Source: an uncultured Pelagibacteraceae bacterium (lineage in GTDB: Bacteria > Pseudomonadota > Alphaproteobacteria > Pelagibacterales > Pelagibacteraceae). From it: DNA of 64,000 nucleotides. A program made the translations under genes and the position numbers. Where the stretch lies: assembly GCA_902572345.1 (NCBI GenBank), contig CACGEW010000001.1:1-64000 (forward strand), read 5' to 3'. Shown here piece after piece: positions 1-64,000 of this stretch (the first letter of the stretch is position 1; each line of letters begins with the position of its first letter). Under the pieces are notes generated by a model. The model was not told the origin of the DNA. It saw only the letters and a program-made list of their open reading frames with translations, and searched no databases.

Positions 1-1
1 T

Positions 2-943
2 TATAAGAAATTGCTCAAATTATTCAATTTTGATAAAAAAAGAGTGTACGATATAAAAGATGCACCTTTTCTTCCAGTAAGGTTATTTAAAGAGGTAGAA
101 TTAAAAAGTGTTAAAGACAGTGCAATCATAAAAGTTCTAAATTCATCAGGAACTTCTGATAATAATTTATCTAAAATTTTTCTAGACAATAAAAATTCAA
201 ATTCTCAATCAAAATCTTTAAGCCTAATCATGAAATCTATTCTAGGAAAAAAAAGAATTCCAATGTTGGTTGTCGATAAAAATTCTAAATTTTCAGATAG
301 AAGAAAAATTAATGCAAGAACCGCTGCAATAAATGGCTTTTCCATATTTGGTAGAGATCATTTTTTCCTATTAAACAATGATAATAGTATTAATTATGAT
401 GGTTTAAATTCATTTTTATTAAAAAATAAAAATCAAAAAATATTTATTTTTGGATTCACAAGCTTAATTTATGAAAATTTAATTCAAAAATTAGTCATAG
501 ATAATCTTCATTTTGATATGAAAAACGCCATACTGCTTCATGGAGGAGGATGGAAGAAAATGGAAAAAGAAAAAATATCAAACAAATCATTCAAAAGTTT
601 ATTGATTTCAAAATTAGGAATAAAAAATATCAGAAATTATTATGGATTAGTTGAACAGACTGGGTCAATTTTCATTGAATGTCCTTGCGGATATTTCGTT
701 ACCTCAAATTTTTCAGATATTTTAATAAGGGACAAAAACTTTAAAATCGTCAAAAATAATACGAAAGGTTTTGTTCAATTAATCTCTTTGCTCCCAACTA
801 GCTATCCAGGACATAACATACTTACAGAAGATTTAGGTGAAATTATCAATAAACCTAATTGTAATTGCTCATTGAAAGGAAAAAGGTTTCTAATACATGG
901 TAGAGTCAAAGAAGCTGAAATAAGAGGTTGTAGTGATGTTTGA
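2..943 (+). CDS. LuxE-family acyl-protein synthetase (5' end outside window)
   Basis: The reading frame is open from base 2, so the true start lies upstream; a TTG at 11 is only the first possible start inside the window. An SSGTSD loop (about residues 45-50 counted from base 11) resembles the nucleotide loop of adenylate-forming LuxE enzymes. YGLVEQTGS (about 211-219), a CPCG pair and ILTEDLG near 273 match the LuxE C-terminal region. LuxE activates a fatty acid as acyl-AMP and passes the acyl group to a protein cysteine. The stop overlaps the next gene, a LuxC-like reductase, so the two should work as a pair. No luxAB or luxD is visible and the context is polysaccharide synthesis, so a role in light emission is unlikely. 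The family call is firm; the substrate is unknown. Confidence 0.8.
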   Translation, partial: YKKLLKLFNFDKKRVYDIKDAPFLPVRLFKEVELKSVKDSAIIKVLNSSGTSDNNLSKIFLDNKNSNSQSKSLSLIMKSILGKKRIPMLVVDKNSKFSDRRKINARTAAINGFSIFGRDHFFLLNNDNSINYDGLNSFLLKNKNQKIFIFGFTSLIYENLIQKLVIDNLHFDMKNAILLHGGGWKKMEKEKISNKSFKSLLISKLGIKNIRNYYGLVEQTGSIFIECPCGYFVTSNFSDILIRDKNFKIVKNNTKGFVQLISLLPTSYPGHNILTEDLGEIINKPNCNCSLKGKRFLIHGRVKEAEIRGCSDV

Positions 944-2132
944 AAAACAGAAAAAAGAAATTAAATATTTGGTAGGCGATGAAAACATCTCTACAAAATT
1001 TTTAACACCATTCCATGAAATAATTTGTGATTTTTTGGGTAAGGTTTCAGAAGAAATTTTAAATGACCGGAGAACAGACAAATTCCCTGACGTAAAAACT
1101 TTAGCTTTTTGGTGTAGAAAAAAAAATATTTTAAATTTAAAAAAGAAATTTTCATCAAAAGAATTAAGGTTTGGTCTTGGACTTATTTTTCACGTCACAC
1201 CCTCAAACGTTCCAACTAATTTTGCATATTCTTTAATTTTTGGTTTATTAACAGGAAATTCAAATATTGTAAAAGTGCCCTCAAAAAACTTTCCCCAAAT
1301 AGATATTATATGTGCTGTTTTGAAAAAGGTCCTAAAATTTAAAAAATATTTGAAAATAAAAAAAATGATTACAATTATTAAATACAGCAAGAATGATGAA
1401 TTTTCAAAAAAAATTTCCTCAATATCTGACGCAAGATTAATTTGGGGCGGAGATGAAACAATAAATAAATTTAAAGAATTTAGGACTCCAGAGAGATCGA
1501 AAGATATTACATTTTCAGATAGATATTCATTTTCAATAATTAACTCAGAAAATTTACTAAAAATAAATAAATTTGAATTTAATTTGTTACTTCAAAGATT
1601 TTATAACGATACTTTTTTAGTTGACCAAAATGCTTGCTCGTCTCCAAGATTAATTGTTTGGACAGGGAAAAAAATTAAACAAGCAAAGTTAAAATTTTGG
1701 AAAAAATTAAACGAAGTAGTATCAAAAAAGTATGATTTACCGGAGGTTGGTGCCATGGATAAATTTAGCCATCTTTGTAAAGATGCAATTAAAAATAAAA
1801 ATTTTAAAGAATTTAAAACTTTCAGTAGCAACATTTATACTATTCAACTAAAAGATTTAGAAGAAAACTCTGACAATATTAAAGGTAAATGGGGTTTTTT
1901 CTATGAATTTCATGTAAATAAATTAGATTATATCTCAAAATTTATAAACAAAAAATATCAAACACTTTCTTATTATGGAGAAAAAAAAGAAAATTTAAAA
2001 AAATTTATAATACGAAATAATATTACAGGTATTGATAGAGTGGTTCCCATCGGTCAAGCTTTAGAAATAGGTTTCTACTGGGATGGATATGATTTAAACA
2101 GTGCTTTATCGAGAATAATAGAGATTAAATGA
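936..2132 (+). CDS. LuxC-like acyl-CoA/acyl-protein reductase
   Basis: This 398-residue protein is of the LuxC family, which reduces acyl thioesters to aldehydes with NADPH. The signature around residues 80-100 (FHVTPSNVP followed by a Gly-rich helix) is the nucleotide-binding region. QNACSSP near residue 234 contains the cysteine expected to carry the acyl group. ATG at 936 is chosen because AGAGG lies 8 bases upstream; GTG at 933 is an alternative. It overlaps the LuxE-like gene by 8 bases and its stop overlaps the dehydratase gene, implying translational coupling. The likely role is delivery of an aldehyde from an activated acyl group within the 1-6453 module. The substrate is not predictable from sequence. 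Confidence 0.85.
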   Translation: MFEKQKKEIKYLVGDENISTKFLTPFHEIICDFLGKVSEEILNDRRTDKFPDVKTLAFWCRKKNILNLKKKFSSKELRFGLGLIFHVTPSNVPTNFAYSLIFGLLTGNSNIVKVPSKNFPQIDIICAVLKKVLKFKKYLKIKKMITIIKYSKNDEFSKKISSISDARLIWGGDETINKFKEFRTPERSKDITFSDRYSFSIINSENLLKINKFEFNLLLQRFYNDTFLVDQNACSSPRLIVWTGKKIKQAKLKFWKKLNEVVSKKYDLPEVGAMDKFSHLCKDAIKNKNFKEFKTFSSNIYTIQLKDLEENSDNIKGKWGFFYEFHVNKLDYISKFINKKYQTLSYYGEKKENLKKFIIRNNITGIDRVVPIGQALEIGFYWDGYDLNSALSRIIEIK

Positions 2133-2593
2133 AAAAACTAATTTTAGATTTAAAGGGAATAAAAGAATATCAACAGAATAGAGCACCTTATCTGCTTATA
2201 GATTATGCTACAGAAGTCTTGCCAGGGGAAAGTGCAAAAGGCTATAAAGATCTTAAGGAAGACGAATGGTTTTTTAAAGTACATTGGCCTAATGACCCAA
2301 ATATGCCTGGCATGTTACAAATTGAGTCCCTTGTTCAAATGTGTGCTCTTGCAATTTTAACTTTACCAGGCAACAAAGGAAAAGTAGTTTACTTGACATC
2401 AGCAAATAACTTAAAATTTATTAAAAAGGTTATTCCTAAAACAAGACTTTATTTAGATACTAGAATAAAAAGCTTCAAAAGAGGTATTGCATCGTGCGAA
2501 GGTACTGGTATTGTGAATGAAACAATTGTTTGCAAAGCAGAATTTAACCTAATACAACCAGAGGAAATTGAAAAATATACTTTAAAGAAATAA
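2129..2593 (+). CDS. Hotdog-fold FabZ/FabA-like hydroxyacyl-ACP dehydratase
   Basis: This 154-residue single hotdog-domain protein is close to the usual FabZ length. The motif VHWPNDPNMPGMLQIES (about residues 49-66) corresponds to the FabZ motif with its active-site His and Glu; both are present, although the GHFP spacing differs from housekeeping FabZ. It would dehydrate a beta-hydroxyacyl group on a carrier protein. The start overlaps the LuxC stop by 4 bases and the radical SAM gene follows 3 bases after. With the SDR (3663) and the ACP (6214) it supplies two of the reductive-cycle steps of acyl metabolism, but no condensing enzyme is present. A thioesterase-like role for this hotdog protein cannot be excluded. 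Confidence 0.7.
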   Translation: MKKLILDLKGIKEYQQNRAPYLLIDYATEVLPGESAKGYKDLKEDEWFFKVHWPNDPNMPGMLQIESLVQMCALAILTLPGNKGKVVYLTSANNLKFIKKVIPKTRLYLDTRIKSFKRGIASCEGTGIVNETIVCKAEFNLIQPEEIEKYTLKK

Positions 2594-2596
2594 ATT

Positions 2597-3658
2597 ATGC
2601 CAATTGCTTCATCACTTTTAAACAAACCGAGATTAGTAAAAAAACTAAAAGATTTTTATGATTATGTTCAGAAAAATGATGGAAAAGTTGGAACGAAAAC
2701 AAGAGGTATTGATTTAAATTTTAATAATGCATGCAATCTAAGGTGTAAATATTGTTTTACTAATTCTCCAAAAGGAGATCATGTAAAAGAATATTTAGAT
2801 ATTAAAGCTATTCGAAAGTTAGCTGACGAGGCAGACGAGCTTGGTTATTTCGAATTTGATTTGCAAGGCGGTGAACTTCTTTTACAACCAAAAAAATTAT
2901 TTGAGGTGTTAGAGGCAATACGACCTGAGAGATTTTATATGTATTTAACAACAAATGGATTTTATCTGGATAAAGCTATGGCAAAAAAATTAGCAGATTA
3001 TAAAGTAAGTAGGGTTTCCGTAAGTATTGATAGTATGGATGAAAAAATACACGATGAAATTAGAGGAAGAAAAGATTCATGGAGAAGAGCAATAGAGGCT
3101 CTAAAACACGTTAAAGATGCTGGTATGGATCCTTATCTTAATATTACAGTTGGTCATTACAATGCAAACACAGAACATTTTAAGCAATTGCTTGATTACT
3201 CGAAAGATCAAAAATATAAAACCTTATTAAACGTAGCAGTGCCATCTGGAATGTGGCAAAATGCTCAGGAAATTATCTGTGATGAAAAAGATAGAGAGTA
3301 TTTAAGAAAAATAAGAAAAGAATATAAAAATTTAGTAAGAAATGTTTGGAACCCATTCGATAAAAATCATGAAAAAATATTGGGCTGTACAACAGTAAAC
3401 AGAATTTACGTAACTCCTATAGGAGATGTATTAGTATGTCCTTACGTCCACATTAAAATTGGAAATATTTTTGAAAAACCCTTGAAAGAAATAATTGACC
3501 ATGGTTTCAGCATTAAATATTTTAGAAATCATAGTGATTTATGTTTAGCTGGAGAAGATAAAGAATTTATTAAGAAATTCATGACAAAAAGTGGTCAGAC
3601 AATATTTAAACCAGCCTTAGCTAAGGATATTTTTAGCAGTGAAGATTTTGTAAAGTAA
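2597..3658 (+). CDS. Radical SAM protein with C-terminal cysteine region
   Basis: The protein has 353 residues. The CxxxCxxC cluster motif NACNLRCKYC (about residues 46-55) binds the SAM-cleaving 4Fe-4S cluster. The DLQGGELLL segment and the TTNG motif further on are typical of radical SAM barrels. A C-terminal region with GCTTVNR, VLVCPY and a late cysteine (LCLAG) looks like a SPASM/Twitch-type auxiliary cluster domain, as in maturases and some sugar or acyl-modifying enzymes. It sits between the dehydratase and the SDR in a tightly packed operon, so a radical step on an ACP-bound or sugar intermediate is possible. The reaction cannot be deduced. The family call is strong. Confidence 0.8.
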   Translation: MPIASSLLNKPRLVKKLKDFYDYVQKNDGKVGTKTRGIDLNFNNACNLRCKYCFTNSPKGDHVKEYLDIKAIRKLADEADELGYFEFDLQGGELLLQPKKLFEVLEAIRPERFYMYLTTNGFYLDKAMAKKLADYKVSRVSVSIDSMDEKIHDEIRGRKDSWRRAIEALKHVKDAGMDPYLNITVGHYNANTEHFKQLLDYSKDQKYKTLLNVAVPSGMWQNAQEIICDEKDREYLRKIRKEYKNLVRNVWNPFDKNHEKILGCTTVNRIYVTPIGDVLVCPYVHIKIGNIFEKPLKEIIDHGFSIKYFRNHSDLCLAGEDKEFIKKFMTKSGQTIFKPALAKDIFSSEDFVK

Positions 3659-3662
3659 ATAG

Positions 3663-4409
3663 ATGTTACTAAAAAATAAAGTTGCGGTTATTACTGGCTG
3701 CAATAAAGGTATAGGAAAAAAAACCCTCGAAGTTTTCTCTAGTAACGGAGCTAATGTATTTGCGTGTGTAAGAAAAGTTGATAATAAATTTACTTCATTT
3801 TGCTCCTCACTTTCGAAAGAAAACAGATGTAAGATTTTTCCAATAGCATTTGATTTAAATGACGAATCTCAAGTCAAGGAAGCCGCACTACAAATTAATA
3901 AAAATGTGGCAAAAGTTGATATACTTATAAATAATGCAGCAGCAATTCAAACTTCTTTATTTCAAATGACAGCGCAAAAGGAATTAAAGGAAACTTTTCA
4001 AACAAATGTGTTTTCCCAGGCTCTTTTCACAAGATATATTTTAAAATCTATGATTAAAAAAAAAACAGGAGGAAGTATAGTTTTTATATCATCTACCTCA
4101 GCCTTGGATGGAAATGTAGGTAGAAATGTATATTCATCTACTAAGGCAGCAATTATCAGTCAAATGCAAGTTCTCTCAAGAGAAATAGGCAGTTCTAATA
4201 TAAGGGTAAATGCTGTTGCACCCGGATTAACCAATACAGAAATGCTTATCAAAAACACTCCTGAAAAAATTATTAAAGAAATAGAAAATAAAATCTCTTT
4301 ACGTAGAATTGCTGATACAAAAGAAATTGCTAACTTAATTTTGTTTCTTGCTTCTGATTTGTCCTCATATATTACTGGCCAAGTGATTAGAGCAGATGGT
4401 GGTATGTGA
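3663..4409 (+). CDS. SDR-family oxidoreductase, 3-oxoacyl-ACP reductase (FabG)-like
   Basis: This 248-residue classical short-chain dehydrogenase has an N-terminal TGCNKGIG cofactor motif (about residues 11-18), NNAA near 90, a catalytic Ser in ISSTSA, and YSSTK (about 157-161) giving the Tyr-Lys pair. The length and the C-terminal ADGGM end match FabG-like enzymes. It would reduce a keto group on an acyl-carrier-bound or sugar substrate with NAD(P)H. It starts 4 bases after the radical SAM gene and overlaps the split transketolase N-half by 4 bases. An operon-specific reductase is more likely than housekeeping FabG, since it lacks the fabD and fabF neighbours. Confidence 0.8.
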   Translation: MLLKNKVAVITGCNKGIGKKTLEVFSSNGANVFACVRKVDNKFTSFCSSLSKENRCKIFPIAFDLNDESQVKEAALQINKNVAKVDILINNAAAIQTSLFQMTAQKELKETFQTNVFSQALFTRYILKSMIKKKTGGSIVFISSTSALDGNVGRNVYSSTKAAIISQMQVLSREIGSSNIRVNAVAPGLTNTEMLIKNTPEKIIKEIENKISLRRIADTKEIANLILFLASDLSSYITGQVIRADGGM

Positions 4410-5254
4410 TGAAAGATAAGAATAAAGATATAGATAAAATAGGACTATTTTCTAAAAATATTAAAAGAAAAATATTAGAAATGGCTTATGTGGCAGGTTC
4501 AAGCAGCTCTCACTTTGGAGGAGCCCTTTCAATTGTAGAAATTATCTCAACATTATTTGCCCATCAATTAAATATTAAGAAGGATGACCCAGAGTGGCTT
4601 GAAAGGGATAGATTTATATTGAGCAAGGGTCATGCATGTTTAGCCTATTATGCTGCCTTGTCGGAAATAGGTTATTTATCAGAAGAAGATCTAAAAACTT
4701 TTGAAAAAGATGGAAGTATTCTGTCTGGCCATCCTGTAAAAAGCCCAAAACACGGAATTGAATTTTCTACTGGATCGCTTGGAATAGGCTTATCAATAGG
4801 GTTGGGACTAGCTTTAGGAGCAAAAAAGAAAAAAAAAACAAATAAAGTTTACATTATAATTGGCGACGGGGAATGTAACGAAGGCTCAATTTGGGAAAGC
4901 GCATTAGCTGCACCTAATTTAAAATTAGATAACTTAGTTGTTATAGTTGATAAAAACAATTTCCAGCAGACCGGCTCAACTGAAAATATAATGAATACGG
5001 ATAAATTGAAAGATAAGTGGGTCAGTTTTGGATGGAGTGTGAGGGAGGTTAACGGACATGATATTAATGAATTATTAAATTATTTTGCTTCACTTAAAGA
5101 CAACTCAAATACCCCTAACCTTTTGATAGCAAATACAATTAAAGGTAAAGGATTTTCTTTCTCTGAAAATAATAATGATTGGCATCATGCTGTAATGACT
5201 AAAACAAATTACGAAAAAGCCATGCAAGAACTTAAGGAGAATAATGATAATTGA
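4406..5254 (+). CDS. Transketolase, N-terminal (TPP-binding) half
   Basis: This 282-residue protein corresponds only to the thiamine-diphosphate-binding domain of transketolase. It carries the HFGGALSIVEI segment near the N terminus, LSKGHACLAYYAAL, and the GDGECNEGSIWE motif from about residue 153, which binds the Mg-TPP diphosphate. The C-terminal half is encoded by the next gene, with overlapping ends (5244-5254), so the two form one split enzyme. The housekeeping tkt is a separate full-length gene at 33042. A dedicated split transketolase inside a sugar and acyl island suggests transfer of a two-carbon ketol unit to an aldehyde made locally. Confidence 0.88.
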   Translation: MMKDKNKDIDKIGLFSKNIKRKILEMAYVAGSSSSHFGGALSIVEIISTLFAHQLNIKKDDPEWLERDRFILSKGHACLAYYAALSEIGYLSEEDLKTFEKDGSILSGHPVKSPKHGIEFSTGSLGIGLSIGLGLALGAKKKKKTNKVYIIIGDGECNEGSIWESALAAPNLKLDNLVVIVDKNNFQQTGSTENIMNTDKLKDKWVSFGWSVREVNGHDINELLNYFASLKDNSNTPNLLIANTIKGKGFSFSENNNDWHHAVMTKTNYEKAMQELKENNDN

Positions 5255-6209
5255 TCAAAAGCAAATTAAGATGTGGTCAACCATAGGCTCTAGGGCAACT
5301 TTAGGAATGGCATTATTAGAGATTTCAAAAAAAAGGGAAAAACTAATGGTTTTAAGTAGCGATGTATCTACTTCAGCAGGATTAGATCGTTTTAGAAAAT
5401 TGAATCAAGATCAATACGTAGAGCTAGGAATTTCAGAACAAAATATGATTGGTATGGCCACAGGTCTCGCCGCTGAAAATTTTGATGTAGTTACAACTAC
5501 TTTCGCACCTTTTCAAACAATTCGTTGCTGTGAGCAAATAAAAGTCAATCTCGGTTACATGAAGCATAAAGTTATATTTGTAGGACTAGCAAGCGGGCTT
5601 GCACTTGGAAACTTAGGTTATACTCATTGTTGTATTGAGGATATTGGAATTTTAAGATCTATTCCAAATATCACAATTATTTCTCCAGCAGATTCATTAG
5701 AAGTTGTAAAAAGTTTAGAGGCCTCTTTTAATAATGATCAAGCTACTTATATCAGGTTGACAGGCACAGCTAACAATCCAATCGTTTATAAAGAAGATTA
5801 TAAATTTGAAATAGGTAAAGGGATAAAACTCATGGATGGTAAAGATGTAACAATTTTTTGTACAGGTAGAATGGTTTATAATAGTCTTGAAGCAGCTAAA
5901 TTATTAAAAGATCAGAATGTTAATGCTTCCGTGATTAATATTCATACAATTAAACCAATTGATAAAAAACTTATTGAGGAGGCAAACGAAACAAAAGTAA
6001 TTTTCTCAGTAGAAGAACACAATACAATAGGAGGATTAGGTAGCGCGATAGCAGAACACAATTCTACAATCAGAAATTCTGTTAAACATATAAGGTTAGG
6101 AGTTCAAGACACCTATTCAGTAGGAGGTAGTTATGACTATCTTCAAAAAAAACATGGACTCTCCGCAAGTAACATTGTAGAAAGCGTCATTAAAAATTTA
6201 AGAAATTAA
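5244..6209 (+). CDS. Transketolase, C-terminal (pyrimidine-binding plus C-domain) half
   Basis: This 321-residue partner of the preceding gene has the pyrimidine-binding domain. ELGISEQNMIGMATG (about residues 59-73) contains the Glu that activates TPP. The remainder matches the transketolase C-terminal domain, including VEEHNTIGGLGSA near residue 255. The overlap with the N-half implies coupled translation. Split transketolases of this type occur in many bacteria. Four bases downstream is an acyl carrier protein, so the acceptor aldehyde may derive from a carrier-bound acyl group via the LuxC-like reductase; this is inference. Confidence 0.88.
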   Translation: MIIDQKQIKMWSTIGSRATLGMALLEISKKREKLMVLSSDVSTSAGLDRFRKLNQDQYVELGISEQNMIGMATGLAAENFDVVTTTFAPFQTIRCCEQIKVNLGYMKHKVIFVGLASGLALGNLGYTHCCIEDIGILRSIPNITIISPADSLEVVKSLEASFNNDQATYIRLTGTANNPIVYKEDYKFEIGKGIKLMDGKDVTIFCTGRMVYNSLEAAKLLKDQNVNASVINIHTIKPIDKKLIEEANETKVIFSVEEHNTIGGLGSAIAEHNSTIRNSVKHIRLGVQDTYSVGGSYDYLQKKHGLSASNIVESVIKNLRN

Positions 6210-6213
6210 TCTA

Positions 6214-6453
6214 ATGAACAATAATGAGAAATATAAAAATGTTTTTTCAAAGTCTCTTTCAATAGAGTCTTCAAAAGTTTCTGAAAATTTAAAATATAAT
6301 GATATACCTGAGTGGGACTCGATCGGCCATATGACTTTAATTTCTGGATTAGAGGATGAATTTAATATCTCTATAGAAACCGATGACATAATAGATTTCA
6401 GTTCTTTTGAAAAAGGAAAAGAAATATTGAAAAAATATAAAATAACTTTTTAA
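6214..6453 (+). CDS. Acyl carrier protein
   Basis: This 79-residue acidic helical protein has the carrier motif WDSIGHM, whose Ser36 is the expected 4'-phosphopantetheine attachment site, followed by an acidic helix II-like stretch (GLEDEFNISIETDD). It is probably not the housekeeping AcpP, because the motif is DSIGHM rather than DSLD and the gene lacks fab neighbours. As the last gene of the 1-6453 run it is the natural carrier for the LuxE-like, dehydratase and SDR enzymes. The ACP fold is confidently recognised; the cargo is unknown. Confidence 0.85.
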   Translation: MNNNEKYKNVFSKSLSIESSKVSENLKYNDIPEWDSIGHMTLISGLEDEFNISIETDDIIDFSSFEKGKEILKKYKITF

Positions 6454-6492
6454 ATAAAATAATGTTAAATTTACTTATGTTTAAATATTGAT

Positions 6493-7803
6493 ATGGAAAT
6501 TAAACACTACTCTAATTCTTTTTTATCTATAAAATCTGGGAATACAAAAATAATTTGCGATCCATGGGTCGGAACAACCTCAGAGAACGCATGGATTTCA
6601 GACCCACTACATTATGGTGGTGAAAAAATAGTTAAAGCTTATAAACCAAAGTATATTTATATAAGCCATTTACACTGTGATCATTTTGATCCTAATTTAC
6701 TAAGTAAAATAGATAAAAATAATTCAACAATAATAATTAAAAAATTCAAAATCCCATCTATTAAAAATAGGATTAAAAATATTGGTTTCAAAAAAATATT
6801 AGAATTAGAAGAGTGGACAGTAAAAAAAATAAGCAAGGACATTTCAATAGCGATAGTTCCTCAATTGACAAATAATAATGATGGAATTGAAACTAATATT
6901 GAGTACGATTTAGATACTTCAATATTAATAAAATGTCATAAATCAAATAAAATTTTTTATAATAATGTAGACAATCCTATTGACCTTAAACATATAAAAA
7001 AAATTAGAGAGTTTGTAAAAAATAAAATGAGATCAAAAATTGATATCTGTACATTTAATATAGGTGCTGCAAGCGAATATCCCCAATGTTTTTTGAATAT
7101 CAATCGAGACGCAGAGAGAAAAAAAATTATAGAAAAAAGTATAACTAAAACAATGAAGAAAATTAAGATTTTAGGAGCAAAAGCTTTCTTCCCAAGCGGT
7201 GGATCATATAAAGTATCAGGAAAATTTTATAATTTAAATAAATTTGTAGCTTTACCCAACATTCAAGCTCTCAAAAAACTCGAAAACAAAAATTTTAAAT
7301 TTTTTAACTTGTTAGGCGGCCAGACATTGAAAATTACAAAAAAAGAATTTACCATTGATAAGAATAAACTCAAACTTTCATTTAATGATAATGCTGTAGG
7401 GAAAATAAAATATTCATACGAGAAAAAAAAGAAACCTGATTTAAATGAAATTAATCATACATTCTATAAATCTTCAGCCAATTACTATTCAAGATTAAAA
7501 AAATATAATATAAGTCAAAAATGGAAAATTAATTTTTTAGTTTTTGATGAAATTAAGTTAAATAGACAAGCAAAAATTGATTTTAAAAAGTCAAAAATTT
7601 TAAAAAAATACGAGCTAGATTATCCTAATAAAGGCAAAACATATTTTCTAGACATATTTTTAGATCTTAAACTATTTTATAGTTTACTTTCAAGAAAGTC
7701 ATCTTGGAATACCGCTTTGTCTGGATCTCTTATACTTTTTAAAAGAAAGCCAAATAAGTTTTTGCCTGACATACCTTTTTCTCTCAATTTTTTAACTATT
7801 TAA
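6493..7803 (+). CDS. Metallo-beta-lactamase-fold protein, UlaG/CMP-Neu5Ac hydroxylase-like
   Basis: The 436-residue protein begins directly with an MBL fold: a DPWVG segment near residue 23 and the zinc motif HLHCDH near residues 59-64. Asp and His ligand candidates follow further on. The overall plan (N-terminal MBL and a long C-terminal region) resembles UlaG-like hydrolases and the MBL part of CMP-N-acetylneuraminate hydroxylase, but no Rieske cysteine/histidine motif is visible. The next gene, 8 bases downstream, is a CMP-sugar synthetase, which makes action on a CMP-linked or nonulosonate-type sugar plausible. The fold is well supported and the function speculative. A 39-base AT-rich gap separates it from the ACP gene. 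Confidence 0.65.
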   Translation: MEIKHYSNSFLSIKSGNTKIICDPWVGTTSENAWISDPLHYGGEKIVKAYKPKYIYISHLHCDHFDPNLLSKIDKNNSTIIIKKFKIPSIKNRIKNIGFKKILELEEWTVKKISKDISIAIVPQLTNNNDGIETNIEYDLDTSILIKCHKSNKIFYNNVDNPIDLKHIKKIREFVKNKMRSKIDICTFNIGAASEYPQCFLNINRDAERKKIIEKSITKTMKKIKILGAKAFFPSGGSYKVSGKFYNLNKFVALPNIQALKKLENKNFKFFNLLGGQTLKITKKEFTIDKNKLKLSFNDNAVGKIKYSYEKKKKPDLNEINHTFYKSSANYYSRLKKYNISQKWKINFLVFDEIKLNRQAKIDFKKSKILKKYELDYPNKGKTYFLDIFLDLKLFYSLLSRKSSWNTALSGSLILFKRKPNKFLPDIPFSLNFLTI

Positions 7804-7811
7804 TTAATATA

Positions 7812-8489
7812 ATGGCTATATGTATTATTCCAGCTAGAAAAGGTAGCAAGAGGATAAAAAATAAAAATATAAAAAAAATAAACAAAATTCCTCTAATCTC
7901 AATGGTCATAAAGTTAGCGTTAAGGTCGAAACTTTTTGATAAAGTAATTGTTTCAACAGACTCAAAATCAATTTCAAAAATTGCTGTTATGAGTGGAGCA
8001 GAAGCGCCATATTTAAGAAATAAAAAACTTTCTAATAATTACACACCCACATATGAAGTATTAATCGATGTTGTAAAAAAACTAAAAATAAAAAATAAAT
8101 TTATCTTTTGTATTTATCCCACTTCTATTATGACAAAGACACAAGATCTAAGAAAAGCTTTTAAGTTAATAAAAATTAAAAAAGCAGATTTTCTTTGTCC
8201 TGTAATTAAAAACGAAAATAATTTACTTAGATCGTATATAAAAACAGGGCAATTTATAAAATACTTATTACCCAAGTATAGATTATACAGAAGCCAAGAT
8301 TTGCCAGAAATCTTTTCAGACGTAGGATCATTTTATATATATAGATTAAAAGCTTTAAAAAAGTTGAGTAAAAAAAATCCTATTCCAATAAAATCAATTA
8401 AATATGTCTTAAAAAACAAGTTTATTGATATTAATTATCCTAAAGACCTTAAACTTGTAAGAAAAATTTTTAAAAATAAGACCAATTAA
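7812..8489 (+). CDS. CMP-nonulosonate (acylneuraminate/pseudaminate-type) cytidylyltransferase
   Basis: This 225-residue GT-A-fold nucleotidyltransferase has PARKGSKRIKNKN (about residues 7-19), the CTP-binding signature of the NeuA/PseF/KdsB group. VIVSTDSKSI and GAEAPYLR further on are especially like PseF and NeuA. It activates a nonulosonic-type sugar as its CMP derivative for transfer to a surface glycan. PseB and PseC genes occur downstream, but no PseI/NeuB-type synthase is in the window, so the exact sugar is unresolved. The gene follows the MBL-fold protein closely, in the same orientation. Confidence 0.82.
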   Translation: MAICIIPARKGSKRIKNKNIKKINKIPLISMVIKLALRSKLFDKVIVSTDSKSISKIAVMSGAEAPYLRNKKLSNNYTPTYEVLIDVVKKLKIKNKFIFCIYPTSIMTKTQDLRKAFKLIKIKKADFLCPVIKNENNLLRSYIKTGQFIKYLLPKYRLYRSQDLPEIFSDVGSFYIYRLKALKKLSKKNPIPIKSIKYVLKNKFIDINYPKDLKLVRKIFKNKTN

Positions 8490-8522
8490 AATTTTTAATA
8501 AAGTCCAAAAAATAGTAAAATT

Positions 8523-8537
8523 GTTCAATTATTGAAC
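8523..8537. promoter_or_regulatory. Palindromic operator GTTCAA-N3-TTGAAC upstream of the MarR-type regulator
   Basis: The 15-bp inverted repeat GTTCAA TTA TTGAAC is perfect in both 6-bp arms. It ends 40 bases before the regulator ATG at 8578 and 22 bases before a candidate -10 box (TATATT, 8560-8565). The same arms and spacer length occur at 14556-14570 in the only other sizeable gap of the island. It is probably a binding site for the adjacent MarR-like protein, placed at or just upstream of the -35 region; that link is inference. Confidence 0.6.
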
Positions 8538-8559
8538 ATCACGTTTACATTATTCTAAT

Positions 8560-8565
8560 TATATT
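8560..8565 (+). promoter_or_regulatory. Candidate -10 box of the 8578-14533 operon
   Basis: TATATT lies 12 bases before the ATG at 8578, in an 88-base gap. No good -35 hexamer sits 17 bases upstream, and the palindrome occupies that area, so activator-dependent transcription is possible. The position relative to the palindrome (22 bases) nearly matches that of the second operon (23 bases). Confidence 0.35.
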
Positions 8566-8577
8566 GTAGGTTAAGGC

Positions 8578-8901
8578 ATGAAACTGAAAAAAGATGAATT
8601 TGAAACATTAAGACAAATAGATTTAAAAAGTAAAAACTCTCAAAGAGAAATGGCAAAAAATTTAGGCTTCAGCTTAGGAAAGCTTAATTATTGTGTAAAT
8701 AGCTTAAAAGAAAAAGGTTTAATAAAATTAAAAAATTTTAGAAAAAGTAAAAATAAATTAGCATACAGCTACATTCTAACTCCTAGAGGACTAACTCAAA
8801 AAATTAAATTAACTATTAATTACATGAACAGAAAAATGCAAGAGTATGATCAATTAAAATTAGAGTATCAAAAATTAAATAAATTAAAAAAAAAAAAATA
8901 A
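8578..8901 (+). CDS. MarR-type winged-helix regulator, EPS-associated
   Basis: This 107-residue protein has an N-terminal winged helix-turn-helix (about residues 6-65, with QREMAKNLGFSLGKLNYCVNSL as the recognition region) and a Lys-rich helical tail (about 80-107). Size and layout match the family called MarR family EPS-associated transcriptional regulator, commonly found in exopolysaccharide loci. It is the first gene of a tight operon and lies next to a palindromic operator, so autoregulation and control of the second operon at 14615 are likely. A purine-rich AAGG just before the ATG may serve as ribosome binding site. Confidence 0.75.
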   Translation: MKLKKDEFETLRQIDLKSKNSQREMAKNLGFSLGKLNYCVNSLKEKGLIKLKNFRKSKNKLAYSYILTPRGLTQKIKLTINYMNRKMQEYDQLKLEYQKLNKLKKKK

Positions 8902-8913
8902 ATTTTTAGACAC

Positions 8914-10632
8914 ATGAATAACATCTTAAAATTAATAAGCGTTAAGAAAAAAAGTGAATTTTTAATTCTGTTAATTCTTATTTTAATTACCTCATTTTTT
9001 GAAACAATAACCATTGGCGTTTTTCTGCCATTTGTTACTTTAATTTTAGGTGGAAAATCTAATATAGAGTCATTTAATTTTATTGATAATTCTCAATTTA
9101 TTAAAACTTTAACATCTAATTTTGACGAGTACGAATTGATTATAATTTCGTTACTTATTTTTTTATCAGTTTTTATAATAAAAATCTTTTTTGTAATTTT
9201 TATTACTTGGTATAGAGAAAATTTCAAATGGTCATTATTTCACTTGTTATCAAAAAAAATTCTTGGAAGCCATATAATGAAAAATACTTCCTTTTTTTTT
9301 AAAAAAAATTCCTCAGAATATACGAGTCAAACATTACTCCAGTCTAACCAAGCTGTTGAAAGTATAAATTCGCTTATTTTTTTAATCAATGAAATTATTG
9401 TTTTTATTTCAATTTTTACATTGCTTGTTATTTTAGATTATCAAATTACTTTTTTTTCTGTTTCAATTTTTATAGTGTTATTTTTATTACCTTTTTTATT
9501 TTTTTCTAAAATCAAAATAAAAAAATGGGCATCTAATCAATTATTTCATGAGCACAATCAAATTAAAAATATTAATGAGAGCTTTGCAATGTTTAAATAT
9601 ATTAAAGTACATAATATTGAAAAGTTTTTTTTTGATAAATATGTAGGGAATAATTTTTTTTCTGCATATTATAAAAAATTAATTGCCTTTTTTCTTCAAG
9701 TGCCCAGACACTATCTTGAGCTTTTAACAATTATTTTAATTTCTTTGATCATTTTGTTTCACCATTACAATGAAAAATCATCTACAGAATATTTGCCAAT
9801 TATTGCAATATTTATGTTGGCTGCATCCAGGATGGTACCATCGATAAATAAAATATTAGTTTCCATTCAAACTTTTATTGCAGGTATTCCAGCAATAAAT
9901 TCTATTTCAAAAGAGATCAATAAAAAATCCATCAGATTAAAAAAAATTGATAAATTTGATAGTTTTAAAAATTTAAAATTAAAAAATATTTCATTTGCGT
10001 ACGAAAAAAATAATTCTATTTTTAAAAAAATTAACCTTGAAATAAATTCGGGGGATAAAATTATAATTAAAGGTAGTTCCGGTGTAGGAAAAAGTACTTT
10101 AGTAGAGCTAATTCTTGGTTTAAGAAAAATTAATTCTGGAAGTTTTTACCTAAATGGAAAAAAAGTAAATAATTATAAAGTTCATGAACAATTAAAATTT
10201 AACTATCTTCCCCAATCTAGCTATATGGTAGATGGATCAATTAAGGACAATATTGTTTTAAATAACAATCAGTTAACAAAAGAGACTTTTTGGAAAATAC
10301 TAAATATATGTAAATTAAATACGTTGATTTCAAAATTAAGAAAAAAAGAAAATACTTTAACCGGTGAAAATGGGGTTATTTTATCGGGTGGTCAGAAACA
10401 AAGAATTTGCATAGCAAGAGCTTTAGCAGACAACCCCTCCTTCTTAATACTCGATGAGTCAACCAATGCTATAGATATGTCTACAGAAAACTCCATATTG
10501 AAAGACCTAAATAAGTATTATAAGAAAATCACACTTATTATGGTAACTCATAGAAAAACTAATATAAAGTATTTTAACAAGATTATAGAAATGTCAAAAA
10601 ATAAAATAAAACTTATTAATAGAAATGTTTAA
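8914..10632 (+). CDS. ABC transporter, fused permease-ATPase (MsbA/PglK-like flippase)
   Basis: The 572-residue half-transporter has an N-terminal membrane domain with about six hydrophobic segments (residues 1-320) and a C-terminal ATPase. The ATPase shows Walker A GSSGVGKST (about 387-395), the signature LSGGQKQR (about 490) and Walker B LILDEST (about 510). Such exporters flip lipid-linked oligosaccharides or lipid A across the inner membrane. Position in a surface-sugar operon supports a PglK-like oligosaccharide flippase. It overlaps the pseB-like gene by 8 bases. No Wzx/Wzy pair is seen in the window. Confidence 0.85.
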   Translation: MNNILKLISVKKKSEFLILLILILITSFFETITIGVFLPFVTLILGGKSNIESFNFIDNSQFIKTLTSNFDEYELIIISLLIFLSVFIIKIFFVIFITWYRENFKWSLFHLLSKKILGSHIMKNTSFFFKKNSSEYTSQTLLQSNQAVESINSLIFLINEIIVFISIFTLLVILDYQITFFSVSIFIVLFLLPFLFFSKIKIKKWASNQLFHEHNQIKNINESFAMFKYIKVHNIEKFFFDKYVGNNFFSAYYKKLIAFFLQVPRHYLELLTIILISLIILFHHYNEKSSTEYLPIIAIFMLAASRMVPSINKILVSIQTFIAGIPAINSISKEINKKSIRLKKIDKFDSFKNLKLKNISFAYEKNNSIFKKINLEINSGDKIIIKGSSGVGKSTLVELILGLRKINSGSFYLNGKKVNNYKVHEQLKFNYLPQSSYMVDGSIKDNIVLNNNQLTKETFWKILNICKLNTLISKLRKKENTLTGENGVILSGGQKQRICIARALADNPSFLILDESTNAIDMSTENSILKDLNKYYKKITLIMVTHRKTNIKYFNKIIEMSKNKIKLINRNV

Positions 10633-11614
10633 CAATAAAACAATTTTAGTTACAGGTGGCACAGGATCTTTCGGAAAAAGTTTTGTCAAGAAACTACTTG
10701 ATAAATATAATTGTAAAAAGATCATAATTTTCTCTCGTGATGAGTTAAAACAATTTGAATTAAAAGAGTCCCTTTCAAATCATAAACGCGCAAAAACGTT
10801 AAGATTTTTTTTAGGAGATATAAGAGATAAAAGCAGAATAAGCACAGCTTTAATTAATGTCGATTATGTTTGTCATTGTGCAGCATTAAAACAAATCGAA
10901 GCAGCTGAATATAACTCACAAGAATGTGTAAAAACAAATATTTTTGGCACTCAAAACGTGATTGAAGCTGCAATCGATAATAACGTTAAAAAAGTAATAA
11001 CATTATCTACAGATAAAGCCGTTGATCCTATTAATTTGTATGGCGCAACTAAACTTGCAGCAGATAAATTGACAATCTCTTCTAATTTAGTTTCAGTACA
11101 TAAGGAGACGATATTTTCTGTAGTTAGATACGGTAATGTGATTAATTCTCGAGGATCTGTAATTCCATTTTTTAAATCTTTAATTGAGAAAAAAAATTCT
11201 TTTATACCTCTTACTCATCCAGAAATGACCAGATTTTTCATAAGTTTAGATCAAAGCGTTGATTTTGTAATTAAATCATTTTTGAGAATGAAAGGTGGTG
11301 AGGTTTTTATACCTAAATTACCTTCTATTAGAATAATTGATATAATTAAAGCTTTGAACCAAAAGATTAAAATAAAAATAATTGGAATTCGACCTGGAGA
11401 AAAAATACATGAAGTTTTATGTGCTCAAAATTCATCACATTTAATATTAAATTTTAACGATCACTTAGTCCTTAAACCTAGTATTAATCTCAATAAAAAT
11501 TATAATATTAATGGTCTAAAAGAAAAGGGAAAATCTGTTGAAAAAGATTTTGTTTATTCATCTGACAATAATCAAAAATTTTTGACTATTTCTGAAATAA
11601 AAAAAATTATCTAA
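10625..11614 (+). CDS. pseB: UDP-N-acetylglucosamine 4,6-dehydratase (inverting), PseB-like
   Basis: This 329-residue extended SDR has TGGTGSFG (residues 9-16) binding NADP, ALKQIEAAEYNS in mid-sequence, STDKAVDP (about 127-134) and YGATK (about 139-143) with the catalytic Tyr-Lys. These strings are characteristic of PseB/FlaA1 enzymes that convert UDP-GlcNAc to the 4-keto-6-deoxy-L-altro sugar. The matching aminotransferase follows directly, giving the first two steps of pseudaminic-acid-type synthesis. A related role in making a bacillosamine-like or L-fucosamine-type sugar remains possible. Confidence 0.88.
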   Translation: MFNNKTILVTGGTGSFGKSFVKKLLDKYNCKKIIIFSRDELKQFELKESLSNHKRAKTLRFFLGDIRDKSRISTALINVDYVCHCAALKQIEAAEYNSQECVKTNIFGTQNVIEAAIDNNVKKVITLSTDKAVDPINLYGATKLAADKLTISSNLVSVHKETIFSVVRYGNVINSRGSVIPFFKSLIEKKNSFIPLTHPEMTRFFISLDQSVDFVIKSFLRMKGGEVFIPKLPSIRIIDIIKALNQKIKIKIIGIRPGEKIHEVLCAQNSSHLILNFNDHLVLKPSINLNKNYNINGLKEKGKSVEKDFVYSSDNNQKFLTISEIKKII

Positions 11615-11620
11615 TATTTA

Positions 11621-12781
11621 ATGATTCCCTATAGTAAACAAAAAATAACAAACAAAGATATACACTCAGTAAATAAAGTTTTAAAATCAAATTTTATAAC
11701 TCAAGGCAAAACAATAGAAATTTTTGAAAAAAAAATATGTAATTTTGTTAAAGCAAAATTTGGTGTTGCCAGTAATAGCGCTACAAGCTCATTACATATA
11801 GCGTGCTTAGCATTAGATCTAAAATCTAACGACATTTTATGGACTGTTGCGAATTCATTTGTTGCTTCAGCAAATTGTGCAAGGTATTGTGGAGCAACGG
11901 TTGACTTTGTAGATATTAATCCGAATACTTTTAATATTGATGTTGATCATTTAGAAAGAAAATTAAAAAAAACAAAAAAAAATAAATTACCAAAAATTTT
12001 AGTAGTAGTTCATTTTGCTGGAGAACCTGCTGAAATGAAAAAAATTTATAAGCTTAAACTCAAATATAAATTTAAAATAATTGAAGATGCCTCACACGCT
12101 TTAGGAGCAAAAATTAAAAATAATTTTATAGGATCGTGTAAGTACTCTGATTTAGCAGTTTTTAGCTTTCATCCAGTAAAACCAATTACAACAGCTGAGG
12201 GCGGGATAGCAACTACCAATAAAAAAGACTTATATGTTAAAATGCAAATGTTGCGAAACCATGGAATTACAAGAGATTTAAAGCTTTATAAAAATAAAAT
12301 TAATCATCACTGGTATTACGAACAACAGTTATTAGGATTTAATTATAGAATGAATGATATTGAAGCTGCTTTAGGAATAAGCCAATTAAGCAATTTGATT
12401 AAATATAATAAACAAAGATCAAAAATAGTTAAATATTATAAAAAAATTTTAAAAAATCTACCAATTAAGTTTCAAAATTTAATTGGAGAAAATTCTTCTA
12501 CTCATCATTTGTGTGTAATAAAAATAAATTTAAAAAAACTTAAGATTTCTTATAATAATTTTTTTGAAAAACTAAGAAAAAAAAATATTGGAATTAATCT
12601 TCATTATCTTCCAATTTATAGTCAACCTTATTATCAAAAATTGAAAAAATATCCAAAATTAAAAAATACAGAAGATTATTATCGTTCAGCGATTTCCATT
12701 CCAGTTTTTCCTGGTTTAAGTGAAAAAAAACTTCGTTATATCTGCGAAACTTTAAAAAATTTAATTTTATCACACTTATAG
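11621..12781 (+). CDS. pseC: UDP-4-amino-4,6-dideoxy-N-acetyl-beta-L-altrosamine transaminase, PseC-like
   Basis: This 386-residue DegT-family PLP aminotransferase carries NSATSSLHIACLAL (about residues 52-65), IIEDASHALG and FSFHPVKPITTAEGG, where Lys187 is the PLP lysine. Similarity to PseC is high across the N-terminal half, including WTVANSFVASANCARYCGA. It aminates the PseB product at C4. It lies 6 bases after pseB and ends one base before the LIC12162-type gene. The later enzymes PseG, PseH and PseI are not in the window, so they may lie to the left, or the diamino sugar may be used directly. Confidence 0.87.
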   Translation: MIPYSKQKITNKDIHSVNKVLKSNFITQGKTIEIFEKKICNFVKAKFGVASNSATSSLHIACLALDLKSNDILWTVANSFVASANCARYCGATVDFVDINPNTFNIDVDHLERKLKKTKKNKLPKILVVVHFAGEPAEMKKIYKLKLKYKFKIIEDASHALGAKIKNNFIGSCKYSDLAVFSFHPVKPITTAEGGIATTNKKDLYVKMQMLRNHGITRDLKLYKNKINHHWYYEQQLLGFNYRMNDIEAALGISQLSNLIKYNKQRSKIVKYYKKILKNLPIKFQNLIGENSSTHHLCVIKINLKKLKISYNNFFEKLRKKNIGINLHYLPIYSQPYYQKLKKYPKLKNTEDYYRSAISIPVFPGLSEKKLRYICETLKNLILSHL

Positions 12782-14533
12782 ATGGCAGGTACTTTAATCC
12801 TTCACAATGAATGTGAAGTTCCAAATAATCAAGAAATAATTTTTTTTAATGAACTTATTAAGTCTCATTATTTTAAAAAAAAAAAAATTTTAAATAACTT
12901 TAAAATACTATCACCATATGGCCTGGAAGATGATATTTTAAAATATGATGTAAAATATTTAAGCAATATTTATGATAGATATATAATTAAGATTTCTCAC
13001 GAATTAAATAAAATTCATGGCACAAAAAAATCAGAAAAGTATTGGAGTATTATCCTAGGAAAATGGCTTAGAGATTTTACCTATGCAACTTTTAATAGAT
13101 ATCAAACAATAAAAAAAGGTTTTAAAGAACACAAAATTGAGAAAATAATTCTAATCGAAGATAAAAAAAATTTTTTCCCCGTTATAGATGGCACCGCCAT
13201 TAATTATTATTCAAATGATAAGCTTTTTGATGCAATTTTAATATCTAATATTTTTAAAAATCTAAACCAAAGTTATAACTATAAAATAAATTACTTAACG
13301 GATAAGTTTGTGGAAAAATATCACAAAACAAAATATTTTGAAAAAAAATCTTTTTTACATAATTTACTATCACAGTTTTTAAATACGTTCGACTTTTCAA
13401 AGGAAAGTGATTTTTTAGTAATAAGTTCTTACTTAAAATCAATTGAAGAAATAAAATTAAATTTCCATTTAAACAAAAAATTTCAATTTTTTTATTACCC
13501 AAAAATTAGCTATAAAATTCTTAAGATTAATAGACAATTGAGAGAAAAATTAAACTTTGAAGATAAATCACAAGATGAATTTGAAAAAGTATTAAATAAA
13601 ATAATTCCAATTTACTTACCTCTAACAGTCCTTGAAAATTATCTTCAAATTAAAAATTTTGTTGAAAGCAAAATAAATTGGCCGAAAAATCCAAAAATAA
13701 TTTTCTCATCAAACTCATTTGCTGACGGAGGGCCAGCACAATTTTGGATTGCAGAAAAAAGTGAGTATAAAAGTAAATATTTACTTGGTCAGCATGGAGC
13801 AGGCTATCTAGAATATTATGATAAAAATTTTAGAGCAGAGTTAAAGCCCGTAGATGGATTCATCTCTTGGGGAAATCATATATTCAGTGAAAAAATAAAG
13901 CCAACTTTTAATTTTACTTTGACGAATAAAAAAAAATTTAAAAAAAAAGATAAGCTATTATTTGTTTTTAAATCTTCTGGAAACAGAATTGTCCCGTATG
14001 ACCGATTTGAATATGGCAGGATAATATTTAATCAATCTCAAAATTTAATCACCAACCTTAGAAACGATATAAAAAAAAAATTATTATTAAGATTACATTC
14101 AAGTTATAAAAAAGAAATTTACTTTGAATTTGATGAATTTTTGAAACAACATGATTATCTTGAAATTGACAAAAAAACAAATTTTAATAAATTGATAAGT
14201 CTTTCAAAATTAACAATTTATAATGATTATAGTACAGGTTTTGTTTATGGATTGAATATGAATCTACCATCCCTAATTTTTTTGCCTTTAGGTTTAAGGT
14301 TTATTCATGATGAAAATAAAAAAGACTTTATAAAATTAATTGAAAATAAAATGGTTTTTACATCAATTGATGAACTTAAAACTTATCTTAATCAAAATTG
14401 GGATAATATTGAGGAACTCTGGAATAGTAAAAGCAGTAAAGAAGCAAGGAGGCTTTTTATCGATAAATATTCATTACCAAAACCATCTGATAAAATACAT
14501 AAACTTTCAGAATTTTTAAAGAAAATGATTTAA
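12782..14533 (+). CDS. LIC12162-family putative transferase
   Basis: The 583-residue protein resembles the putative transferase family named after Leptospira LIC12162. Supporting points are the N-terminal KSEKYWSIILGKWLRDF segment (about residues 80-96), a mid-protein SSNSFADGGPAQFWIAEK and GQHGAGY (about 317-345), and a conserved C-terminal YSTGFVYGLNMNLPS (about 482-496) reminiscent of GT-B glycan transferases. From memory, the family appears in surface-sugar and nonulosonate loci. A glycosyl or related transfer role fits its place after pseB and pseC, but no biochemical function is established that I can name. It starts immediately after the pseC stop. Confidence 0.7.
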   Translation: MAGTLILHNECEVPNNQEIIFFNELIKSHYFKKKKILNNFKILSPYGLEDDILKYDVKYLSNIYDRYIIKISHELNKIHGTKKSEKYWSIILGKWLRDFTYATFNRYQTIKKGFKEHKIEKIILIEDKKNFFPVIDGTAINYYSNDKLFDAILISNIFKNLNQSYNYKINYLTDKFVEKYHKTKYFEKKSFLHNLLSQFLNTFDFSKESDFLVISSYLKSIEEIKLNFHLNKKFQFFYYPKISYKILKINRQLREKLNFEDKSQDEFEKVLNKIIPIYLPLTVLENYLQIKNFVESKINWPKNPKIIFSSNSFADGGPAQFWIAEKSEYKSKYLLGQHGAGYLEYYDKNFRAELKPVDGFISWGNHIFSEKIKPTFNFTLTNKKKFKKKDKLLFVFKSSGNRIVPYDRFEYGRIIFNQSQNLITNLRNDIKKKLLLRLHSSYKKEIYFEFDEFLKQHDYLEIDKKTNFNKLISLSKLTIYNDYSTGFVYGLNMNLPSLIFLPLGLRFIHDENKKDFIKLIENKMVFTSIDELKTYLNQNWDNIEELWNSKSSKEARRLFIDKYSLPKPSDKIHKLSEFLKKMI

Positions 14534-14555
14534 TCATCTTGATTTCAATTACTTT

Positions 14556-14570
14556 GTTCAAATTTTGAAC
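14556..14570. promoter_or_regulatory. Second GTTCAA-N3-TTGAAC operator, upstream of the sulfotransferase-like operon
   Basis: GTTCAA ATT TTGAAC has the same two arms and 3-base spacer as the site at 8523-8537. It lies in the 81-base gap between 14533 and 14615, 23 bases upstream of a perfect TATAAT. The duplicated site suggests that both operons of the island share one regulator, most simply the MarR-like protein encoded at 8578. Confidence 0.6.
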
Positions 14571-14593
14571 ATATTACTTTACATTGATTATTT

Positions 14594-14599
14594 TATAAT
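14594..14599 (+). promoter_or_regulatory. TATAAT -10 box of the 14615-21587 operon
   Basis: A perfect TATAAT lies 15 bases before the ATG at 14615. No TTGACA-like hexamer occurs at a 16-18-base spacing, the upstream region being taken by the palindrome and an AT-rich stretch. It probably serves the second island operon. Confidence 0.45.
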
Positions 14600-14614
14600 A
14601 TAAGAATTTTTTTA

Positions 14615-15589
14615 ATGAATATAAATTGGTCTCATCCAGATTTACTTCCGAAAAAACTTGTTTTTGTTGACGGAATTACAAGATCAGGAAAGTCAATGGC
14701 AGGACCAATTATTTCATCTTTTCGAGGAGCATATGCTTTTCAACACCAAGCTATATTAGATAACTTAATGCCTTTGTTAAAAAAAAAGTCTATTACTATT
14801 GATGCCGCAAAATCTCTTTTAGTATTTTATTTTAATCAAAATGTTTATAGCTTAAATATCTCAAGAGGTATTAATTTTAGACCGGGCGATCATAGTAGCG
14901 TTACAAAAGATAAAGATTATAAATCTTTTGTAAAAAATTTAAAAAAACCTGATGGCGACTATGTAATTAAAGAAATAAAAAAAAGAAATCACGCTCCTAT
15001 TTATATGTCACATGATTTACTTTCAATGATAGATATTTTTGAAAAAATTAACTTAAATTATAAAATGGTTTACACTTATCGACATCCTATAGATAATATT
15101 TTTTCTTTAATACAAAGGTATCAAAGAGTTAAGGCAAAAAATAAACTTAAGTACAATTATAATAATCCAAGAATATATTCAATGATGATTAGAAAGAACA
15201 ATATTTTGTTGCCATATTATACTTCAGGAAATGAAAATTTATTTTTAAAACTAAATCATTCTGAAAAATATACTTTTTATTTTCTTCATAGTTTAAAAAA
15301 TTCAATAAACCAGTATAAAAAATTAAAAGATAAAAAGAAAATATTTTTATTATCTTACGATGATTTTGCCACAAATACAAAGCAGGAAGTAAAAAAATTA
15401 TCCAAATTTTTATTATTAAAAGAATCTAATTTTACTGTAAGATCACTCAAAAATGAGAACTTACCAAGAAAACTTAATTCCAAATTAAGAACAAAAAAAA
15501 TGAAAATTATAAAAAAATCCATAAATAAAAAAATGTTTGATGAAGTTGTCTTGTTATCTACAAAATATGATAATAAGGCATTATTTTAA
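14615..15589 (+). CDS. P-loop sulfotransferase-like protein
   Basis: The 324-residue protein has the N-terminal loop VDGITRSGKSMAG (about residues 18-30), fitting the 5'-phosphosulfate loop of sulfotransferases, and YRHPIDNIFSL (about 155-165), fitting the 3'-phosphate-binding motif. FLLSYDDFATN near residue 250 matches the family's later conserved strand. The likely role is transfer of sulfate from PAPS to a sugar of the surface polysaccharide. No PAPS synthesis genes are visible here. It is the first gene after the second operator. A P-loop kinase function is a weaker alternative. Confidence 0.6.
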   Translation: MNINWSHPDLLPKKLVFVDGITRSGKSMAGPIISSFRGAYAFQHQAILDNLMPLLKKKSITIDAAKSLLVFYFNQNVYSLNISRGINFRPGDHSSVTKDKDYKSFVKNLKKPDGDYVIKEIKKRNHAPIYMSHDLLSMIDIFEKINLNYKMVYTYRHPIDNIFSLIQRYQRVKAKNKLKYNYNNPRIYSMMIRKNNILLPYYTSGNENLFLKLNHSEKYTFYFLHSLKNSINQYKKLKDKKKIFLLSYDDFATNTKQEVKKLSKFLLLKESNFTVRSLKNENLPRKLNSKLRTKKMKIIKKSINKKMFDEVVLLSTKYDNKALF

Positions 15590-15607
15590 ATTTTTAAAAT
15601 TGAAAAT

Positions 15608-16888
15608 ATGAATTGTAGGAATTGCAAAAAAAAAAATTTAAAGAAAATACTTGATATAGGGTCACAACCTATAAGCAGCTTGTTTTATAAATCAAAAAAA
15701 TATAATCTCAAATCATACCCTCTAGATTTATTTAAATGTAATTCATGTGATCTAATCCAATTTTCCAAACTGGCACCTTTGGATGACATGTATGGCTCAA
15801 CTTATGGCTATCGAACTTCTTTAAGTAAATACATGATAGATCATATGTTAAACAAATTTAAAAAATTAAATAAGAAAAAATTCGTAAAAAAAGGTTCAAG
15901 TGTTTTAGATATTGGATCGAATGATGGAACATTTCTTAATTTCTTTGCAAAAAAAAGTGGAGATATATCCCTTTTTGGAATGGATCCTTCCTCAAAAAAA
16001 TTTAAAAATTTTTATAATAAAAAAATTAATTTAATTTCAGATTATTTCTCTAAAGAAAAATTAGATATTTATTTGAAAAAAATAAATTTTTCCAAAAAGT
16101 TTAATTTGATAACCTCATTCGCGATGTTTTACGATATTGAGGATCCAAACTCTTTTACAAAAGATATTTTCAAACTTTTGGATAAAAATGGTGTATGGGT
16201 ATTAGAATTTTCTTATTTTCCTTTATTATTAAAAAATCTTACGTATGATCAAATTTGCCACGAACATGTAACGTACTATACATTAAGTACATTTAAAAAA
16301 ATTGCTGAAAAAAATGGATTTAAAATTATAGATTTGTCGTTTAATGAGATTAACGGCGGGAGTATTGAAGTAATTTGTGCAAAAAAGCAAAGCAAACACA
16401 AACCAAATCTAAAACTGATAAGTAAAATTCTTGCTGATGAAAAAAAAATAAATGATCAAAGTTATCTTAACTTAAGTAAAAGAATAGAAAACGTTAAAAA
16501 TTTTTTACAATTAATTTTATCTAAATCTAAAAAAGGCGATATTATTGGATATGGTGCGTCAACAAAAGGAAATATAGTTTTAAATCATTGTGGAATTACT
16601 GAAAAATATTTGAAATTTATTTGTGACGCAAATCCTTATAAATTTGGAAGATATACACCAGGCTCAAATATTAAAATAATATCTAAAGAGGAAATGAGAA
16701 GAAAAAAACCTAAATATTTGTTGGTTCTTATTTGGTCTTTTAGATCCGAAGTTATAAAGCAAGAAATTAATTTTATTAAAAAAGGTGGAAAGTTAATTTT
16801 TCATCTTCCAATGTTGCACATAATAGACAAAACGAATTTCAAGAAATTTTTGAATAAAGATTTTTCAGATTTTTCATATAATTATTAA
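15608..16888 (+). CDS. Sugar C-methyltransferase (TylC3/NovU type)
   Basis: The 426-residue protein has the three-part architecture of NDP-sugar C-methyltransferases. An N-terminal zinc region has two Cys pairs (CRNC at 3-6 and CNSC near 44-47). A SAM-binding domain follows with VLDIGSNDGT (about 99-108) and the catalytic HEHVTYYT (about 218-225). A C-terminal Rossmann-like domain has GYGASTKGN (about 315-323). It would add a methyl branch to a keto-deoxy sugar nucleotide. RfbF, RfbG and an aminotransferase in the same operon suggest that a CDP-4-keto-6-deoxyhexose-derived sugar is the substrate. Confidence 0.83.
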   Translation: MNCRNCKKKNLKKILDIGSQPISSLFYKSKKYNLKSYPLDLFKCNSCDLIQFSKLAPLDDMYGSTYGYRTSLSKYMIDHMLNKFKKLNKKKFVKKGSSVLDIGSNDGTFLNFFAKKSGDISLFGMDPSSKKFKNFYNKKINLISDYFSKEKLDIYLKKINFSKKFNLITSFAMFYDIEDPNSFTKDIFKLLDKNGVWVLEFSYFPLLLKNLTYDQICHEHVTYYTLSTFKKIAEKNGFKIIDLSFNEINGGSIEVICAKKQSKHKPNLKLISKILADEKKINDQSYLNLSKRIENVKNFLQLILSKSKKGDIIGYGASTKGNIVLNHCGITEKYLKFICDANPYKFGRYTPGSNIKIISKEEMRRKKPKYLLVLIWSFRSEVIKQEINFIKKGGKLIFHLPMLHIIDKTNFKKFLNKDFSDFSYNY

Positions 16889-16899
16889 GATTAAGACAA

Positions 16900-17907
16900 A
16901 TGAAATTATCAATATGTATTCCGACATATAATAGATTTGAACTTTTGGATAATTGTTTAAATTCAATTTTCATTTCAAAAAAAAAATTTTCAAAACTTAA
17001 TTTTGAAGTATGTATCTCAGATAATAGCAATAATCTAAAAAGTAAAAAAATAATTAGCAAATATAAAAAAAAAATTAACCTGAAATATTCAAAAAATAAA
17101 AAAAACATTGGCTATATTAAAAACTATATAAAAGTGGTTAGGATGGCAAAAAGTGAATTTGTATGGGTCATTGGAGACGATGAAATTTTAAAGCCAAATT
17201 GCTTTAAGATTTTGAGTAAAAATTTTAATAAGAATGATGATATAGATTTTATGTATGTTAATAGTAACTTTTTACAAAGTGAATATTTTTCAAAATTTAA
17301 AAAACCATTCAATAGTTTTAATTTACCAAATAAAATGGAAATATTTTCAAATATCAAGAAAAACAAAAAAGTTATGTTTTTTGAATTGATTAATTATAAA
17401 GTTTCTTGGGATTTTTTGTTAGGTATATTTCAATGTATTTATAAAAGAGAAATGTTTTTAAAAAATTTAAAATTTATAAATAAAAAGCAAATGTTTAAAC
17501 CTGGTGATTGGTCCACATTTGAAAACACGACTTTTTATTGCGAAACTTACGCACTTGCATTTAAAAATTCAAAATCCTTAATAGAAAGCAAACCCATCAT
17601 AGTTTCAACCTATGGTCATAAAAGCTGGCAAAATTTGTGGGATTTTATCAAAATTGTAAGAATTCCTGAATTATTAGATATGTATAGAAAAAGAGGATTG
17701 AACATAATTGACTATATAATTATGAAAAATTTTGCCTTAAAAGATTTTTTTCCCAGTTTTAAAAATATATTATTAAATGGAAAAAAAGGCGGATTACATT
17801 ATATAAATTTTTATAGGCACATAATTATTAATTTAATTTATCCAAGTATTTATATAAATTTAATTAAAAAAATTATTTTAAAAACTTTTAGATATGAAAA
17901 AAAATAG
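16900..17907 (+). CDS. Glycosyltransferase family 2 protein
   Basis: The 335-residue GT-A glycosyltransferase begins with LSICIPTYNRFELLDNCL (residues 3-20), the GT2 nucleotide-sugar entry. KNIGYIKNY near 68-76 and VIGDDE (about 88-93), the acidic metal-binding motif, follow. No clear membrane segment is present apart from a hydrophobic C-terminal end. It should add one sugar to the growing lipid-linked glycan on the cytoplasmic face. It overlaps the following aminotransferase gene by 14 bases. Donor and acceptor are unknown. Confidence 0.8.
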   Translation: MKLSICIPTYNRFELLDNCLNSIFISKKKFSKLNFEVCISDNSNNLKSKKIISKYKKKINLKYSKNKKNIGYIKNYIKVVRMAKSEFVWVIGDDEILKPNCFKILSKNFNKNDDIDFMYVNSNFLQSEYFSKFKKPFNSFNLPNKMEIFSNIKKNKKVMFFELINYKVSWDFLLGIFQCIYKREMFLKNLKFINKKQMFKPGDWSTFENTTFYCETYALAFKNSKSLIESKPIIVSTYGHKSWQNLWDFIKIVRIPELLDMYRKRGLNIIDYIIMKNFALKDFFPSFKNILLNGKKGGLHYINFYRHIIINLIYPSIYINLIKKIILKTFRYEKK

Positions 17908-19051
17908 AATTAGGCTTTTTAAGCCAGCCTTAAGCAATGAAGAAATTCTTGAAATAAAAAAAGTCTTTTCTAGATCTTGGGTTGGTTTCGGACCAAAAGT
18001 AAAATATTTTGAGAGTATGTGGCAGAATTACTTCAAAGTAAAGTATGCAGTTGGGGTTAATTCTTGTACAGCAGCTTTACATACAGCTTTAGCTGTAAAT
18101 AAATTTAAAAAGGGTAAAAAAGTTCTTGTACCTGCAATATCATTTAGTGCATCAGCTGCAGTTGTAGTTTACTGCGGATTAACGCCTGTTTTTGTGGACA
18201 TAAATAAAGATGACTTAAATATGAATTTTGAAGATTTAAAAAATAAATTTTCCAAGGATTGTGTTGCAGTGATACCTGTACATTTTGGAGGCCATCCATG
18301 CAAAATGGAAAAAATTGTTCCTTGGGCAAAAAAGAATAAACTTATAGTTATTGAGGATTGTGCTGAAACTTGTGGTGGAGATTATAAGGGAAAAAAACTT
18401 GGGACGTGGGGAGATTATGGCTGTTTCAGTTTCGAGGAAAAAAAAATTATGACTACCGGAGATGGAGGAATGATTGTCACAAATAATGTTAAAAGAGCAA
18501 AAAATTTGAGATCATTTAGTTTTCATGGATGGGATAAAGATCCACTCCTTAGACATAAAAAAAGTTTATCAAAGTCTAAAAAAATTATAAATCATTGGGA
18601 TTATGACATAAAGGAGCTAGGCTACAAATATAATATGAATGATTTAATGGCATCAATTGGAATTAGTCAGTTTAGAAAGATAAATTGGTTAAATAATTCT
18701 AGAACACAATTGATAAAGATATATTTACATCAGTTGAAAAAATGTAAAAATTTAAAGTTTACCTTTCCTTATAATCTTAAAAATGCTTCATATTGGATGT
18801 TATCGATTAGGTGTAAGAAAAGAGATGCATTGATAAAATATTTAAGAAAAAAAGGTATAGCAAGTAGTGTTCATTTAAAACCTTTACCGCTATTAACCGT
18901 TTATAAAAAATATAAATCAAAAATTCCTAATGCCTTAAGAATTTGGAAGGAACTCGTATCTCTACCTTTATTTCCAGAATTAAAAAAAACAGAGGTAAAG
19001 TATGTAACCGATGTAGTAAAAAATTTTGATAACAATTTTGGCAAATATTAA
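17894..19051 (+). CDS. DegT/DnrJ/EryC1-family sugar aminotransferase
   Basis: This 385-residue PLP-dependent sugar aminotransferase has NSCTAALHTAL (about residues 56-66), VIEDCAETCGG and FSFEEKKIMTTGDGG, where Lys184 aligns with the PLP lysine. The position normally occupied by His in the SFHxxK motif is Glu here, as in a minority of family members. Flanking rfbF and rfbG genes point to a CDP-4-keto-6-deoxyglucose-type substrate, so it may act in the slot that RfbH takes in classical CDP-dideoxysugar loci. Whether it aminates or dehydrates cannot be told from sequence. Confidence 0.8.
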   Translation: MKKNRIRLFKPALSNEEILEIKKVFSRSWVGFGPKVKYFESMWQNYFKVKYAVGVNSCTAALHTALAVNKFKKGKKVLVPAISFSASAAVVVYCGLTPVFVDINKDDLNMNFEDLKNKFSKDCVAVIPVHFGGHPCKMEKIVPWAKKNKLIVIEDCAETCGGDYKGKKLGTWGDYGCFSFEEKKIMTTGDGGMIVTNNVKRAKNLRSFSFHGWDKDPLLRHKKSLSKSKKIINHWDYDIKELGYKYNMNDLMASIGISQFRKINWLNNSRTQLIKIYLHQLKKCKNLKFTFPYNLKNASYWMLSIRCKKRDALIKYLRKKGIASSVHLKPLPLLTVYKKYKSKIPNALRIWKELVSLPLFPELKKTEVKYVTDVVKNFDNNFGKY

Positions 19052-19756
19052 ATGATGAAAGTAGTAATATTATGCGGTGGTGTTGGTCAAAGAATATCAG
19101 CTGAAACAAAAAACAAACCCAAGCCATTAATTAAAATTGGAAAAATTTCAATAATTGAACATATTATGAATATTTATATTAAAAATGGATTTAACAATTT
19201 TTATTTATTATTAGGTTATAAAGGTTCAAAATTAAAAAATTATCTTAAAAAAAAGAAAAAATATAATATAAATTTTATCGATACAGGTTTAAAAACAGGG
19301 ACAGCAGGTAGAATTAAAAAGATAAAAAAATATATTAAAAAGAATGAAAATTTTCACCTTACTTATGGGGATGGATTAACTGATCAAAATATAAAAAGCT
19401 TGTTAAAATTTCACAATAAATTTAATAAAATAATAACTATGACAATTGTAAGACCACCAGCTAGATGGGGTGAGGTAAAAATAAAAAAATCTTTAATTAC
19501 AACCTATAAAGAAAAAAGAGCTGCAGAGAGTGGATGGATTAATGGAGGTTTTATGATAGTTAATCAAAAAATTTTTAAATTTTTAAAAGGAAGCTCATCT
19601 GAAATGCTTGAAGGAAAATCAATGGAAAAACTCTCAAAACATAAGAATTTAGCCGGGTATAAACATAAAGGTTTTTGGCAGTGTATGGATACCTTAAAGG
19701 AAAAAGAATATCTTAAGTCATTGTTAAAAAAAGGTATTGCACCGTGGATAAATTAA
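19052..19756 (+). CDS. rfbF: Glucose-1-phosphate cytidylyltransferase-like, RfbF
   Basis: This 234-residue nucleotidyltransferase starts with VVILCGGVGQR (about residues 4-14) and KPKPLIKIG, the sugar-1-phosphate nucleotidyltransferase signature. FIDTGLKTGTAGR (about 75-87) and WGEVKI plus INGGF further on are the RfbF-specific strings. It makes CDP-glucose from CTP and glucose-1-phosphate. It is about 20 residues shorter than typical RfbF. It overlaps the next gene (rfbG) by 13 bases, supporting a two-step pathway. Other NTP specificity is possible but less likely given rfbG. Confidence 0.82.
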   Translation: MMKVVILCGGVGQRISAETKNKPKPLIKIGKISIIEHIMNIYIKNGFNNFYLLLGYKGSKLKNYLKKKKKYNINFIDTGLKTGTAGRIKKIKKYIKKNENFHLTYGDGLTDQNIKSLLKFHNKFNKIITMTIVRPPARWGEVKIKKSLITTYKEKRAAESGWINGGFMIVNQKIFKFLKGSSSEMLEGKSMEKLSKHKNLAGYKHKGFWQCMDTLKEKEYLKSLLKKGIAPWIN

Positions 19757-20799
19757 ATAATTTTTATAAAAATAAGAAAGTTTTCATAACTGGGCATACA
19801 GGTTTCAAAGGATCATGGTTAACTGAAACATTAATAAATTTTGGAGCTAAAGTTAAAGGGTACTCACTCAAAGATAGCAAAATATCTTTTTATAAAAGTT
19901 TTGTAAATTTTAAAAAAGTGGAAAATTCATTTGGAGATGTTTCTAATTATAACAAATTAAAAAAAGAAATTGAAAAATTTAGACCAAGTATAATATACCA
20001 TTTAGCAGCTCAGCCTTTAGTAATTGATAGTTATAAAGAACCTCACAAAACACTTAAATCAAATACTACTGGCGTCATTAATTTGTTAGATGTTGTACAT
20101 AAATCTAGATTTGTAAAAAGTTTAGTAATTGTTACAACTGATAAGTGTTATAAAATTAAGAAAAAAATTAAATTTTATAAAGAAGATAATGAACTTGGTG
20201 GTTACGATCCTTATAGCGCGTCAAAAGCTGCGGCAGAAATAATTTTTTTTCCTTACATAGATTTACTTGCTAAAAAAGGTATATGGGCTGCAACCGCTAG
20301 AGCAGGAAATGTTATTGGCGGTGGTGATTTTTCAGAAAATAGAATTATTCCTGATTGTTATAGAGCTATAAAAAAAAATTTTTTAATTTTAAGAAATCCA
20401 GATGCAGTGAGACCATGGCAACATATTTTAGATGTAATTAATGGATATTTACTTCTAGGAATGAATTTATATAAATTTAAAAAAAAATTTTGCGGAGCAT
20501 GGAACTTTGGACCAGATCAAAAAAATAAATCAGTCAAAAATTTAGTTGATGAATTTAATAAAAATTTAAGTAAAAAAATATTAATTAAGGTTTTAAAAAA
20601 AAAAAATAAAGCTTTTAAAGAGTCAAACTATCTTCAACTTAATAGCAAAAAAGCTAGAAAATTTTTAAAATGGAAAACATATTTAAATTTCAGCAAAGGT
20701 TTAAGTATGACGGCATCTTGGTATGAGGAATATCAAGTTAATAATCTTTCAAAAAAAATCACTTCAAAACAAATTAAAACTTTTTTTAAAATTAAATGA
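19744..20799 (+). CDS. rfbG: CDP-glucose 4,6-dehydratase, RfbG
   Basis: This 351-residue extended SDR has ITGHTGFKGSWL (about residues 14-25), the NAD motif specific to RfbG. HLAAQPLVIDSY, TTDKCY and YDPYSASKAAAE (catalytic Tyr and Lys, about 157-168) follow, then RAGNVIGGGD and RPWQHILD. It converts CDP-glucose to CDP-4-keto-6-deoxyglucose, the branching point for CDP-deoxy sugars. The start is GTG at 19744, inside the end of rfbF; no other start fits the N-terminal motif as well. The product would feed the aminotransferase and C-methyltransferase in the same operon. Confidence 0.88.
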   Translation: MDKLNNFYKNKKVFITGHTGFKGSWLTETLINFGAKVKGYSLKDSKISFYKSFVNFKKVENSFGDVSNYNKLKKEIEKFRPSIIYHLAAQPLVIDSYKEPHKTLKSNTTGVINLLDVVHKSRFVKSLVIVTTDKCYKIKKKIKFYKEDNELGGYDPYSASKAAAEIIFFPYIDLLAKKGIWAATARAGNVIGGGDFSENRIIPDCYRAIKKNFLILRNPDAVRPWQHILDVINGYLLLGMNLYKFKKKFCGAWNFGPDQKNKSVKNLVDEFNKNLSKKILIKVLKKKNKAFKESNYLQLNSKKARKFLKWKTYLNFSKGLSMTASWYEEYQVNNLSKKITSKQIKTFFKIK

Positions 20800-21587
20800 A
20801 AAACAAGGTTTCAGTTTTAATGACCGTATATAATACCGAAAAATATTTAAGCAGGGCTATTAAATCGATAACAAATCAGACATATCAAAATTTTGAACTT
20901 ATTATTGTTGATGATGCATCCACTGACAGTTCCAGAAAAATTTTAAAAAAAATTAGAAACAAAAAAATTAGTAAATATTTTTTTAAAAAAAGAATGGGAA
21001 GAACGAAAGCATTAAATTTTGCATTAAAACAAAGTTCCGGAGATTTTATTGCAATACTTGACTCAGATGATTTTTCCAATAAAGAGAGACTTAAAGAAAG
21101 TTTAAATTTTTTCAAAAAAGATGCCGAATTAATGTTAATTAGTTCTAGAACAAAAATTATTAATGAAGAGGGAAAAAAATTATTTATTTACCCAAGTAAA
21201 AATGAAGCAAAAAATTATAAGAATATAATTCATTATAAAAATATTTTTCCATTTTCAACAACTCTATTCAAGAAAAAAATTTTAAACAATATTGGAATTT
21301 TTTCAAAAGAAATGAACTATGCTATAGATTACGAATTTATTCTTAGAGTTAAAAAAAGATATAAAATTTTTATAACTCCAAAAATTTTGGGAAAAAACAC
21401 TCTTAGAAAAGATAGTCTTACAGCAAAAGATAACTTGGCTATTGGAAGAATTGTTGACTTGATCAAAATACTTAATTTCTCCAGAAAAAATTTTAATTTA
21501 TCATTTAAACTTAAAAATAAAATCTTTATAAGATTATTATTTGTATATTTAAAGTTCATAGGGTGCATATTAAGTTTAAAATATTAA
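20796..21587 (+). CDS. Glycosyltransferase family 2 protein
   Basis: The 263-residue GT-A enzyme opens with SVLMTVYNTEKYL (residues 5-17). IIVDDASTDSS (about 36-46) and ILDSDDFS (about 87-94) carry the conserved acidic residues that bind the nucleotide sugar and metal. It is a short single-domain GT2 without clear transmembrane helices. It overlaps the rfbG stop by 4 bases and is the last gene of the polysaccharide island, 13 bases before tRNA-Val. It should transfer a sugar to the surface glycan; specificity is unknown. Confidence 0.82.
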   Translation: MKNKVSVLMTVYNTEKYLSRAIKSITNQTYQNFELIIVDDASTDSSRKILKKIRNKKISKYFFKKRMGRTKALNFALKQSSGDFIAILDSDDFSNKERLKESLNFFKKDAELMLISSRTKIINEEGKKLFIYPSKNEAKNYKNIIHYKNIFPFSTTLFKKKILNNIGIFSKEMNYAIDYEFILRVKKRYKIFITPKILGKNTLRKDSLTAKDNLAIGRIVDLIKILNFSRKNFNLSFKLKNKIFIRLLFVYLKFIGCILSLKY

Positions 21588-21600
21588 AAAAAAATTATAA

Positions 21601-21675
21601 GGGCGTGTAGTTCAGTGGTAGAACGCTACGTTGACATCGTAGAGGTCATAAGTTCAATTCTTATCACGCCCACCA
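21601..21675 (+). tRNA. tRNA-Val (GAC)
   Basis: A 75-base cloverleaf with CCA encoded. The acceptor arms GGGCGTG and CACGCCC pair perfectly. The anticodon stem CTACG/CGTAG encloses the loop TTGACAT, giving anticodon GAC (valine). The T-arm has the usual GTTCAATTC-type loop. It marks the right edge of the polysaccharide island and precedes the 5S gene. Confidence 0.95.
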
Positions 21676-21710
21676 TTTTCCATATAATACGCTAATTTTA
21701 GGCTATTTAC

Positions 21711-21731
21711 ATAGTATTTCAAAAATACTAT
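21711..21731. other. Perfect hairpin between tRNA-Val and 5S rRNA
   Basis: ATAGTATTT and AAATACTAT form a perfect 9-bp stem around a 3-base loop (CAA), ending 7 bases before the 5S gene. There is no following T tract, so it is not a normal terminator. It may be an RNA processing signal for maturation of the tRNA-5S transcript, or a protein site. Confidence 0.5.
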
Positions 21732-21738
21732 AAGATTT

Positions 21739-21856
21739 TGCCTGGTAATTATTGCGAAGGGGCCACACCCGATCCCATTCCGAACTCGGAAGTTAAGTCC
21801 TTCAGCGCCGATGGTACTTTATCTTAAGGTATGGAAGAGTAGGACATTGCCAGGCT
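21739..21856 (+). rRNA. rrf: 5S ribosomal RNA
   Basis: The sequence has the 5S core CACCCGATCCCATTCCGAACTC-type loop C region and a closing helix between TGCCTGG at the 5' side and CCAGGC at the 3' side, about 118 bases. It is not accompanied by 16S or 23S in the window; upstream is the polysaccharide island. This matches the SAR11 arrangement in which hypervariable region 2 splits 23S from 5S. The end positions are set by the terminal helix and may be off by 1-2 bases. Confidence 0.93.
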
Positions 21857-21863
21857 TAAAATT

Positions 21864-21989
21864 ATGAAAATAGCTAGTTCTTTAAAATCCCTTAAAAAAA
21901 GAGACCTTAATTCCAAACTGGTTAAGCGTAGAGGCAAGCTATACGTAATCAATAAAAAAAATCCTAAGTTTAAAGCTCGCCAAGGTTAA
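21864..21989 (+). CDS. rpmJ: 50S ribosomal protein L36
   Basis: A 41-residue basic protein reads [14 protein letters not shown], then [16 protein letters not shown] and KFKARQG, which are the L36 sequence landmarks. It is the zinc-free type, because the usual Cys/His ligands are absent. It starts 7 bases after the 5S gene and is followed two bases later by another small gene. L36 binds 23S rRNA in the large subunit. Confidence 0.93.
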
Positions 21990-21991
21990 GG

Positions 21992-22102
21992 ATGAGCAAT
22001 AATGATTTCAAAAAAACTTACAATGGTTTCACAAAGTTTGTACTATGGGGAACGATCGCAGTTATTGCAATATTAGTGATATTGGCAATTACATTACTTT
22101 AA
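21992..22102 (+). CDS. Small aa3-type cytochrome oxidase subunit IV-like membrane protein
   Basis: A 36-residue protein with a short polar N terminus (MSNNDFKKTYNGF) and one hydrophobic helix (about residues 16-36). Size and layout fit the bacterial aa3-type cytochrome c oxidase subunit IV family, which is often encoded beside pntA in alphaproteobacteria. GG two bases before the ATG and the 18-base gap to pntA support a real gene. It would be a single-pass inner-membrane subunit of the respiratory oxidase. The family call is moderate because so few residues are available. Confidence 0.7.
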   Translation: MSNNDFKKTYNGFTKFVLWGTIAVIAILVILAITLL

Positions 22103-22120
22103 AATCAAAAACAATTAATA

Positions 22121-23215
22121 ATGATAGTCGGTTCAATTAAAGAAAATACAACATTAGAAAAAAGAGTTTCATTAACCCCTGAGTCAGCGAAAAACATAAT
22201 TGGGCTTGGGTTAAAAGTGTGTGTTGAAAAAGGATATGCACTTCATCTTGGAATTAATGATAGTGAATATAAAGAAATAGGAGTTGAGATAAAACTATCA
22301 TCGAAAGAAGTATTAAACTCAAGCGACCTAATTACTAAAGTTAATTGTCCCTCAGAAGATGAAATTGAAATCTTAAAAAATAACACAATTTTAATTGGTA
22401 TGCTCAATCCATCAAAAAATAAAAACCAAATTGACAAAATGATTGATAAAAAGATTAAGCCTTTTTCTTTAGAATTATTACCTAGAATAACAAGAGCTCA
22501 ATCAATGGATGTTTTATCTTCTCAATCTAATTTAGCTGGATATAGAGCAGTAGTTGATTGTGTTGCAGAATTTGAAAAAGCTGTACCTATGATGATGACC
22601 GCCGCAGGTACAGTGCCAGCAGCCAAAGTTTTAATAATTGGAGCAGGTGTAGCAGGTTTACAAGCCATAGCAACCGCCAAAAGGTTAGGTGCTATTGTAT
22701 CTGCAACAGATGTAAGAGCTGCATCTAAAGAGCAAGTAGAAAGCTTAGGTGGAAAATTTTTAATGGTTGAACAAAATGAAGATATGGAAACTGCTGGTGG
22801 TTACGCAAAAGAAGCATCAGATGAATATAAAAAAAAACAGGCAGAAATGATGAAAGAAGCACTAAAAAAAAATGATATAGTAATATGCACCGCATTAATT
22901 CCTGGAAAACCTGCTCCAAGAATTTTAACAGAGAATTTAGTAAAACTTATGAAACCCGGGTCTATTGTTTATGATTTAGCAGCAGAACAAGGAGGAAACT
23001 CTGCATTTTCAGAAGCAGGCAAGGTTAATTCAGTTGACGGTATAAAAATAATAGGTGTCAAAAGTTTGATGAATAGCTTACCACTTACCGCTTCAAGCTT
23101 ATATGCTAAAAACTTATTTAGTTTCATTCGTAATTTGTATAGTAAAGAGAGGAAAGAATTTAATATTAATTTAGAGGACGAAATAATAGATAAATCATTA
23201 ATTAAAAGAGTTTAA
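22121..23215 (+). CDS. pntA: NAD(P) transhydrogenase alpha subunit part 1 (NAD-binding dI)
   Basis: This 364-residue soluble domain I of proton-translocating transhydrogenase has KENTTLEKRVSLTPES at the start and the PRITRAQSMDVLSSQ segment near residue 121. The NAD fingerprint GAGVAGLQAIATAKRLGA (about 173-190) follows, and AEQGGNS further on. It binds NAD(H) and exchanges hydride with NADP(H) in PntB while protons cross the membrane. The alpha subunit is split, with the membrane part encoded by the next gene 2 bases later, as in Rhodospirillum-type enzymes. Confidence 0.93.
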   Translation: MIVGSIKENTTLEKRVSLTPESAKNIIGLGLKVCVEKGYALHLGINDSEYKEIGVEIKLSSKEVLNSSDLITKVNCPSEDEIEILKNNTILIGMLNPSKNKNQIDKMIDKKIKPFSLELLPRITRAQSMDVLSSQSNLAGYRAVVDCVAEFEKAVPMMMTAAGTVPAAKVLIIGAGVAGLQAIATAKRLGAIVSATDVRAASKEQVESLGGKFLMVEQNEDMETAGGYAKEASDEYKKKQAEMMKEALKKNDIVICTALIPGKPAPRILTENLVKLMKPGSIVYDLAAEQGGNSAFSEAGKVNSVDGIKIIGVKSLMNSLPLTASSLYAKNLFSFIRNLYSKERKEFNINLEDEIIDKSLIKRV

Positions 23216-23217
23216 TC

Positions 23218-23529
23218 ATGGAAATAGATCCTTTTATATTTAGATTAAGTATTTTTATTTTATCAATTTTTATTGGTTACTACGTTGTATGGAGCGTCAC
23301 TCCTTCTCTTCATACTCCATTAATGTCAGTTACTAATGCAATCTCATCAGTCATTATTGTAGGTGCTATTATAGCAGCTTTAGCAGGAACTTCTGAGAGC
23401 ATTTTTAATACATCGAGTATCTTTGGATTTATGGCCATTATTTTAGCAGCAATAAATATTTTTGGAGGATTCTTAGTGACTCAAAGAATGCTTCAAATGT
23501 ACAAAAAAAAGAAGCACAAAAAGAAATGA
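23218..23529 (+). CDS. pntA2: NAD(P) transhydrogenase alpha subunit part 2 (membrane dII)
   Basis: This 103-residue hydrophobic protein has about three to four membrane helices, a short acidic N terminus and a Lys-rich cytoplasmic tail (KKKKHKKK). The HTPLMSVTNAISS motif (about residues 31-43) is diagnostic of the transhydrogenase alpha membrane segment. It overlaps pntB by 4 bases. It provides part of the proton channel. Confidence 0.9.
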   Translation: MEIDPFIFRLSIFILSIFIGYYVVWSVTPSLHTPLMSVTNAISSVIIVGAIIAALAGTSESIFNTSSIFGFMAIILAAINIFGGFLVTQRMLQMYKKKKHKKK

Positions 23530-24929
23530 TCTCAGCTAATTTAGCAGCAATTTTTTATTTAGTATCAGGAATATTATTTATTCTAGCGCTTAGAGGATTA
23601 TCATCACCAGATACATCTAGACAAGGAAACTACTTCGGAATTGCTGGAATGATAATCGCAATCGTAGTTACTTTCCTTTCAGTTGGAAATTTCTCAACAT
23701 CACTAGTTTATGTTATAATATTTTTAGTAATCGGTGGAGTGATCGGCGCTTTTATAGCTTTTAAAATTCCGATGACTGCTATGCCAGAATTAGTTGCTGG
23801 TTTTCACAGTTTAGTAGGTTTAGCGGCAGTTTTTGTCGCAATTGCAGCTTTTTTAAATCCTTCAGCTTTTAATTTAGGAAATGTCGGTAATATAAAATTA
23901 GCGAGCCTTATTGAGATGTCTATTGGAGCGGCAGTAGGAGCTATAACTTTTTCAGGTTCTATAATAGCTTTTTTAAAATTAAGAGGAATAATGTCTGGTG
24001 CGCCTATTACATTTAGTGGTCAGCATATTTTAAATTTGTTACTTGGAATAGGTATTTTTGTTTTAATTTTTTATCTATGTAAAACTCAGTCTACAAATAT
24101 TTTTTGGACTGTAATTATAATCTCATTTCTTGTCGGAGTTTTATTAATTATTCCTATAGGAGGAGCAGATATGCCTGTAGTAATTTCAATGCTTAATTCC
24201 TACTCTGGGTGGGCTGCAGCCGGAATAGGTTTTACATTAGAAAATACTGCTTTGATTATTACAGGTGCGCTTGTCGGATCCTCAGGAGCAATACTTTCAT
24301 ATATAATGTGTAAAGCCATGAACAGATCTTTTGTAAGTGTAATTCTAGGTGGTTTTGGAGCTGACAATTCTAATGATGATAAAAAAGAAAAGAAAGATCA
24401 AAAGCCAGTTAAAAGTGGTAACGCAGAGGATGCAGCTTTTTTAATGAAAAATGCCTCATCTGTGATTATAGTTCCAGGGTACGGTATGGCCGTAGCCCAA
24501 GCTCAACATGCTCTTCGAGAGATGGTAGATAAATTAAAAAAAAATGACATTAAAGTTACTTACGCTATACACCCTGTAGCTGGAAGAATGCCTGGTCATA
24601 TGAATGTTTTATTAGCTGAAGCAAATGTTCCTTATGATGAAGTTTTTGAGTTAGAAGATATAAATAACGATTTTGCTAATTCTGATGTTGCATTTGTAAT
24701 TGGAGCAAATGACGTAACAAATCCTGTAGCAAAAACAGATCCAAAAAGTCCAATATTTGGAATGCCTGTGCTTGATGTTGAAAAATGTAAATCTGTTCTA
24801 TTTGTTAAAAGAAGTTTGTCGCCAGGGTATGCTGGTATTGATAACGAACTCTTTTATAAAGATAATACTTTAATGTTATTTGCAGATGCAAAAAAGATGA
24901 CAGAAGACATTGTTAAAAATTTAGACTAA
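23526..24929 (+). CDS. pntB: NAD(P) transhydrogenase beta subunit
   Basis: The 467-residue protein has an N-terminal membrane part with about nine helices (residues 1-275) containing AGFHSLVGLAAVF and GGADMPVVISMLNSYSGWAAA. A linker rich in Lys and Asp follows, and a C-terminal NADP-binding domain III begins at VIIVPGYGMAVAQAQ (about 314-328), with HPVAGRMPGHMNVLLAE. It completes the proton-driven NADPH-forming transhydrogenase. Its stop codon shares a base with the start of the next gene. Confidence 0.95.
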   Translation: MISANLAAIFYLVSGILFILALRGLSSPDTSRQGNYFGIAGMIIAIVVTFLSVGNFSTSLVYVIIFLVIGGVIGAFIAFKIPMTAMPELVAGFHSLVGLAAVFVAIAAFLNPSAFNLGNVGNIKLASLIEMSIGAAVGAITFSGSIIAFLKLRGIMSGAPITFSGQHILNLLLGIGIFVLIFYLCKTQSTNIFWTVIIISFLVGVLLIIPIGGADMPVVISMLNSYSGWAAAGIGFTLENTALIITGALVGSSGAILSYIMCKAMNRSFVSVILGGFGADNSNDDKKEKKDQKPVKSGNAEDAAFLMKNASSVIIVPGYGMAVAQAQHALREMVDKLKKNDIKVTYAIHPVAGRMPGHMNVLLAEANVPYDEVFELEDINNDFANSDVAFVIGANDVTNPVAKTDPKSPIFGMPVLDVEKCKSVLFVKRSLSPGYAGIDNELFYKDNTLMLFADAKKMTEDIVKNLD

Positions 24930-25627
24930 TGAAAACAAAAATCTTTTGTGACATTGCTGACTATAAGACAATTAAATTTTTTAATAATAAATCTGTAGTT
25001 GATGGCTTTACGACTAATCCAAGTTTAATGCGTTTAGCTGGAGCCAAAAATTATAAACAGTATTCCCTTAAAATTTTGAAGATTTGCAAAAAAAAACCCA
25101 TTTCTTTTGAAGTATTTGCAGATAATTTTAAAGACATGCTCAACCAAGCTTACGAAATTAATTCTTGGGGTAAAAATGTTTATGTGAAAATTCCAGTTGT
25201 AAATTCTAAAGGAGTTTTTACAGGACCAGTAATAAAAGAATTAAGCGATAAAGGAATTAAACTCAACATAACTGCAGTTTACACATTTGAACAAACTGCA
25301 AAGATTTTTAAAAAATTAAATAAAAAAACAAAATCGATAATTTCAATATTTGCAGGCAGAATGGCTGATAAAGGCAAAGACCCTCTGCCAATATTTAAAA
25401 AAAGCATCTCTTTGACTAAGAAAAATAAAAATATTGAAATTCTCTGGGCTAGTACGAGAGAAGCTTACAATTTTATTCAAGCAAAACAATTAAATTGCAA
25501 TATAATTACTATGCCACCAAAAGTAATAAATCAAATTACAGGATTTGGTAAAAGTTTCAAATCTATGACGCTAGACACTGTTAAAGGATTTCTTACCGAT
25601 AGTAAAAAATCAAGATTTAGTCTTTAA
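24929..25627 (+). CDS. Transaldolase / fructose-6-phosphate aldolase family protein
   Basis: This 232-residue short-type transaldolase-fold enzyme has DGFTTNPSLMR (about residues 27-37), VYVKIPV (about 87-93) with the Schiff-base Lys, and LNITAVYTFEQ and FAGRMADKGKDP in the second half. Such short forms are either transaldolases of the pentose phosphate pathway or fructose-6-phosphate aldolases; a C3/C7 sugar role is likely but the exact substrate is uncertain. It is translationally coupled to pntB. Its stop is nested with that of typA on the other strand (shared TTAA, 25624-25627). Confidence 0.8.
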   Translation: MKTKIFCDIADYKTIKFFNNKSVVDGFTTNPSLMRLAGAKNYKQYSLKILKICKKKPISFEVFADNFKDMLNQAYEINSWGKNVYVKIPVVNSKGVFTGPVIKELSDKGIKLNITAVYTFEQTAKIFKKLNKKTKSIISIFAGRMADKGKDPLPIFKKSISLTKKNKNIEILWASTREAYNFIQAKQLNCNIITMPPKVINQITGFGKSFKSMTLDTVKGFLTDSKKSRFSL

Positions 25628-27447
25628 GAAGCCTTGGCTCTTGATTGCCTTTTTCTTTCATGAGGATCTAGTATTAACTTTCTTAATCTACAAGATTTTG
25701 GTGTTATCTCTAAAGCTTCATCTGTATTAAGCATACTTAGTTGTTCGGCTATAGCCATCTTTCTTACAGGTGTTAAAACTACATTTTCATCAGTTCCTTG
25801 TGTTCTCATGTTTGTAAGTTTTTTCCCTTTTAAAACATTAATTTCTAAGTCACCACTTTTTGAAGAAAGGCCTACAATCATCCCCTCGTAGACTGGATCA
25901 TTATGTGTCACAAACATTTCACCTCGAGCTTGTAAATTGAAAATAGCAAAGGCGACTGCTTTACCATTTTCCATGGAAATTAAAGCACCGTTTCTTCTTC
26001 CTTCCATATCTCCGGTATATTCTCCATAAGAGTGAAAGATTCTATTTATTACACCAGTACCTTTTGTTAATGTTAAAAATCTACTTGTGTAACCCATCAA
26101 TCCTCTAGTTGGTGCATGAAAAATTAATCTTTTTTTATTTTTTCCAGTATCCTTAAGATCAATTAATTTACCTTTTCTTCTATTCATGGAATCTATAATT
26201 CTTGATGAAAATTCTTCATCTAAATCCATTGTTATTTCTTCGATTGGCTCCATTTTATTACCTTTATCATCTTTTCTAATTAAAACTTTTGGTGGACTTA
26301 CGGTCATTTCAAAACCCTCTCTTCGCATCTGAGTTAGAAGAATTTCTAACATTAACTCACCTCTACCACTTATAACGAAAGCATCTTTATTTTCATTTTC
26401 TTCAAAGTTTATCCCAACATTATTCTCAGCCTCCAAAATTAATCGATCTCTTATTTGAGTACTTGTTAATTTTTTTCCTTCCGTCCCTGCTAAAGGAGAA
26501 CTATTTACGGTAATTGTAATTGACATGGTAGGAGGGTCAATAGGGGTTGCATTAATCGGATCTTTTATTTCTAAATCACAAATTGTATCAGCAACATTAG
26601 CTTTTTCTAGACCTGCAATAATTACTATATCTCCAGCCTCACCTTGCTCGATAGGAACTTTTTTTGTTCCTTCATATCTAAATATCTTTGTTAGTCTTCC
26701 CTCATCAACTTTTTTTCCACTTAGATCTATTGCTTTAATTTGTTGATTTGCTTTTGCAGTTCCTTGAGCAATTCTTCCTACTAAGCTTCTTCCTAAAAAA
26801 CTGTCGGCATAAAGGAGTGTAGAAAGCATAGCGAATGGTTTTGTTTTATCAAAAGTAGATGGTTTAACATGATCAATTATTAAATTTAACAAGGGTTGCA
26901 AATTATCTCTTGGACCATCTATCTCTTTAGATGCCCAGCCAGATCTTCCGCTTGCGTATAATACTGGGAAGTCTAATTGATCTTCATTAGCATCAAGACT
27001 TACAAATAAGTCAAAGGTTTCATCTAATACTTCATTTGCTCTTTGATCCTGCTTGTCAAGTTTATTAATTACTACAATTGGTTTTAAACCTTGTTTCAAA
27101 GCTTTGGATAATACAAATTTCGTTTGTGGCATTACTCCCTCTGCTGAATCAATTAGCAATAAAGCTCCATCAGCCATATGTAACACTCTCTCAACTTCTG
27201 CTGCAAAGTCCCTGTGACCTGGAGTATCAATAATATTAATTCTTGAGTCTTTCCAATTTATCGATGTAGGTTTTGCAAGAATTGTAATTCCTCTCTCTTT
27301 TTCTAATTCACCCGAGTCCATCACTCGCTCTTCAATATTTTCATTTTCCCTAAAAGTTCCACTTTGTTTCATCAAGTTATCAATTAAAGTGGTTTTGCCA
27401 TGATCAACGTGAGCTATTATAGTTATGTTTCTAATTGTATTTGTCAT
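25624..27447 (-). CDS. typA: Ribosome-associated GTPase TypA/BipA
   Basis: The 607-residue translational GTPase has AHVDHGKTTLIDNLM (P-loop, about residues 12-26), RGITILAK (switch I), DTPGHRDF (about 75-82) and NKLDKQD (about 129-135). EF-G-like domains follow and the C-terminal BipA-specific domain ends in an LDPHERKR-type tail. It binds 70S ribosomes and aids 50S assembly and stress adaptation. It is convergent with the transaldolase gene, with only 4 overlapping bases and no terminator. tRNA-fMet lies just upstream of its start. Confidence 0.95.
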   Translation of the reverse strand: MTNTIRNITIIAHVDHGKTTLIDNLMKQSGTFRENENIEERVMDSGELEKERGITILAKPTSINWKDSRINIIDTPGHRDFAAEVERVLHMADGALLLIDSAEGVMPQTKFVLSKALKQGLKPIVVINKLDKQDQRANEVLDETFDLFVSLDANEDQLDFPVLYASGRSGWASKEIDGPRDNLQPLLNLIIDHVKPSTFDKTKPFAMLSTLLYADSFLGRSLVGRIAQGTAKANQQIKAIDLSGKKVDEGRLTKIFRYEGTKKVPIEQGEAGDIVIIAGLEKANVADTICDLEIKDPINATPIDPPTMSITITVNSSPLAGTEGKKLTSTQIRDRLILEAENNVGINFEENENKDAFVISGRGELMLEILLTQMRREGFEMTVSPPKVLIRKDDKGNKMEPIEEITMDLDEEFSSRIIDSMNRRKGKLIDLKDTGKNKKRLIFHAPTRGLMGYTSRFLTLTKGTGVINRIFHSYGEYTGDMEGRRNGALISMENGKAVAFAIFNLQARGEMFVTHNDPVYEGMIVGLSSKSGDLEINVLKGKKLTNMRTQGTDENVVLTPVRKMAIAEQLSMLNTDEALEITPKSCRLRKLILDPHERKRQSRAKAS

Positions 27448-27449
27448 TT

Positions 27450-27526
<77 letters not shown>

Positions 27527-27531
27527 ATAAA

Positions 27532-27735
27532 TTACTTTTTTTTAATATTAATAGCTTGAAGTTTGTCTTTTTCTTCTTTTATGTCGTAAATTATTTTCTG
27601 TTCCTCTTTTAACACTCTTAACTTTGAATTTTCTAATGCTGATACATGAAGAAAAATGTCTTTTTGTGTTTCATCATCAGTAATAAACCCATAACCTTTT
27701 TTGGCGTTAAACCATTTTACTTTACCCGATGGCAT
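27532..27735 (-). CDS. Cold-shock-domain protein (CspA family)
   Basis: This 67-residue single OB-fold protein reads MPSGKVKWFNAKKGYGFITDD, with the RNP1 motif KGYGFI (about residues 13-18) and RNP2-like DIFLHVSAL (about 27-35). It binds single-stranded RNA or DNA. The ATG at 27735 is chosen because AGAGGA lies about 6 bases upstream and the family starts with MxxGxVKWF; a further Met at 27750 would sit before this Shine-Dalgarno. It is just downstream of rpsU and just upstream of tRNA-fMet. Confidence 0.9.
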   Translation of the reverse strand: MPSGKVKWFNAKKGYGFITDDETQKDIFLHVSALENSKLRVLKEEQKIIYDIKEEKDKLQAINIKKK

Positions 27736-27760
27736 TGTTATTCCTCTCATTTAAATAAAT

Positions 27761-27955
27761 TTAGTACCTGTTTTTTAATTTTTGGAGTTTTTTAATTCTT
27801 TTAAGATTTTCCGTTTGTACTCTTTTTTTCTTTTCAGATGGTTTTTCGTAAGTGCTTTTCATTTTCATAACTTTAAAAAAACCCTCTTTTTGAAGCTTTC
27901 TTTTAAGAACTCTTATTGCTTGTTCAATATTATTATCTTTAACGTCTATTTTAAT
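27761..27955 (-). CDS. rpsU: 30S ribosomal protein S21, apparent ATT start
   Basis: A 64-residue protein reads [20 protein letters not shown], then [25 protein letters not shown] and a basic tail, clearly S21 (compare xVRDNNVxxALRxLKRKLQREG and YEKPSEKR in the family). No ATG, GTG or TTG lies at the aligned first residue. The codon there is ATT (27953-27955), preceded by a perfect GGAGG (27961-27965) with 5 bases between, so ATT is the likely start. S21 helps 30S subunits in initiation. The unusual start may limit synthesis or link it to IF3, as for infC; that is inference. Confidence 0.85.
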
Positions 27956-28006
27956 AAAAACCTCCAGTTAATTTTCATGGTAGTTATCACTTGAAAATCT
28001 GTTTGT

Positions 28007-28591
28007 CTATAGAGAAGCAGCTTGGGCTTTTTTTTCCTCTCTTATTTTAGCCTTTTTCTCTCTCTCTACTCGTCTTTTTGCTTTATCTAGAGCTTTTTGA
28101 AAAGTTTCTTGTGTGCAAAGGGCTAAAATTACTGGATCTCTTGGTTTTAAATTTGAAAAGTTCCAATAGCTTCTTTTTCGTATTAAAGAAACGGTCCCTT
28201 TTGTGCTACCTACTAGTTTTGAAATTTGTCCATCAGTTAGTTCAGAAGCATTTTTACACAACCATAAAATAGCATCAGGTCTATCTTGTCTTTTTGACAA
28301 AGGAGTATATTTTGGTTTTTTCCTCTCTTTAATTTCAACTTCTTCGATTTTTTTTAATAAACTTAGCTTTTTATTAGGGTTGCTTGAACAAGTCTCAATT
28401 TCTTCTCTAGATAATTGTCCTGCTAAAATAGGATTATAGGCCTTGATACCCTTTGCAACATCTCCATCAGCAATTCCTTTTATTTCTAATTCGTGTAAAT
28501 TGCAAAATTCTGCAATTTGTTTAAATGTTAATGTAGTATTTTCAACTAGCCAAACAGCTGTTGCTTTCGGCATGAATGGTGTTTCTGTCAT
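28007..28591 (-). CDS. trcR: DUF1013 family cell-cycle regulator TrcR-like
   Basis: The 194-residue protein has FMPKATAVWLVENTTLTFKQIAEFCNLHELEIKGIADGD in its first 45 residues. A second helical domain near residues 105-165 contains RPDAILWLCKNASELTDGQISKLVGSTKGTVSLIR, which looks like a helix-turn-helix. This double-domain layout is the DUF1013 family, whose Caulobacter member was named TrcR, a transcription factor tied to the cell cycle. The tail is highly charged and Lys/Ala-rich. It is 3 bases from rpmE in the same direction. The family call is good; the regulatory target is unknown. Confidence 0.8.
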   Translation of the reverse strand: MTETPFMPKATAVWLVENTTLTFKQIAEFCNLHELEIKGIADGDVAKGIKAYNPILAGQLSREEIETCSSNPNKKLSLLKKIEEVEIKERKKPKYTPLSKRQDRPDAILWLCKNASELTDGQISKLVGSTKGTVSLIRKRSYWNFSNLKPRDPVILALCTQETFQKALDKAKRRVEREKKAKIREEKKAQAASL

Positions 28592-28594
28592 AAA

Positions 28595-28819
28595 TTATTT
28601 TTTTGATCTGAGGTTGCTAAATTTTTTATTATACTTACTAACTCTTCCTTTATCTAAAATTTTTTGTGTACCACCTGTCCATGCGTAGTGAGATTTTGGA
28701 TCAATATCTAATTTTAAAACGTCATTTTCTTTACCCCAAGTTGATCTAGTCTCAAACTCTGTTCCATCTGTCATCACAACTTTTATTTTGTGATAGTTTG
28801 GGTGTATGTTTTTTTTCAT
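28595..28819 (-). CDS. rpmE: 50S ribosomal protein L31
   Basis: This 74-residue protein begins [19 protein letters not shown], the canonical L31 start. FETRSTWG and [13 protein letters not shown] follow, then [11 protein letters not shown]. The ATG at 28819 fits the family N terminus; an upstream TTG at 28855 inside the suhB end would add 12 unrelated residues and is not preferred. The zinc-binding cysteines of some L31 proteins are absent, so it is a zinc-independent form. Confidence 0.93.
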
Positions 28820-28847
28820 GAACGGAGTTTTATATGAATTATAGTTT

Positions 28848-29648
28848 TTACTCAATATCTTTTTTATTTATAAGATCCTGCAATTCACCGTGAATATGGG
28901 AATTAGTGGCTAAAATATTCTTTTTTAGAGGCAAGTTTTTATCTTCCTCAAAAAAATCAACAAATCCACCAGCTTCTTTTATAATAATTATTCCAGCGGC
29001 TACATCCCAATAATTAAGTTCTCTCTGCCAGTAACCGTCAAATCTACCAGAAGCAACATAAGCCATATCTAAAGCAGCACTTCCAAATTTTCTAACATTA
29101 GAAACATTATTTGAAACGTTTACATACTCTGAGAATATTTTATTTTTAATTTTACTAGCCCCTTTTGGACCTCCAGTTACCAGCAATGCATCTTTTAATT
29201 TTTTTTTTTTAGAAACTCTAATTCTAGAGTTATTCAAATATGCTCCGTTACCTTTTTCAGCAATAAACATTTCATTCATTATAGGGTTAAATATTACTCC
29301 GCAAATAATTTCTCCTTTTTCCTCATAACCAACTGAAATTGCAAATTGAGGTATTCCATTTAAAAAATTCATCGTTCCATCTATAGGATCGATCACCCAC
29401 TTATTCTCAGTATTTGATTTATTAATTATCCCTGTCTCCTCAGTTATTATTCCATAATCAGGATGTGCTTTTTGAAGTTCTTCAACTAATATTTTTTCAG
29501 TTCTTTTATCTGCTGAGCTTACAAAATCGCCAGGACCTTTTGTCGAAACTTGAAGATTTTCAATTTCACCGAAATCTCTGATCAAAAATCTAGATGCCTT
29601 CGTACACGCTCTTATGATTAAATTAATTTGAGGAGAATTTAATCTCAT
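28848..29648 (-). CDS. suhB: Inositol monophosphatase family protein (SuhB-like)
   Basis: This 266-residue Mg-dependent phosphatase has EETG (about residue 66), [20 protein letters not shown] (about 81-100), which is the metal-binding core, and a later [16 protein letters not shown] (about 217-232). It hydrolyses inositol-1-phosphate-type monoesters, and SuhB proteins also bind the transcription machinery in rRNA synthesis. ATG at 29648 overlaps the efp stop by one base (TGATG). It sits between rpmE and efp, a translation-linked cluster. Confidence 0.9.
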
Positions 29649-30211
29649 CAATTTACTCTTTTTACATATTCTAAAGTTCGCGTATCTATTAAAATTTTTT
29701 CACCACTTTCAATAAAAGGAGGAACATTTATCTTTATACCACTATCAAGTATTGCCGGTTTATAAGAAGAGGAAGCTGTTTGATTTTTTATTGCAGCATC
29801 AGTTGTTTCAATTGTGCACTCAATATTATTTGGCAACTCCATGGATATTGGTTTTTCCTCCATAAATGAAATAGTAACTTCTAAATTTTCTTGTAACAGT
29901 TTATATTGTTCTCCAGTAATAGATTTTGGTATTTCTACTTGTTCAAAAGTTTCGTTATCCATAAAATGACAGCTTTCACCATCTATGTATAAAAAATTAA
30001 ATTTTTTTTCATCAACTTCCGCTTTTTCTACAGTTTCACTTGATCTAAATCTCTCGTTGAGTTTTGTTCCCTTGAGAACACTTTTTAATTCCACCTGATT
30101 ATAAGCTCCACCTTTACCAGGTTTAACATGTTGAGTTTTAAGAACATTCCAATAGTCGTTCTTATGCTCTATTATCATTCCAGGTTTTATTTCGTTAGCA
30201 GTTATTTTCAT
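29648..30211 (-). CDS. efp: Elongation factor P
   Basis: The 187-residue protein has KPGKGGAY near residues 30-37 (Lys33 at the tip expected to be modified or free), ELKSVLKGTKLNERFRSSE, and the C-terminal segment (KPAILDSGIKINVPPFI and GEKILIDTRTLEYVKR) of the EF-P third domain. EF-P rescues ribosomes stalled at proline runs. The length is standard. It overlaps the ThiE-like gene by 4 bases. Confidence 0.95.
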   Translation of the reverse strand: MKITANEIKPGMIIEHKNDYWNVLKTQHVKPGKGGAYNQVELKSVLKGTKLNERFRSSETVEKAEVDEKKFNFLYIDGESCHFMDNETFEQVEIPKSITGEQYKLLQENLEVTISFMEEKPISMELPNNIECTIETTDAAIKNQTASSSYKPAILDSGIKINVPPFIESGEKILIDTRTLEYVKRVN

Positions 30212-30810
30212 TTAAATTCTCTAATCGCTTGTTCAGGTTTTAATTTCGGGTTATCCCAAATAAAACTTGATAATGCAATATATTTTGCACCACTGTTCAT
30301 CAATTTTTTGTAATTAATGTTATTAATACCACCAATAACAACAATTGGTTTTTTTATATTTTTTTTTGCCCATTTTAAAATATTTAAGTTAGCTTTTTTA
30401 GCAGTTGGTTTAAGTCTTGATTTAAAAAATGATCCAAAAGCTATATAATCTGCTTTATTCTCAATAGCATCTTTTGCGAGGATTTTAGAATTATGACATG
30501 TGATCCCGAAAATCTTCCCTTTGAGTTTTTTTCTGGCAAATTTAAAAGACCCATCGAGTTGGCCCATATGGCAGCCATCAGCTTTAATTTTTGAAGTTAA
30601 ATTAAAATAATCGTTTATAACAAACTTTACTTTATATTTATCTGTAATTTTTTTTATTTTTTTGGAGATATTAAGAAGTTTTTTTTGATTTAAATTTTTT
30701 AACCTTAATTGAAAAAATTTCACATTTTTAAATGACAATACTTTATCTAAACTAACGTAGAAATTCTGGTCAATTTTATTAGGTGAAATTAAGTATACTA
30801 ATTTCTTCAA
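30208..30810 (-). CDS. thiE: Thiamine-phosphate synthase-like (ThiE)
   Basis: This (beta/alpha)8-fold protein has FFQLRLKNLN near residues 37-46, NDYFNLTSKIKADGCHMGQ, and ITCHNSK and ADYIAFGSFF, ending with VVIGGI and GAKYIALSSF. These match ThiE motifs (QLR, NDxxxLA, DGxHxGQ, GVSxH, IGGI). ThiE joins HMP-PP and thiazole phosphate. No ATG is suitably placed: TTG at 30810 begins LKKLVYLI, as in family N termini, while GTG at 30852 would overlap the aldolase by 37 bases. The start is therefore uncertain. Confidence 0.75.
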   Translation of the reverse strand: MKKLVYLISPNKIDQNFYVSLDKVLSFKNVKFFQLRLKNLNQKKLLNISKKIKKITDKYKVKFVINDYFNLTSKIKADGCHMGQLDGSFKFARKKLKGKIFGITCHNSKILAKDAIENKADYIAFGSFFKSRLKPTAKKANLNILKWAKKNIKKPIVVIGGINNINYKKLMNSGAKYIALSSFIWDNPKLKPEQAIREFK

Positions 30811-30815
30811 AGGTA

Positions 30816-31832
30816 TTATGCCGCGAATTCTTTTTCTAATTCTTCTGACCACTCCCCTTTAGACGAGAGACCATTCATTTTAGCTCTATGGTTAAAAGCT
30901 TTTTGAATATTTTCTAAATTTTCCTGATTTTTTCCAAATTCTTTTAAGGCGCTAGCTTGAAGACCTCTTCCATAAGAGAAAGTAATTAAAAAATTACTAT
31001 CATTTATTTTGTTTATTTCATTTAAGTTTTTACTTGATTCTATTTCTGATTGTCCACCAGATAGGAATGCTATACCAGGCACTTCACCTGGTACATTTTT
31101 TTTTAAACAGTCTAAAGTTTTTTTTGCAATTTCTTCAGCGTTAGATTTATCTTTGCACTCAGAGCCAGGTATGACCATGTTTGGTTTAAGAACTGTGCCT
31201 TTTAAATCAACTTTATGTATCTCAAGTTCGCTATAGCATTCGTTAAGCACATCCGTTGTGACCTGATAGCATTTATCAATATTATGTGGACCATCCATTA
31301 ATACTTCTGGTTCAACTATTGGTACCATTTTAGCTTCTTGAACTAAAGCAGCATATCTTGCTAATGCGTGGGCATTAGACTTAATAGATTGGGCAGATGG
31401 AAATTTATCTGAAATTTTATAAACGGCTCTCCATTTCGTAAATCTAGCACCTAAATCATAATACTCTTTTAGTCTTTCACGTAAACCATCTAAGCCTTCC
31501 GTTACAGTTTCATCGGTAGATCCAGAAAGAGGTTTAGCACCTTTATCAACTTTTATTCCTGGTACAGCTCCATGTTTAGAAATTAATTCTGGAATTGACG
31601 GACCCAAAGTAGTTTTTTGTCTTATTGTTTCATCAAATAAAATTACTCCTCCAATATAATCTTTCATTGCGCTTGAATTAAAAAGAGTTTGTCTAAAGTT
31701 CAGTCTATTTTTCTCAATGTTTTCAACATTTATACTTTTAAATCTCTTAGCTATTGTTCCAGTACTTTCATCTGCAGCAAGAATACCTTTACCTTTAGCG
31801 CACATTTTTTTAGCAATTTCATTTAATGTCAT
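30816..31832 (-). CDS. fba: Class I fructose-bisphosphate aldolase
   Basis: The 338-residue enzyme carries GKGILAADESTGTIAKRF (about residues 13-30), characteristic of class I aldolases. WRAVYKI (about 133-139), VPIVEPEVL, TVLKPNMVIPG with the Schiff-base Lys (about 213-223) and FLSGGQSE follow. It cleaves fructose-1,6-bisphosphate to triose phosphates without a metal. It is the last of a tkt-pgk-fba run on the minus strand; gap, often found in this cluster, is not present. The start ATG is 9 bases from the pgk stop. Confidence 0.93.
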   Translation of the reverse strand: MTLNEIAKKMCAKGKGILAADESTGTIAKRFKSINVENIEKNRLNFRQTLFNSSAMKDYIGGVILFDETIRQKTTLGPSIPELISKHGAVPGIKVDKGAKPLSGSTDETVTEGLDGLRERLKEYYDLGARFTKWRAVYKISDKFPSAQSIKSNAHALARYAALVQEAKMVPIVEPEVLMDGPHNIDKCYQVTTDVLNECYSELEIHKVDLKGTVLKPNMVIPGSECKDKSNAEEIAKKTLDCLKKNVPGEVPGIAFLSGGQSEIESSKNLNEINKINDSNFLITFSYGRGLQASALKEFGKNQENLENIQKAFNHRAKMNGLSSKGEWSEELEKEFAA

Positions 31833-31841
31833 AGCGATTAT

Positions 31842-33032
31842 TTATTTTAAAACACTTATACCAGGCAAGTCTTTTCCTTCTAAGTACTCTAAAAATGCAC
31901 CTCCTGCTGTTGATAAGTGAGAGAAAGTAAGTTTGTTACTACCTTTATTAATTGCTGCCAGAGTATCTCCACCTCCAAGCACAGATATTAAAGACCTTTC
32001 TAAAGTATTCTTAGAAATACTTTCTGCTATAGACATAGTTCCTTTAGAAAAGTTGTCATTTTCAAAATATCCAGCTGGTCCATTCCACATAACAGTATTT
32101 GACTCATTTATCTTTTTTTGAATTTTTTTGATTGTATTTAAGCCAATATCTAAAATTATTTCATTTTCTTTAATCTTATCAAGATTTTTATTTTTACCAG
32201 TTCCCTCAAAGTCTGTTCCCACCATGCAATCTACAGGTATTAATATTTCACAATTATGCTCCTCTGCTTTTTTATAAATATTTTCTATTATTTCTTTTGT
32301 ATTTTTTTCGATTAAAGATTTACCAACTTCAAAATTCTTATGAACGAGGAAATTATTAGCCATTGCCCCAACAATTACTATATTATTTACTTTTTTTAAA
32401 AGATTGGTAATAACATTAATCTTTGTAGAAATTTTAGATCCTCCGATAATGCAAGTGACCGGTTCTTTTTTATTTTTTACAACAAGATTTATTGACGATA
32501 TTTCTTTTTTTAATAACGGTCCAGCATAACATTTTTTTACAAATTTTGTTATACCGTGCACAGAAGCTTGTTTTCTATGAGAACATGAAAATGCATCATT
32601 AATATAAATATCGCCAAGTTCACCTAATTTTTTTGAAAAATCTAGTTCATCTTCGGTTTCTTCTTTAAAAAATCTTATATTCTCAATTAATATAACCTCA
32701 CCACCTTTTAGGTGTGAAAATTTTTCTTTAGTTTCACCATCAAAAGTTCCTCTAAAAAAATAAACATTGGTTTTAAGCACATCTTTGAGATATTTATAGA
32801 TAGGTATTAAAGATAGGTCCTGAACATTAATTCCTTTTGGTCGACCTAAATGACTAATAATTATAATTTTTGCTTTTTTTTCAATTAGCCTATTTATAAA
32901 AGGCAAGCATAAGGTTATTCTAGTATCATCTCTTATAACCTTATCTTTTATAGGAACATTTAAATCTAATCTAAGAATTATCTTTTGATCTTTTATTTCT
33001 AAATCGTCAGGAAAGAAATTTATTTCACCCAT
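31842..33032 (-). CDS. pgk: Phosphoglycerate kinase
   Basis: The 396-residue enzyme has LRLDLNVPIKD (about residues 20-30), ISHLGRPKG (about 59-67) and ENIRFFKEE (about 117-125). TCIIGGSKISTK, WNGPAGYFE and the nucleotide-binding GGGDTLAA (about 354-361) follow in the C-terminal domain. It interconverts 1,3-bisphosphoglycerate and 3-phosphoglycerate with ADP/ATP. It lies 9 bases after tkt, without gap in between. The length is normal. Confidence 0.95.
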   Translation of the reverse strand: MGEINFFPDDLEIKDQKIILRLDLNVPIKDKVIRDDTRITLCLPFINRLIEKKAKIIIISHLGRPKGINVQDLSLIPIYKYLKDVLKTNVYFFRGTFDGETKEKFSHLKGGEVILIENIRFFKEETEDELDFSKKLGELGDIYINDAFSCSHRKQASVHGITKFVKKCYAGPLLKKEISSINLVVKNKKEPVTCIIGGSKISTKINVITNLLKKVNNIVIVGAMANNFLVHKNFEVGKSLIEKNTKEIIENIYKKAEEHNCEILIPVDCMVGTDFEGTGKNKNLDKIKENEIILDIGLNTIKKIQKKINESNTVMWNGPAGYFENDNFSKGTMSIAESISKNTLERSLISVLGGGDTLAAINKGSNKLTFSHLSTAGGAFLEYLEGKDLPGISVLK

Positions 33033-33041
33033 CGACTTCTG

Positions 33042-35024
33042 TTACTCTCTCAATTTTTTTTGAATAAAATTTGTTATATCGTCCTCTGATAATTTAAAAT
33101 GTTTGTAAACTTCTTTATAAGGAGCACTTTCACCAAATTTATCTATACCTAAATTGGCGCCTTTATCTTTAATATATTTTTGCCAAGACATTACACTTCC
33201 AGCTTCTATTGTGATGATTAATGAGTTTTCTTCTAAAATATCTTTTCGGTAATCTTCAGGCTGTTTATCAAAAAGTTCCATACATGGCATCGAAACTACT
33301 TTTGAGTGAATTTTATTTTCTCTTAGTTTATCTTGAACTTTTAAGGCAAGCTCTACCTCCGTACCTGAAGCAACCAATGTTACATTACTATCATGCGAAG
33401 TTAAATTAATTACATAAGCTCCTTTTTCACATTTGTTTTCTTTTGAATTTTTTGGGTTTATGTAAGGAACTTTTTGTCTAGATAACGCAATCGCACTTGG
33501 CGTATTTTTGCTTTTTAAAGCTATTTCCCAACATTCAAAAGTTTCATTTATATCCGCAGGTCTAAATACATTTAAATTTGGTATAGCTCTTAGTCCAGCT
33601 AGTTGTTCAATTGGTTGGTGCGTAGGTCCGTCTTCACCAAGACCAATCGAGTCATGTGAAAAAACATAAACAACTTTTAGACCCATCAAGGCAGAAAGTC
33701 TTATGGAAGGTTTACAATAATCAGAAAAAATTAAAAAAGTTCCTCCATAAGGAATTATTCCCCCATAAAGCGCTAAACCGTTCATAACTGCAGCCATACC
33801 GTGTTCTCTAACCCCATAATGAATGTAATTGCCATTAAAGTTTTTAGAGTTGATAATTTTAGAGTTATTAGTTTTTGTATTATTTGAACCACTTAAATCT
33901 GCTGACCCACCTATTAATTGCGGAAGAAAAGCAGAAATTTTTTCAATCGCTACCATCGAGCACTGTCTTGTTGCTAAACTTGGTTTAGCTTCAAAATATT
34001 TCTCCTTCTCTTTTTGGACTAAATTTTCTAAACCTGAGGGGTCTAATTTTTCTTTAAATTTGTTAAGTTCATTTTCAATTTTTGGATTTTTTTTTTTAAT
34101 TACTTGCAACCAGTTTTTCTCTAACTGCTCACCTTTATTTCCTATTTCTCTCCATTCATCTAAAATTTCTTGAGGTATCTCAAATGGAGAGCTGTTCCAT
34201 TTTAATTTTTTCCTTACTAATGCTATTTCATCATCACCTAAAGGGGAACCATGAGAGGAAGATTTACCAGATTTATTAGGTGACCCAAATCCTATTATAG
34301 TCTTACAAGATATGATCGTTGGTTTTTTTGATTTTGAAGCTTTGGTGATCGCTTTTGATATTTGTTTTTCATTATGACCATTAACCTCCATAAAGCTCCA
34401 ACCATAGGACTCAAATCTTTTTTTATAGTTATCCGAAACACTTAAAGATGTTGAGCCATCTATTGAAATTTTATTATTATCAAAAAAAACTATTAAGTTT
34501 TTTAATTTAAGATGACCGGCTAAACTCATTGCCTCGTGACTAATACCTTCCATCAAGTCACCATCACTGGCGATTACATATGTTTTGTTATTAATAACTC
34601 CTGAGCCAAATTTTTTTCTAAATATTTCTTCAGCTATTGCCATGCCAACTGCATTAGCTAAACCTTGTCCTAATGGTCCAGTAGTGGTTTCAATTCCTGA
34701 ACCCTTTTTATACTCAGGATGACCTGCACAAATAGAATTTAATTGTCTAAAATTTTTTATATCCTCAATAGAAACACTTTTGTAACCGTTTAGATAAAGA
34801 AGAGAATAAAGCAGCATAGAGCCATGACCAGCGGATAAAATAAATCTATCTCTATTAATCCAGTTAGGATTTTTTGGATTAAACCTCAGGTGGTATTTGA
34901 ATAAACAAGTTGCAACATCTGACATTCCCATAGGCATCCCCGGATGGCCAGAATTTGCTTTTTGCACAGCATCAATTGATAAAAATCTAATTGCGTTTGA
35001 TAATTGATTAAATTTTACAGTCAC
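33042..35024 (-). CDS. tkt: Transketolase (full length)
   Basis: This 660-residue enzyme has all three domains: [18 protein letters not shown] near the N terminus, [19 protein letters not shown]-type TPP binding (with D for G in the first position here: SDGDLMEG), [16 protein letters not shown] with the catalytic Glu, and [15 protein letters not shown]. It moves two-carbon units in the pentose phosphate pathway. GTG at 35024 is preferred over upstream starts because the family begins a few residues before [11 protein letters not shown] and AGG lies 9 bases upstream. It is divergent from the DUF4164-zapA pair. The window also has a separate split transketolase at 4406-6209. Confidence 0.93.
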
Positions 35025-35081
35025 TTTGAATAACCTATATAGACTTAAACTAACTATATCAATAATATGGTATAAATCTTT

Positions 35082-35405
35082 ATGAGTAGTTTTGAAAAGA
35101 AAGAGCAAAATTTAAACCAACTTATTGATAAATTAAACTCACTATCACTAAGTTATTCACAACCAAATCATGAGTTAGAAAAAATTAGAACTGAAAAAAA
35201 TGAACTTTCTAATCAAAAAAAAGAAATTGAAAAAAAAAACGAGGAATTAATGAGGGAACATAAATATTTAAGAGAAAAAATAAAAAAACTGCAATCAGAA
35301 GTCAACAAAAGGTCAGATCTTGAAGATAAGTTTAATCAAGATATTGAGGAATTAAGTCAAGAAACTGAAAATTTAGCAAACGAAATAGATAAATGGCAAA
35401 TGTAA
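35082..35405 (+). CDS. DUF4164-like coiled-coil protein
   Basis: A 107-residue, strongly charged helical protein with almost continuous heptad-like Glu/Lys/Leu pattern (about residues 38-100). Proteins of this kind (DUF4164) are encoded directly upstream of zapA and divergent from tkt in many alphaproteobacteria, and the same layout is seen here. Its function is not established. By position it may partner with ZapA at the division ring. It overlaps zapA by 13 bases. Confidence 0.7.
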
Positions 35406-35839
35406 ATATAAAATTTAATAATAAAGATTATTTACTTTCATGTGATGATGGGCAAGAAGAGTCACTGAAAAAATTAACTAAATTTTTGGATAAAAAATAT
35501 GCAGAATTAAAAGATAAGTTAGGAAATATTGGTGAAAATAAGCTTTTATTAATTACTACAATTCAATTGATTGATGAATACTTTGATTTAAAAATTAAAA
35601 TTACAAACCAAAAAAAAAAATTAGACGAAATTTCCAACAAATTTAAAGAAATAAGATCTTTAGCAATTAAATATAAAGAGGGAAAAGATATAGAAATTAA
35701 AAATTTGAATAAAGAATTGGATAATTTTAAAAAATCAATTGAGGAAAATAATTCCTTATACGAGTCAATGCTTGATAAAACCACTCAATCTTTGGAAAAA
35801 ATAATTTCGAATACAGAGTCACTGTCCAAAATACAGTAG
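35393..35839 (+). CDS. zapA: Cell division protein ZapA-like
   Basis: The 148-residue protein has the N-terminal ZapA domain ([25 protein letters not shown], about residues 3-27, then LLITTIQLIDEYFDL) and a long C-terminal coiled coil. ZapA bundles FtsZ filaments. Its stop is followed immediately by the next start, so no 6S RNA fits between zapA and the cyclo-ligase gene as it does in gamma-proteobacteria. Confidence 0.82.
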   Translation: MANVNIKFNNKDYLLSCDDGQEESLKKLTKFLDKKYAELKDKLGNIGENKLLLITTIQLIDEYFDLKIKITNQKKKLDEISNKFKEIRSLAIKYKEGKDIEIKNLNKELDNFKKSIEENNSLYESMLDKTTQSLEKIISNTESLSKIQ

Positions 35840-36391
35840 ATGTTGCAAAAAAAACAATTAAGAAAAAAATATTTTCTTTTAAGAAAAAAAAACTATTACG
35901 ATATTAATAAAAATTTTTTTTTACCTTTATTAAAATTAATTCGATCAAAAGTTAAAAAAAGATTTATAAAGATAGCCTTGTATTATCCCTCCAATTTTGA
36001 ATTGAATGTTATCAAAATTTTAGATTTTAATTATATTCTTTCTATGGATTTATTATTACCTGTTATTGACAAGAAAAATCTTATGAATTTTTATTCTTGG
36101 AAAAAAGGAGCTGTTTTATTTGTTAACAAATTCGGCATACTGGAGCCAGTTAAAACTCAGGCTAAAATTCCTGATATTATTTTAGTTCCAATGGTAGCTT
36201 TTGACAAAAAAAAATATAGATTAGGGCACGGTAAAGGATTTTACGATCTTTATTTAAATAAATATTTAAGACGGTTTAAAAATATTTTAACTGTTGGTGT
36301 TGCTTTTTCGTTTCAAAAATATCATAAACTTCCAATAAATCGTGATGATGTAAAATTAGATTTTATAATTACAGAAAAAGGAATTTTTTAA
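35840..36391 (+). CDS. 5-formyltetrahydrofolate cyclo-ligase family protein
   Basis: The 183-residue protein starts with KKQLRKKYFLLRKK, a typical basic N terminus of the family. IALYYPSNFELN, FGILEP and the ATP-binding GHGKGFYDLYL (about residues 133-143) follow. It converts 5-formyl-THF to 5,10-methenyl-THF with ATP. It lies directly after zapA, an arrangement shared widely in proteobacteria (zapA-ygfA). Its stop overlaps the next start by one base. Confidence 0.87.
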   Translation: MLQKKQLRKKYFLLRKKNYYDINKNFFLPLLKLIRSKVKKRFIKIALYYPSNFELNVIKILDFNYILSMDLLLPVIDKKNLMNFYSWKKGAVLFVNKFGILEPVKTQAKIPDIILVPMVAFDKKKYRLGHGKGFYDLYLNKYLRRFKNILTVGVAFSFQKYHKLPINRDDVKLDFIITEKGIF

Positions 36392-37197
36392 TGAATTTGT
36401 TAATTTTAGGAGATATTATGGGCGCTTCTGGCAGAAGAGCTCTATATAATAAACTACCTGATTTAATCAAAATCAATAATGTTGATTTTGTTATTGTGAA
36501 TGGTGAGAACGCATCTGATGACGGTAGAGGAATTACAAAAGAAATAGCAGAGGAGTTTTTTAAAATTGGTGTAGACGTGATCACCTCTGGAAATCATATC
36601 TGGGATAAAAAAGAAACAATAAACTTTATAGAAAAAGAAAATAGACTTTTAAGACCTGCAAATCTTGTTAATGGTTCTCCTGGAAGAGGTTACAAAGTTT
36701 TTCTTTCTAAGGATAAAAAATTTAGAGTTGGCGTGATAAATCTTATGGGAAATGTTTTTATGAGAAAAACTGAGGATGTATTTAAAACAGCTAGAGAGAT
36801 CTGTAATAAAATGAGATTAAAAAAAGATGCTGATTTTCTTGTTGTAGATTTTCACGGAGAGATCACAAGTGAAAAAATGGCTGCTGGCCACTTTTTTGAT
36901 GGACAGGCTACTTGCGTAGTTGGAACGCATACACATGTACCTACGGCTGACACACGTATCTTAGATGGAGGAACAGCTTATCAAACTGATATAGGCATGT
37001 GTGGAGACTATAATTCTGTTATCGGAATGAATAAAGAAAACTCGATAAAAAGATTTTTTAAAGAAAAAGACGCGACTAGTCATTTTCCTGCCGAAGGAGA
37101 GGGAACATTATCTGGAGTAATTGTTAAAACAAATTTTGAAACCGGCTTAGCAGAAAAAATTTCTAGAGTAATATACGGAGGAAGTTTAGGTACTTAG
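36391..37197 (+). CDS. YmdB-type metallophosphoesterase (TIGR00282 family)
   Basis: The 268-residue protein has LILGDIMGASGRRAL (about residues 4-18), the Asp metal ligand and family signature. VNGENASDDGRGI, SGNHIWDKKE and VDFHGEITSEKMA follow, ending with VGTHTHVPTAD. The motifs form a dinuclear metal site. The family includes Bacillus YmdB, a phosphodiesterase affecting RNA and biofilm behaviour; the role here is unknown. It is in the run before yebC. Confidence 0.88.
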   Translation: MNLLILGDIMGASGRRALYNKLPDLIKINNVDFVIVNGENASDDGRGITKEIAEEFFKIGVDVITSGNHIWDKKETINFIEKENRLLRPANLVNGSPGRGYKVFLSKDKKFRVGVINLMGNVFMRKTEDVFKTAREICNKMRLKKDADFLVVDFHGEITSEKMAAGHFFDGQATCVVGTHTHVPTADTRILDGGTAYQTDIGMCGDYNSVIGMNKENSIKRFFKEKDATSHFPAEGEGTLSGVIVKTNFETGLAEKISRVIYGGSLGT

Positions 37198-37199
37198 TC

Positions 37200-37928
37200 A
37201 TGGCAGGACATTCACATTGGGCAGGTATTAAACATAAAAAAGGTAGAGCTGATAAAGAAAGATCAAAAATCTTTTCTAAGCTTTCACGAGAAATTACGGT
37301 TGCAGCAAAGTTAGGAGATAAAGATCCTGATATGAATCCAAGATTAAGAACTGCTATTCAAGCAGCGAAACAGGCCAATATGCCAAAAGATAATATTTCA
37401 CGAGCAATAAGCAAATCAGAAATTAGTAATGATAAAAACTATGAGAATTTAAGATACGAAGGATTTGGACCATTAAATATAGCTTTAATTATAGAGACTC
37501 TTACTGATAACAAAAATAGATCGGCATCTACGATAAGAACTGTGCTTCAAAAAAATGGCGGACGTTTAGGGGAAACTGGATCTACAGCCCACCTATTCTC
37601 AAATAATGGGATAATTCATATTGAAAAAGATAAAATAAAAGAGGAGGAAATATTTGAATTAGCATTAAATGCAGGAGCAAAAGATTGTATTAATTTAAGT
37701 GACGCATTTGAAATAATAACTGAAAAAGAAGATTTCTACAAAATTAAGACTGTTCTTGAAAAAAAAATAGATGCAATTAGATACTCCTCAATAGAATGGA
37801 GGCCTTTCAATTATATTGATATATCTAAAGATAAAAGTGATCAAATAATAGAAATTTTAACTGCCTTAGAAGAATTAGACGATGTTCAGAATATCTTTAC
37901 CAATGCTAACCTCAAAAATCTTCAATAA
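37200..37928 (+). CDS. yebC: YebC/PmpR family protein
   Basis: The 242-residue protein begins MAGHSHWAGIKHKKGRADKE, the invariant YebC N terminus. Three domains follow, with NMPKDNISRAI (about residues 60-70) and NGGRLGETGSTAHLF. The family was described as transcriptional regulators and more recently linked to translation. It is placed beside ruvC, as in most alphaproteobacteria, with its stop touching the ruvC start. Confidence 0.95.
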   Translation: MAGHSHWAGIKHKKGRADKERSKIFSKLSREITVAAKLGDKDPDMNPRLRTAIQAAKQANMPKDNISRAISKSEISNDKNYENLRYEGFGPLNIALIIETLTDNKNRSASTIRTVLQKNGGRLGETGSTAHLFSNNGIIHIEKDKIKEEEIFELALNAGAKDCINLSDAFEIITEKEDFYKIKTVLEKKIDAIRYSSIEWRPFNYIDISKDKSDQIIEILTALEELDDVQNIFTNANLKNLQ

Positions 37929-38419
37929 TGAAAATTATAGGAATAGACCCCGGTTTGAGCGGAGCAATAGCAGTATTAGAAAATAATAAAGTGTTAAACA
38001 TATTTGATATGCCTGTAATGTCTGAGGGTAAAAAAAATAAAAGACAATTAAATAGTGCTCATCTCGTAAATTTAATTAAAGAAAATATTGCATCCAGCGA
38101 TGAAGTTTCTGTCGTAGTTGAGCAGGTAAATGCTATGCCTGGTCAAGGAGTAACAAGTATGTTTAATTTCGGTCAAACTTTTGGAGCTATTAAAGGAATT
38201 TGTGCTGCATTAGAACTACCAATTTTTTTTGTAAGACCGTCAAAATGGAAAAAACATTTTGAATTAATTAATTCATCAAAAGACTCAAGTAGGACAAAAG
38301 CTATAGAAATGTATCCAAAACTATCAAATCAGCTGTCAAAAAAAAAAGACGTCAATAAATCTGACGCCATATTGATTGCGAGATTCTTCAGCGAAACAAG
38401 ATTAAGTGAAGAAAATTAA
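37928..38419 (+). CDS. ruvC: Holliday junction resolvase RuvC
   Basis: The 163-residue nuclease has IGIDPGLSGAIAV (about residues 3-15; catalytic Asp), VVVEQVNAMPGQGV (about 60-73; catalytic Glu) and KKDVNKSDAILIAR near the end (Asp pair). It cleaves four-way junctions after RuvAB branch migration. Usually ruvA and ruvB follow; here the tol genes begin after only 57 bases, so ruvA/B must be elsewhere or lost. Confidence 0.9.
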   Translation: MKIIGIDPGLSGAIAVLENNKVLNIFDMPVMSEGKKNKRQLNSAHLVNLIKENIASSDEVSVVVEQVNAMPGQGVTSMFNFGQTFGAIKGICAALELPIFFVRPSKWKKHFELINSSKDSSRTKAIEMYPKLSNQLSKKKDVNKSDAILIARFFSETRLSEEN

Positions 38420-38476
38420 ACCCAAATTAATTGATAGCGCCAAATTCATGACACATTCTGAAAGTAATCAAGTTCA

Positions 38477-39157
38477 ATGGAACAAGATATAGCATCTCAA
38501 GTTGTAGGATTAGGCGGAGCCACAGACTTTTCTTTGTGGAAGCTTTTTCTAAGAGCTGATTTTGTAGTAAAATTTGTAATTATTTTATTAATTGCATGCT
38601 CAATTTTTTCTTGGGCATTAATCTTTGATAAGTTTAAGTTATTTAAAACTATCAATAAAACAATTGATGAATTCGAAAAAAAATTCTGGAAAGCAAAATC
38701 TGCTGAGAGTTTCAATAATAGTCTTCCAGCAAATTCTAACGATCCAGCAATTCTTATTTTTAAATCAGCAATGGCTGAACTAATCAAAACAAAAAGGCAG
38801 TCTTCAGCAGTTCAGGCAGCTAGGGTAGGTAGGATTTTAGAGATAGCAACTGACAATGAGATGAGGAAAGTAGAAAAAAACTTTACATTCCTAGCAACAG
38901 TTGGATCAACTGCACCTTTTATCGGTTTGTTTGGAACCGTTTGGGGAATAATGAATTCGTTTCAATCTATTGCAATTTCAAGAAATACAAGTTTAGCTAT
39001 AGTTGCTCCTGGAATAGCAGAGGCATTATTTGCTACTGCTTTAGGTTTATTAGCAGCTATACCTGCAGTTGTTGCTTACAATAAATTTAACAGCGATACA
39101 CAAAAATATTTTTCTAGGATAGAAAATTTTTCGAAACGATTTTTATCTATAATTTAA
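38477..39157 (+). CDS. tolQ: Tol-Pal system proton channel TolQ
   Basis: The 226-residue inner-membrane protein has three hydrophobic segments: near residues 30-52, and two close together after the VEKNFTFLATVGSTAPFIGLFGTVWGIM motif (about 136-163) and PGIAEALFATALGLLAAIPAVVAY. These match TolQ/ExbB. It powers TolA-driven outer-membrane constriction during division. It is the first gene of the tolQRAB-pal-cpoB block; the 57-base upstream gap may hold its promoter. Confidence 0.93.
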   Translation: MEQDIASQVVGLGGATDFSLWKLFLRADFVVKFVIILLIACSIFSWALIFDKFKLFKTINKTIDEFEKKFWKAKSAESFNNSLPANSNDPAILIFKSAMAELIKTKRQSSAVQAARVGRILEIATDNEMRKVEKNFTFLATVGSTAPFIGLFGTVWGIMNSFQSIAISRNTSLAIVAPGIAEALFATALGLLAAIPAVVAYNKFNSDTQKYFSRIENFSKRFLSII

Positions 39158-39159
39158 CT

Positions 39160-39573
39160 ATGTCATTTAAATTTAATCGCTCAAAAAAAGAACCTATGAG
39201 CGAAATAAATGTTACTCCTTTCGTTGATGTAATGTTAGTGCTTTTAATAATCTTTATGGTAACTGCTCCATTGCTAACTGTAGGAGTACAAGTTGATTTA
39301 CCAGAGTCGGCAGCGGACTCCTTGCCTGATGATCAAGAACCATTAACTCTTAGTATTAATTCAAAAGGAGAGATTTATATTCAAGAGCATCAAGTTACAT
39401 ACCAAAAAATGATTCCTAAATTATTAGCAATCGCAAAAAATAGAACTGATACCAGGATCTATGTAAGGGGAGACAAAAATATAAATTATGGTAGAGTTTT
39501 AGAAGTAATGGGGACATTATCTGGAGCCGGCTTCTCAAAAGTGGCTTTAATTTCAGAGCCTTACAAGAATTAG
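39160..39573 (+). CDS. tolR: Tol-Pal system protein TolR
   Basis: The 137-residue protein has one N-terminal helix containing INVTPFVDVMLVLLIIFMV (about residues 16-34); Asp23 is the proton-path residue conserved in TolR/ExbD. A periplasmic domain follows with LPESAADSLP and VRGDKNINYGRV. It acts with TolQ. It starts 2 bases after the tolQ stop. Confidence 0.93.
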   Translation: MSFKFNRSKKEPMSEINVTPFVDVMLVLLIIFMVTAPLLTVGVQVDLPESAADSLPDDQEPLTLSINSKGEIYIQEHQVTYQKMIPKLLAIAKNRTDTRIYVRGDKNINYGRVLEVMGTLSGAGFSKVALISEPYKN

Positions 39574-39581
39574 GATGTTTT

Positions 39582-40388
39582 ATGATAAAAAGTTTAATTT
39601 ATTCTATATCTTTTCACCTATTATTAGTTTTGCTTACAGTATTAAGCTTACCATTTATGCTTAGGGAGCCTATCGACCTTCCACCAATAGTATCAGTTGA
39701 GCTTATTCAGATCTCAGATAAGACAAATATTCCTTATGCTCCTAAAGCCAGAAAGATAATTGAGGAAACTAAAAAGAAAGAAGAGCGATTAGTATCAGAA
39801 CAGGCGCCACCAGCTGCAAAAGCTAAAGAAAAACCAGATAGAATTCCAATGCCTAATGAAAAAAAAGAAGAAAAACAGATCATAAAAAAAAAACAAAATC
39901 CAGAGGAAATAAAACCAGAGATAAGGCAATCCTCTGAATTTGAAAAAAAAGAAATTGTTGACACTAATCAAATCGCAGCCTTGATAGATAAAGCTAAAGA
40001 GGAAGAAGCTGTTAAAAGAAATAAGATTGATAAAATTACTCAAAGTAGTCAAAAAAATTCTTTTGCAACAGGCTTAACACTTTCGCAAGAAGATGCCTTG
40101 AGAGCTCAAATTTTTGGTTGCTGGAGTGTACCGTTAGGTTTACCATATGATGAAAATTTACTTGTGAGAATAAAGCTACAATTAAAAAAAGATGGAACAA
40201 TAATTAAATCAGAAATTTTAGATCACCAAAGAATGAATAAACCAAATCAAAAATTTTATAAAGTTCTTGCTGAAAGCGCCCTGAGAGCGGTGAGACTTTG
40301 CCAACCATTAAAAGTTCCTCCGACGGGTTACGAAAAATGGAAAGATTTACAATTAAACTTCAATCCTACAGAAATGCTAAGTGGTTAA
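39582..40388 (+). CDS. tolA: Tol-Pal system protein TolA
   Basis: The 268-residue protein has one N-terminal membrane helix (about residues 5-27) with [10 protein letters not shown], a typical TolA/TonB anchor. A long Lys/Glu/Pro-rich middle (about 55-160) is probably extended or helical, and a C-terminal domain contains [16 protein letters not shown] and [13 protein letters not shown] (about 180-250). It spans the periplasm to connect TolQR with TolB-Pal. It is somewhat short for the family. It lies between tolR and tolB. Confidence 0.88.
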
Positions 40389-40389
40389 A

Positions 40390-41727
40390 ATGAAAAACAT
40401 TTTATTTGTATTTTTAATTAACCTATTTTTGATCAATAAATCTTTTGCATTAATTCAAGTTGATATTACAAGAGGTAACTTGGATCCATTGCCAATAGCA
40501 GTTTCCCCTTTACATGTAGATATAAAATCAGAGAATTATGAGGGTTTGAAAATAAAAGATCTCGGATTAAATATTTCTAAAATCATTGAAAATAATTTCA
40601 GGTCTACAGGATTATTTAATCCACTTAAAAAAGAAGCTTTTGTACAAAAACCAGATATTGCCCATCTTAAACCTAGATTTGAAGACTGGAGATTGATTAA
40701 AGCTCAAGCTTTAGTAACTGGCAAACTTTTAATTAAAAATGGAAAATTGAAGGTAGAGTTTAGACTATGGGATTTAGCTGCAGCCAAAGAGATTACCGCT
40801 TTAGCTTTTACAACAACACCTTCAAATTGGAGAAGAGTGGCTCATATTATTTCAGATAAAATTTATGAAAGACTTACGGGTGAAGATGGTTATTTTGATA
40901 CAAGAATAATTTATGTAGCTGAAAGTGGCCCTAAAAACCAAAGAGAAAAAAAATTAGCAATTATGGATCAGGATGGTGCTAATACAAAATATTTAACTTT
41001 AGGAAATGAATTAGTTTTGACCCCAAGATTTAATCCGACAAATCAAATGGTCACTTACATGTCTTATTTTAGAAATATGCCGAGAGTTTACCTGCTTGAT
41101 ATTGAAACTGGAACACAAGAGGTCGTTGGAAATTTTCCTGGTATGACTTTTGCCCCTAGATTTTCACCTGATGGAAAAAAAATTGTAATGAGTTTTGCTA
41201 AAGATGGTAATTCGGATATTTACACTATGGATCTTGATACTAGGGTAGTTGAGAGAATTACCGATCATTCGTCTATAGACACTTCTCCATCTTTTTCACC
41301 GGATGGAAAATATATCGCATTTAATTCAGACAGAAGTGGTTTGCAACAAATCTATGTAATGAGAAGTGATGGAAGTGGCGTTAAAAGAATTACTTTTGGA
41401 AATGGTATTTATGGAACACCAGTTTGGTCTCCACGAGGAGATTTAATTGCGTTCACAAAAATGAGAAAAGGAAGGTTTTATATTGGGGTGATGAGAATAG
41501 ATGGAAAAGGTGAAAGATTACTCACAGAAAACTATTATCAAGAAGCGCCTTCCTGGTCACCGAATGGGAGAGTTTTAGTTTTTTATAGAGAAACAAAAGC
41601 TGGATCTAAAGGTGAGGGTTTTTCTGCAAAATTATGGTCTATTGATATTACTGGCTATAACGAAAGGAGGTTAAAAACTGAAACTGATGCTTCAGACCCA
41701 TCTTGGTCCTCTCTTTTATCTAAATAA
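40390..41727 (+). CDS. tolB: Tol-Pal system periplasmic protein TolB
   Basis: The protein is 445 residues from ATG 40390, preferred over GTG 40381 because the former leads straight into a signal peptide ([20 protein letters not shown]). An N-terminal alpha/beta domain is followed by a C-terminal beta-propeller with repeated FSPDGK and PSWSPNGR blades (about residues 255-440). TolB links Pal and TolA in the periplasm. The start lies one base after the tolA stop. Confidence 0.93.
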
Positions 41728-41806
41728 AGCTTTATTTTGAGTAAATTAGGCTTGAATATCATTAAATAATTTGAAATAAACCACTTTAATAAACCTAGGG
41801 GAAAAA

Positions 41807-42283
41807 ATGATACTTAATAAGAATTTAAAAAATATATTACTAGTAATCTTTGCCACTTTAATTTTAAGTGCATGTTCTACTGCAAAAAAATCAGGAAACA
41901 TAGATGGTGACGTATATACTGGAAAAGAAACGGTTGAATACTTAGCCTCAGGCGTCCCAGATAGAATATTTTTTGCTACAAATAAATCTTCTCTTACAAC
42001 AGCTTCAAGAGCAACTTTAAGAAAACAAGCTAATTATTTAAGAAAAAATAAAAATCTTAATGTGACTATCGAAGGTCATGCTGATGAAAGAGGAACTCGA
42101 GAATATAACTTAGCTTTAGGTGAAAGAAGAGCTAATGCAGCAAGAGATTATTTAATGACTTATGGAATTTCTGGAAAAAGAATAGCTGTAATCAGTTATG
42201 GTAAAGAGAAACCAGTTAATCCAGCTTCTACACCGTTAGCCTGGTCTCAAAACAGAAGATCAGTAACAGTAAAAGTAAATTAA
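41807..42283 (+). CDS. pal: Peptidoglycan-associated lipoprotein Pal
   Basis: This 158-residue lipoprotein has a signal ending in the lipobox LILSAC; Cys23 is the lipidation site. The OmpA-like domain (about residues 50-158) contains VTIEGHADERGTREYNLALG and RRANAARDYL, the peptidoglycan-binding signature. It anchors the outer membrane to the wall and receives force from TolA/B. A 79-base gap and AGGGGA near the ATG suggest its own strong ribosome site, and a clear terminator follows. Confidence 0.95.
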   Translation: MILNKNLKNILLVIFATLILSACSTAKKSGNIDGDVYTGKETVEYLASGVPDRIFFATNKSSLTTASRATLRKQANYLRKNKNLNVTIEGHADERGTREYNLALGERRANAARDYLMTYGISGKRIAVISYGKEKPVNPASTPLAWSQNRRSVTVKVN

Positions 42284-42307
42284 TTCATTCTTAAAGAATT
42301 AAAATTT

Positions 42308-42344
42308 AGACCCCTTAATACCTAATTTAAGGGGTCTTTTTTTT
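42308..42344 (+). terminator. Intrinsic terminator after pal
   Basis: AGACCCCTTAA (42308-42318) pairs perfectly with TTAAGGGGTCT (42327-42337) around an 8-base loop, followed by a run of eight T. It lies 25 bases after the pal stop. It is the only convincing GC-containing hairpin with a T tract seen in the window. It should separate or reduce pal-to-cpoB read-through. Confidence 0.88.
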
Positions 42345-42372
42345 GCCATTTTATCAAAATAAAAATGGAATC

Positions 42373-43335
42373 ATGTTTAATAAAATAATACTAAAAGCAA
42401 CATACTTTACTTTGATAATTTTAATTTCAGTAAACTTTGTTAAAGCTGAAGATGAGGAAATTTATTTGCAGGCTATCTCAGATCAAATTCAGGTAATTAC
42501 AAAAGATTTAAAAACTCTAGAAAAGGCAGTTTATCAAAAGTCAGATTTAGTTTCTTCAAAACCATCTGGCTCAGTAAGCTCAGGTGGTCTTAATGAAGAT
42601 ATTATGACAAAACATCTTTTAAAGTTAAATGAGATAGAAGATCAATTTAGAGAACTTACTAATAAATTTGAAGAGGTAAATTTTAAATTAGACAAACTTT
42701 CGACACGTGTAACAAAAATCCAATCCGATACACAATTAAGATTCTCAGATTTAGAAAATACAGAAAGTAGTATTTCTTCAAAAAAAAAAGTTGCATTACC
42801 TGGTTCAAGCAAACCACAAGATTTTGGTGCAGCTCCAGGCTATCAAACTTCAAACTTACCGAAAGAGCAATCAATTAATTCAATTGAAAGCGCGCAAACT
42901 GTAATAGCTGAAGAACCTGAAAAAAGAGAGTCATTACTTCCTAACAAACCTGCAGATGAACAATATGAATTTGCCGTTAGTTTTATGAAGATAGGTGATT
43001 ATGAAACTGCCGAATTCGCTTTAAAAGAATTTATAGACAAAAATAAAGATCACGATTTAGCTGGAAGTGCGCAATATTGGTACGGTGAAACTTTTAGAAT
43101 AAGACAATTATACTCTGATGCAGCTACAGCTTACTTAGACGGATATCAAAATTATCCAAAAAGCAAAAAAGCTCCAGACAACCTTTTAAAACTAGGAATT
43201 ACCATGGTTCAACTAGGAGAAAAAGATCAGGGTTGTAAAATGATTGCAGGACTTAAAAAAGAATACCCAAAAGCCAACAAGTCTGTGTTACAAAAAGCTC
43301 AATATGAGCAAAAAAAATTCAAATGTAAATCTTAA
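42373..43335 (+). CDS. cpoB: Cell division coordinator CpoB (YbgF)
   Basis: The 320-residue protein has a signal peptide (about residues 1-25), a coiled-coil part (about 60-115), a low-complexity linker and C-terminal tetratricopeptide repeats (about 195-315: EQYEFAVSFMKIGDYETAEFALKEF, then SAQYWYGETF). ATG 42373 is chosen because it begins the signal peptide; the upstream TTG at 42343 lies within the terminator. CpoB links Tol-Pal with peptidoglycan synthesis during division. Confidence 0.87.
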   Translation: MFNKIILKATYFTLIILISVNFVKAEDEEIYLQAISDQIQVITKDLKTLEKAVYQKSDLVSSKPSGSVSSGGLNEDIMTKHLLKLNEIEDQFRELTNKFEEVNFKLDKLSTRVTKIQSDTQLRFSDLENTESSISSKKKVALPGSSKPQDFGAAPGYQTSNLPKEQSINSIESAQTVIAEEPEKRESLLPNKPADEQYEFAVSFMKIGDYETAEFALKEFIDKNKDHDLAGSAQYWYGETFRIRQLYSDAATAYLDGYQNYPKSKKAPDNLLKLGITMVQLGEKDQGCKMIAGLKKEYPKANKSVLQKAQYEQKKFKCKS

Positions 43336-44326
43336 AAATGGATTTAAAGATTTTAAGGATTTATCAATTGTATATTTAAACTTTAAAAAAAAATTAGATT
43401 TATTAAACAAAAAGAGCTATTTGGTTGCTGTTTCAGGTGGACCGGATAGTTTAGCTCTTGCAGCTTTAACAAAAGCTTATAATTATCAAAAAAAAAAAAT
43501 AAAATTTAAATATATCTTAATTGATCACAATATTAGAAAAGACTCCAATCAAGAAGCTTTAAAAGTTAAAAAATTACTTAAAAAATATAAAATAAATTTA
43601 AAAATTTTTTTAAATAAAAAAAAAATCACCAAAAATATTCAAGCTGAAGCTAGAAATATTAGATATGAAATTCTGACTGATGTTTGTAAAAAATATGGTA
43701 TTAAAACTCTTCTTACAGCTCATAATTTAGAAGATCAGGTAGAAACCTTTTTAATCAGACTTTCACGAGGAAGTGGTTTAAAGGGGCTCTCTTCAATGAG
43801 CCCACTTAGTCAGATAAACAAACAAGTGAAATTATATAGACCTATGCTAGACACTAAAAAAAAATATTTAGTAAAAATATCAAAAAATATTTTTGGAAAG
43901 TATTTTAAAGATCCTTCGAATAAGAATATTAAATATTTAAGAACTAAAGTAAGAAACTTAAAAAAACCATTGGAAAAAAGTGGTATTAAATATGATCAGA
44001 TATTTAAATCTATAAATAATCTTTCCTCAAGTAAAGAAAATCTTGAAGGTTACTTAAAAAAAACGTTTAAGGATACAATAATTAAAAAAAAAAAAGAAAT
44101 AACAATTAACTTTGAAAATTTTTTAAAATTAAACAATGAAACTAAAATTTTTTTAATAAATGAATCGATCAAAATATTAAAAAAAAATTATTACGATATA
44201 AGATCTAAAAAAGTGATAAATCTTATGAAAAATATCAATAGAGCTGACTTTAAATCAGCAACCTTGGGGGGGTGTATTTTTTTTAAAAAAGGTAAAAATT
44301 TGTGTTTGAAAGACGAAAAATTTTAA
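43304..44326 (+). CDS. tilS: tRNA(Ile)-lysidine synthase TilS
   Basis: A PP-loop ATPase has the motif VSGGPDSLAL near residues 43-52 from ATG 43304 and ILIDHNIR, RNIRYEIL and TAHNLEDQVETFLIRLSRGSGLKGL later. It adds lysine to the wobble C of tRNA-Ile(CAU), letting it read AUA, a codon that is common in this AT-rich genome. The ATG start overlaps cpoB by 32 bases; an upstream TTG (43244) is less likely. The C-terminal part is Lys-rich and weakly conserved. Confidence 0.85.
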   Translation: MSKKNSNVNLKNGFKDFKDLSIVYLNFKKKLDLLNKKSYLVAVSGGPDSLALAALTKAYNYQKKKIKFKYILIDHNIRKDSNQEALKVKKLLKKYKINLKIFLNKKKITKNIQAEARNIRYEILTDVCKKYGIKTLLTAHNLEDQVETFLIRLSRGSGLKGLSSMSPLSQINKQVKLYRPMLDTKKKYLVKISKNIFGKYFKDPSNKNIKYLRTKVRNLKKPLEKSGIKYDQIFKSINNLSSSKENLEGYLKKTFKDTIIKKKKEITINFENFLKLNNETKIFLINESIKILKKNYYDIRSKKVINLMKNINRADFKSATLGGCIFFKKGKNLCLKDEKF

Positions 44327-44385
44327 AATAAATGGTAAAAAGTTGCTTTTTGTCTTATTTACAATCAACTAAATCATGAGATATA

Positions 44386-44416
44386 CTTGATAAAAGGCAA
44401 TTAATTACTATTTAAT
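44386..44416 (+). promoter_or_regulatory. Candidate promoter of ftsH (sigma-32- or sigma-70-like)
   Basis: CTTGAT (44386-44391) and TATTTAAT (44409-44416) are separated by 17 bases and lie just before the ATG at 44421. CTTGA plus a TAT-rich -10 resembles alphaproteobacterial heat-shock promoters, and rpoH is present at 50814. If used, the transcript would start almost at the ATG. AT-rich background makes chance matches common. Confidence 0.3.
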
Positions 44417-44420
44417 AAAT

Positions 44421-46316
44421 ATGAATATAAAAAATTTAATAATGTGGGTCATAATTGTCCTCCTATCGGTAGGGCTTTTTAACATGTTTCAAGATCCTAG
44501 CAAAATTAATGCAGAAAGAAATTCATTACCTTTTTCAAATTTTCTAAATGAGGTTGAAGCTGGCAGAGTAGTGGAAGTTCAAATTCAAGGAAATAATATA
44601 TCCGGTGTTTTAGCTGATGGAAATACTTTTAAGACTTACTCTCCAAACTATCCTGAATTAGTTGACAAACTATCATCTAAAGGAGTGAGCATAGTTGCTT
44701 CTCCTCAAGAGGATAAAATGCCTTCTCTTTTAGGTATTTTATTATCATGGTTTCCTATGCTTTTACTTATTGGGGTTTGGATTTTTTTTATGCGACAAAT
44801 GCAAGGCGGTAAAGGTGGCGCAATGGGATTTGGAAGATCTAAAGCAAAATTATTAAATGAGGCACAAGGAAAAGTGACATTTAATGATGTAGCGGGTGTT
44901 GAAGAAGCTAAAGAGGAAGTTGAAGAAATTGTTGAGTTTTTAAAAGATCCGAAAAAATTTAGTCGATTAGGCGGAAAAATTCCAAAAGGCGCTCTTTTAA
45001 TTGGCCCTCCAGGAACTGGTAAGACTTTATTAGCCAAAGCAATTGCGGGTGAAGCTAATGTGCCATTTTTTTCTATCTCAGGATCGGATTTCGTAGAAAT
45101 GTTTGTTGGCGTTGGTGCGTCAAGAGTTAGAGATATGTTTGAACAAGGAAAAAAACATTCACCATGTATTATTTTTATTGATGAAATAGATGCAGTCGGT
45201 AGAAGCAGGGGTGCAGGTTTAGGTGGCGGAAATGATGAGAGAGAACAAACTCTTAACCAACTACTTGTAGAAATGGATGGCTTTGATACAAATGAAGGAA
45301 TTATATTAATTGCCGCAACAAATAGACCAGACGTATTAGATCCAGCGTTATTAAGACCAGGTAGATTTGATAGACAAGTAGTAGTTGGCAACCCTGATAT
45401 AATAGGTAGAGAAGCAATTTTAAAAGTACATGTTAAAAAAATCAGCACTGGTCCAGATGTGAAATTAAGAACAATTGCAAGAGGAACACCAGGTTTTTCG
45501 GGAGCAGATCTGGCAAATTTAATTAATGAATCCGCTTTATTAGCTGCAAGAAAAAATAAAAGAGTAGTTACAATGTCGGATATAGAAGAAGCAAAAGATA
45601 AGGTGATGATGGGAGCTGAAAGAAGATCTATGGTTATGTCAGAAGATGAAAAAAAACTTACAGCTTACCACGAAGGCGGCCATGCAATAGTAGCTTTAAA
45701 TGAAAAAGCTTCTGACCCAATACATAAAGCAACAATTATTCCAAGAGGTAGAGCCCTAGGGATGGTTATGAGATTACCTGAGAGAGATCAATTATCAGTT
45801 ACCAGAGAAAAAATGTATTCTGATATAGCGGTTGCAATGGGCGGAAGAATAGCAGAGGAAATAATTTTTGGACACGATAAAGTAACATCAGGTGCATCAT
45901 CTGATATTGATATGGCAACAAAAATGGCTAAAAACATGGTTACTAAATATGGAATGAGCCAAGAGTTGGGACCTTTAGCGTACGGTGAAAACGAGGAAGA
46001 GGTATTTTTAGGAAGATCAGTAACTAAACAGCAAAATATGTCTGAAGAAACAGCAAAGAAAATTGACTCAGAAGTGAAAAAAATTGTAGACGCGGGTTAT
46101 GATAGAGCAAAAAAAGTTCTAACTGAAAAAATTGATGATCTACACAAAATTGCCAAAGCTTTACTAATCTATGAAACTTTATCTGGTGATGAGATAAGAG
46201 ATTTGATCCTTAAGAATATTAAGCCTACAAGATCTTTTAAAGAAGAGGACGATGAGGATGGAAAAACATCATCCGCACTTGGTTCGCTAGGATTAAAACC
46301 AAAGCCAGCAATTTAA
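44421..46316 (+). CDS. ftsH: ATP-dependent zinc metalloprotease FtsH
   Basis: The 631-residue membrane protease has two hydrophobic segments (about residues 4-22 and 99-121), Walker [16 protein letters not shown] (about 195-209), [10 protein letters not shown] and the second region of homology [20 protein letters not shown]. The zinc site HEGGH (about 417-421) follows. It degrades membrane and regulatory proteins, usually including RpoH. It sits between tilS and folP; no clear Shine-Dalgarno precedes the ATG. Confidence 0.96.
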
Positions 46317-46322
46317 GCAAAA

Positions 46323-47381
46323 ATGAAAAAATATTACACTCGTGCGTGTAATTTTTTTTACGGTTCTTACTCTAAAAAATTAGTCAAAAATAAAATTACA
46401 TTACCTTTGTGTGGGAATAGCTCTATTTCTTTCAATCAAATTGAAATTTTCACTAAAGATAAAAAAAAAGTAAATTCTAAAGTAATTAATATCAAAAGTA
46501 TTAGAAAACTAACACCTGTCGTAAAAAAAAAAATATTAAGCGATATTAAAAAAATTACTCTTAAAAGAAAATTTTTTGAAAAAAAAAATCACTTGATTAT
46601 GGGTGTTTTAAATTTAACACCTGATAGTTTTTCTGACGGTGGTAAGTTTAATTCATATAAAAAAGCATTAAAAAGAATAAAAAATTTAATTGATGCAGGA
46701 GCTGACATCATAGATATTGGTGGAGAGTCCACTCGACCAGGGTCAAAAACTGTTTCACCAAATAATGAGCTTCAAAGAGTAAAACTTGTAATAAAAAAAT
46801 TCAAAAAAAAATACCCTAAAATTTTACTATCAGTTGATACAAGAAAGTCATTAGTGATGAATTTTTCAATAAAAAATAATGTTGACATCATAAATGATGT
46901 ATCTTGCTTTAAATATGATCAAAATTCTTTTGATACAATTAAAAATAAAAATTTATGGAAAATAATTCACCATATGCAAGGAACGCCCCAAAATATGCAA
47001 ATAAATCCTAAGTACAATTCTGTATTATTAGATATTTATGATTTTTTTGAGAAAGAGATTGAGAAATTTAAAAAAATTAAATACAACAAAAAAATTATAT
47101 TAGATCCTGGAATAGGTTTTGGAAAAAACCTGAAACATAATTTGATGATTTTAAATAAGATTTCATTATTTCATTCACTCGGATTTCCTATATTAATTGG
47201 CACATCTAGAAAAAGATTTATTAATCATATTTCTGGAAAATATGATACGAAAGAGAGAATTGGAGGAACATTATCGTCAATAATTTTTTCTTTCTCCCAG
47301 GGAATTAAAATTTTTAGAGTGCACGATGTTAAAGAGATGAAACAAGGTCTTTTGGTATTTGAAACTTTATTAAATAAATGA
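46323..47381 (+). CDS. folP: Dihydropteroate synthase
   Basis: The 352-residue enzyme has MGVLNLTPDSFSDGG (about residues 92-106), DIIDIGGESTRPGS (about 129-142), DVSCFKYD (which corresponds to the family's NDV region) and ILDPGIGFGK, then PILIGTSRKRF. An N-terminal extension of about 85 residues precedes the conserved barrel; alphaproteobacterial members often carry such extensions. It joins pABA and dihydropterin pyrophosphate in folate synthesis. It overlaps glmM by 4 bases. Confidence 0.93.
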   Translation: MKKYYTRACNFFYGSYSKKLVKNKITLPLCGNSSISFNQIEIFTKDKKKVNSKVINIKSIRKLTPVVKKKILSDIKKITLKRKFFEKKNHLIMGVLNLTPDSFSDGGKFNSYKKALKRIKNLIDAGADIIDIGGESTRPGSKTVSPNNELQRVKLVIKKFKKKYPKILLSVDTRKSLVMNFSIKNNVDIINDVSCFKYDQNSFDTIKNKNLWKIIHHMQGTPQNMQINPKYNSVLLDIYDFFEKEIEKFKKIKYNKKIILDPGIGFGKNLKHNLMILNKISLFHSLGFPILIGTSRKRFINHISGKYDTKERIGGTLSSIIFSFSQGIKIFRVHDVKEMKQGLLVFETLLNK

Positions 47382-48709
47382 AAAAAAAATATTTTGGCAC
47401 TGATGGTATTAGAGGAACAGTTAATATAGGAAATATTAATGGAGAAAAATTTTTTAAATTTGGTCTTGCAGCAGGAACATATTTTAAAAATTTAAAGAAA
47501 AAAAAACAATTAGCAATTATTGCAAAAGATACTAGATTATCAGGATACACACTTGAACCAGCATTGGTATCTGGCTTAGCCTCAGCCGGAATGCATATAT
47601 TTACACTAGGACCACTACCAACCAATGGACTAGCTATGCTTACTAAAAAGATGAAAGCAAATTTAGGAATTATGATTACTGCTTCACATAATCCATTTCA
47701 TGATAATGGATTAAAATTATTCGGTCCAGATGGAATGAAATTGTCAGATAGAATTGAAAAAAAAATTGAAAACTTAATTGATGCTAAAATTACAAGTCAT
47801 CTATCCGACCCCAATTCACTAGGTAGAGTAAAAAGATTGGAGGATGGTAACGATAGATATATAAAAATCTTAAAAAATAATTTTCCTAACAATTTTAGCT
47901 TAAAGGGTATGCGTATAGTTTTAGATTGCGCGAATGGTGCCGGATATAAATCTGCTCCAAAAATACTTTCAGAGCTAGGAGCGAAAGTTTTTTCAATCGG
48001 TGTAAAACCTAATGGATTAAATATTAATTATAATTGTGGTTCAACGTTTCCTAGAATTTTGAGAAATTACGTAAAAAAATATAAGGCTGATCTTGGGATT
48101 GCTTTAGACGGTGATGCAGACAGAGTAATTATGTGTGATGAGAAAGCGCAAATAATTGATGGCGATCAAATTATTGCAATGATTGCAAAAAGGTGGAAAA
48201 GAAAAAAAATTTTAAAAGGCGGTGTAATTGGTACATTAATGTCTAATTATGGTTTAGAAAATTTTTTTTTGAAGGAAAATATAAATTTTAAAAGATCAAA
48301 AGTAGGCGACAGATATGTTAAAGAGATGATGAAAAAATATAATTTCAATCTTGGTGGAGAACAATCAGGTCATATAATTTTGGGAAAATTTGCCACCACA
48401 GGTGACGGCTTACTGGTTGCTCTTGAGACATTGTTTGCTTTGCGAAAGGGTGGGTTAGCTAGCAAAATATTTAAGGTTTATAAATCTGTGCCCCAAAAAC
48501 TATTAAACATTAAAGTCAAAGATAAAAAAATTATTAATTCTTTTAATTGTAAAAAAGCTATTAAAATTGCAAATGAACTTATCAAAAACAAAGGAAGACT
48601 ATTAGTAAGACCTTCAGGGACCGAACCAAAGGTGAGAATCATGTGTGAGTCTTTTAATATTTCTTTGATGAATAAGTGTATAAATATTGTAAAAAAGACT
48701 ATCCATTAA
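47378..48709 (+). CDS. glmM: Phosphoglucosamine mutase
   Basis: This 443-residue enzyme begins MKKKYFGTDGIRG. GIMITASHNPFHDNGLK (about residues 96-112) has the phosphoserine, ALDGDADRVIM (about 242-252) binds Mg, GGEQSGHI is the sugar loop and RPSGTEPKVRIM is the phosphate loop. It converts glucosamine-6-P to glucosamine-1-P for UDP-GlcNAc, which feeds peptidoglycan and also the PseB substrate. Coupled to folP, as in many proteobacteria. Confidence 0.96.
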   Translation: MKKKYFGTDGIRGTVNIGNINGEKFFKFGLAAGTYFKNLKKKKQLAIIAKDTRLSGYTLEPALVSGLASAGMHIFTLGPLPTNGLAMLTKKMKANLGIMITASHNPFHDNGLKLFGPDGMKLSDRIEKKIENLIDAKITSHLSDPNSLGRVKRLEDGNDRYIKILKNNFPNNFSLKGMRIVLDCANGAGYKSAPKILSELGAKVFSIGVKPNGLNINYNCGSTFPRILRNYVKKYKADLGIALDGDADRVIMCDEKAQIIDGDQIIAMIAKRWKRKKILKGGVIGTLMSNYGLENFFLKENINFKRSKVGDRYVKEMMKKYNFNLGGEQSGHIILGKFATTGDGLLVALETLFALRKGGLASKIFKVYKSVPQKLLNIKVKDKKIINSFNCKKAIKIANELIKNKGRLLVRPSGTEPKVRIMCESFNISLMNKCINIVKKTIH

Positions 48710-48712
48710 AGT

Positions 48713-49525
48713 ATGAGACCTAAGTCTAAAGTTTTAATCATCGCAGGTTCTGACTCTTCAGGTGGAGCAGGTATTCAAGCAGATATAAAGACAGTCACTT
48801 CGCTTGGAAGCTATGCGATGACTGCCATTACAGCTGTAACTGCGCAAAATACTACAGGAGTAAAATCAATAGTATCAATAAAGCCCAAAGAAATTCTGAA
48901 TCAAATAATTTTTTCGGCTAGAGATATAAAGCCTGATGCAGTTAAAATAGGAATGTTACATTCAAAACAAATAATTAAATCAGTGATAAAATCTTTAAAT
49001 ATAACAAAAGTAAAAAAGGTAGTATTAGATCCTGTTATGGTTGCCAAAGGTGGTACAAAACTCATAAATAATAATGCGATTAGATATCTTAAAAAAAAAT
49101 TAATTAAGAATATTTTTCTTTTAACGCCAAACATTCCAGAGGCTGAAATTTTAACTAAAACAAAAATTAATTCCACCAATGATATGATAAAGGCTGGAAA
49201 AATCCTTATTAATTTGGGTGTCACAAATGTTTTAATTAAAGGCGGTCATTTAAATACAAGTCGAATGCATGATATATTATTGAATAAAAAAATTATTAAG
49301 ATTTATAGTAGCAAAAGGTATAGATCAAAAAATACTCATGGCACAGGATGTACGTTATCTTCTGCTATAACAACATATTTATCATGTGGAAAAGATCTTA
49401 TTAAATCTTGTGAGCTTGGAATTAAATATGTTAATGAGTCAATTAAATCAAATTTAAATTTAGGAAAAGGAAACGGTCCAATTAATCACTTAAATTCATT
49501 CACAATAAATAAAAAATTTAAATAA
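48713..49525 (+). CDS. thiD: Hydroxymethylpyrimidine kinase / phosphomethylpyrimidine kinase ThiD
   Basis: The 270-residue kinase has [19 protein letters not shown] (about residues 8-26), [33 protein letters not shown] and the C-terminal [11 protein letters not shown] (about 206-216) with the catalytic Cys/Gly loop. It phosphorylates HMP and HMP-P in thiamine synthesis. Pelagibacter lacks de novo HMP synthesis and takes up a precursor, so ThiD is expected to act on salvaged HMP. Stop and next start share a base. Confidence 0.93.
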
Positions 49526-50817
49526 TGAAAAATGTAGTAGTAGTAGGTTCGCAGTGGGGAGATGAAGGAAAAGGAAAAATTGTCGATTGGCTTTCAAGCG
49601 AAGCTGATATTGTAGTTAGATTTCAAGGCGGCCACAACGCTGGACACACTCTTGTCATAGACAAAAAAGTATTTAAGTTGAGATTATTACCTTCTGGAAT
49701 CGTTAGAAAAGGAAAAATTTCTATTCTAGGTAATGGAGTAGTGATTGATCCTTGGGCCCTTTTAAGTGAGATAGAAGATATAAAAAAACAAGGTGTCGAA
49801 GTAACTTCAGAAAATTTTATGATTTCCGAGTCTGCTTCTCTTATACTTCCATTTCATCAAGAAATGGACGAAATAAGAGAGGATGCAGCAGGTAAAAAAA
49901 AAATTGGAACTACAAGAAGGGGTATCGGTCCATGTTATGAAGATAAAGTTGGCAGAAGGTCAATTAGGGTTATGGATTTAAGATCAGAAAGTAATTTGGA
50001 TAATAGACTTGAAAATGTTTTATCACATCATAATGCAATTAGAAAAGGACTGAATAAAAAAGTATTTGAGAAAAATAAATTAAAAAAAGATTTATTAAAA
50101 ATAGCTCCTGAGATTTTGAAATTTGCAAAGCCGATATGGTTAAAATTAGACCAATTTAATAATGACAGAAAAAAAATACTCTTTGAAGGCGCTCAGGGTA
50201 TACTTCTAGATGTTGACCATGGAACTTATCCTTATGTAACTTCATCTAATACTGTGCCGGCCATGGCTGCAACTGGTTCGGGATCAGGTCCAAATAAGAT
50301 TAATTATGTTTTAGGAATTACTAAAGCTTATACAACTAGAGTTGGTAGCGGTCCTTTTCCTACAGAGTTAAAAGATGAAATTGGGGAACAATTAGGTCAA
50401 AGAGGCAAAGAGTTCGGTACTGTGACAGCAAGAAAAAGAAGGTGTGGATGGTTTGATGGAGTCTTAGTAAGACAAACAATAAAAATTTCGGGAATCAATG
50501 GAATAGCTCTAACAAAGTTAGACGTTCTAGATGATCTTGATGAAATTAAAATGTGTGTAGAATATGAGTTGAACGGAAAAAAAATAGACTATTTGCCAGC
50601 AGCTTCAGAAGATCAATTTAACATAAAACCTGTTTATAAAACTTTTCCAGGGTGGAAGACTAAAACTCAAGGTACAAGGAATCTTAAAGATCTTCCTGAT
50701 AACGCAAAAAGATATATACACGCTCTTGAGGATTTTATTGGCGCTCGGATTTCAAGCATCTCCACAAGTCCTGAGAGAGACGACACAATATTGGTAGAGG
50801 ACCCTTTTAAAAACTAA
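49525..50817 (+). CDS. purA: Adenylosuccinate synthetase
   Basis: The 430-residue enzyme begins with [20 protein letters not shown] (residues 4-23), the GTP loop with the catalytic Asp. [47 protein letters not shown] and a C-terminal [11 protein letters not shown] follow. It converts IMP to adenylosuccinate. It ends tail-to-tail with rpoH, sharing CTAA (50814-50817). Confidence 0.97.
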
Positions 50818-51710
50818 TTTGCAGGAAGTAAATTTTTTGATTTACTTGCATTAATCATAGATTTCTGCAATTTTTCAAAAGCTTTGGTTTCTATTTGTCT
50901 TATTCTCTCTCTACTTATTTTATATTTTTTGCTTAACTCCTCTAAAGTTTTAGGTATCTCAGACAGTCGCCTCGCTTTTATTATCTCTTTTTCTCTGTCA
51001 TTCAAAATTCTCATTGCGCTATCTAGTAATTCTTTTTTGTCATCATATTCTTGCTTTTGAGAAACAACTAACTCTTGATCTAAACTTTCATCAACTAACC
51101 AATCTTGCCATTCATCTGTTTCTCCGCTTTTAATAGGATCATTCAAAGATTTTTCTTGACCCATCATTCTTCTATTCATATTCACTACTTCCTGAGAATC
51201 AACATCTAATCTTTTTGAAATTTCATTAACATGTTCATCCTTTAAATCGCCGTCTTGACCAGGGGCTATTTGGTTTTTAATTTTTTTTAGATTAAAAAAA
51301 AGTTTTTTTTGAGCCGTAGTAGTTCCCATTTTTACTAAACTCCAAGATCTTAAAACGTACTCTTGTATTGCTGCCTTAATCCACCACATAGCGTATGTTG
51401 CAAGTCTAAAACCTTTATCTGGATCAAACTTTTTTACAGCTTGCATTAAACCTAAATTTCCTTCAGATATTAATTCATTTACAGGTAGTCCGTAACCACG
51501 ATATCCCATTGCGATTTTAGCTACTAACCTTAAATGACTTGTAACTAATTTGTGTGCAGCTTTTAAATTTCCATTTTCTTTCCAATTTTTCGCTAGCATG
51601 TACTCTTCTTCTGCGTCAAGCATAGGAAATTTTTTAATTTGTGACAAATAAACTGATAAGCCACCAATAGAGGGAGTTGGAAGATTGCTAAGCTGATTTT
51701 TTTTATTCAT
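50814..51710 (-). CDS. rpoH: RNA polymerase heat-shock sigma factor RpoH
   Basis: The 298-residue sigma factor has region 2 ([46 protein letters not shown], about residues 84-129), the RpoH box [12 protein letters not shown] (about 134-145) and region 4 with [26 protein letters not shown]. It directs heat-shock transcription. SAR11 genomes keep very few sigma factors, so it may control a broad set. It overlaps purA by 4 bases. Confidence 0.95.
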
Positions 51711-51740
51711 TGTTTTTATTTATATATAAATTTTTTTATT

Positions 51741-52721
51741 TCAACTGCTTAAATTTTCAAGATATTTCAACAGTTTTTTAAAACTATTTGGTAAATCAGA
51801 TGAAAAACTCATCCATTTTTTGGATCTTGGATGGTAAAATTCTAATGTTGTTGCGTGTAAAGCTTGTCCGGTTAAATCATTTAATTTATTAAAAAATTCA
51901 TTATTTATTTTTTTAAATTTAAGATTTTTTCTTCCGTACTGTTTATCACCTAAAAGCGAAGTTCCTTTATATTTCAAATGAACTCTAATTTGATGAGTTC
52001 TTCCAGTTTCTAACTCACATTCAATAAAACTTATTTTTGGTATATTTTTTATGTTGAAAACTTTAATTGTATTATAATTAGTGATGGCTTTTTTTCCGTT
52101 AAAATCGCTCACCGTCATTAATTGTCTATTCTTTTTATCCCTAGTAATTAATGTATTGATTTTTCCACTGAGAGGTCGAACAACGCCCCAAGCAAGACAA
52201 AAATATTTTCTTTTAATAGAATGGTCGCTAAATTGTTTACTCAAATTTGCATGAGCAAGGTTATTTTTTGCTACAACTAATAAACCACTTGTCTCTTTAT
52301 CAATTCTGTGAACAATCCCTGGTCTAATAACTCCATTTACGTTTGATAAGTTGTTTTTATATTTATAAAGAAGAGCATTAACTAAAGTTTCCTTGTAATT
52401 ACCAGCTCCAGGATGTACTACCATTCCCTTAGGTTTATTAAGCACAATAATATCTTTATCTTCAAATAATATATTTAACTTAATCTTTTTTGGAACTAAA
52501 TTAAGGGAGTCTTTTTGAACGATATTTATAGAAATTTTATCTTTATATTTTAATTTTTTTGAAGGCGATAAAAGATCCAAGTTATTTAATTTTACTTGTT
52601 TGTCTTTAATAAGTTTTTTTAAATACGATCTGGTGAAATCATTCATTTTTTCTGCTAAAAAAACATCTAATCTTTTTCCACTGTTTTTGTTATCTACAGA
52701 ATATTTAATTGTATTATTCAT
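51741..52721 (-). CDS. rluD: Ribosomal large subunit pseudouridine synthase RluD-like
   Basis: The 326-residue protein has an N-terminal S4 RNA-binding domain (GKRLDVFLAEK and LIKDKQVKLN, about residues 16-50) and the RluA catalytic core with RPGIVHRIDKETSGLLVVAK (about 133-152; catalytic Asp) and ELETGRTHQIRVHL. It modifies 23S rRNA uridines. It lies 30 bases upstream of rpoH in the same direction; tRNA-Arg on the other strand begins 24 bases before its start. Confidence 0.93.
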   Translation of the reverse strand: MNNTIKYSVDNKNSGKRLDVFLAEKMNDFTRSYLKKLIKDKQVKLNNLDLLSPSKKLKYKDKISINIVQKDSLNLVPKKIKLNILFEDKDIIVLNKPKGMVVHPGAGNYKETLVNALLYKYKNNLSNVNGVIRPGIVHRIDKETSGLLVVAKNNLAHANLSKQFSDHSIKRKYFCLAWGVVRPLSGKINTLITRDKKNRQLMTVSDFNGKKAITNYNTIKVFNIKNIPKISFIECELETGRTHQIRVHLKYKGTSLLGDKQYGRKNLKFKKINNEFFNKLNDLTGQALHATTLEFYHPRSKKWMSFSSDLPNSFKKLLKYLENLSS

Positions 52722-52745
52722 AAATTGATTTAAATTATATTTATT

Positions 52746-52823
52746 GCGCCGGTAGCTTCAACTGGATAGAGCGCCGGATTTCGGCTCCGGAGGTTATGGG
52801 TTCGACTCCTATCCGGCGCACCA
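52746..52823 (+). tRNA. tRNA-Arg (TCG)
   Basis: A 78-base cloverleaf with encoded CCA. Acceptor arms GCGCCGG and CCGGCGC pair perfectly, and CCGGA/TCCGG enclose the anticodon loop TTTCGGC, giving anticodon TCG (arginine, CGA and CGN wobble). The accessory glycan genes begin 9 bases past its 3' end, a common position for inserted islands. Confidence 0.94.
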
Positions 52824-52832
52824 TATTTCCTC

Positions 52833-53648
52833 TCAATTTATATTTAATTTTTTTTTTATATAGCTTACTGATGTCGAAAACTCTTCCCATTTCTTGTCAT
52901 ATTGATGGACAACTATATAAGGTTTATTCAATGAATTAATTAATCTTTGTTCTTGATCAAATAAGATTTTTTCCAAATGGTACACTGTTGCAATCGGTCC
53001 ATTTTTATTTGAGTAAAAATATGTATTTTCTATTAAATTATTATGTGCAATAAAGTTTCCATGTGCCTGGTCAGAACCACGACCTTCTTTATCTCTTCTA
53101 AATGTGAGTAAGTATTTAAGTCTTTTTTTAAATTTGTGCTTTCTTGTTTCATCAATCATTAAGTTTAAAAATTTTACAATATAGGAATGTTTTCCCAAAA
53201 TAGTTCCTCCGCATGAGATTGTTTTATTAGACAATGTTTCCAAAACTTTTTTCCCATAGGTTCTTTTTATCCATTCGCAATTGAATTTACACTCATGTAT
53301 TTTTTTATCTTCAAGAAAAAAATTTATTGATCCCTTATAAGGATACTCAAATGGATTACCCTGAAAATAAATATCTCTACTGTCACAAAATAAAATATTA
53401 TTAAATTCTCTTTTGTTTAAAAAATCTCTAAAAATTCTATACCTTTTTAATTGGATATCTCTTTTATCAATATTTGTTTTAATACAAACACAATTATGTT
53501 TAGTAAGCTCTTCTTCAATTATTTTATCTTTAGAACTAATAATTACGCAAACTTCATCATTATAGAATTTTCTTAAACTTTTAATAAAAAGTTGAAGCTG
53601 TGAAAATGAAAATCCAATAGCTGCAGTCATTACAAGGTTTTTTTTCAT
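52833..53648 (-). CDS. Glycosyltransferase-like protein (GT-A-type)
   Basis: The 271-residue protein has MTAAIGFSFSQLQLFIKSLRKFY at the N terminus and NNILFCDSRDIYFQGNPF (about residues 84-101), where DSRD is a DxD-like acidic motif on a GT-A-type strand. SCGGTILGKH and GSDQAHGNF follow at the positions of a substrate loop. This resembles GT8- or DUF-type nucleotide-diphospho-sugar transferases. I do not recognise the exact family. It is the last gene of a minus-strand run with a GT17 and an oxygenase-like gene, so a role in a small glycan is likely. Confidence 0.55.
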   Translation of the reverse strand: MKKNLVMTAAIGFSFSQLQLFIKSLRKFYNDEVCVIISSKDKIIEEELTKHNCVCIKTNIDKRDIQLKRYRIFRDFLNKREFNNILFCDSRDIYFQGNPFEYPYKGSINFFLEDKKIHECKFNCEWIKRTYGKKVLETLSNKTISCGGTILGKHSYIVKFLNLMIDETRKHKFKKRLKYLLTFRRDKEGRGSDQAHGNFIAHNNLIENTYFYSNKNGPIATVYHLEKILFDQEQRLINSLNKPYIVVHQYDKKWEEFSTSVSYIKKKLNIN

Positions 53649-53651
53649 AAA

Positions 53652-54455
53652 TTATATTATCCAGTTTTTAAGCAACTCTTTATGATTTAAAATATATTCA
53701 GGAAAAGTGTTATCAATATCTCTTTTTTTCAATTTAAAACCTCTGTCAAATATGTCTAGATTTTGCAAAATTTTATTATTGATATTTTTTTCATTAGTAT
53801 TTTTAGTAGTATTGAATTCTCCATGAGAAAAAGATTTTATTTTTTTTGAAATTTCTTCAGGAGTTTGCAAAAAAGAAAAATGCCAACCACCGTTTATAAT
53901 TTGTAAATTTTTTTTATCAATTCTCCAAAAAGGATAATGTTTAAATTTTAAGTTTCTTAATTTTTGAGGTTCTGGAAAATATTTTTTAAGGCAAATTTTC
54001 GAACCGATCCAATTACTTTCATTTAAGTTTTGTAAATTTAGTTTATACATAAACATCATTTGCGAAAAAGCAGTAAATTTTGTAGAAGATTTTATTTGAT
54101 TAAGCTTTCGTAAATCAGGTATTTCATCGGAGTCTGACAAAATAATTAAATCATTATCGTTTGCATTTTTTAATCCATTTGAGATATTATTTCTTTGATG
54201 TTGTTCAATTAAGGACTCGCCACCAGTATGATTTTTAATATTATTCTCATCTTTATAATCTGCAACAACATAAATTATTTTTTTTTCGTATTTTTTAAAT
54301 TTTTTAATGTCAAAATTTAAAACTTTTTTCTCTCCCTGATGTGTTCTGGTTGATTCTGAAATTACAAAATAATCAACGTCTTTATTAAGAATACTCATTC
54401 TTAAATCTACCATGTGATCTTCATTGAAATATTGAAAACAATCGTAAATAGCCAT
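53652..54455 (-). CDS. GT17-family glycosyltransferase (beta-1,4-mannosyl-glycoprotein GlcNAc-transferase-like)
   Basis: The 267-residue protein starts MAIYDCFQYFNEDHMVDLRMSIL, the GT17 opening. VDYFVISESTRTHQGEKK and NDLIILSDSDEIPDLRKL (about residues 99-116) contain the conserved acidic DSDE core. GT17 includes the eukaryotic bisecting-GlcNAc enzyme and bacterial homologues of unknown acceptor. ATG at 54455 is used; TTG at 54458 is less likely. It follows the oxygenase-like gene by 3 bases. Confidence 0.78.
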   Translation of the reverse strand: MAIYDCFQYFNEDHMVDLRMSILNKDVDYFVISESTRTHQGEKKVLNFDIKKFKKYEKKIIYVVADYKDENNIKNHTGGESLIEQHQRNNISNGLKNANDNDLIILSDSDEIPDLRKLNQIKSSTKFTAFSQMMFMYKLNLQNLNESNWIGSKICLKKYFPEPQKLRNLKFKHYPFWRIDKKNLQIINGGWHFSFLQTPEEISKKIKSFSHGEFNTTKNTNEKNINNKILQNLDIFDRGFKLKKRDIDNTFPEYILNHKELLKNWII

Positions 54456-54458
54456 CAA

Positions 54459-55166
54459 TTATTTTTTAGTAAATGTAGTTAAACCAATTTTTTTTTCATT
54501 AATTATTGAAGATGAACAATGAAGATTTGTTCTGTCAAAAATTAACATTGATCCAATTTCCCACTCGTATATTGTATCCACTTCCAGTCCAATTAAATTT
54601 TCAATTTTTTCATGATTAAGATATTTTTTATGAATTGTTTCATCAAATGGTTTGCTTCCAAAAAAACCTATGTGTTTTGAAGAGCGTCTATTTTGACCGT
54701 ATTTTAAATTTTTTTCATTTAGTTCTTCATCGTTTATAGTAAAATTTGTTGAATAATCGTAAAACCTATTTTTAAAAATAACCGTACTTCCAGTATCAGT
54801 GAGAGGTATTAAAGTTTGTTTAAAAATTATATTATCGTAATTGAAACCACCATCTATGTGCAAACCAATTGGGTTATAACTTTCTTGAAATAAACCGAGA
54901 ATCTCTTTTCCAGAGTCATCCACTAGATTGTCATATTTAAAACTACCAATTTCATTTTCCAGTCTAGACCTAAATAAATTTTCTAAATCTGATCTAAATT
55001 CTTTTAACCATCTTTTTTTCTTTACGTTCTGTCTTTTGTTGTGAACAGTTAATGGAAGCTCAATATAAAGGTTTAAAAATTCTTTGATTTCATTTTTATT
55101 AAAGATATTTTTTATTATCTTAGGTTGGCTCTCGTTTGATTTTATTTTTTCAATATGTTTATGCAT
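54459..55166 (-). CDS. 2OG-Fe(II) oxygenase-like protein
   Basis: The 235-residue protein has GLHIDGG (about residues 116-122; HxD iron motif) on a cupin-like strand and a distal His in FDRTNLHCSSS about 95 residues later, followed by a basic residue in KKIGLTTF that could bind 2-oxoglutarate. This pattern fits 2OG-Fe(II)-dependent dioxygenases that hydroxylate small molecules or sugars. The substrate is unknown. It ends 3 bases before the GT17 gene starts and begins 2 bases after the ABC permease gene ends, suggesting one transcript. Confidence 0.6.
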   Translation of the reverse strand: MHKHIEKIKSNESQPKIIKNIFNKNEIKEFLNLYIELPLTVHNKRQNVKKKRWLKEFRSDLENLFRSRLENEIGSFKYDNLVDDSGKEILGLFQESYNPIGLHIDGGFNYDNIIFKQTLIPLTDTGSTVIFKNRFYDYSTNFTINDEELNEKNLKYGQNRRSSKHIGFFGSKPFDETIHKKYLNHEKIENLIGLEVDTIYEWEIGSMLIFDRTNLHCSSSIINEKKIGLTTFTKK

Positions 55167-55168
55167 GT

Positions 55169-55960
55169 TTATTCACCCATATTTATTAGCGTTCCTCTAT
55201 CTTTTGCACCATTGTATGACAGGTAGAAAATTATCACCCCAAAAGAAAAGTATATAAAAGAAATTATGATAGCTTTTAATATTTGAGAGTAATTAATTAT
55301 ACCATAAATTAAAATATTTCGCATTTCTTCAAAAATATGAACTAGTGGAAGTAGTTTTGCTATAAATTGAAGCCATTCTGGAAGAATTTCAATTGGATAG
55401 TAAATACATCCAAGGGGTGCTAAAAAAAATAGACTTGCCCACGCTATATTTTCAAATGAGGGGCCAAATCTTACAAGACCTGCGGTAACCAAAAGACCCA
55501 AGGTGACACCAAATATATAAAGTGTTAATAAAAGAAAAATTAAAGGCATCCCTATTTTATAAATAGAAACTCCAAAGAATGGAATGGCGAGAAAAGCTGC
55601 TGGAACTAAACCAACTAAAGTTCTGAATATTGCCGTAAATGTAAGTGCAGCAATAATCTCGCTCAATTTAATAGGTGCGATAAACAAATTAGTGAAGTTT
55701 CTACTCCAGATCTCCTCTAAAAACATCATATTATAACTAATACTTGATCTAAAAAGAAAATCATAAAGAATTGCAGCACTTAAGATTACACCAACTGTGT
55801 TTTCATAATATGTAGAACTAAGTGTAAAAAATTTTGATATGAAGCCCCATAAAAAAATTTGAATAGTTGGCCAATAAATTAAATCTAAAATTCTTGGAAA
55901 AGATCCTTTTATTAAGTAAACATGTCTTAAACTTAAAGCAAAAATTCTATTCCATCTCAT
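55169..55960 (-). CDS. ABC-2 type exporter permease
   Basis: The 263-residue protein has about six hydrophobic segments in the ABC-2 membrane layout, with RHVYLIKGSFPRILDLIYWP near the N terminus and FLAPLGCIYYPIEILPEWLQFIAKLLPLVH (about residues 184-213), the signature of this permease type. It should export a lipid-linked or other amphiphilic substrate together with the ATPase encoded upstream. The start overlaps the ATPase stop by 14 bases. Confidence 0.85.
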   Translation of the reverse strand: MRWNRIFALSLRHVYLIKGSFPRILDLIYWPTIQIFLWGFISKFFTLSSTYYENTVGVILSAAILYDFLFRSSISYNMMFLEEIWSRNFTNLFIAPIKLSEIIAALTFTAIFRTLVGLVPAAFLAIPFFGVSIYKIGMPLIFLLLTLYIFGVTLGLLVTAGLVRFGPSFENIAWASLFFLAPLGCIYYPIEILPEWLQFIAKLLPLVHIFEEMRNILIYGIINYSQILKAIIISFIYFSFGVIIFYLSYNGAKDRGTLINMGE

Positions 55961-56681
55961 TATCGCTCCTAGCTATTTTTAAAAATGTATCTTCAAGATT
56001 TTTTCTACCATGTTTTTTTATTAACTCATCGCAAGTACCACTATCAACTATACTACCTTGTTTCATCATTATCACTTTATTACACAATCTTTTTACTTCA
56101 TTCATGTTATGAGAAGCTAAAAGTATTGTAAGTTCATTTTTTTTTTTATAGTTCTCAATATATTCTCTTACAAAATCACCTACATCTGGATCAAGACTAG
56201 CGGTAGGCTCATCTAAAAATAATAATTTTGGTTTGTTGATAAGAGATTTTGCCAAAGCAACTCTATTTTTTTGTCCTGATGATAATTCACCAGTTTTTTT
56301 ATTTAAAAAGTTATGCAAATTAAGATCAAGAACCATTTCATCAATTCTTTGATTAAATTTTTTCACACCATACAGTCTCGCATAAACTTCAAGATTTTGT
56401 TTAACCGTCAGTTTCTTTGGTAATTCAATGTATGGAGAAGCAAAATTCATAAACCTTAATAATTTAATTCTATTAATTGCATCCAAAGGAATTCCATCAA
56501 TAAAAATCTGCCCACTAGTTGGAGTAATCAATCCTAACATCATCCCTATTGATGTTGTTTTTCCGCATCCATTAGGCCCAAGCAATCCTAATGTTTTATT
56601 TTTTTCAATAATGAAACTAATATTATCTACTGCGATAGTGGAATTAAATTTTTTTGATAAATTTTTAACTTCTAATTTCAT
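55947..56681 (-). CDS. ABC transporter ATP-binding protein
   Basis: The 244-residue ATPase has Walker A GPNGCGKTTS (about residues 34-43), signature LSSGQKNR (about 137-144) and Walker B KLLFLDEPTASLDP (about 156-169). It resembles the ATPases of ABC-2 exporters. It partners with the permease gene that it overlaps, and its start overlaps the Sua5 gene by 4 bases. Confidence 0.9.
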   Translation of the reverse strand: MKLEVKNLSKKFNSTIAVDNISFIIEKNKTLGLLGPNGCGKTTSIGMMLGLITPTSGQIFIDGIPLDAINRIKLLRFMNFASPYIELPKKLTVKQNLEVYARLYGVKKFNQRIDEMVLDLNLHNFLNKKTGELSSGQKNRVALAKSLINKPKLLFLDEPTASLDPDVGDFVREYIENYKKKNELTILLASHNMNEVKRLCNKVIMMKQGSIVDSGTCDELIKKHGRKNLEDTFLKIARSDNEME

Positions 56682-57637
56682 TTAAATCTCGATGCTCGAT
56701 TTATTCTATCATTGATTGCTTCTCCTATTCCAAATTTCGGAATTTTAGCAATCTGAATTTTCATAAATCCTCTTTTTTTTACTAATCTAAAAATTTTGTA
56801 TAAATTAGCAGCAGCCTCAGTCAAATTTGAATTTTTGCTCAAACTAAAAAATTTTCTCTTACTTTTATGTTTATTGCCGAGATATATAAACGCACTTTTA
56901 CCATCGTGTCTTTTTTGATTTGTTAGTACTGGTATGCCGGGAGAATAATGTTTTTTCATCATCCCAGGAGAGATAAGTTTTTTATTTTTAAAACTTTTTC
57001 TTAGTTTTATTTTTAAAGCTTTTTCTATTTGATTTTGACTGATTATACCTGGTCTTAAAACCTTAGGATGATCAGTTAAATCAATAACAGTTGACTCAAT
57101 TCCAATTTTACATTTTCCACCATTTATAATTAATTTTATTTTTTGTTTAAATTCTTCAAAAACATCATTTGAGTTAACTGGACTTACCTTTGATGATTTA
57201 TTTGCACTTGGCATGGCTAATGGAAATTTTATTTTTTTTAATATAGATCTTATCACTTTGTGTTTTGGAAATCTAATAGCTACAGTATTCAAATTTGCAA
57301 CAGCTTTAGAGTCAATTTTTGAATTTTTATTTTTTTTTAATACAAACGTAATTGGACCAGGACAAAATTTTTTATACAATACTTTAAAATAGTTATTTAT
57401 TATCACATCATTAAATACATAACGAAGATCATAATAATGAATGATAAGTGGATTCGTTTGCGGCCTTCCTTTTAACCTAAATATTTTTTTAATTGAGTTT
57501 TTAGAATATGCATTTCCACCTAGTCCATAGACTGTCTCGGTAGGTAATCCAACGATGTCCTTATTTTTTAATTTTTTTATAGCTTTCTCAAGAATTTTTT
57601 TGTTAAAATTAGATATATTTGAATAGCTATTTTTCAT
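56678..57637 (-). CDS. L-threonylcarbamoyladenylate synthase (Sua5/YwlC)
   Basis: The 319-residue protein has an N-terminal YrdC/Sua5 domain with GLPTETVYGLGGNAYS (about residues 31-46) and KGRPQTNPLIIHY, then FPLAMPSANKSSKVSPV (about 136-152) and GIESTVIDLT. A C-terminal Sua5 domain (about 215-319) has SPGMMKKHYSPGIPV. It makes threonylcarbamoyl-AMP for t6A37 in ANN-decoding tRNAs. The two-domain form is Sua5-type rather than short TsaC. Confidence 0.92.
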   Translation of the reverse strand: MKNSYSNISNFNKKILEKAIKKLKNKDIVGLPTETVYGLGGNAYSKNSIKKIFRLKGRPQTNPLIIHYYDLRYVFNDVIINNYFKVLYKKFCPGPITFVLKKNKNSKIDSKAVANLNTVAIRFPKHKVIRSILKKIKFPLAMPSANKSSKVSPVNSNDVFEEFKQKIKLIINGGKCKIGIESTVIDLTDHPKVLRPGIISQNQIEKALKIKLRKSFKNKKLISPGMMKKHYSPGIPVLTNQKRHDGKSAFIYLGNKHKSKRKFFSLSKNSNLTEAAANLYKIFRLVKKRGFMKIQIAKIPKFGIGEAINDRINRASRFK

Positions 57638-57658
57638 AATGTAATTATTATTTATTAG

Positions 57659-57862
57659 ATGAAAATTGAAAATATTCCAGCAGATATTAAAAGTAAATCA
57701 TTAAAAGAGACAAGAGATGAAATAGATGGTATTTTGAGTAAATTAGAAAACCAAAATACTAACTTAAAAGATTCTTTAATTGATTATCAAAGATTAATTC
57801 AACTAAATAAACATATAGATTGGCTATTTAAAAAAAAATTTAAAGAAATTTCAGAAAAATAA
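57659..57862 (+). CDS. xseB: Exodeoxyribonuclease VII small subunit
   Basis: The 67-residue helical protein has SLKETRDEIDGILSKLENQN and LKDSLIDYQRLIQLNKHIDWLF, matching XseB. It binds XseA to form the single-strand nuclease. The gene is divergent from the Sua5 gene with a 21-base gap and is 3 bases upstream of ispA, the usual xseB-ispA-dxs order. Confidence 0.85.
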   Translation: MKIENIPADIKSKSLKETRDEIDGILSKLENQNTNLKDSLIDYQRLIQLNKHIDWLFKKKFKEISEK

Positions 57863-57865
57863 CCA

Positions 57866-58738
57866 ATGATTAAAAAACTTGTTAAAAATGCAAAAAAGAT
57901 TGATGATTTTTTAATAAATTTTTTAAATAAACAAAATAACTCTCTGTTAGTCAAACCAATGAAATATGGAGTTATTTCAGGAGGAAAAAAAATTAGATCT
58001 ACTATAATTTTAGATGCCGGAAAATTGTACAATCTTAAAGAAAAAAAACTTTTGAATCTTTGTGCGGCTGTAGAGTGCATTCATTCTTACTCTCTTATTC
58101 ATGACGATCTTCCTTGTATGGATAATGATAATATGAGAAGAGGCAAGCTATCAACACATAAAAAATTTGGAGAGGCCTCAGCAGTTTTAGCTGGAAGCTC
58201 TCTTTTAACATTAGCTTTTGAAATTATTTCAGATAAAAGTTATTTACTTAATTCAAAAATCAAAAGTGAGATTATAAATGTGTTAGCTAGATGTTCAGGA
58301 CACACTGGTATTGCAGGAGGCCAAGAATTAGATCTTAAATATGAAAATAAAAAAAAAAGTTTAAATCAAATCATTAATATGCAAAAAAAAAAGACAGGAA
58401 AACTATTTAACTTTTGTTTATTTTCTGTTGGTGCTGTTGCGAACAAAAACCAAAAAGAAAAAAAATTTTTAAGTGAAGTAGGAGAAGAAATTGGTTTGTT
58501 ATTTCAATTGGCTGATGATTTTTTAGATAAAAAAGGATCAAAAAAACTTATAGGCAAGCCTACAAAAAAAGATAGTAAAAAAGGAAAATCAACTTTATTA
58601 AGCTTAATGGGAGAAAAAAAAGCATATTTATTTGCTAAAAATCTAAAGAAAAAAATATTGCTTAAATTAAAAAAACATGGAAAAAATGGATTAGATTTAA
58701 CTAATACAATCGAATTTATACTAGAAAGAAAATTTTAA
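57866..58738 (+). CDS. ispA: Farnesyl/geranyl diphosphate synthase IspA
   Basis: The 290-residue prenyl synthase has the first Asp-rich motif [15 protein letters not shown] (about residues 77-91) and the second [10 protein letters not shown] (about 212-221), with KKTGKLF between them. KIRSTI (about 42-47) is the substrate-binding Lys/Arg motif. It extends DMAPP with IPP to make FPP for quinones and lipid carriers. The last base overlaps the dxs start. Confidence 0.92.
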
Positions 58739-60657
58739 TGGGCAGATTAATTAAACAAATAAACTTCCCTGCTGATTTAAGAAAATTTAAAAAAGATGAT
58801 CTTAGACAAATCTCAGATGAATTGAGAGATGAACTGATAGATGTTGTTTCTGAGACTGGAGGTCATTTAGGTGCTGGTTTAGGAGTAGTGGAGTTAACAA
58901 TAGCTTTACATTATGTTTTTGATACACCTAAAGACAAATTAGTTTGGGATGTAAGTCATCAGTGTTATCCACATAAAATTATAACTGGACGAAGAGACAA
59001 AATTAAAACACTTCGTAAAGGCGGAGGTCTATCGGGATTTACTAAACGAACTGAGAGTGAATATGACCCTTTTGGAGCAGCTCACAGCTCTACTTCTATT
59101 TCTTCAACACTTGGAATGGCAGTTGCTAAAAAATTATCAAATAATAAAAATAATGTAATAGCAGTTATTGGAGATGGAGCTATGAGCGCTGGTATGGCTT
59201 ACGAGGCAATGAATAATGCTGGAGCTCTAAAATCAAATTTAATAGTTATTTTAAATGATAACGATATGTCAATAGCAAGGCCAGTTGGAGCTATGAGCAA
59301 ATATTTGGCAAAGCTTTTATCAGGTAAATTATATTTTAGTTTTAGAGAAACGTTAAAAATGATTATTTCATCTTTTTCAAAAAGGTTTAGTCAAAAAGCT
59401 GGTAGGGCCGAGGATCTGCTTAGAAATATTGTAACAGGAGGTACGTTATTTAGTGAGTTGGGTTTTTATTATGTTGGTCCAATAGATGGTCACGATGTTG
59501 AAAATCTAGTTCAAATTTTTGAAAATGTAAAAAACTCTAATCATCAAGGACCTGTATTAATTCACGTTAGAACACAAAAAGGAAAAGGATATAAACCAGC
59601 TGAGGATTCGGGGGATAAATATCACGGTGTATCAAAATTTAATGTCACTACCGGGGAACAAGCTAAATCGAAATCAAATGTTCCATCTTACACAAAGGTT
59701 TTTGCAGAAACCTTAATAAAACACGCTGAGCAAGATACAAAAATAATTGGTATTACGGGAGCTATGCCATCGGGAACAGGTTTAAATTTATTTGAAAAAA
59801 AATTTCCAGATCGAACTTTTGACGTGGGAATAGCCGAACAACATGCAGTTACTTTTGCAGCAGGACTAGCGACAGAAGGGTATAAACCGTATGCTGCAAT
59901 ATATTCTACTTTTTTGCAAAGAGCGTACGATCAAGTAGTTCATGATGTTGCTTTACAATCATTACCCGTAAGATTTGCTATTGACCGCGCAGGACTAGTT
60001 GGAGCAGACGGACCAACACATGCCGGCTCTTTCGATATTACTTATCTTTCAACTTTACCAAATTTTGTTGTAATGGCAGCAAGTGATGAGTCAGAATTAG
60101 TTAAAATGATAAATACTTCAGTAAACATAAATGACCGTCCATCTGCTTTTAGATACCCAAGAGGAAATGGAATTGGGGTTGAGTTGCCCTCTATAAAAGA
60201 AATTCTTGAAATCGGTAAAGGAAGAGTAATCGAAGAGGGAAAAAAAGTAGCTTTAATAAATTTTGGAACACGATTAGAAGAATGTAAAAAAGCTTCAGAA
60301 AAACTTTTAAAAAAAGGGATTAATTGTACAATTATAGATGCAAGATTTGCAAAACCATTAGATGAAAAACTAATTATGGAAGTCGCATCTAATCATGAAG
60401 TTTTAATAACAATTGAAGAAGGTTCCATCGGTGGTTTTGGCTCTCATGTAATGCAGTTTTTATCCGATAGAGGGGTGTTTGACAGAGGTTTAAAATTCAG
60501 ATCTATGATCTTACCAGATATTTTTATTGATCAAGATACACCAGAGAAAATGTACGAAACTGCAGGCTTGGATAGTTCTTCTATAGCTAATAAAGTTGAA
60601 GAGACACTTAACTCAAATATTATTTTAGCTAAAAGTAGAAATAAGATTCCTAATTAA
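58738..60657 (+). CDS. dxs: 1-deoxy-D-xylulose-5-phosphate synthase
   Basis: The 639-residue TPP enzyme has [21 protein letters not shown] (about residues 41-61), [30 protein letters not shown] (about 145-160), [12 protein letters not shown] and [15 protein letters not shown] (about 364-378; catalytic Glu). It joins pyruvate and glyceraldehyde-3-P, the first step of the MEP pathway. It is coupled to ispA and its stop is nested with aroC's on the opposite strand (TTAA, 60654-60657). Confidence 0.96.
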
Positions 60658-61736
60658 CCACACTGTGCTCTGTGCATTAATAAATGATCAAGTAAAACAC
60701 AATTGATCATTGCTTCACCAATAGGTACTGCTCTAATCCCTACGCATGGATCATGACGTCCTTTAACAGAAATATTTGTGTTCTTTCCTTTTTTATCTAT
60801 GGTTTCTCTGCTAGTTAATATAGATGAAGTTGGCTTAACAGCAAAAGATGCTACGATATCTTGACCCGATGAAATTCCTCCAAGAATTCCTCCAGCATGA
60901 TTAGTTTTAAATTTTATTTTTCCAGAACTTTTTCTTATTTCATCAGAGTTTTCTTCACCACTTAAAAAAGCCGCATTCATTCCTGATCCAATATTTACAC
61001 CTTTTACTGCATTGATGCTCATTAATGCAGCTGAAATATCAGTATCAAGTTTTGAATAGATGGGTGCTCCCAAACCAACTGGAATTCCAGTAGCTCTCAA
61101 TTCAATTATTGCACCGCATGACGATCCAGCTTTTCTTACTGCTAGAAGATATTTTTCCCATAACTTAACAGATTTTTTGTCGGGACAGAAAAAAGGATTC
61201 TTTCTTATCTCCGTATTGTCCCAATTAGATCTGTCGCATGACATTAAACCTAATTGAGTCACAGCACCTATAACGTTAAATTTTTTACCTAGAATTTTTT
61301 TTAGAACAATACGAGCTACAGCGCCTGCCGCAACCCTACTAGCAGTTTCCCTAGCTGATTGACGACCGCCACCTCTAAAATCTCGAATACCATATTTTTT
61401 AAAATAAGTATAATCAGCATGCCCAGGTCTAAATTTATTCTTAATAGACTCATAATCTCTAGATTTCTTATCTTCATTGTAAATGATAATTGAAATAGGT
61501 GTTCCTGTTGTTTTGCCCTCAAATACACCAGACAGAATAATTGCTTTGTCCGGCTCTTTCCTTTGCGTAGTAAATTTAGACTGCCCAGGTCTTCTTCTAT
61601 CCATATCAGCTTGAATATCTTTTTCAGTTAATGGAATATTAGGAGGACAACCATCAATTACACAGCCTATTGCAGGACCATGAGACTCTCCCCAAGTAGT
61701 AAAACGGAATATTTTTCCAAAAGTATTAAAAGACAT
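60654..61736 (-). CDS. aroC: Chorismate synthase
   Basis: The 360-residue enzyme has [22 protein letters not shown] (about residues 11-32), [41 protein letters not shown] (about 119-141) and [19 protein letters not shown] (about 325-343). It makes chorismate from EPSP with reduced FMN. Convergent with dxs, overlapping by 4 bases. The gene is divergent from pdxH. Confidence 0.96.
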
Positions 61737-61770
61737 AAGTAAATAATGTATAGTTTATTTTATTAAATAT

Positions 61771-62403
61771 ATGAATCAAAAAAATGGCAAAAATTCCCTT
61801 GGTATAGACAGATGTTTTGACGATTTGGACAATCCAATAGAATTGTTTAAAAAATGGTTTGCTGAAGCTGAGAAGTCTGAAATTAACGACCCAAATGCAG
61901 TAGCAGTAGCTACTTCGAGTAAAGACAATCAACCCAATGTAAGGATGGTTTTGTTAAAAGGATTAAGTGATAAAGGTTTTGTTTTTTATACTAATTTTAA
62001 TAGCAAAAAAGGAATTGAGTTGAAGGAAAATCTTAAAGCATCAATGTGCTTTCATTGGAAAAGTTTGAGACGTCAGGTCAGAGTTGTTGGAAGCGTGGAA
62101 GAAGTTACCAAAAAAGAAGCAGATGATTATTATAATTCTAGACCATATAAAAATCGAATCGGCGCTTGGGCATCTTCACAATCACAGACATTAGATAAAA
62201 GAAATACTTTTTTAGAAAAGATAAAAGAATTTGAAAAAAAATATCCTGATGAAAATAATGTGCCAAGACCCCCGCATTGGTCCGGATGGAGAGTTCTGCC
62301 AGATGAGATTGAATTTTGGGTTGACGGAGAGGGAAGAATTCACGAACGATTAAATTATAAAAATAAAAACGGAAAATGGGAAAAAGAACTTCTTTATCCT
62401 TAA
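61771..62403 (+). CDS. pdxH: Pyridoxamine/pyridoxine 5'-phosphate oxidase
   Basis: The 210-residue FMN enzyme has NAVAVATSSKDNQPNVRMVLLKG (about residues 42-64), FYTNFNSKKGIELKEN, CFHWKSLRRQVRV (about 91-103) and the C-terminal RPPHWSGWRVLPDEIEFW with RIHERL. It oxidises PNP or PMP to PLP, the cofactor of PseC and the DegT aminotransferase in this window. Its stop is nested with that of the following minus-strand gene (TTAA). Confidence 0.94.
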   Translation: MNQKNGKNSLGIDRCFDDLDNPIELFKKWFAEAEKSEINDPNAVAVATSSKDNQPNVRMVLLKGLSDKGFVFYTNFNSKKGIELKENLKASMCFHWKSLRRQVRVVGSVEEVTKKEADDYYNSRPYKNRIGAWASSQSQTLDKRNTFLEKIKEFEKKYPDENNVPRPPHWSGWRVLPDEIEFWVDGEGRIHERLNYKNKNGKWEKELLYP

Positions 62404-63413
62404 AAAGATCTATTTAAACTAAAGCTAGTTAAATTTTGCAAGATTCTTTTATCTTGATTATCTGGAAATATTGCTAGAGCATCATAAGAGACATTAACAA
62501 AATATTCTGCCTTTTTTAAACTTGTCTCAACTGCTTTATATTTAAAAATTAAAGCTAACGTTTCACTAAAATCTTCTTCAGTTCTTTTATCTTTTTTCAT
62601 TATTTCCATCAGAAATTCTTTTTCCTCCTCATTACTTTTTTGAAAAATTGTAATAAGTGGAAGTGTTACTTTTCCCTCATAAAAATCTTTTCCAATTTCT
62701 TTACCAAAAAATTTTTCTTTAGCGTAATAATCGAGTGCATCATCTGCTATTTGAAAAGCAAGACCTAAATTTCTTCCATAAGACTCTAATGCTTTCTTTT
62801 CTTTTTCATTACTTCCAGAAATACAAGCGCCTGTTTTTGTTGCTGCAGCAAAAAGAGCAGCAGTTTTTAAATTAATAATATCTATGTATGTTTCTTCTAA
62901 AAGATCTGCTTCACCTTTATGTTGTAGCTGTAGTACTTCTCCCTGAGCTATTTTTGCAGAGGTTGATGATAGAAGCTGTAACACTTCAAGATCTCCATCT
63001 TGAACCATAATCTCAAAACATCTACTCAAAAGATAATCTCCTACTAAAATTGAAGATTGATTACCCCAAATAGAATTTGTTGTTTTAATTCCTCGTCTTA
63101 AAGAGCTTTCATCAATTACATCATCATGTAGTAAGGTTGCTGAATGAATTAATTCCACACATGCCGCTAGATTAATATCTCTTATCTCTTCTTTGTATCC
63201 AGTTAATTTTGCTGATTCTAATGTTAATAGTGCTCTCAACCTTTTACCACCTGATTTAAGATGATGTTCGCTCATCTTCTTAATCAAATCAACATCACTC
63301 TTAAGTTTTTGCTCTATTAAGCTCTCAACATTTTGCAATTTAACCCCAAGCATATTTTTAAGCTCGAGATATGCAGAGTTTGCAGATTTTTTAAGTGGTA
63401 TTACTGATCCCAT
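62400..63413 (-). CDS. ispB: Polyprenyl (octaprenyl-type) diphosphate synthase
   Basis: The 337-residue trans-prenyl synthase has LLHDDVIDESSLRRG (about residues 94-108), GNQSSILVGDYLLSRCFE, TAALFAAA and the second motif AFQIADDALDYYA (about 215-227). KRLRALLTL (about 57-65) is the IPP-binding motif. Length and motifs fit long-chain synthases that make the quinone side chain rather than FPP synthase. The exact chain length is not given by sequence. It is divergent from the S49 peptidase gene. Confidence 0.9.
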   Translation of the reverse strand: MGSVIPLKKSANSAYLELKNMLGVKLQNVESLIEQKLKSDVDLIKKMSEHHLKSGGKRLRALLTLESAKLTGYKEEIRDINLAACVELIHSATLLHDDVIDESSLRRGIKTTNSIWGNQSSILVGDYLLSRCFEIMVQDGDLEVLQLLSSTSAKIAQGEVLQLQHKGEADLLEETYIDIINLKTAALFAAATKTGACISGSNEKEKKALESYGRNLGLAFQIADDALDYYAKEKFFGKEIGKDFYEGKVTLPLITIFQKSNEEEKEFLMEIMKKDKRTEEDFSETLALIFKYKAVETSLKKAEYFVNVSYDALAIFPDNQDKRILQNLTSFSLNRSF

Positions 63414-63558
63414 ATGCTTTTCTTACATTCGATTTAATTAATAATAAAATTTTAAATGGTAACGTGGTGACGCACCTATAATTCAACTGTAAGTAGCGTA
63501 ATTTAATATTAAAATTTAGTTTATTACTGTTATAAGAATAATAACGATCATCTAAATT
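63414..63558. promoter_or_regulatory. Divergent intergenic region with TATAAT and short GC hairpin
   Basis: This 145-base region between divergent genes is the longest gap in the window. GGTG-ACG-CACC (63466-63476) forms a 4-bp GC hairpin immediately before TATAAT (63477-63482), a candidate -10 for the S49 peptidase gene, though it would leave a leader of about 70 bases and no good -35 is seen. The rest is AT-rich without recognisable elements. Confidence 0.35.
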
Positions 63559-64000
63559 ATGTTTTCAATTTTTAAAAAGAAAAAAGTTATACCACATGTA
63601 AGATTAACTGGCGTAATTGGATCAGCAGGCCGATTTAATAAAGGTATAGATCTTGCTGGTCAAAGAGATATTTTAAAAAAGGCTTTTTCTTTGAAAAAAA
63701 TAACACATGTTGCGATTTCAATTAATTCGCCTGGAGGGTCCCCAGTCCAATCACACTTAATTTATAGTTATATAAGACAATTAGCTGAGAAAAATAAAGT
63801 TAAAGTTATTATTTTTGCTGAGGACGTAGCTGCATCGGGCGGATATTTAATTTCATGTGCAGGTGATGAAATTTATGCTAACTCAAGCTCTATTATTGGA
63901 TCAATTGGTGTGATTTCAGCATCATTTGGATTCAAAGATTTGATTAAAAAAATCGGAATCGAGAGAAGAGTTTATACTGCAGGAAAAAATAAAAGTACTC
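63559..64000 (+). CDS. S49-family peptidase (SppA/SohB-like), 3' end outside window
   Basis: The visible 147 codons begin MFSIFKKKKVIPHVRLTGVIG. SINSPGGSPVQSHLIYSYIRQ (about residues 56-76) and EDVAASGGYLIS (about 91-102), with the catalytic Ser, are S49 signatures, and VYTAGKNKST near the cut edge holds the expected general-base Lys. Signal peptide peptidase A-type enzymes degrade leftover signal peptides at the membrane. No long N-terminal membrane helix is visible, so it is the short SohB- or SppA36-like form. The gene continues past the window. Confidence 0.88.
   Translation, partial: MFSIFKKKKVIPHVRLTGVIGSAGRFNKGIDLAGQRDILKKAFSLKKITHVAISINSPGGSPVQSHLIYSYIRQLAEKNKVKVIIFAEDVAASGGYLISCAGDEIYANSSSIIGSIGVISASFGFKDLIKKIGIERRVYTAGKNKST

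Follow-up and report, generated by a model that had tools for sequence, protein, structure and literature searches.

Nine neighbouring genes, eight of them in the 64-kb stretch of DNA analysed here (the window), form what looks like an apparently undescribed route in which an acid is converted to an aldehyde and then made two carbons longer by a dedicated transketolase. We observed the gene families, linkage, catalytic residues and nested gene content of this cassette in the window and in related loci. Literature searches found, in the portions of the papers available, no description of the extended set (a five-gene core plus transketolase, FabZ and a radical SAM protein).

Gene content, spread and assembly of the cassette

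All eight open reading frames were found on the + strand at positions 2–6453. A sequence-only reading of this DNA had listed eight genes by family, and Pfam and NCBIfam searches found every one present and rightly named (Table 1); the acyl carrier protein (ACP) had no Pfam match at E 0.001 and was recognised through NCBIfam ACP models alone. The genes had been called mostly overlapping, which by coordinates holds for four of the seven junctions and fails for the other three, which are gaps of 3–4 bases. The first base of the window is also the contig start (G000:C1:1). This edge truncates luxE at its 5′ end, leaving a protein of 313 residues compared with 354 in the syntenic orthologue (L061, LuxC 93% identical), and removes a ninth gene. 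This gene encodes an AMP-forming (AMP-binding) ligase, ANL, and lies directly upstream in L061, L008 and L009.

Table 1. Genes of the cassette and selected other genes of the window.
Feature	Position	Strand	Evidence
LuxE-type acyl-protein ligase, 5′ cut	2..943	+	Pfam LuxE 7.2e-48
LuxC-type acyl thioester reductase	933..2132	+	Pfam LuxC 2.1e-26
FabZ-like 3-hydroxyacyl-ACP dehydratase	2129..2593	+	Pfam FabA-like 3e-20; NCBIfam FabZ 2e-27, below its cut-off
Radical SAM (rSAM) protein	2597..3658	+	Pfam Radical_SAM 3e-31 + SPASM
SDR (FabG-like) reductase	3663..4409	+	Pfam adh_short_C2 3.4e-53
Split transketolase N-terminal (ThDP-binding) chain, TK-N	4406..5254	+	Pfam Transketolase_N 1e-46
Split transketolase C-terminal chain, TK-C	5244..6209	+	Pfam Transket_pyr + Transketolase_C
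Acyl carrier protein, ACP, 79 aa	6214..6453	+	NCBIfam ACP models, best 2.3e-7, below cut-off
Metal-dependent hydrolase-like neighbour	6493..7803	+	Weak NCBIfam match, residues 1-89
PseF-like CMP-sugar synthetase	7812..8489	+	Pfam CTP_transf_3; TIGR03584 175 bits vs cut-off 205.7
PseB	10625..11614	+	TIGR03589 460 bits, cut-off 407.75
PseC	11621..12781	+	TIGR03588 494 bits, cut-off 423.5
Full-length transketolase (contrast)	33042..35108	-	His/Glu/Asp kept at 461/468/469 positions

With the rSAM gene as its starting point, a search recovered 64 distinct loci. All nine genes were present in 44 of them, in identical order on one strand in 36 of these 44, and 19 of the remaining 20 loci were cut by contig ends. 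Co-occurrence, which the sequence-only reading had proposed to compare with chance, is thus near-complete, and these counts argue that the cassette is not a chance assembly. Its carriers are mostly Pelagibacteraceae and also include other Alphaproteobacteria, SAR324, an elusimicrobium and a deltaproteobacterium. One locus (L166) had no SDR match, and a 7.5-kb contig (L217) carries SDR, TK-N and TK-C without other cassette genes. Among 369 genomes sampled from the class of G590, the cassette transketolase was found in G590 itself and in no other. Viral contigs scanned with TK-N and with the rSAM alignment yielded no relative. A tblastn search of plasmids with the rSAM query returned 13 records, none of which reached 60% identity or spanned 80% of the query, and a tblastn search of phages with the TK-C query returned 20 records, all below 60% identity.

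In the LuxC tree, the five-gene core (ACP-SDR-ANL-LuxE-LuxC) forms a clade with support 96/91 and the transketolase-bearing members form one clade with support 98/90; no sequence is labelled Aeromonas in this tree, and the separation is from the core-type LuxC proteins read here. The core occurs without transketolase in 11 of the 14 island-type loci read, with all five genes present in 8 of the 11. One locus that has the transketolase and no FabZ (L162) lies at the base of the transketolase-bearing clade in both trees (forks 94/86 for LuxE and 83/93 for LuxC). In line with the LuxC tree, the gene sets are nested (core, core plus transketolase, core plus transketolase with FabZ and the oxidase), and the module appears to have been assembled stepwise.

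The cassette is embedded in a surface-glycan region. The hydrolase-like gene that follows it is 77% identical in L061 and has homologues in 6 of the 63 other loci. Upstream of the L061 cassette are genes for ANL, PseI, a PseG-like, a pyruvate-kinase-like and a sulfate-activation-like protein; the missing upstream genes had been raised as a possible source of luxAB or a ketosynthase, and neither is there. PseI exceeds its curated cut-off in L061, PseF and PseG fall below theirs, and PseH was not seen among the genes scanned. NeuB/PseI is encoded in the available DNA of 34 of the 64 loci (25 of 34 with at least 18 kb), a count made without a matched control. L123, L125, L162, L163, L166 and L009 have an acyltransferase of the PglD/LbH type at the cassette or close to it; an acyltransferase was not seen in every locus. 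The sequence-only reading had proposed a deoxy-sugar-like or acyl-substituent product, used near the CMP-sugar synthetase. A link to pseudaminic or nonulosonic acid fits better than one to a generic deoxy-sugar, because PseB and PseC exceed their cut-offs in the window and PseI does so in L061.

Catalytic residues of the cassette enzymes

LuxE carries an acyl-acceptor cysteine, Cys310, near its C-terminus that is kept in 54/54 aligned LuxE proteins, and LuxC carries Cys235, close to the predicted position 234, in 56/56. We take these positions to be those of the catalytic cysteines of LuxC-LuxE acyl reductases, and both are present. Aligned with the solved LuxC-LuxE complex (PDB 7xc6), Cys310 falls in the GCS motif at the LuxE C-terminus and Cys235 in the DQQAC motif of the LuxC chain. 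LuxC could instead run in the oxidative direction.

SPASM/twitch radical SAM proteins carry a CxxxCxxC motif plus CX9-15GX4C and a later cysteine. The corresponding cluster cysteines of the cassette protein (Cys46/50/53 and Cys264/281/316) were all six present in 64/64 aligned sequences, and Cys228, present in the window's protein, is kept in 58/64 and replaced in 6/64. The C-terminus is of the single-cluster, twitch-like type. A fold search with an AF2 model (mean pLDDT 75, pTM 0.81) matched SkfB, SuiB, viperin, BlsE, anSME and MoaA at Z 21.6 to about 20, and the fold does not assign a function because many SPASM/twitch relatives score similarly. The cysteines argue against a BtrN-like dehydrogenase, as BtrN-type enzymes bind the auxiliary cluster with four cysteines (PMC9012708) and the cassette protein has three invariant ones. 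Three is also the number in MoaA, which catalyses a net redox-neutral reaction, and a role as an oxidase is therefore weakly indicated. In L123, L163 and L166, a GMC oxidoreductase takes the place of rSAM directly after FabZ, and the two were mutually exclusive: there was no GMC in the rSAM loci and no rSAM in the GMC loci. This swap at one position gives a handle on the rSAM reaction.

FabZ, the SDR and the ACP keep their catalytic residues throughout: His52 and Glu66 of FabZ in 65/65 aligned sequences, Tyr157 and Lys161 of the SDR in 66/66, and the ACP serine, predicted and found at position 36, within a WDS motif in 63/63. A ketosynthase, as expected of type II fatty acid synthesis, had been reported absent. 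Phmmer searches with a FabF-type and three FabH-type queries from SAR11 genomes bore this out, finding none in the open reading frames of 123, 3 and 27 loci (duplicates included). Nor did the genome's two E2 proteins, used as lipoyl/E2 queries (phmmer, E 0.01), have a match in the loci searched.

TK-N keeps the aspartate of the GDG ThDP motif and four active-site histidines in 66/66 aligned sequences, and TK-C has the equivalents of R358, R520, H473 and S385 (E. coli numbering) in 67/67, with three sugar-phosphate-binding residues kept. The equivalent of H461 is Ala or Gly in 67/67 cassettes (Ala116 in the window) and that of D469 is Leu in 66 and Phe in 1 (Leu124 in the window), so that both residues of a pentose-phosphate-type enzyme are missing. 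His461 and Asp469 of the E. coli enzyme serve phosphorylated, alpha-hydroxylated substrates. The D469T variant of E. coli transketolase acts on aromatic aldehydes, which are not substrates of the wild type, according to the available text of PMC5073344. We rejected the D469 change as a marker of the cassette, since among 27 other alphaproteobacterial split TK-C chains, which were the next-best matches and not a random sample, Asp is retained in only 5 and replaced by Leu in 10; loss of D469 would argue weakly for an altered acceptor. The same window encodes a second, full-length transketolase (Table 1), and the split enzyme thus deserves the term dedicated that the sequence-only reading gave it.

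Proposed route and alternatives

We favour, tentatively, the reading that the eight genes and ANL are one conserved pathway making an unusual carrier-bound group for a surface glycan of the pseudaminic- or nonulosonic-acid type. We infer an order of reactions, substrates and a product. LuxE and LuxC would reduce an acid to an aldehyde by way of an acyl-enzyme thioester. The split transketolase would transfer a two-carbon ketol unit to this aldehyde, with a ketose phosphate or hydroxypyruvate as the donor. The rSAM protein, or the GMC flavoprotein in some relatives, would oxidise or rearrange the resulting polyol-ketone, and ANL would load the acid form on ACP. FabZ could not act directly on the transketolase product, because its hydroxyls are alpha, not beta, to the ketone; it would dehydrate the ACP-bound group, which the SDR would reduce. 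Where present, an acyltransferase (PglD/LbH- or AAC(3)-like) would pass the group to an amino sugar. Overall, a transketolase would do the work of a ketosynthase in a two-carbon extension. This specific version, a ketosynthase-free elongation that uses interchangeable rSAM/GMC oxidation and ends in an acyl-ACP, 2-hydroxy or related, that has gained two carbons and is destined for a nonulosonic-acid glycan, is possible, though we hold it doubtful. A flagellin glycan of Treponema denticola reportedly carries a trihydroxy-methoxy-hexanoyl group, which would be a possible type of product and was not used as evidence. The sequence-only reading had already suggested an aldehyde extended by the transketolase, and neither of the refuting conditions it set was borne out. 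That model gains from the changed acceptor site, the single LuxC clade of the transketolase-bearing cassettes tested and the azinomycin precedent described below, and its individual steps remain proposals.

An acyl product is not the only one conceivable. The aldehyde or ketol might be built onto a sugar to give a branched or higher-carbon sugar, the deoxy-sugar option of the sequence-only reading, as the nucleotide-sugar and CMP-sugar genes of the island and the sugar substrates of the closest solved transketolase relatives would allow; we think this somewhat unlikely, since ACP, FabZ and an AMP-forming ligase imply thioester chemistry and the PglD/LbH acyltransferase accompanies the cassette in six loci. 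We also judge it unlikely that the product of the core is a simple substituent, hydroxyacyl or hydroxyalkyl, and that the transketolase only supplies a small precursor acid or aldehyde, derived from sugar phosphate, upstream of it. The core does occur in loci without transketolase, where its aldehyde must serve some other purpose, and it is present in flagellin-glycan islands of Aeromonas and enterobacteria (available parts of PMC7874193 and PMC4875605), the A. piscicola glycan containing a 102-Da unit described there as unidentified. However, LuxC proteins with and without transketolase fall in separate clades, which suggests that the substrate of the reductase itself changed with the transketolase.

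Loading of a two-carbon glycolyl unit on ACP by the transketolase, as in the quinocarcin and scleric acid pathways, with LuxE-LuxC as a separate branch, would account for the pairing of split transketolase and ACP and for the three donor-phosphate-binding residues conserved in all 67 aligned cassette chains. We regard it as quite improbable: a counterpart of the lipoyl-attachment/acyltransferase protein SclQ4 was not found in the loci with the two E2 queries, and in the transketolase-bearing loci read, every one with complete DNA pairs the transketolase with the aldehyde-forming LuxE-LuxC, which the short contig L217 does not show. Finally, the cassette might be just an ordinary mosaic, its surface-island genes unrelated and with no joint function. 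The rSAM gene has some features of this kind, its distances being weakly correlated with those of other genes (Mantel r 0.15–0.38, 38 loci) and its median identity being far higher (86% vs 37–59%, 28-locus subset). Against a mosaic, the distances of the other eight genes correlate with one another (Mantel r 0.27–0.73, p at most 0.009), and the nine genes stay together across several phyla; we consider it highly improbable.

If the favoured pathway is true, a carbon chain could grow by two carbons with neither malonyl units nor a ketosynthase, through a module present in several phyla, and the LuxE-LuxC sets of flagellin-glycan islands would gain a testable function. It would also identify a surface structure of SAR11, among the most abundant cells of the sea, whose phages may modify the surface of their host (available text of PMC7029224).

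Comparison with known systems

The cassette shares with the LuxC-LuxE fatty acid reductase of bioluminescence the same two families and both catalytic cysteines. We rejected a lux operon, since LuxE (truncated, 50.6 bits) and LuxC (46.6 bits) fall far below the NCBIfam equivalog cut-offs of 550 and 750 bits and the L061 region upstream lacks luxAB. Cassette LuxC is also separated at 100/100 from eight non-island LuxC rows, called lux-like by label only.

Its core matches a published set. Flagellin-glycan islands of Aeromonas (FGI group II) and Enterobacteriaceae contain acp, fabG-like, AMP-ligase, luxE and luxC genes, the same five families, in Aeromonas between pseudaminic-acid genes, and the available portions of both papers name such LuxE-LuxC sets just fatty acid synthesis genes; the word transketolase is absent from both papers (PMC7874193, PMC4875605). 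Here, four of the five genes occur with PseB and PseC in the window, and ANL and PseI were found in L061; the cassette adds the split transketolase, FabZ and rSAM (or GMC).

The closest solved relatives of both transketolase chains are those of the split-gene enzyme of Carboxydothermus (6yak for TK-N, 6yaj for TK-C), which keeps the His461 and Asp469 equivalents, whereas the cassette enzyme does not. Split chains are likewise paired with an ACP in QncN/L/M and SclQ1-4, and for the latter, conversion of a ketose phosphate to an activated glycolic unit has been proposed. These systems have a lipoyl/acyltransferase protein that was not found in the cassette loci searched, and the available text mentions no LuxE-LuxC for them (PMC6335953).

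A parallel in chemistry, likened by description, is azinomycin AziC3-AziC6, where an acid is converted to an aldehyde and N-acetyl-glutamate semialdehyde gains two carbons through a transketolase that is given as two gene products, AziC5/C6 (PMC9570651). In that pathway AziC3/C4, and not LuxE-LuxC, activate the acid by forming an acyl phosphate, the product is an antibiotic and not a surface glycan, and FabZ and rSAM are not mentioned in the text available (PMC9570651). The cassette likewise holds acid-to-aldehyde enzymes, LuxE and LuxC, beside TK-N and TK-C, and by analogy may be an aldehyde and split-transketolase system for which AziC5/C6 provide the precedent.

A nine-gene cassette and its linkage across genomes

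The window opens with eight ORFs arranged head to tail, which profile matches assigned to the families that the sequence-only reading had named (see table). The source assembly (G000) has 990,790 bases and is 92% complete, and the window covers bases 1–64,000 of its contig C1; the contig start cuts LuxE, which is open at its 5′ side. That reading had allowed that the missing upstream genes might account for the set. In the syntenic orthologue, L061 (LuxC 93% and downstream neighbour 77% identical), they are an AMP-forming ligase (ANL), followed by genes for PseI and for a PseG-like protein. Since L061 supplies an ANL upstream and its counterpart did not turn up in the rest of the assembly (28% identity for the best match), the cassette is a unit of nine genes, ANL-LuxE-LuxC-FabZ-rSAM-SDR-TKN-TKC-ACP, where rSAM is the radical SAM protein and TKN and TKC are the chains of a split transketolase (TK).

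The linkage test started from rSAM, which is more conserved than any other gene of the set and was found at E 1e-30 in 24 of 297 genomes of the order. Scanning genome contigs with it yielded 68 loci, the first 62 being close relatives with at least 64% identity; adding the window and L045, a further genome, brought the set to 64 distinct loci, and six distant matches were dropped. The co-occurrence that had been proposed as a check was found: 44 of the 64 loci held all nine genes, with identical order on one strand in 36, although in two of the 44 (L057 and L114) the ANL counted is low-scoring, lies on the opposite strand and may be a different enzyme. Nineteen of the 20 incomplete loci stop at a contig edge where the absent genes would sit. 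The remaining one (L098) carries PglD-, NeuC-, NeuB-like and other genes past rSAM and ends 5.7 kb on. Carriers are mostly Pelagibacteraceae, which puts the window in SAR11; the others are three further Alphaproteobacteria (L101–L103), a SAR324 member (L106), an elusimicrobium (L111) and a deltaproteobacterium (L113). We take the cassette to be a conserved pathway; the case for linkage is strong, that for the order of steps and the product is not. At L054/L112, rSAM occurs a second time as a partial copy where the contig ends; this copy is 94% identical to that of the window, the complete one 65%. In L104, LuxC and TK-N are each split into several ORF pieces, and this copy may be decaying or contain sequencing errors.

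Features of the window and of its orthologue L061
Feature	Location	Remarks
Eight cassette ORFs (LuxE to ACP)	window 2–6453	head to tail; families by profile match
Metal-dependent-hydrolase-like protein, 436 aa	window 6493–7803	between ACP and CMP-sugar synthetase; no Pfam or PDB sequence match; 77% identical in L061; present in 6 other loci
PseB, PseC	window, downstream of cassette	over curated cut-offs
LIC12162-family transferase	window 12782–14533	over curated cut-off; homologues in 4 other loci
Sulfotransferase	window 14615–15589	in window island
APS-kinase-, ATP-sulfurylase- and pyruvate-kinase-like genes	L061 448–3195	upstream part of orthologous island
PseG-like protein, 522 aa	L061 3254–4822	residues 4–275 match PseG; no Pfam match in any part

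Active sites and gene content of relatives

All aligned cassette members keep LuxE Cys310 (54/54) and LuxC Cys235 (56/56), both of which align with the solved LuxC-LuxE complex 7xc6, as well as FabZ His/Glu (65/65), SDR Tyr/Lys (66/66), ACP Ser (63/63), and the four histidines and GDG Asp of TK-N (66/66). The split TK had been called dedicated, and it is, because the same window also encodes a separate full-length TK. In TK-C, the equivalents of E. coli R358, R520, H473 and S385 are each kept in 67/67, whereas the H461 position is Ala/Gly and the D469 position Leu/Phe in 67/67; His, Glu and Asp are retained in this region both by the full-length TK of the same assembly and by the split TK of Carboxydothermus, an active enzyme. 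In a study of E. coli TK, the wild type did not act on any of three aromatic aldehydes, two of which D469T could use, and across an S385Y/D469T/R520Q series the acceptors shifted from phosphorylated ones to non-polar aliphatic and aromatic ones (PMC5073344). The cassette site would suit a ketose phosphate as donor and, as acceptor, the kind of aldehyde expected from LuxC, one that lacks an alpha-hydroxyl. The D469 change itself is not diagnostic of the cassette, since among the next-best matches, 27 other alphaproteobacterial split TK-C, only 5 have Asp and 10 have Leu.

LuxC occurs in 31 of 397 Pseudomonadota genomes. We read 27 of 32 LuxC places (four of the five unread are of the same family as one read, and the fifth is the window itself), and 14 were island-type. 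TK is absent from 11 of these, eight of which have all five core genes (ACP, SDR, ANL, LuxE and LuxC) as judged by HMM; a separate LuxE match is missing in L157, and an SDR match in L158 and L161. The other three have TK: L162 lacks FabZ and the oxidase, whereas L163 and L166 have FabZ and, right after it, genes for a GMC oxidoreductase and a small protein. The same FabZ-GMC set is on a Rhizobium plasmid, and that GMC gene is on ten Rhizobium plasmids at 95–100% identity. No rSAM locus had this GMC and no GMC locus had rSAM. Exceptions to the pattern are L166, with no SDR match, and L217, a 7.5-kb contig with SDR-TKN-TKC and no other cassette gene. For the rSAM loci, the trees took 19 picked by hand out of 50 LuxE and 52 LuxC long ORFs. 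All TK-bearing LuxC formed one clade (98/90) and the core another (96/91), and eight non-island rows, called lux by label and not by luxAB content, stood separately (100/100). In the LuxE tree, where one non-island row (L174) bore the core label by default, the TK group was recovered (92/89); core and lux-labelled rows were not single clades. The gene content of the relatives suggests that the cassette was built up stepwise.

Median pairwise identity of rSAM is 86% versus 37–59% for the other eight genes (28 loci). Its fourfold-site identity is only 37–46% (three loci), so that this conservation likely reflects constraint rather than recent exchange. Three auxiliary cysteines are invariant; the fourth, Cys228, is gone in six of the more distant members (L101–L103, L106, L111 and L113) and kept in others as distant. 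A review gives four cysteines for the auxiliary cluster of BtrN, an enzyme that oxidises an alcohol, and three for that of MoaA (PMC9012708); the invariant three are as in MoaA and unlike BtrN. The swap with GMC suggests that the rSAM step is an oxidation, but the cysteine count does not.

Probable surface-glycan setting

PseI is over its curated cut-off in L061. NeuB/PseI proteins are encoded in the DNA examined for 34 of the 64 loci, and where 18 kb or more was covered (34 loci), 25 have one; for the window, this count covered the first 25 kb. Six loci (L009, L123, L125, L162, L163 and L166) have a PglD/LbH-type acyltransferase at the cassette or close by, a cluster of PglD-like look is present in 11/64 and an AAC(3)-like cluster, with one member confirmed by Pfam, in 13/64. 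The sulfotransferase, together with the sulfate-activation-like genes of L061, suggests that SAR11 makes a sulfated surface polysaccharide.

Proposed pathway and known systems

LuxE and LuxC would convert an acid to an aldehyde, to which the split TK would add a ketol. The product would be oxidised or rearranged by rSAM or GMC, loaded on ACP by ANL, dehydrated and reduced by FabZ and SDR, and finally transferred to an amino sugar. As the hydroxyls of the TK product would be alpha to the ketone, FabZ could not act directly, and we infer that oxidation and loading must intervene. A bolder reading, ketosynthase-free elongation, seems to us rather unlikely.

The ORFs of the loci searched contained no FabF- or FabH-type ketosynthase, as the sequence-only reading had stated, and no lipoyl/E2 protein. 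This argues against fatty acid synthesis as the role of the cassette and against the Qnc/Scl glycolyl-ACP scheme (PMC6335953). At the genome level, the 92% complete source assembly has a single ketoacyl synthase and gave no FabH-type (ACP_syn_III) match, and FabH-type matches occurred in only 3 of the 13 genomes searched with relatives.

Among the papers listed by our literature search, none dealt with a combination of LuxE-LuxC, transketolase and rSAM. PMC7874193 and PMC4875605 describe genes for ACP, 3-oxoacyl-ACP reductase, AMP-ligase, LuxE and LuxC in Aeromonas group II islands and similar sets in enterobacterial islands; both read these as fatty acid synthesis genes and propose a liposugar. 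One unit of the A. piscicola glycan, of 102 Da, is unidentified. A chemical precedent for the proposed aldehyde extension comes from azinomycin, where the transketolase AziC5/C6 adds two carbons to a glutamate-derived semialdehyde (PMC9570651). The five-gene core is of a known type, to which the cassette adds TK, FabZ and rSAM or GMC.
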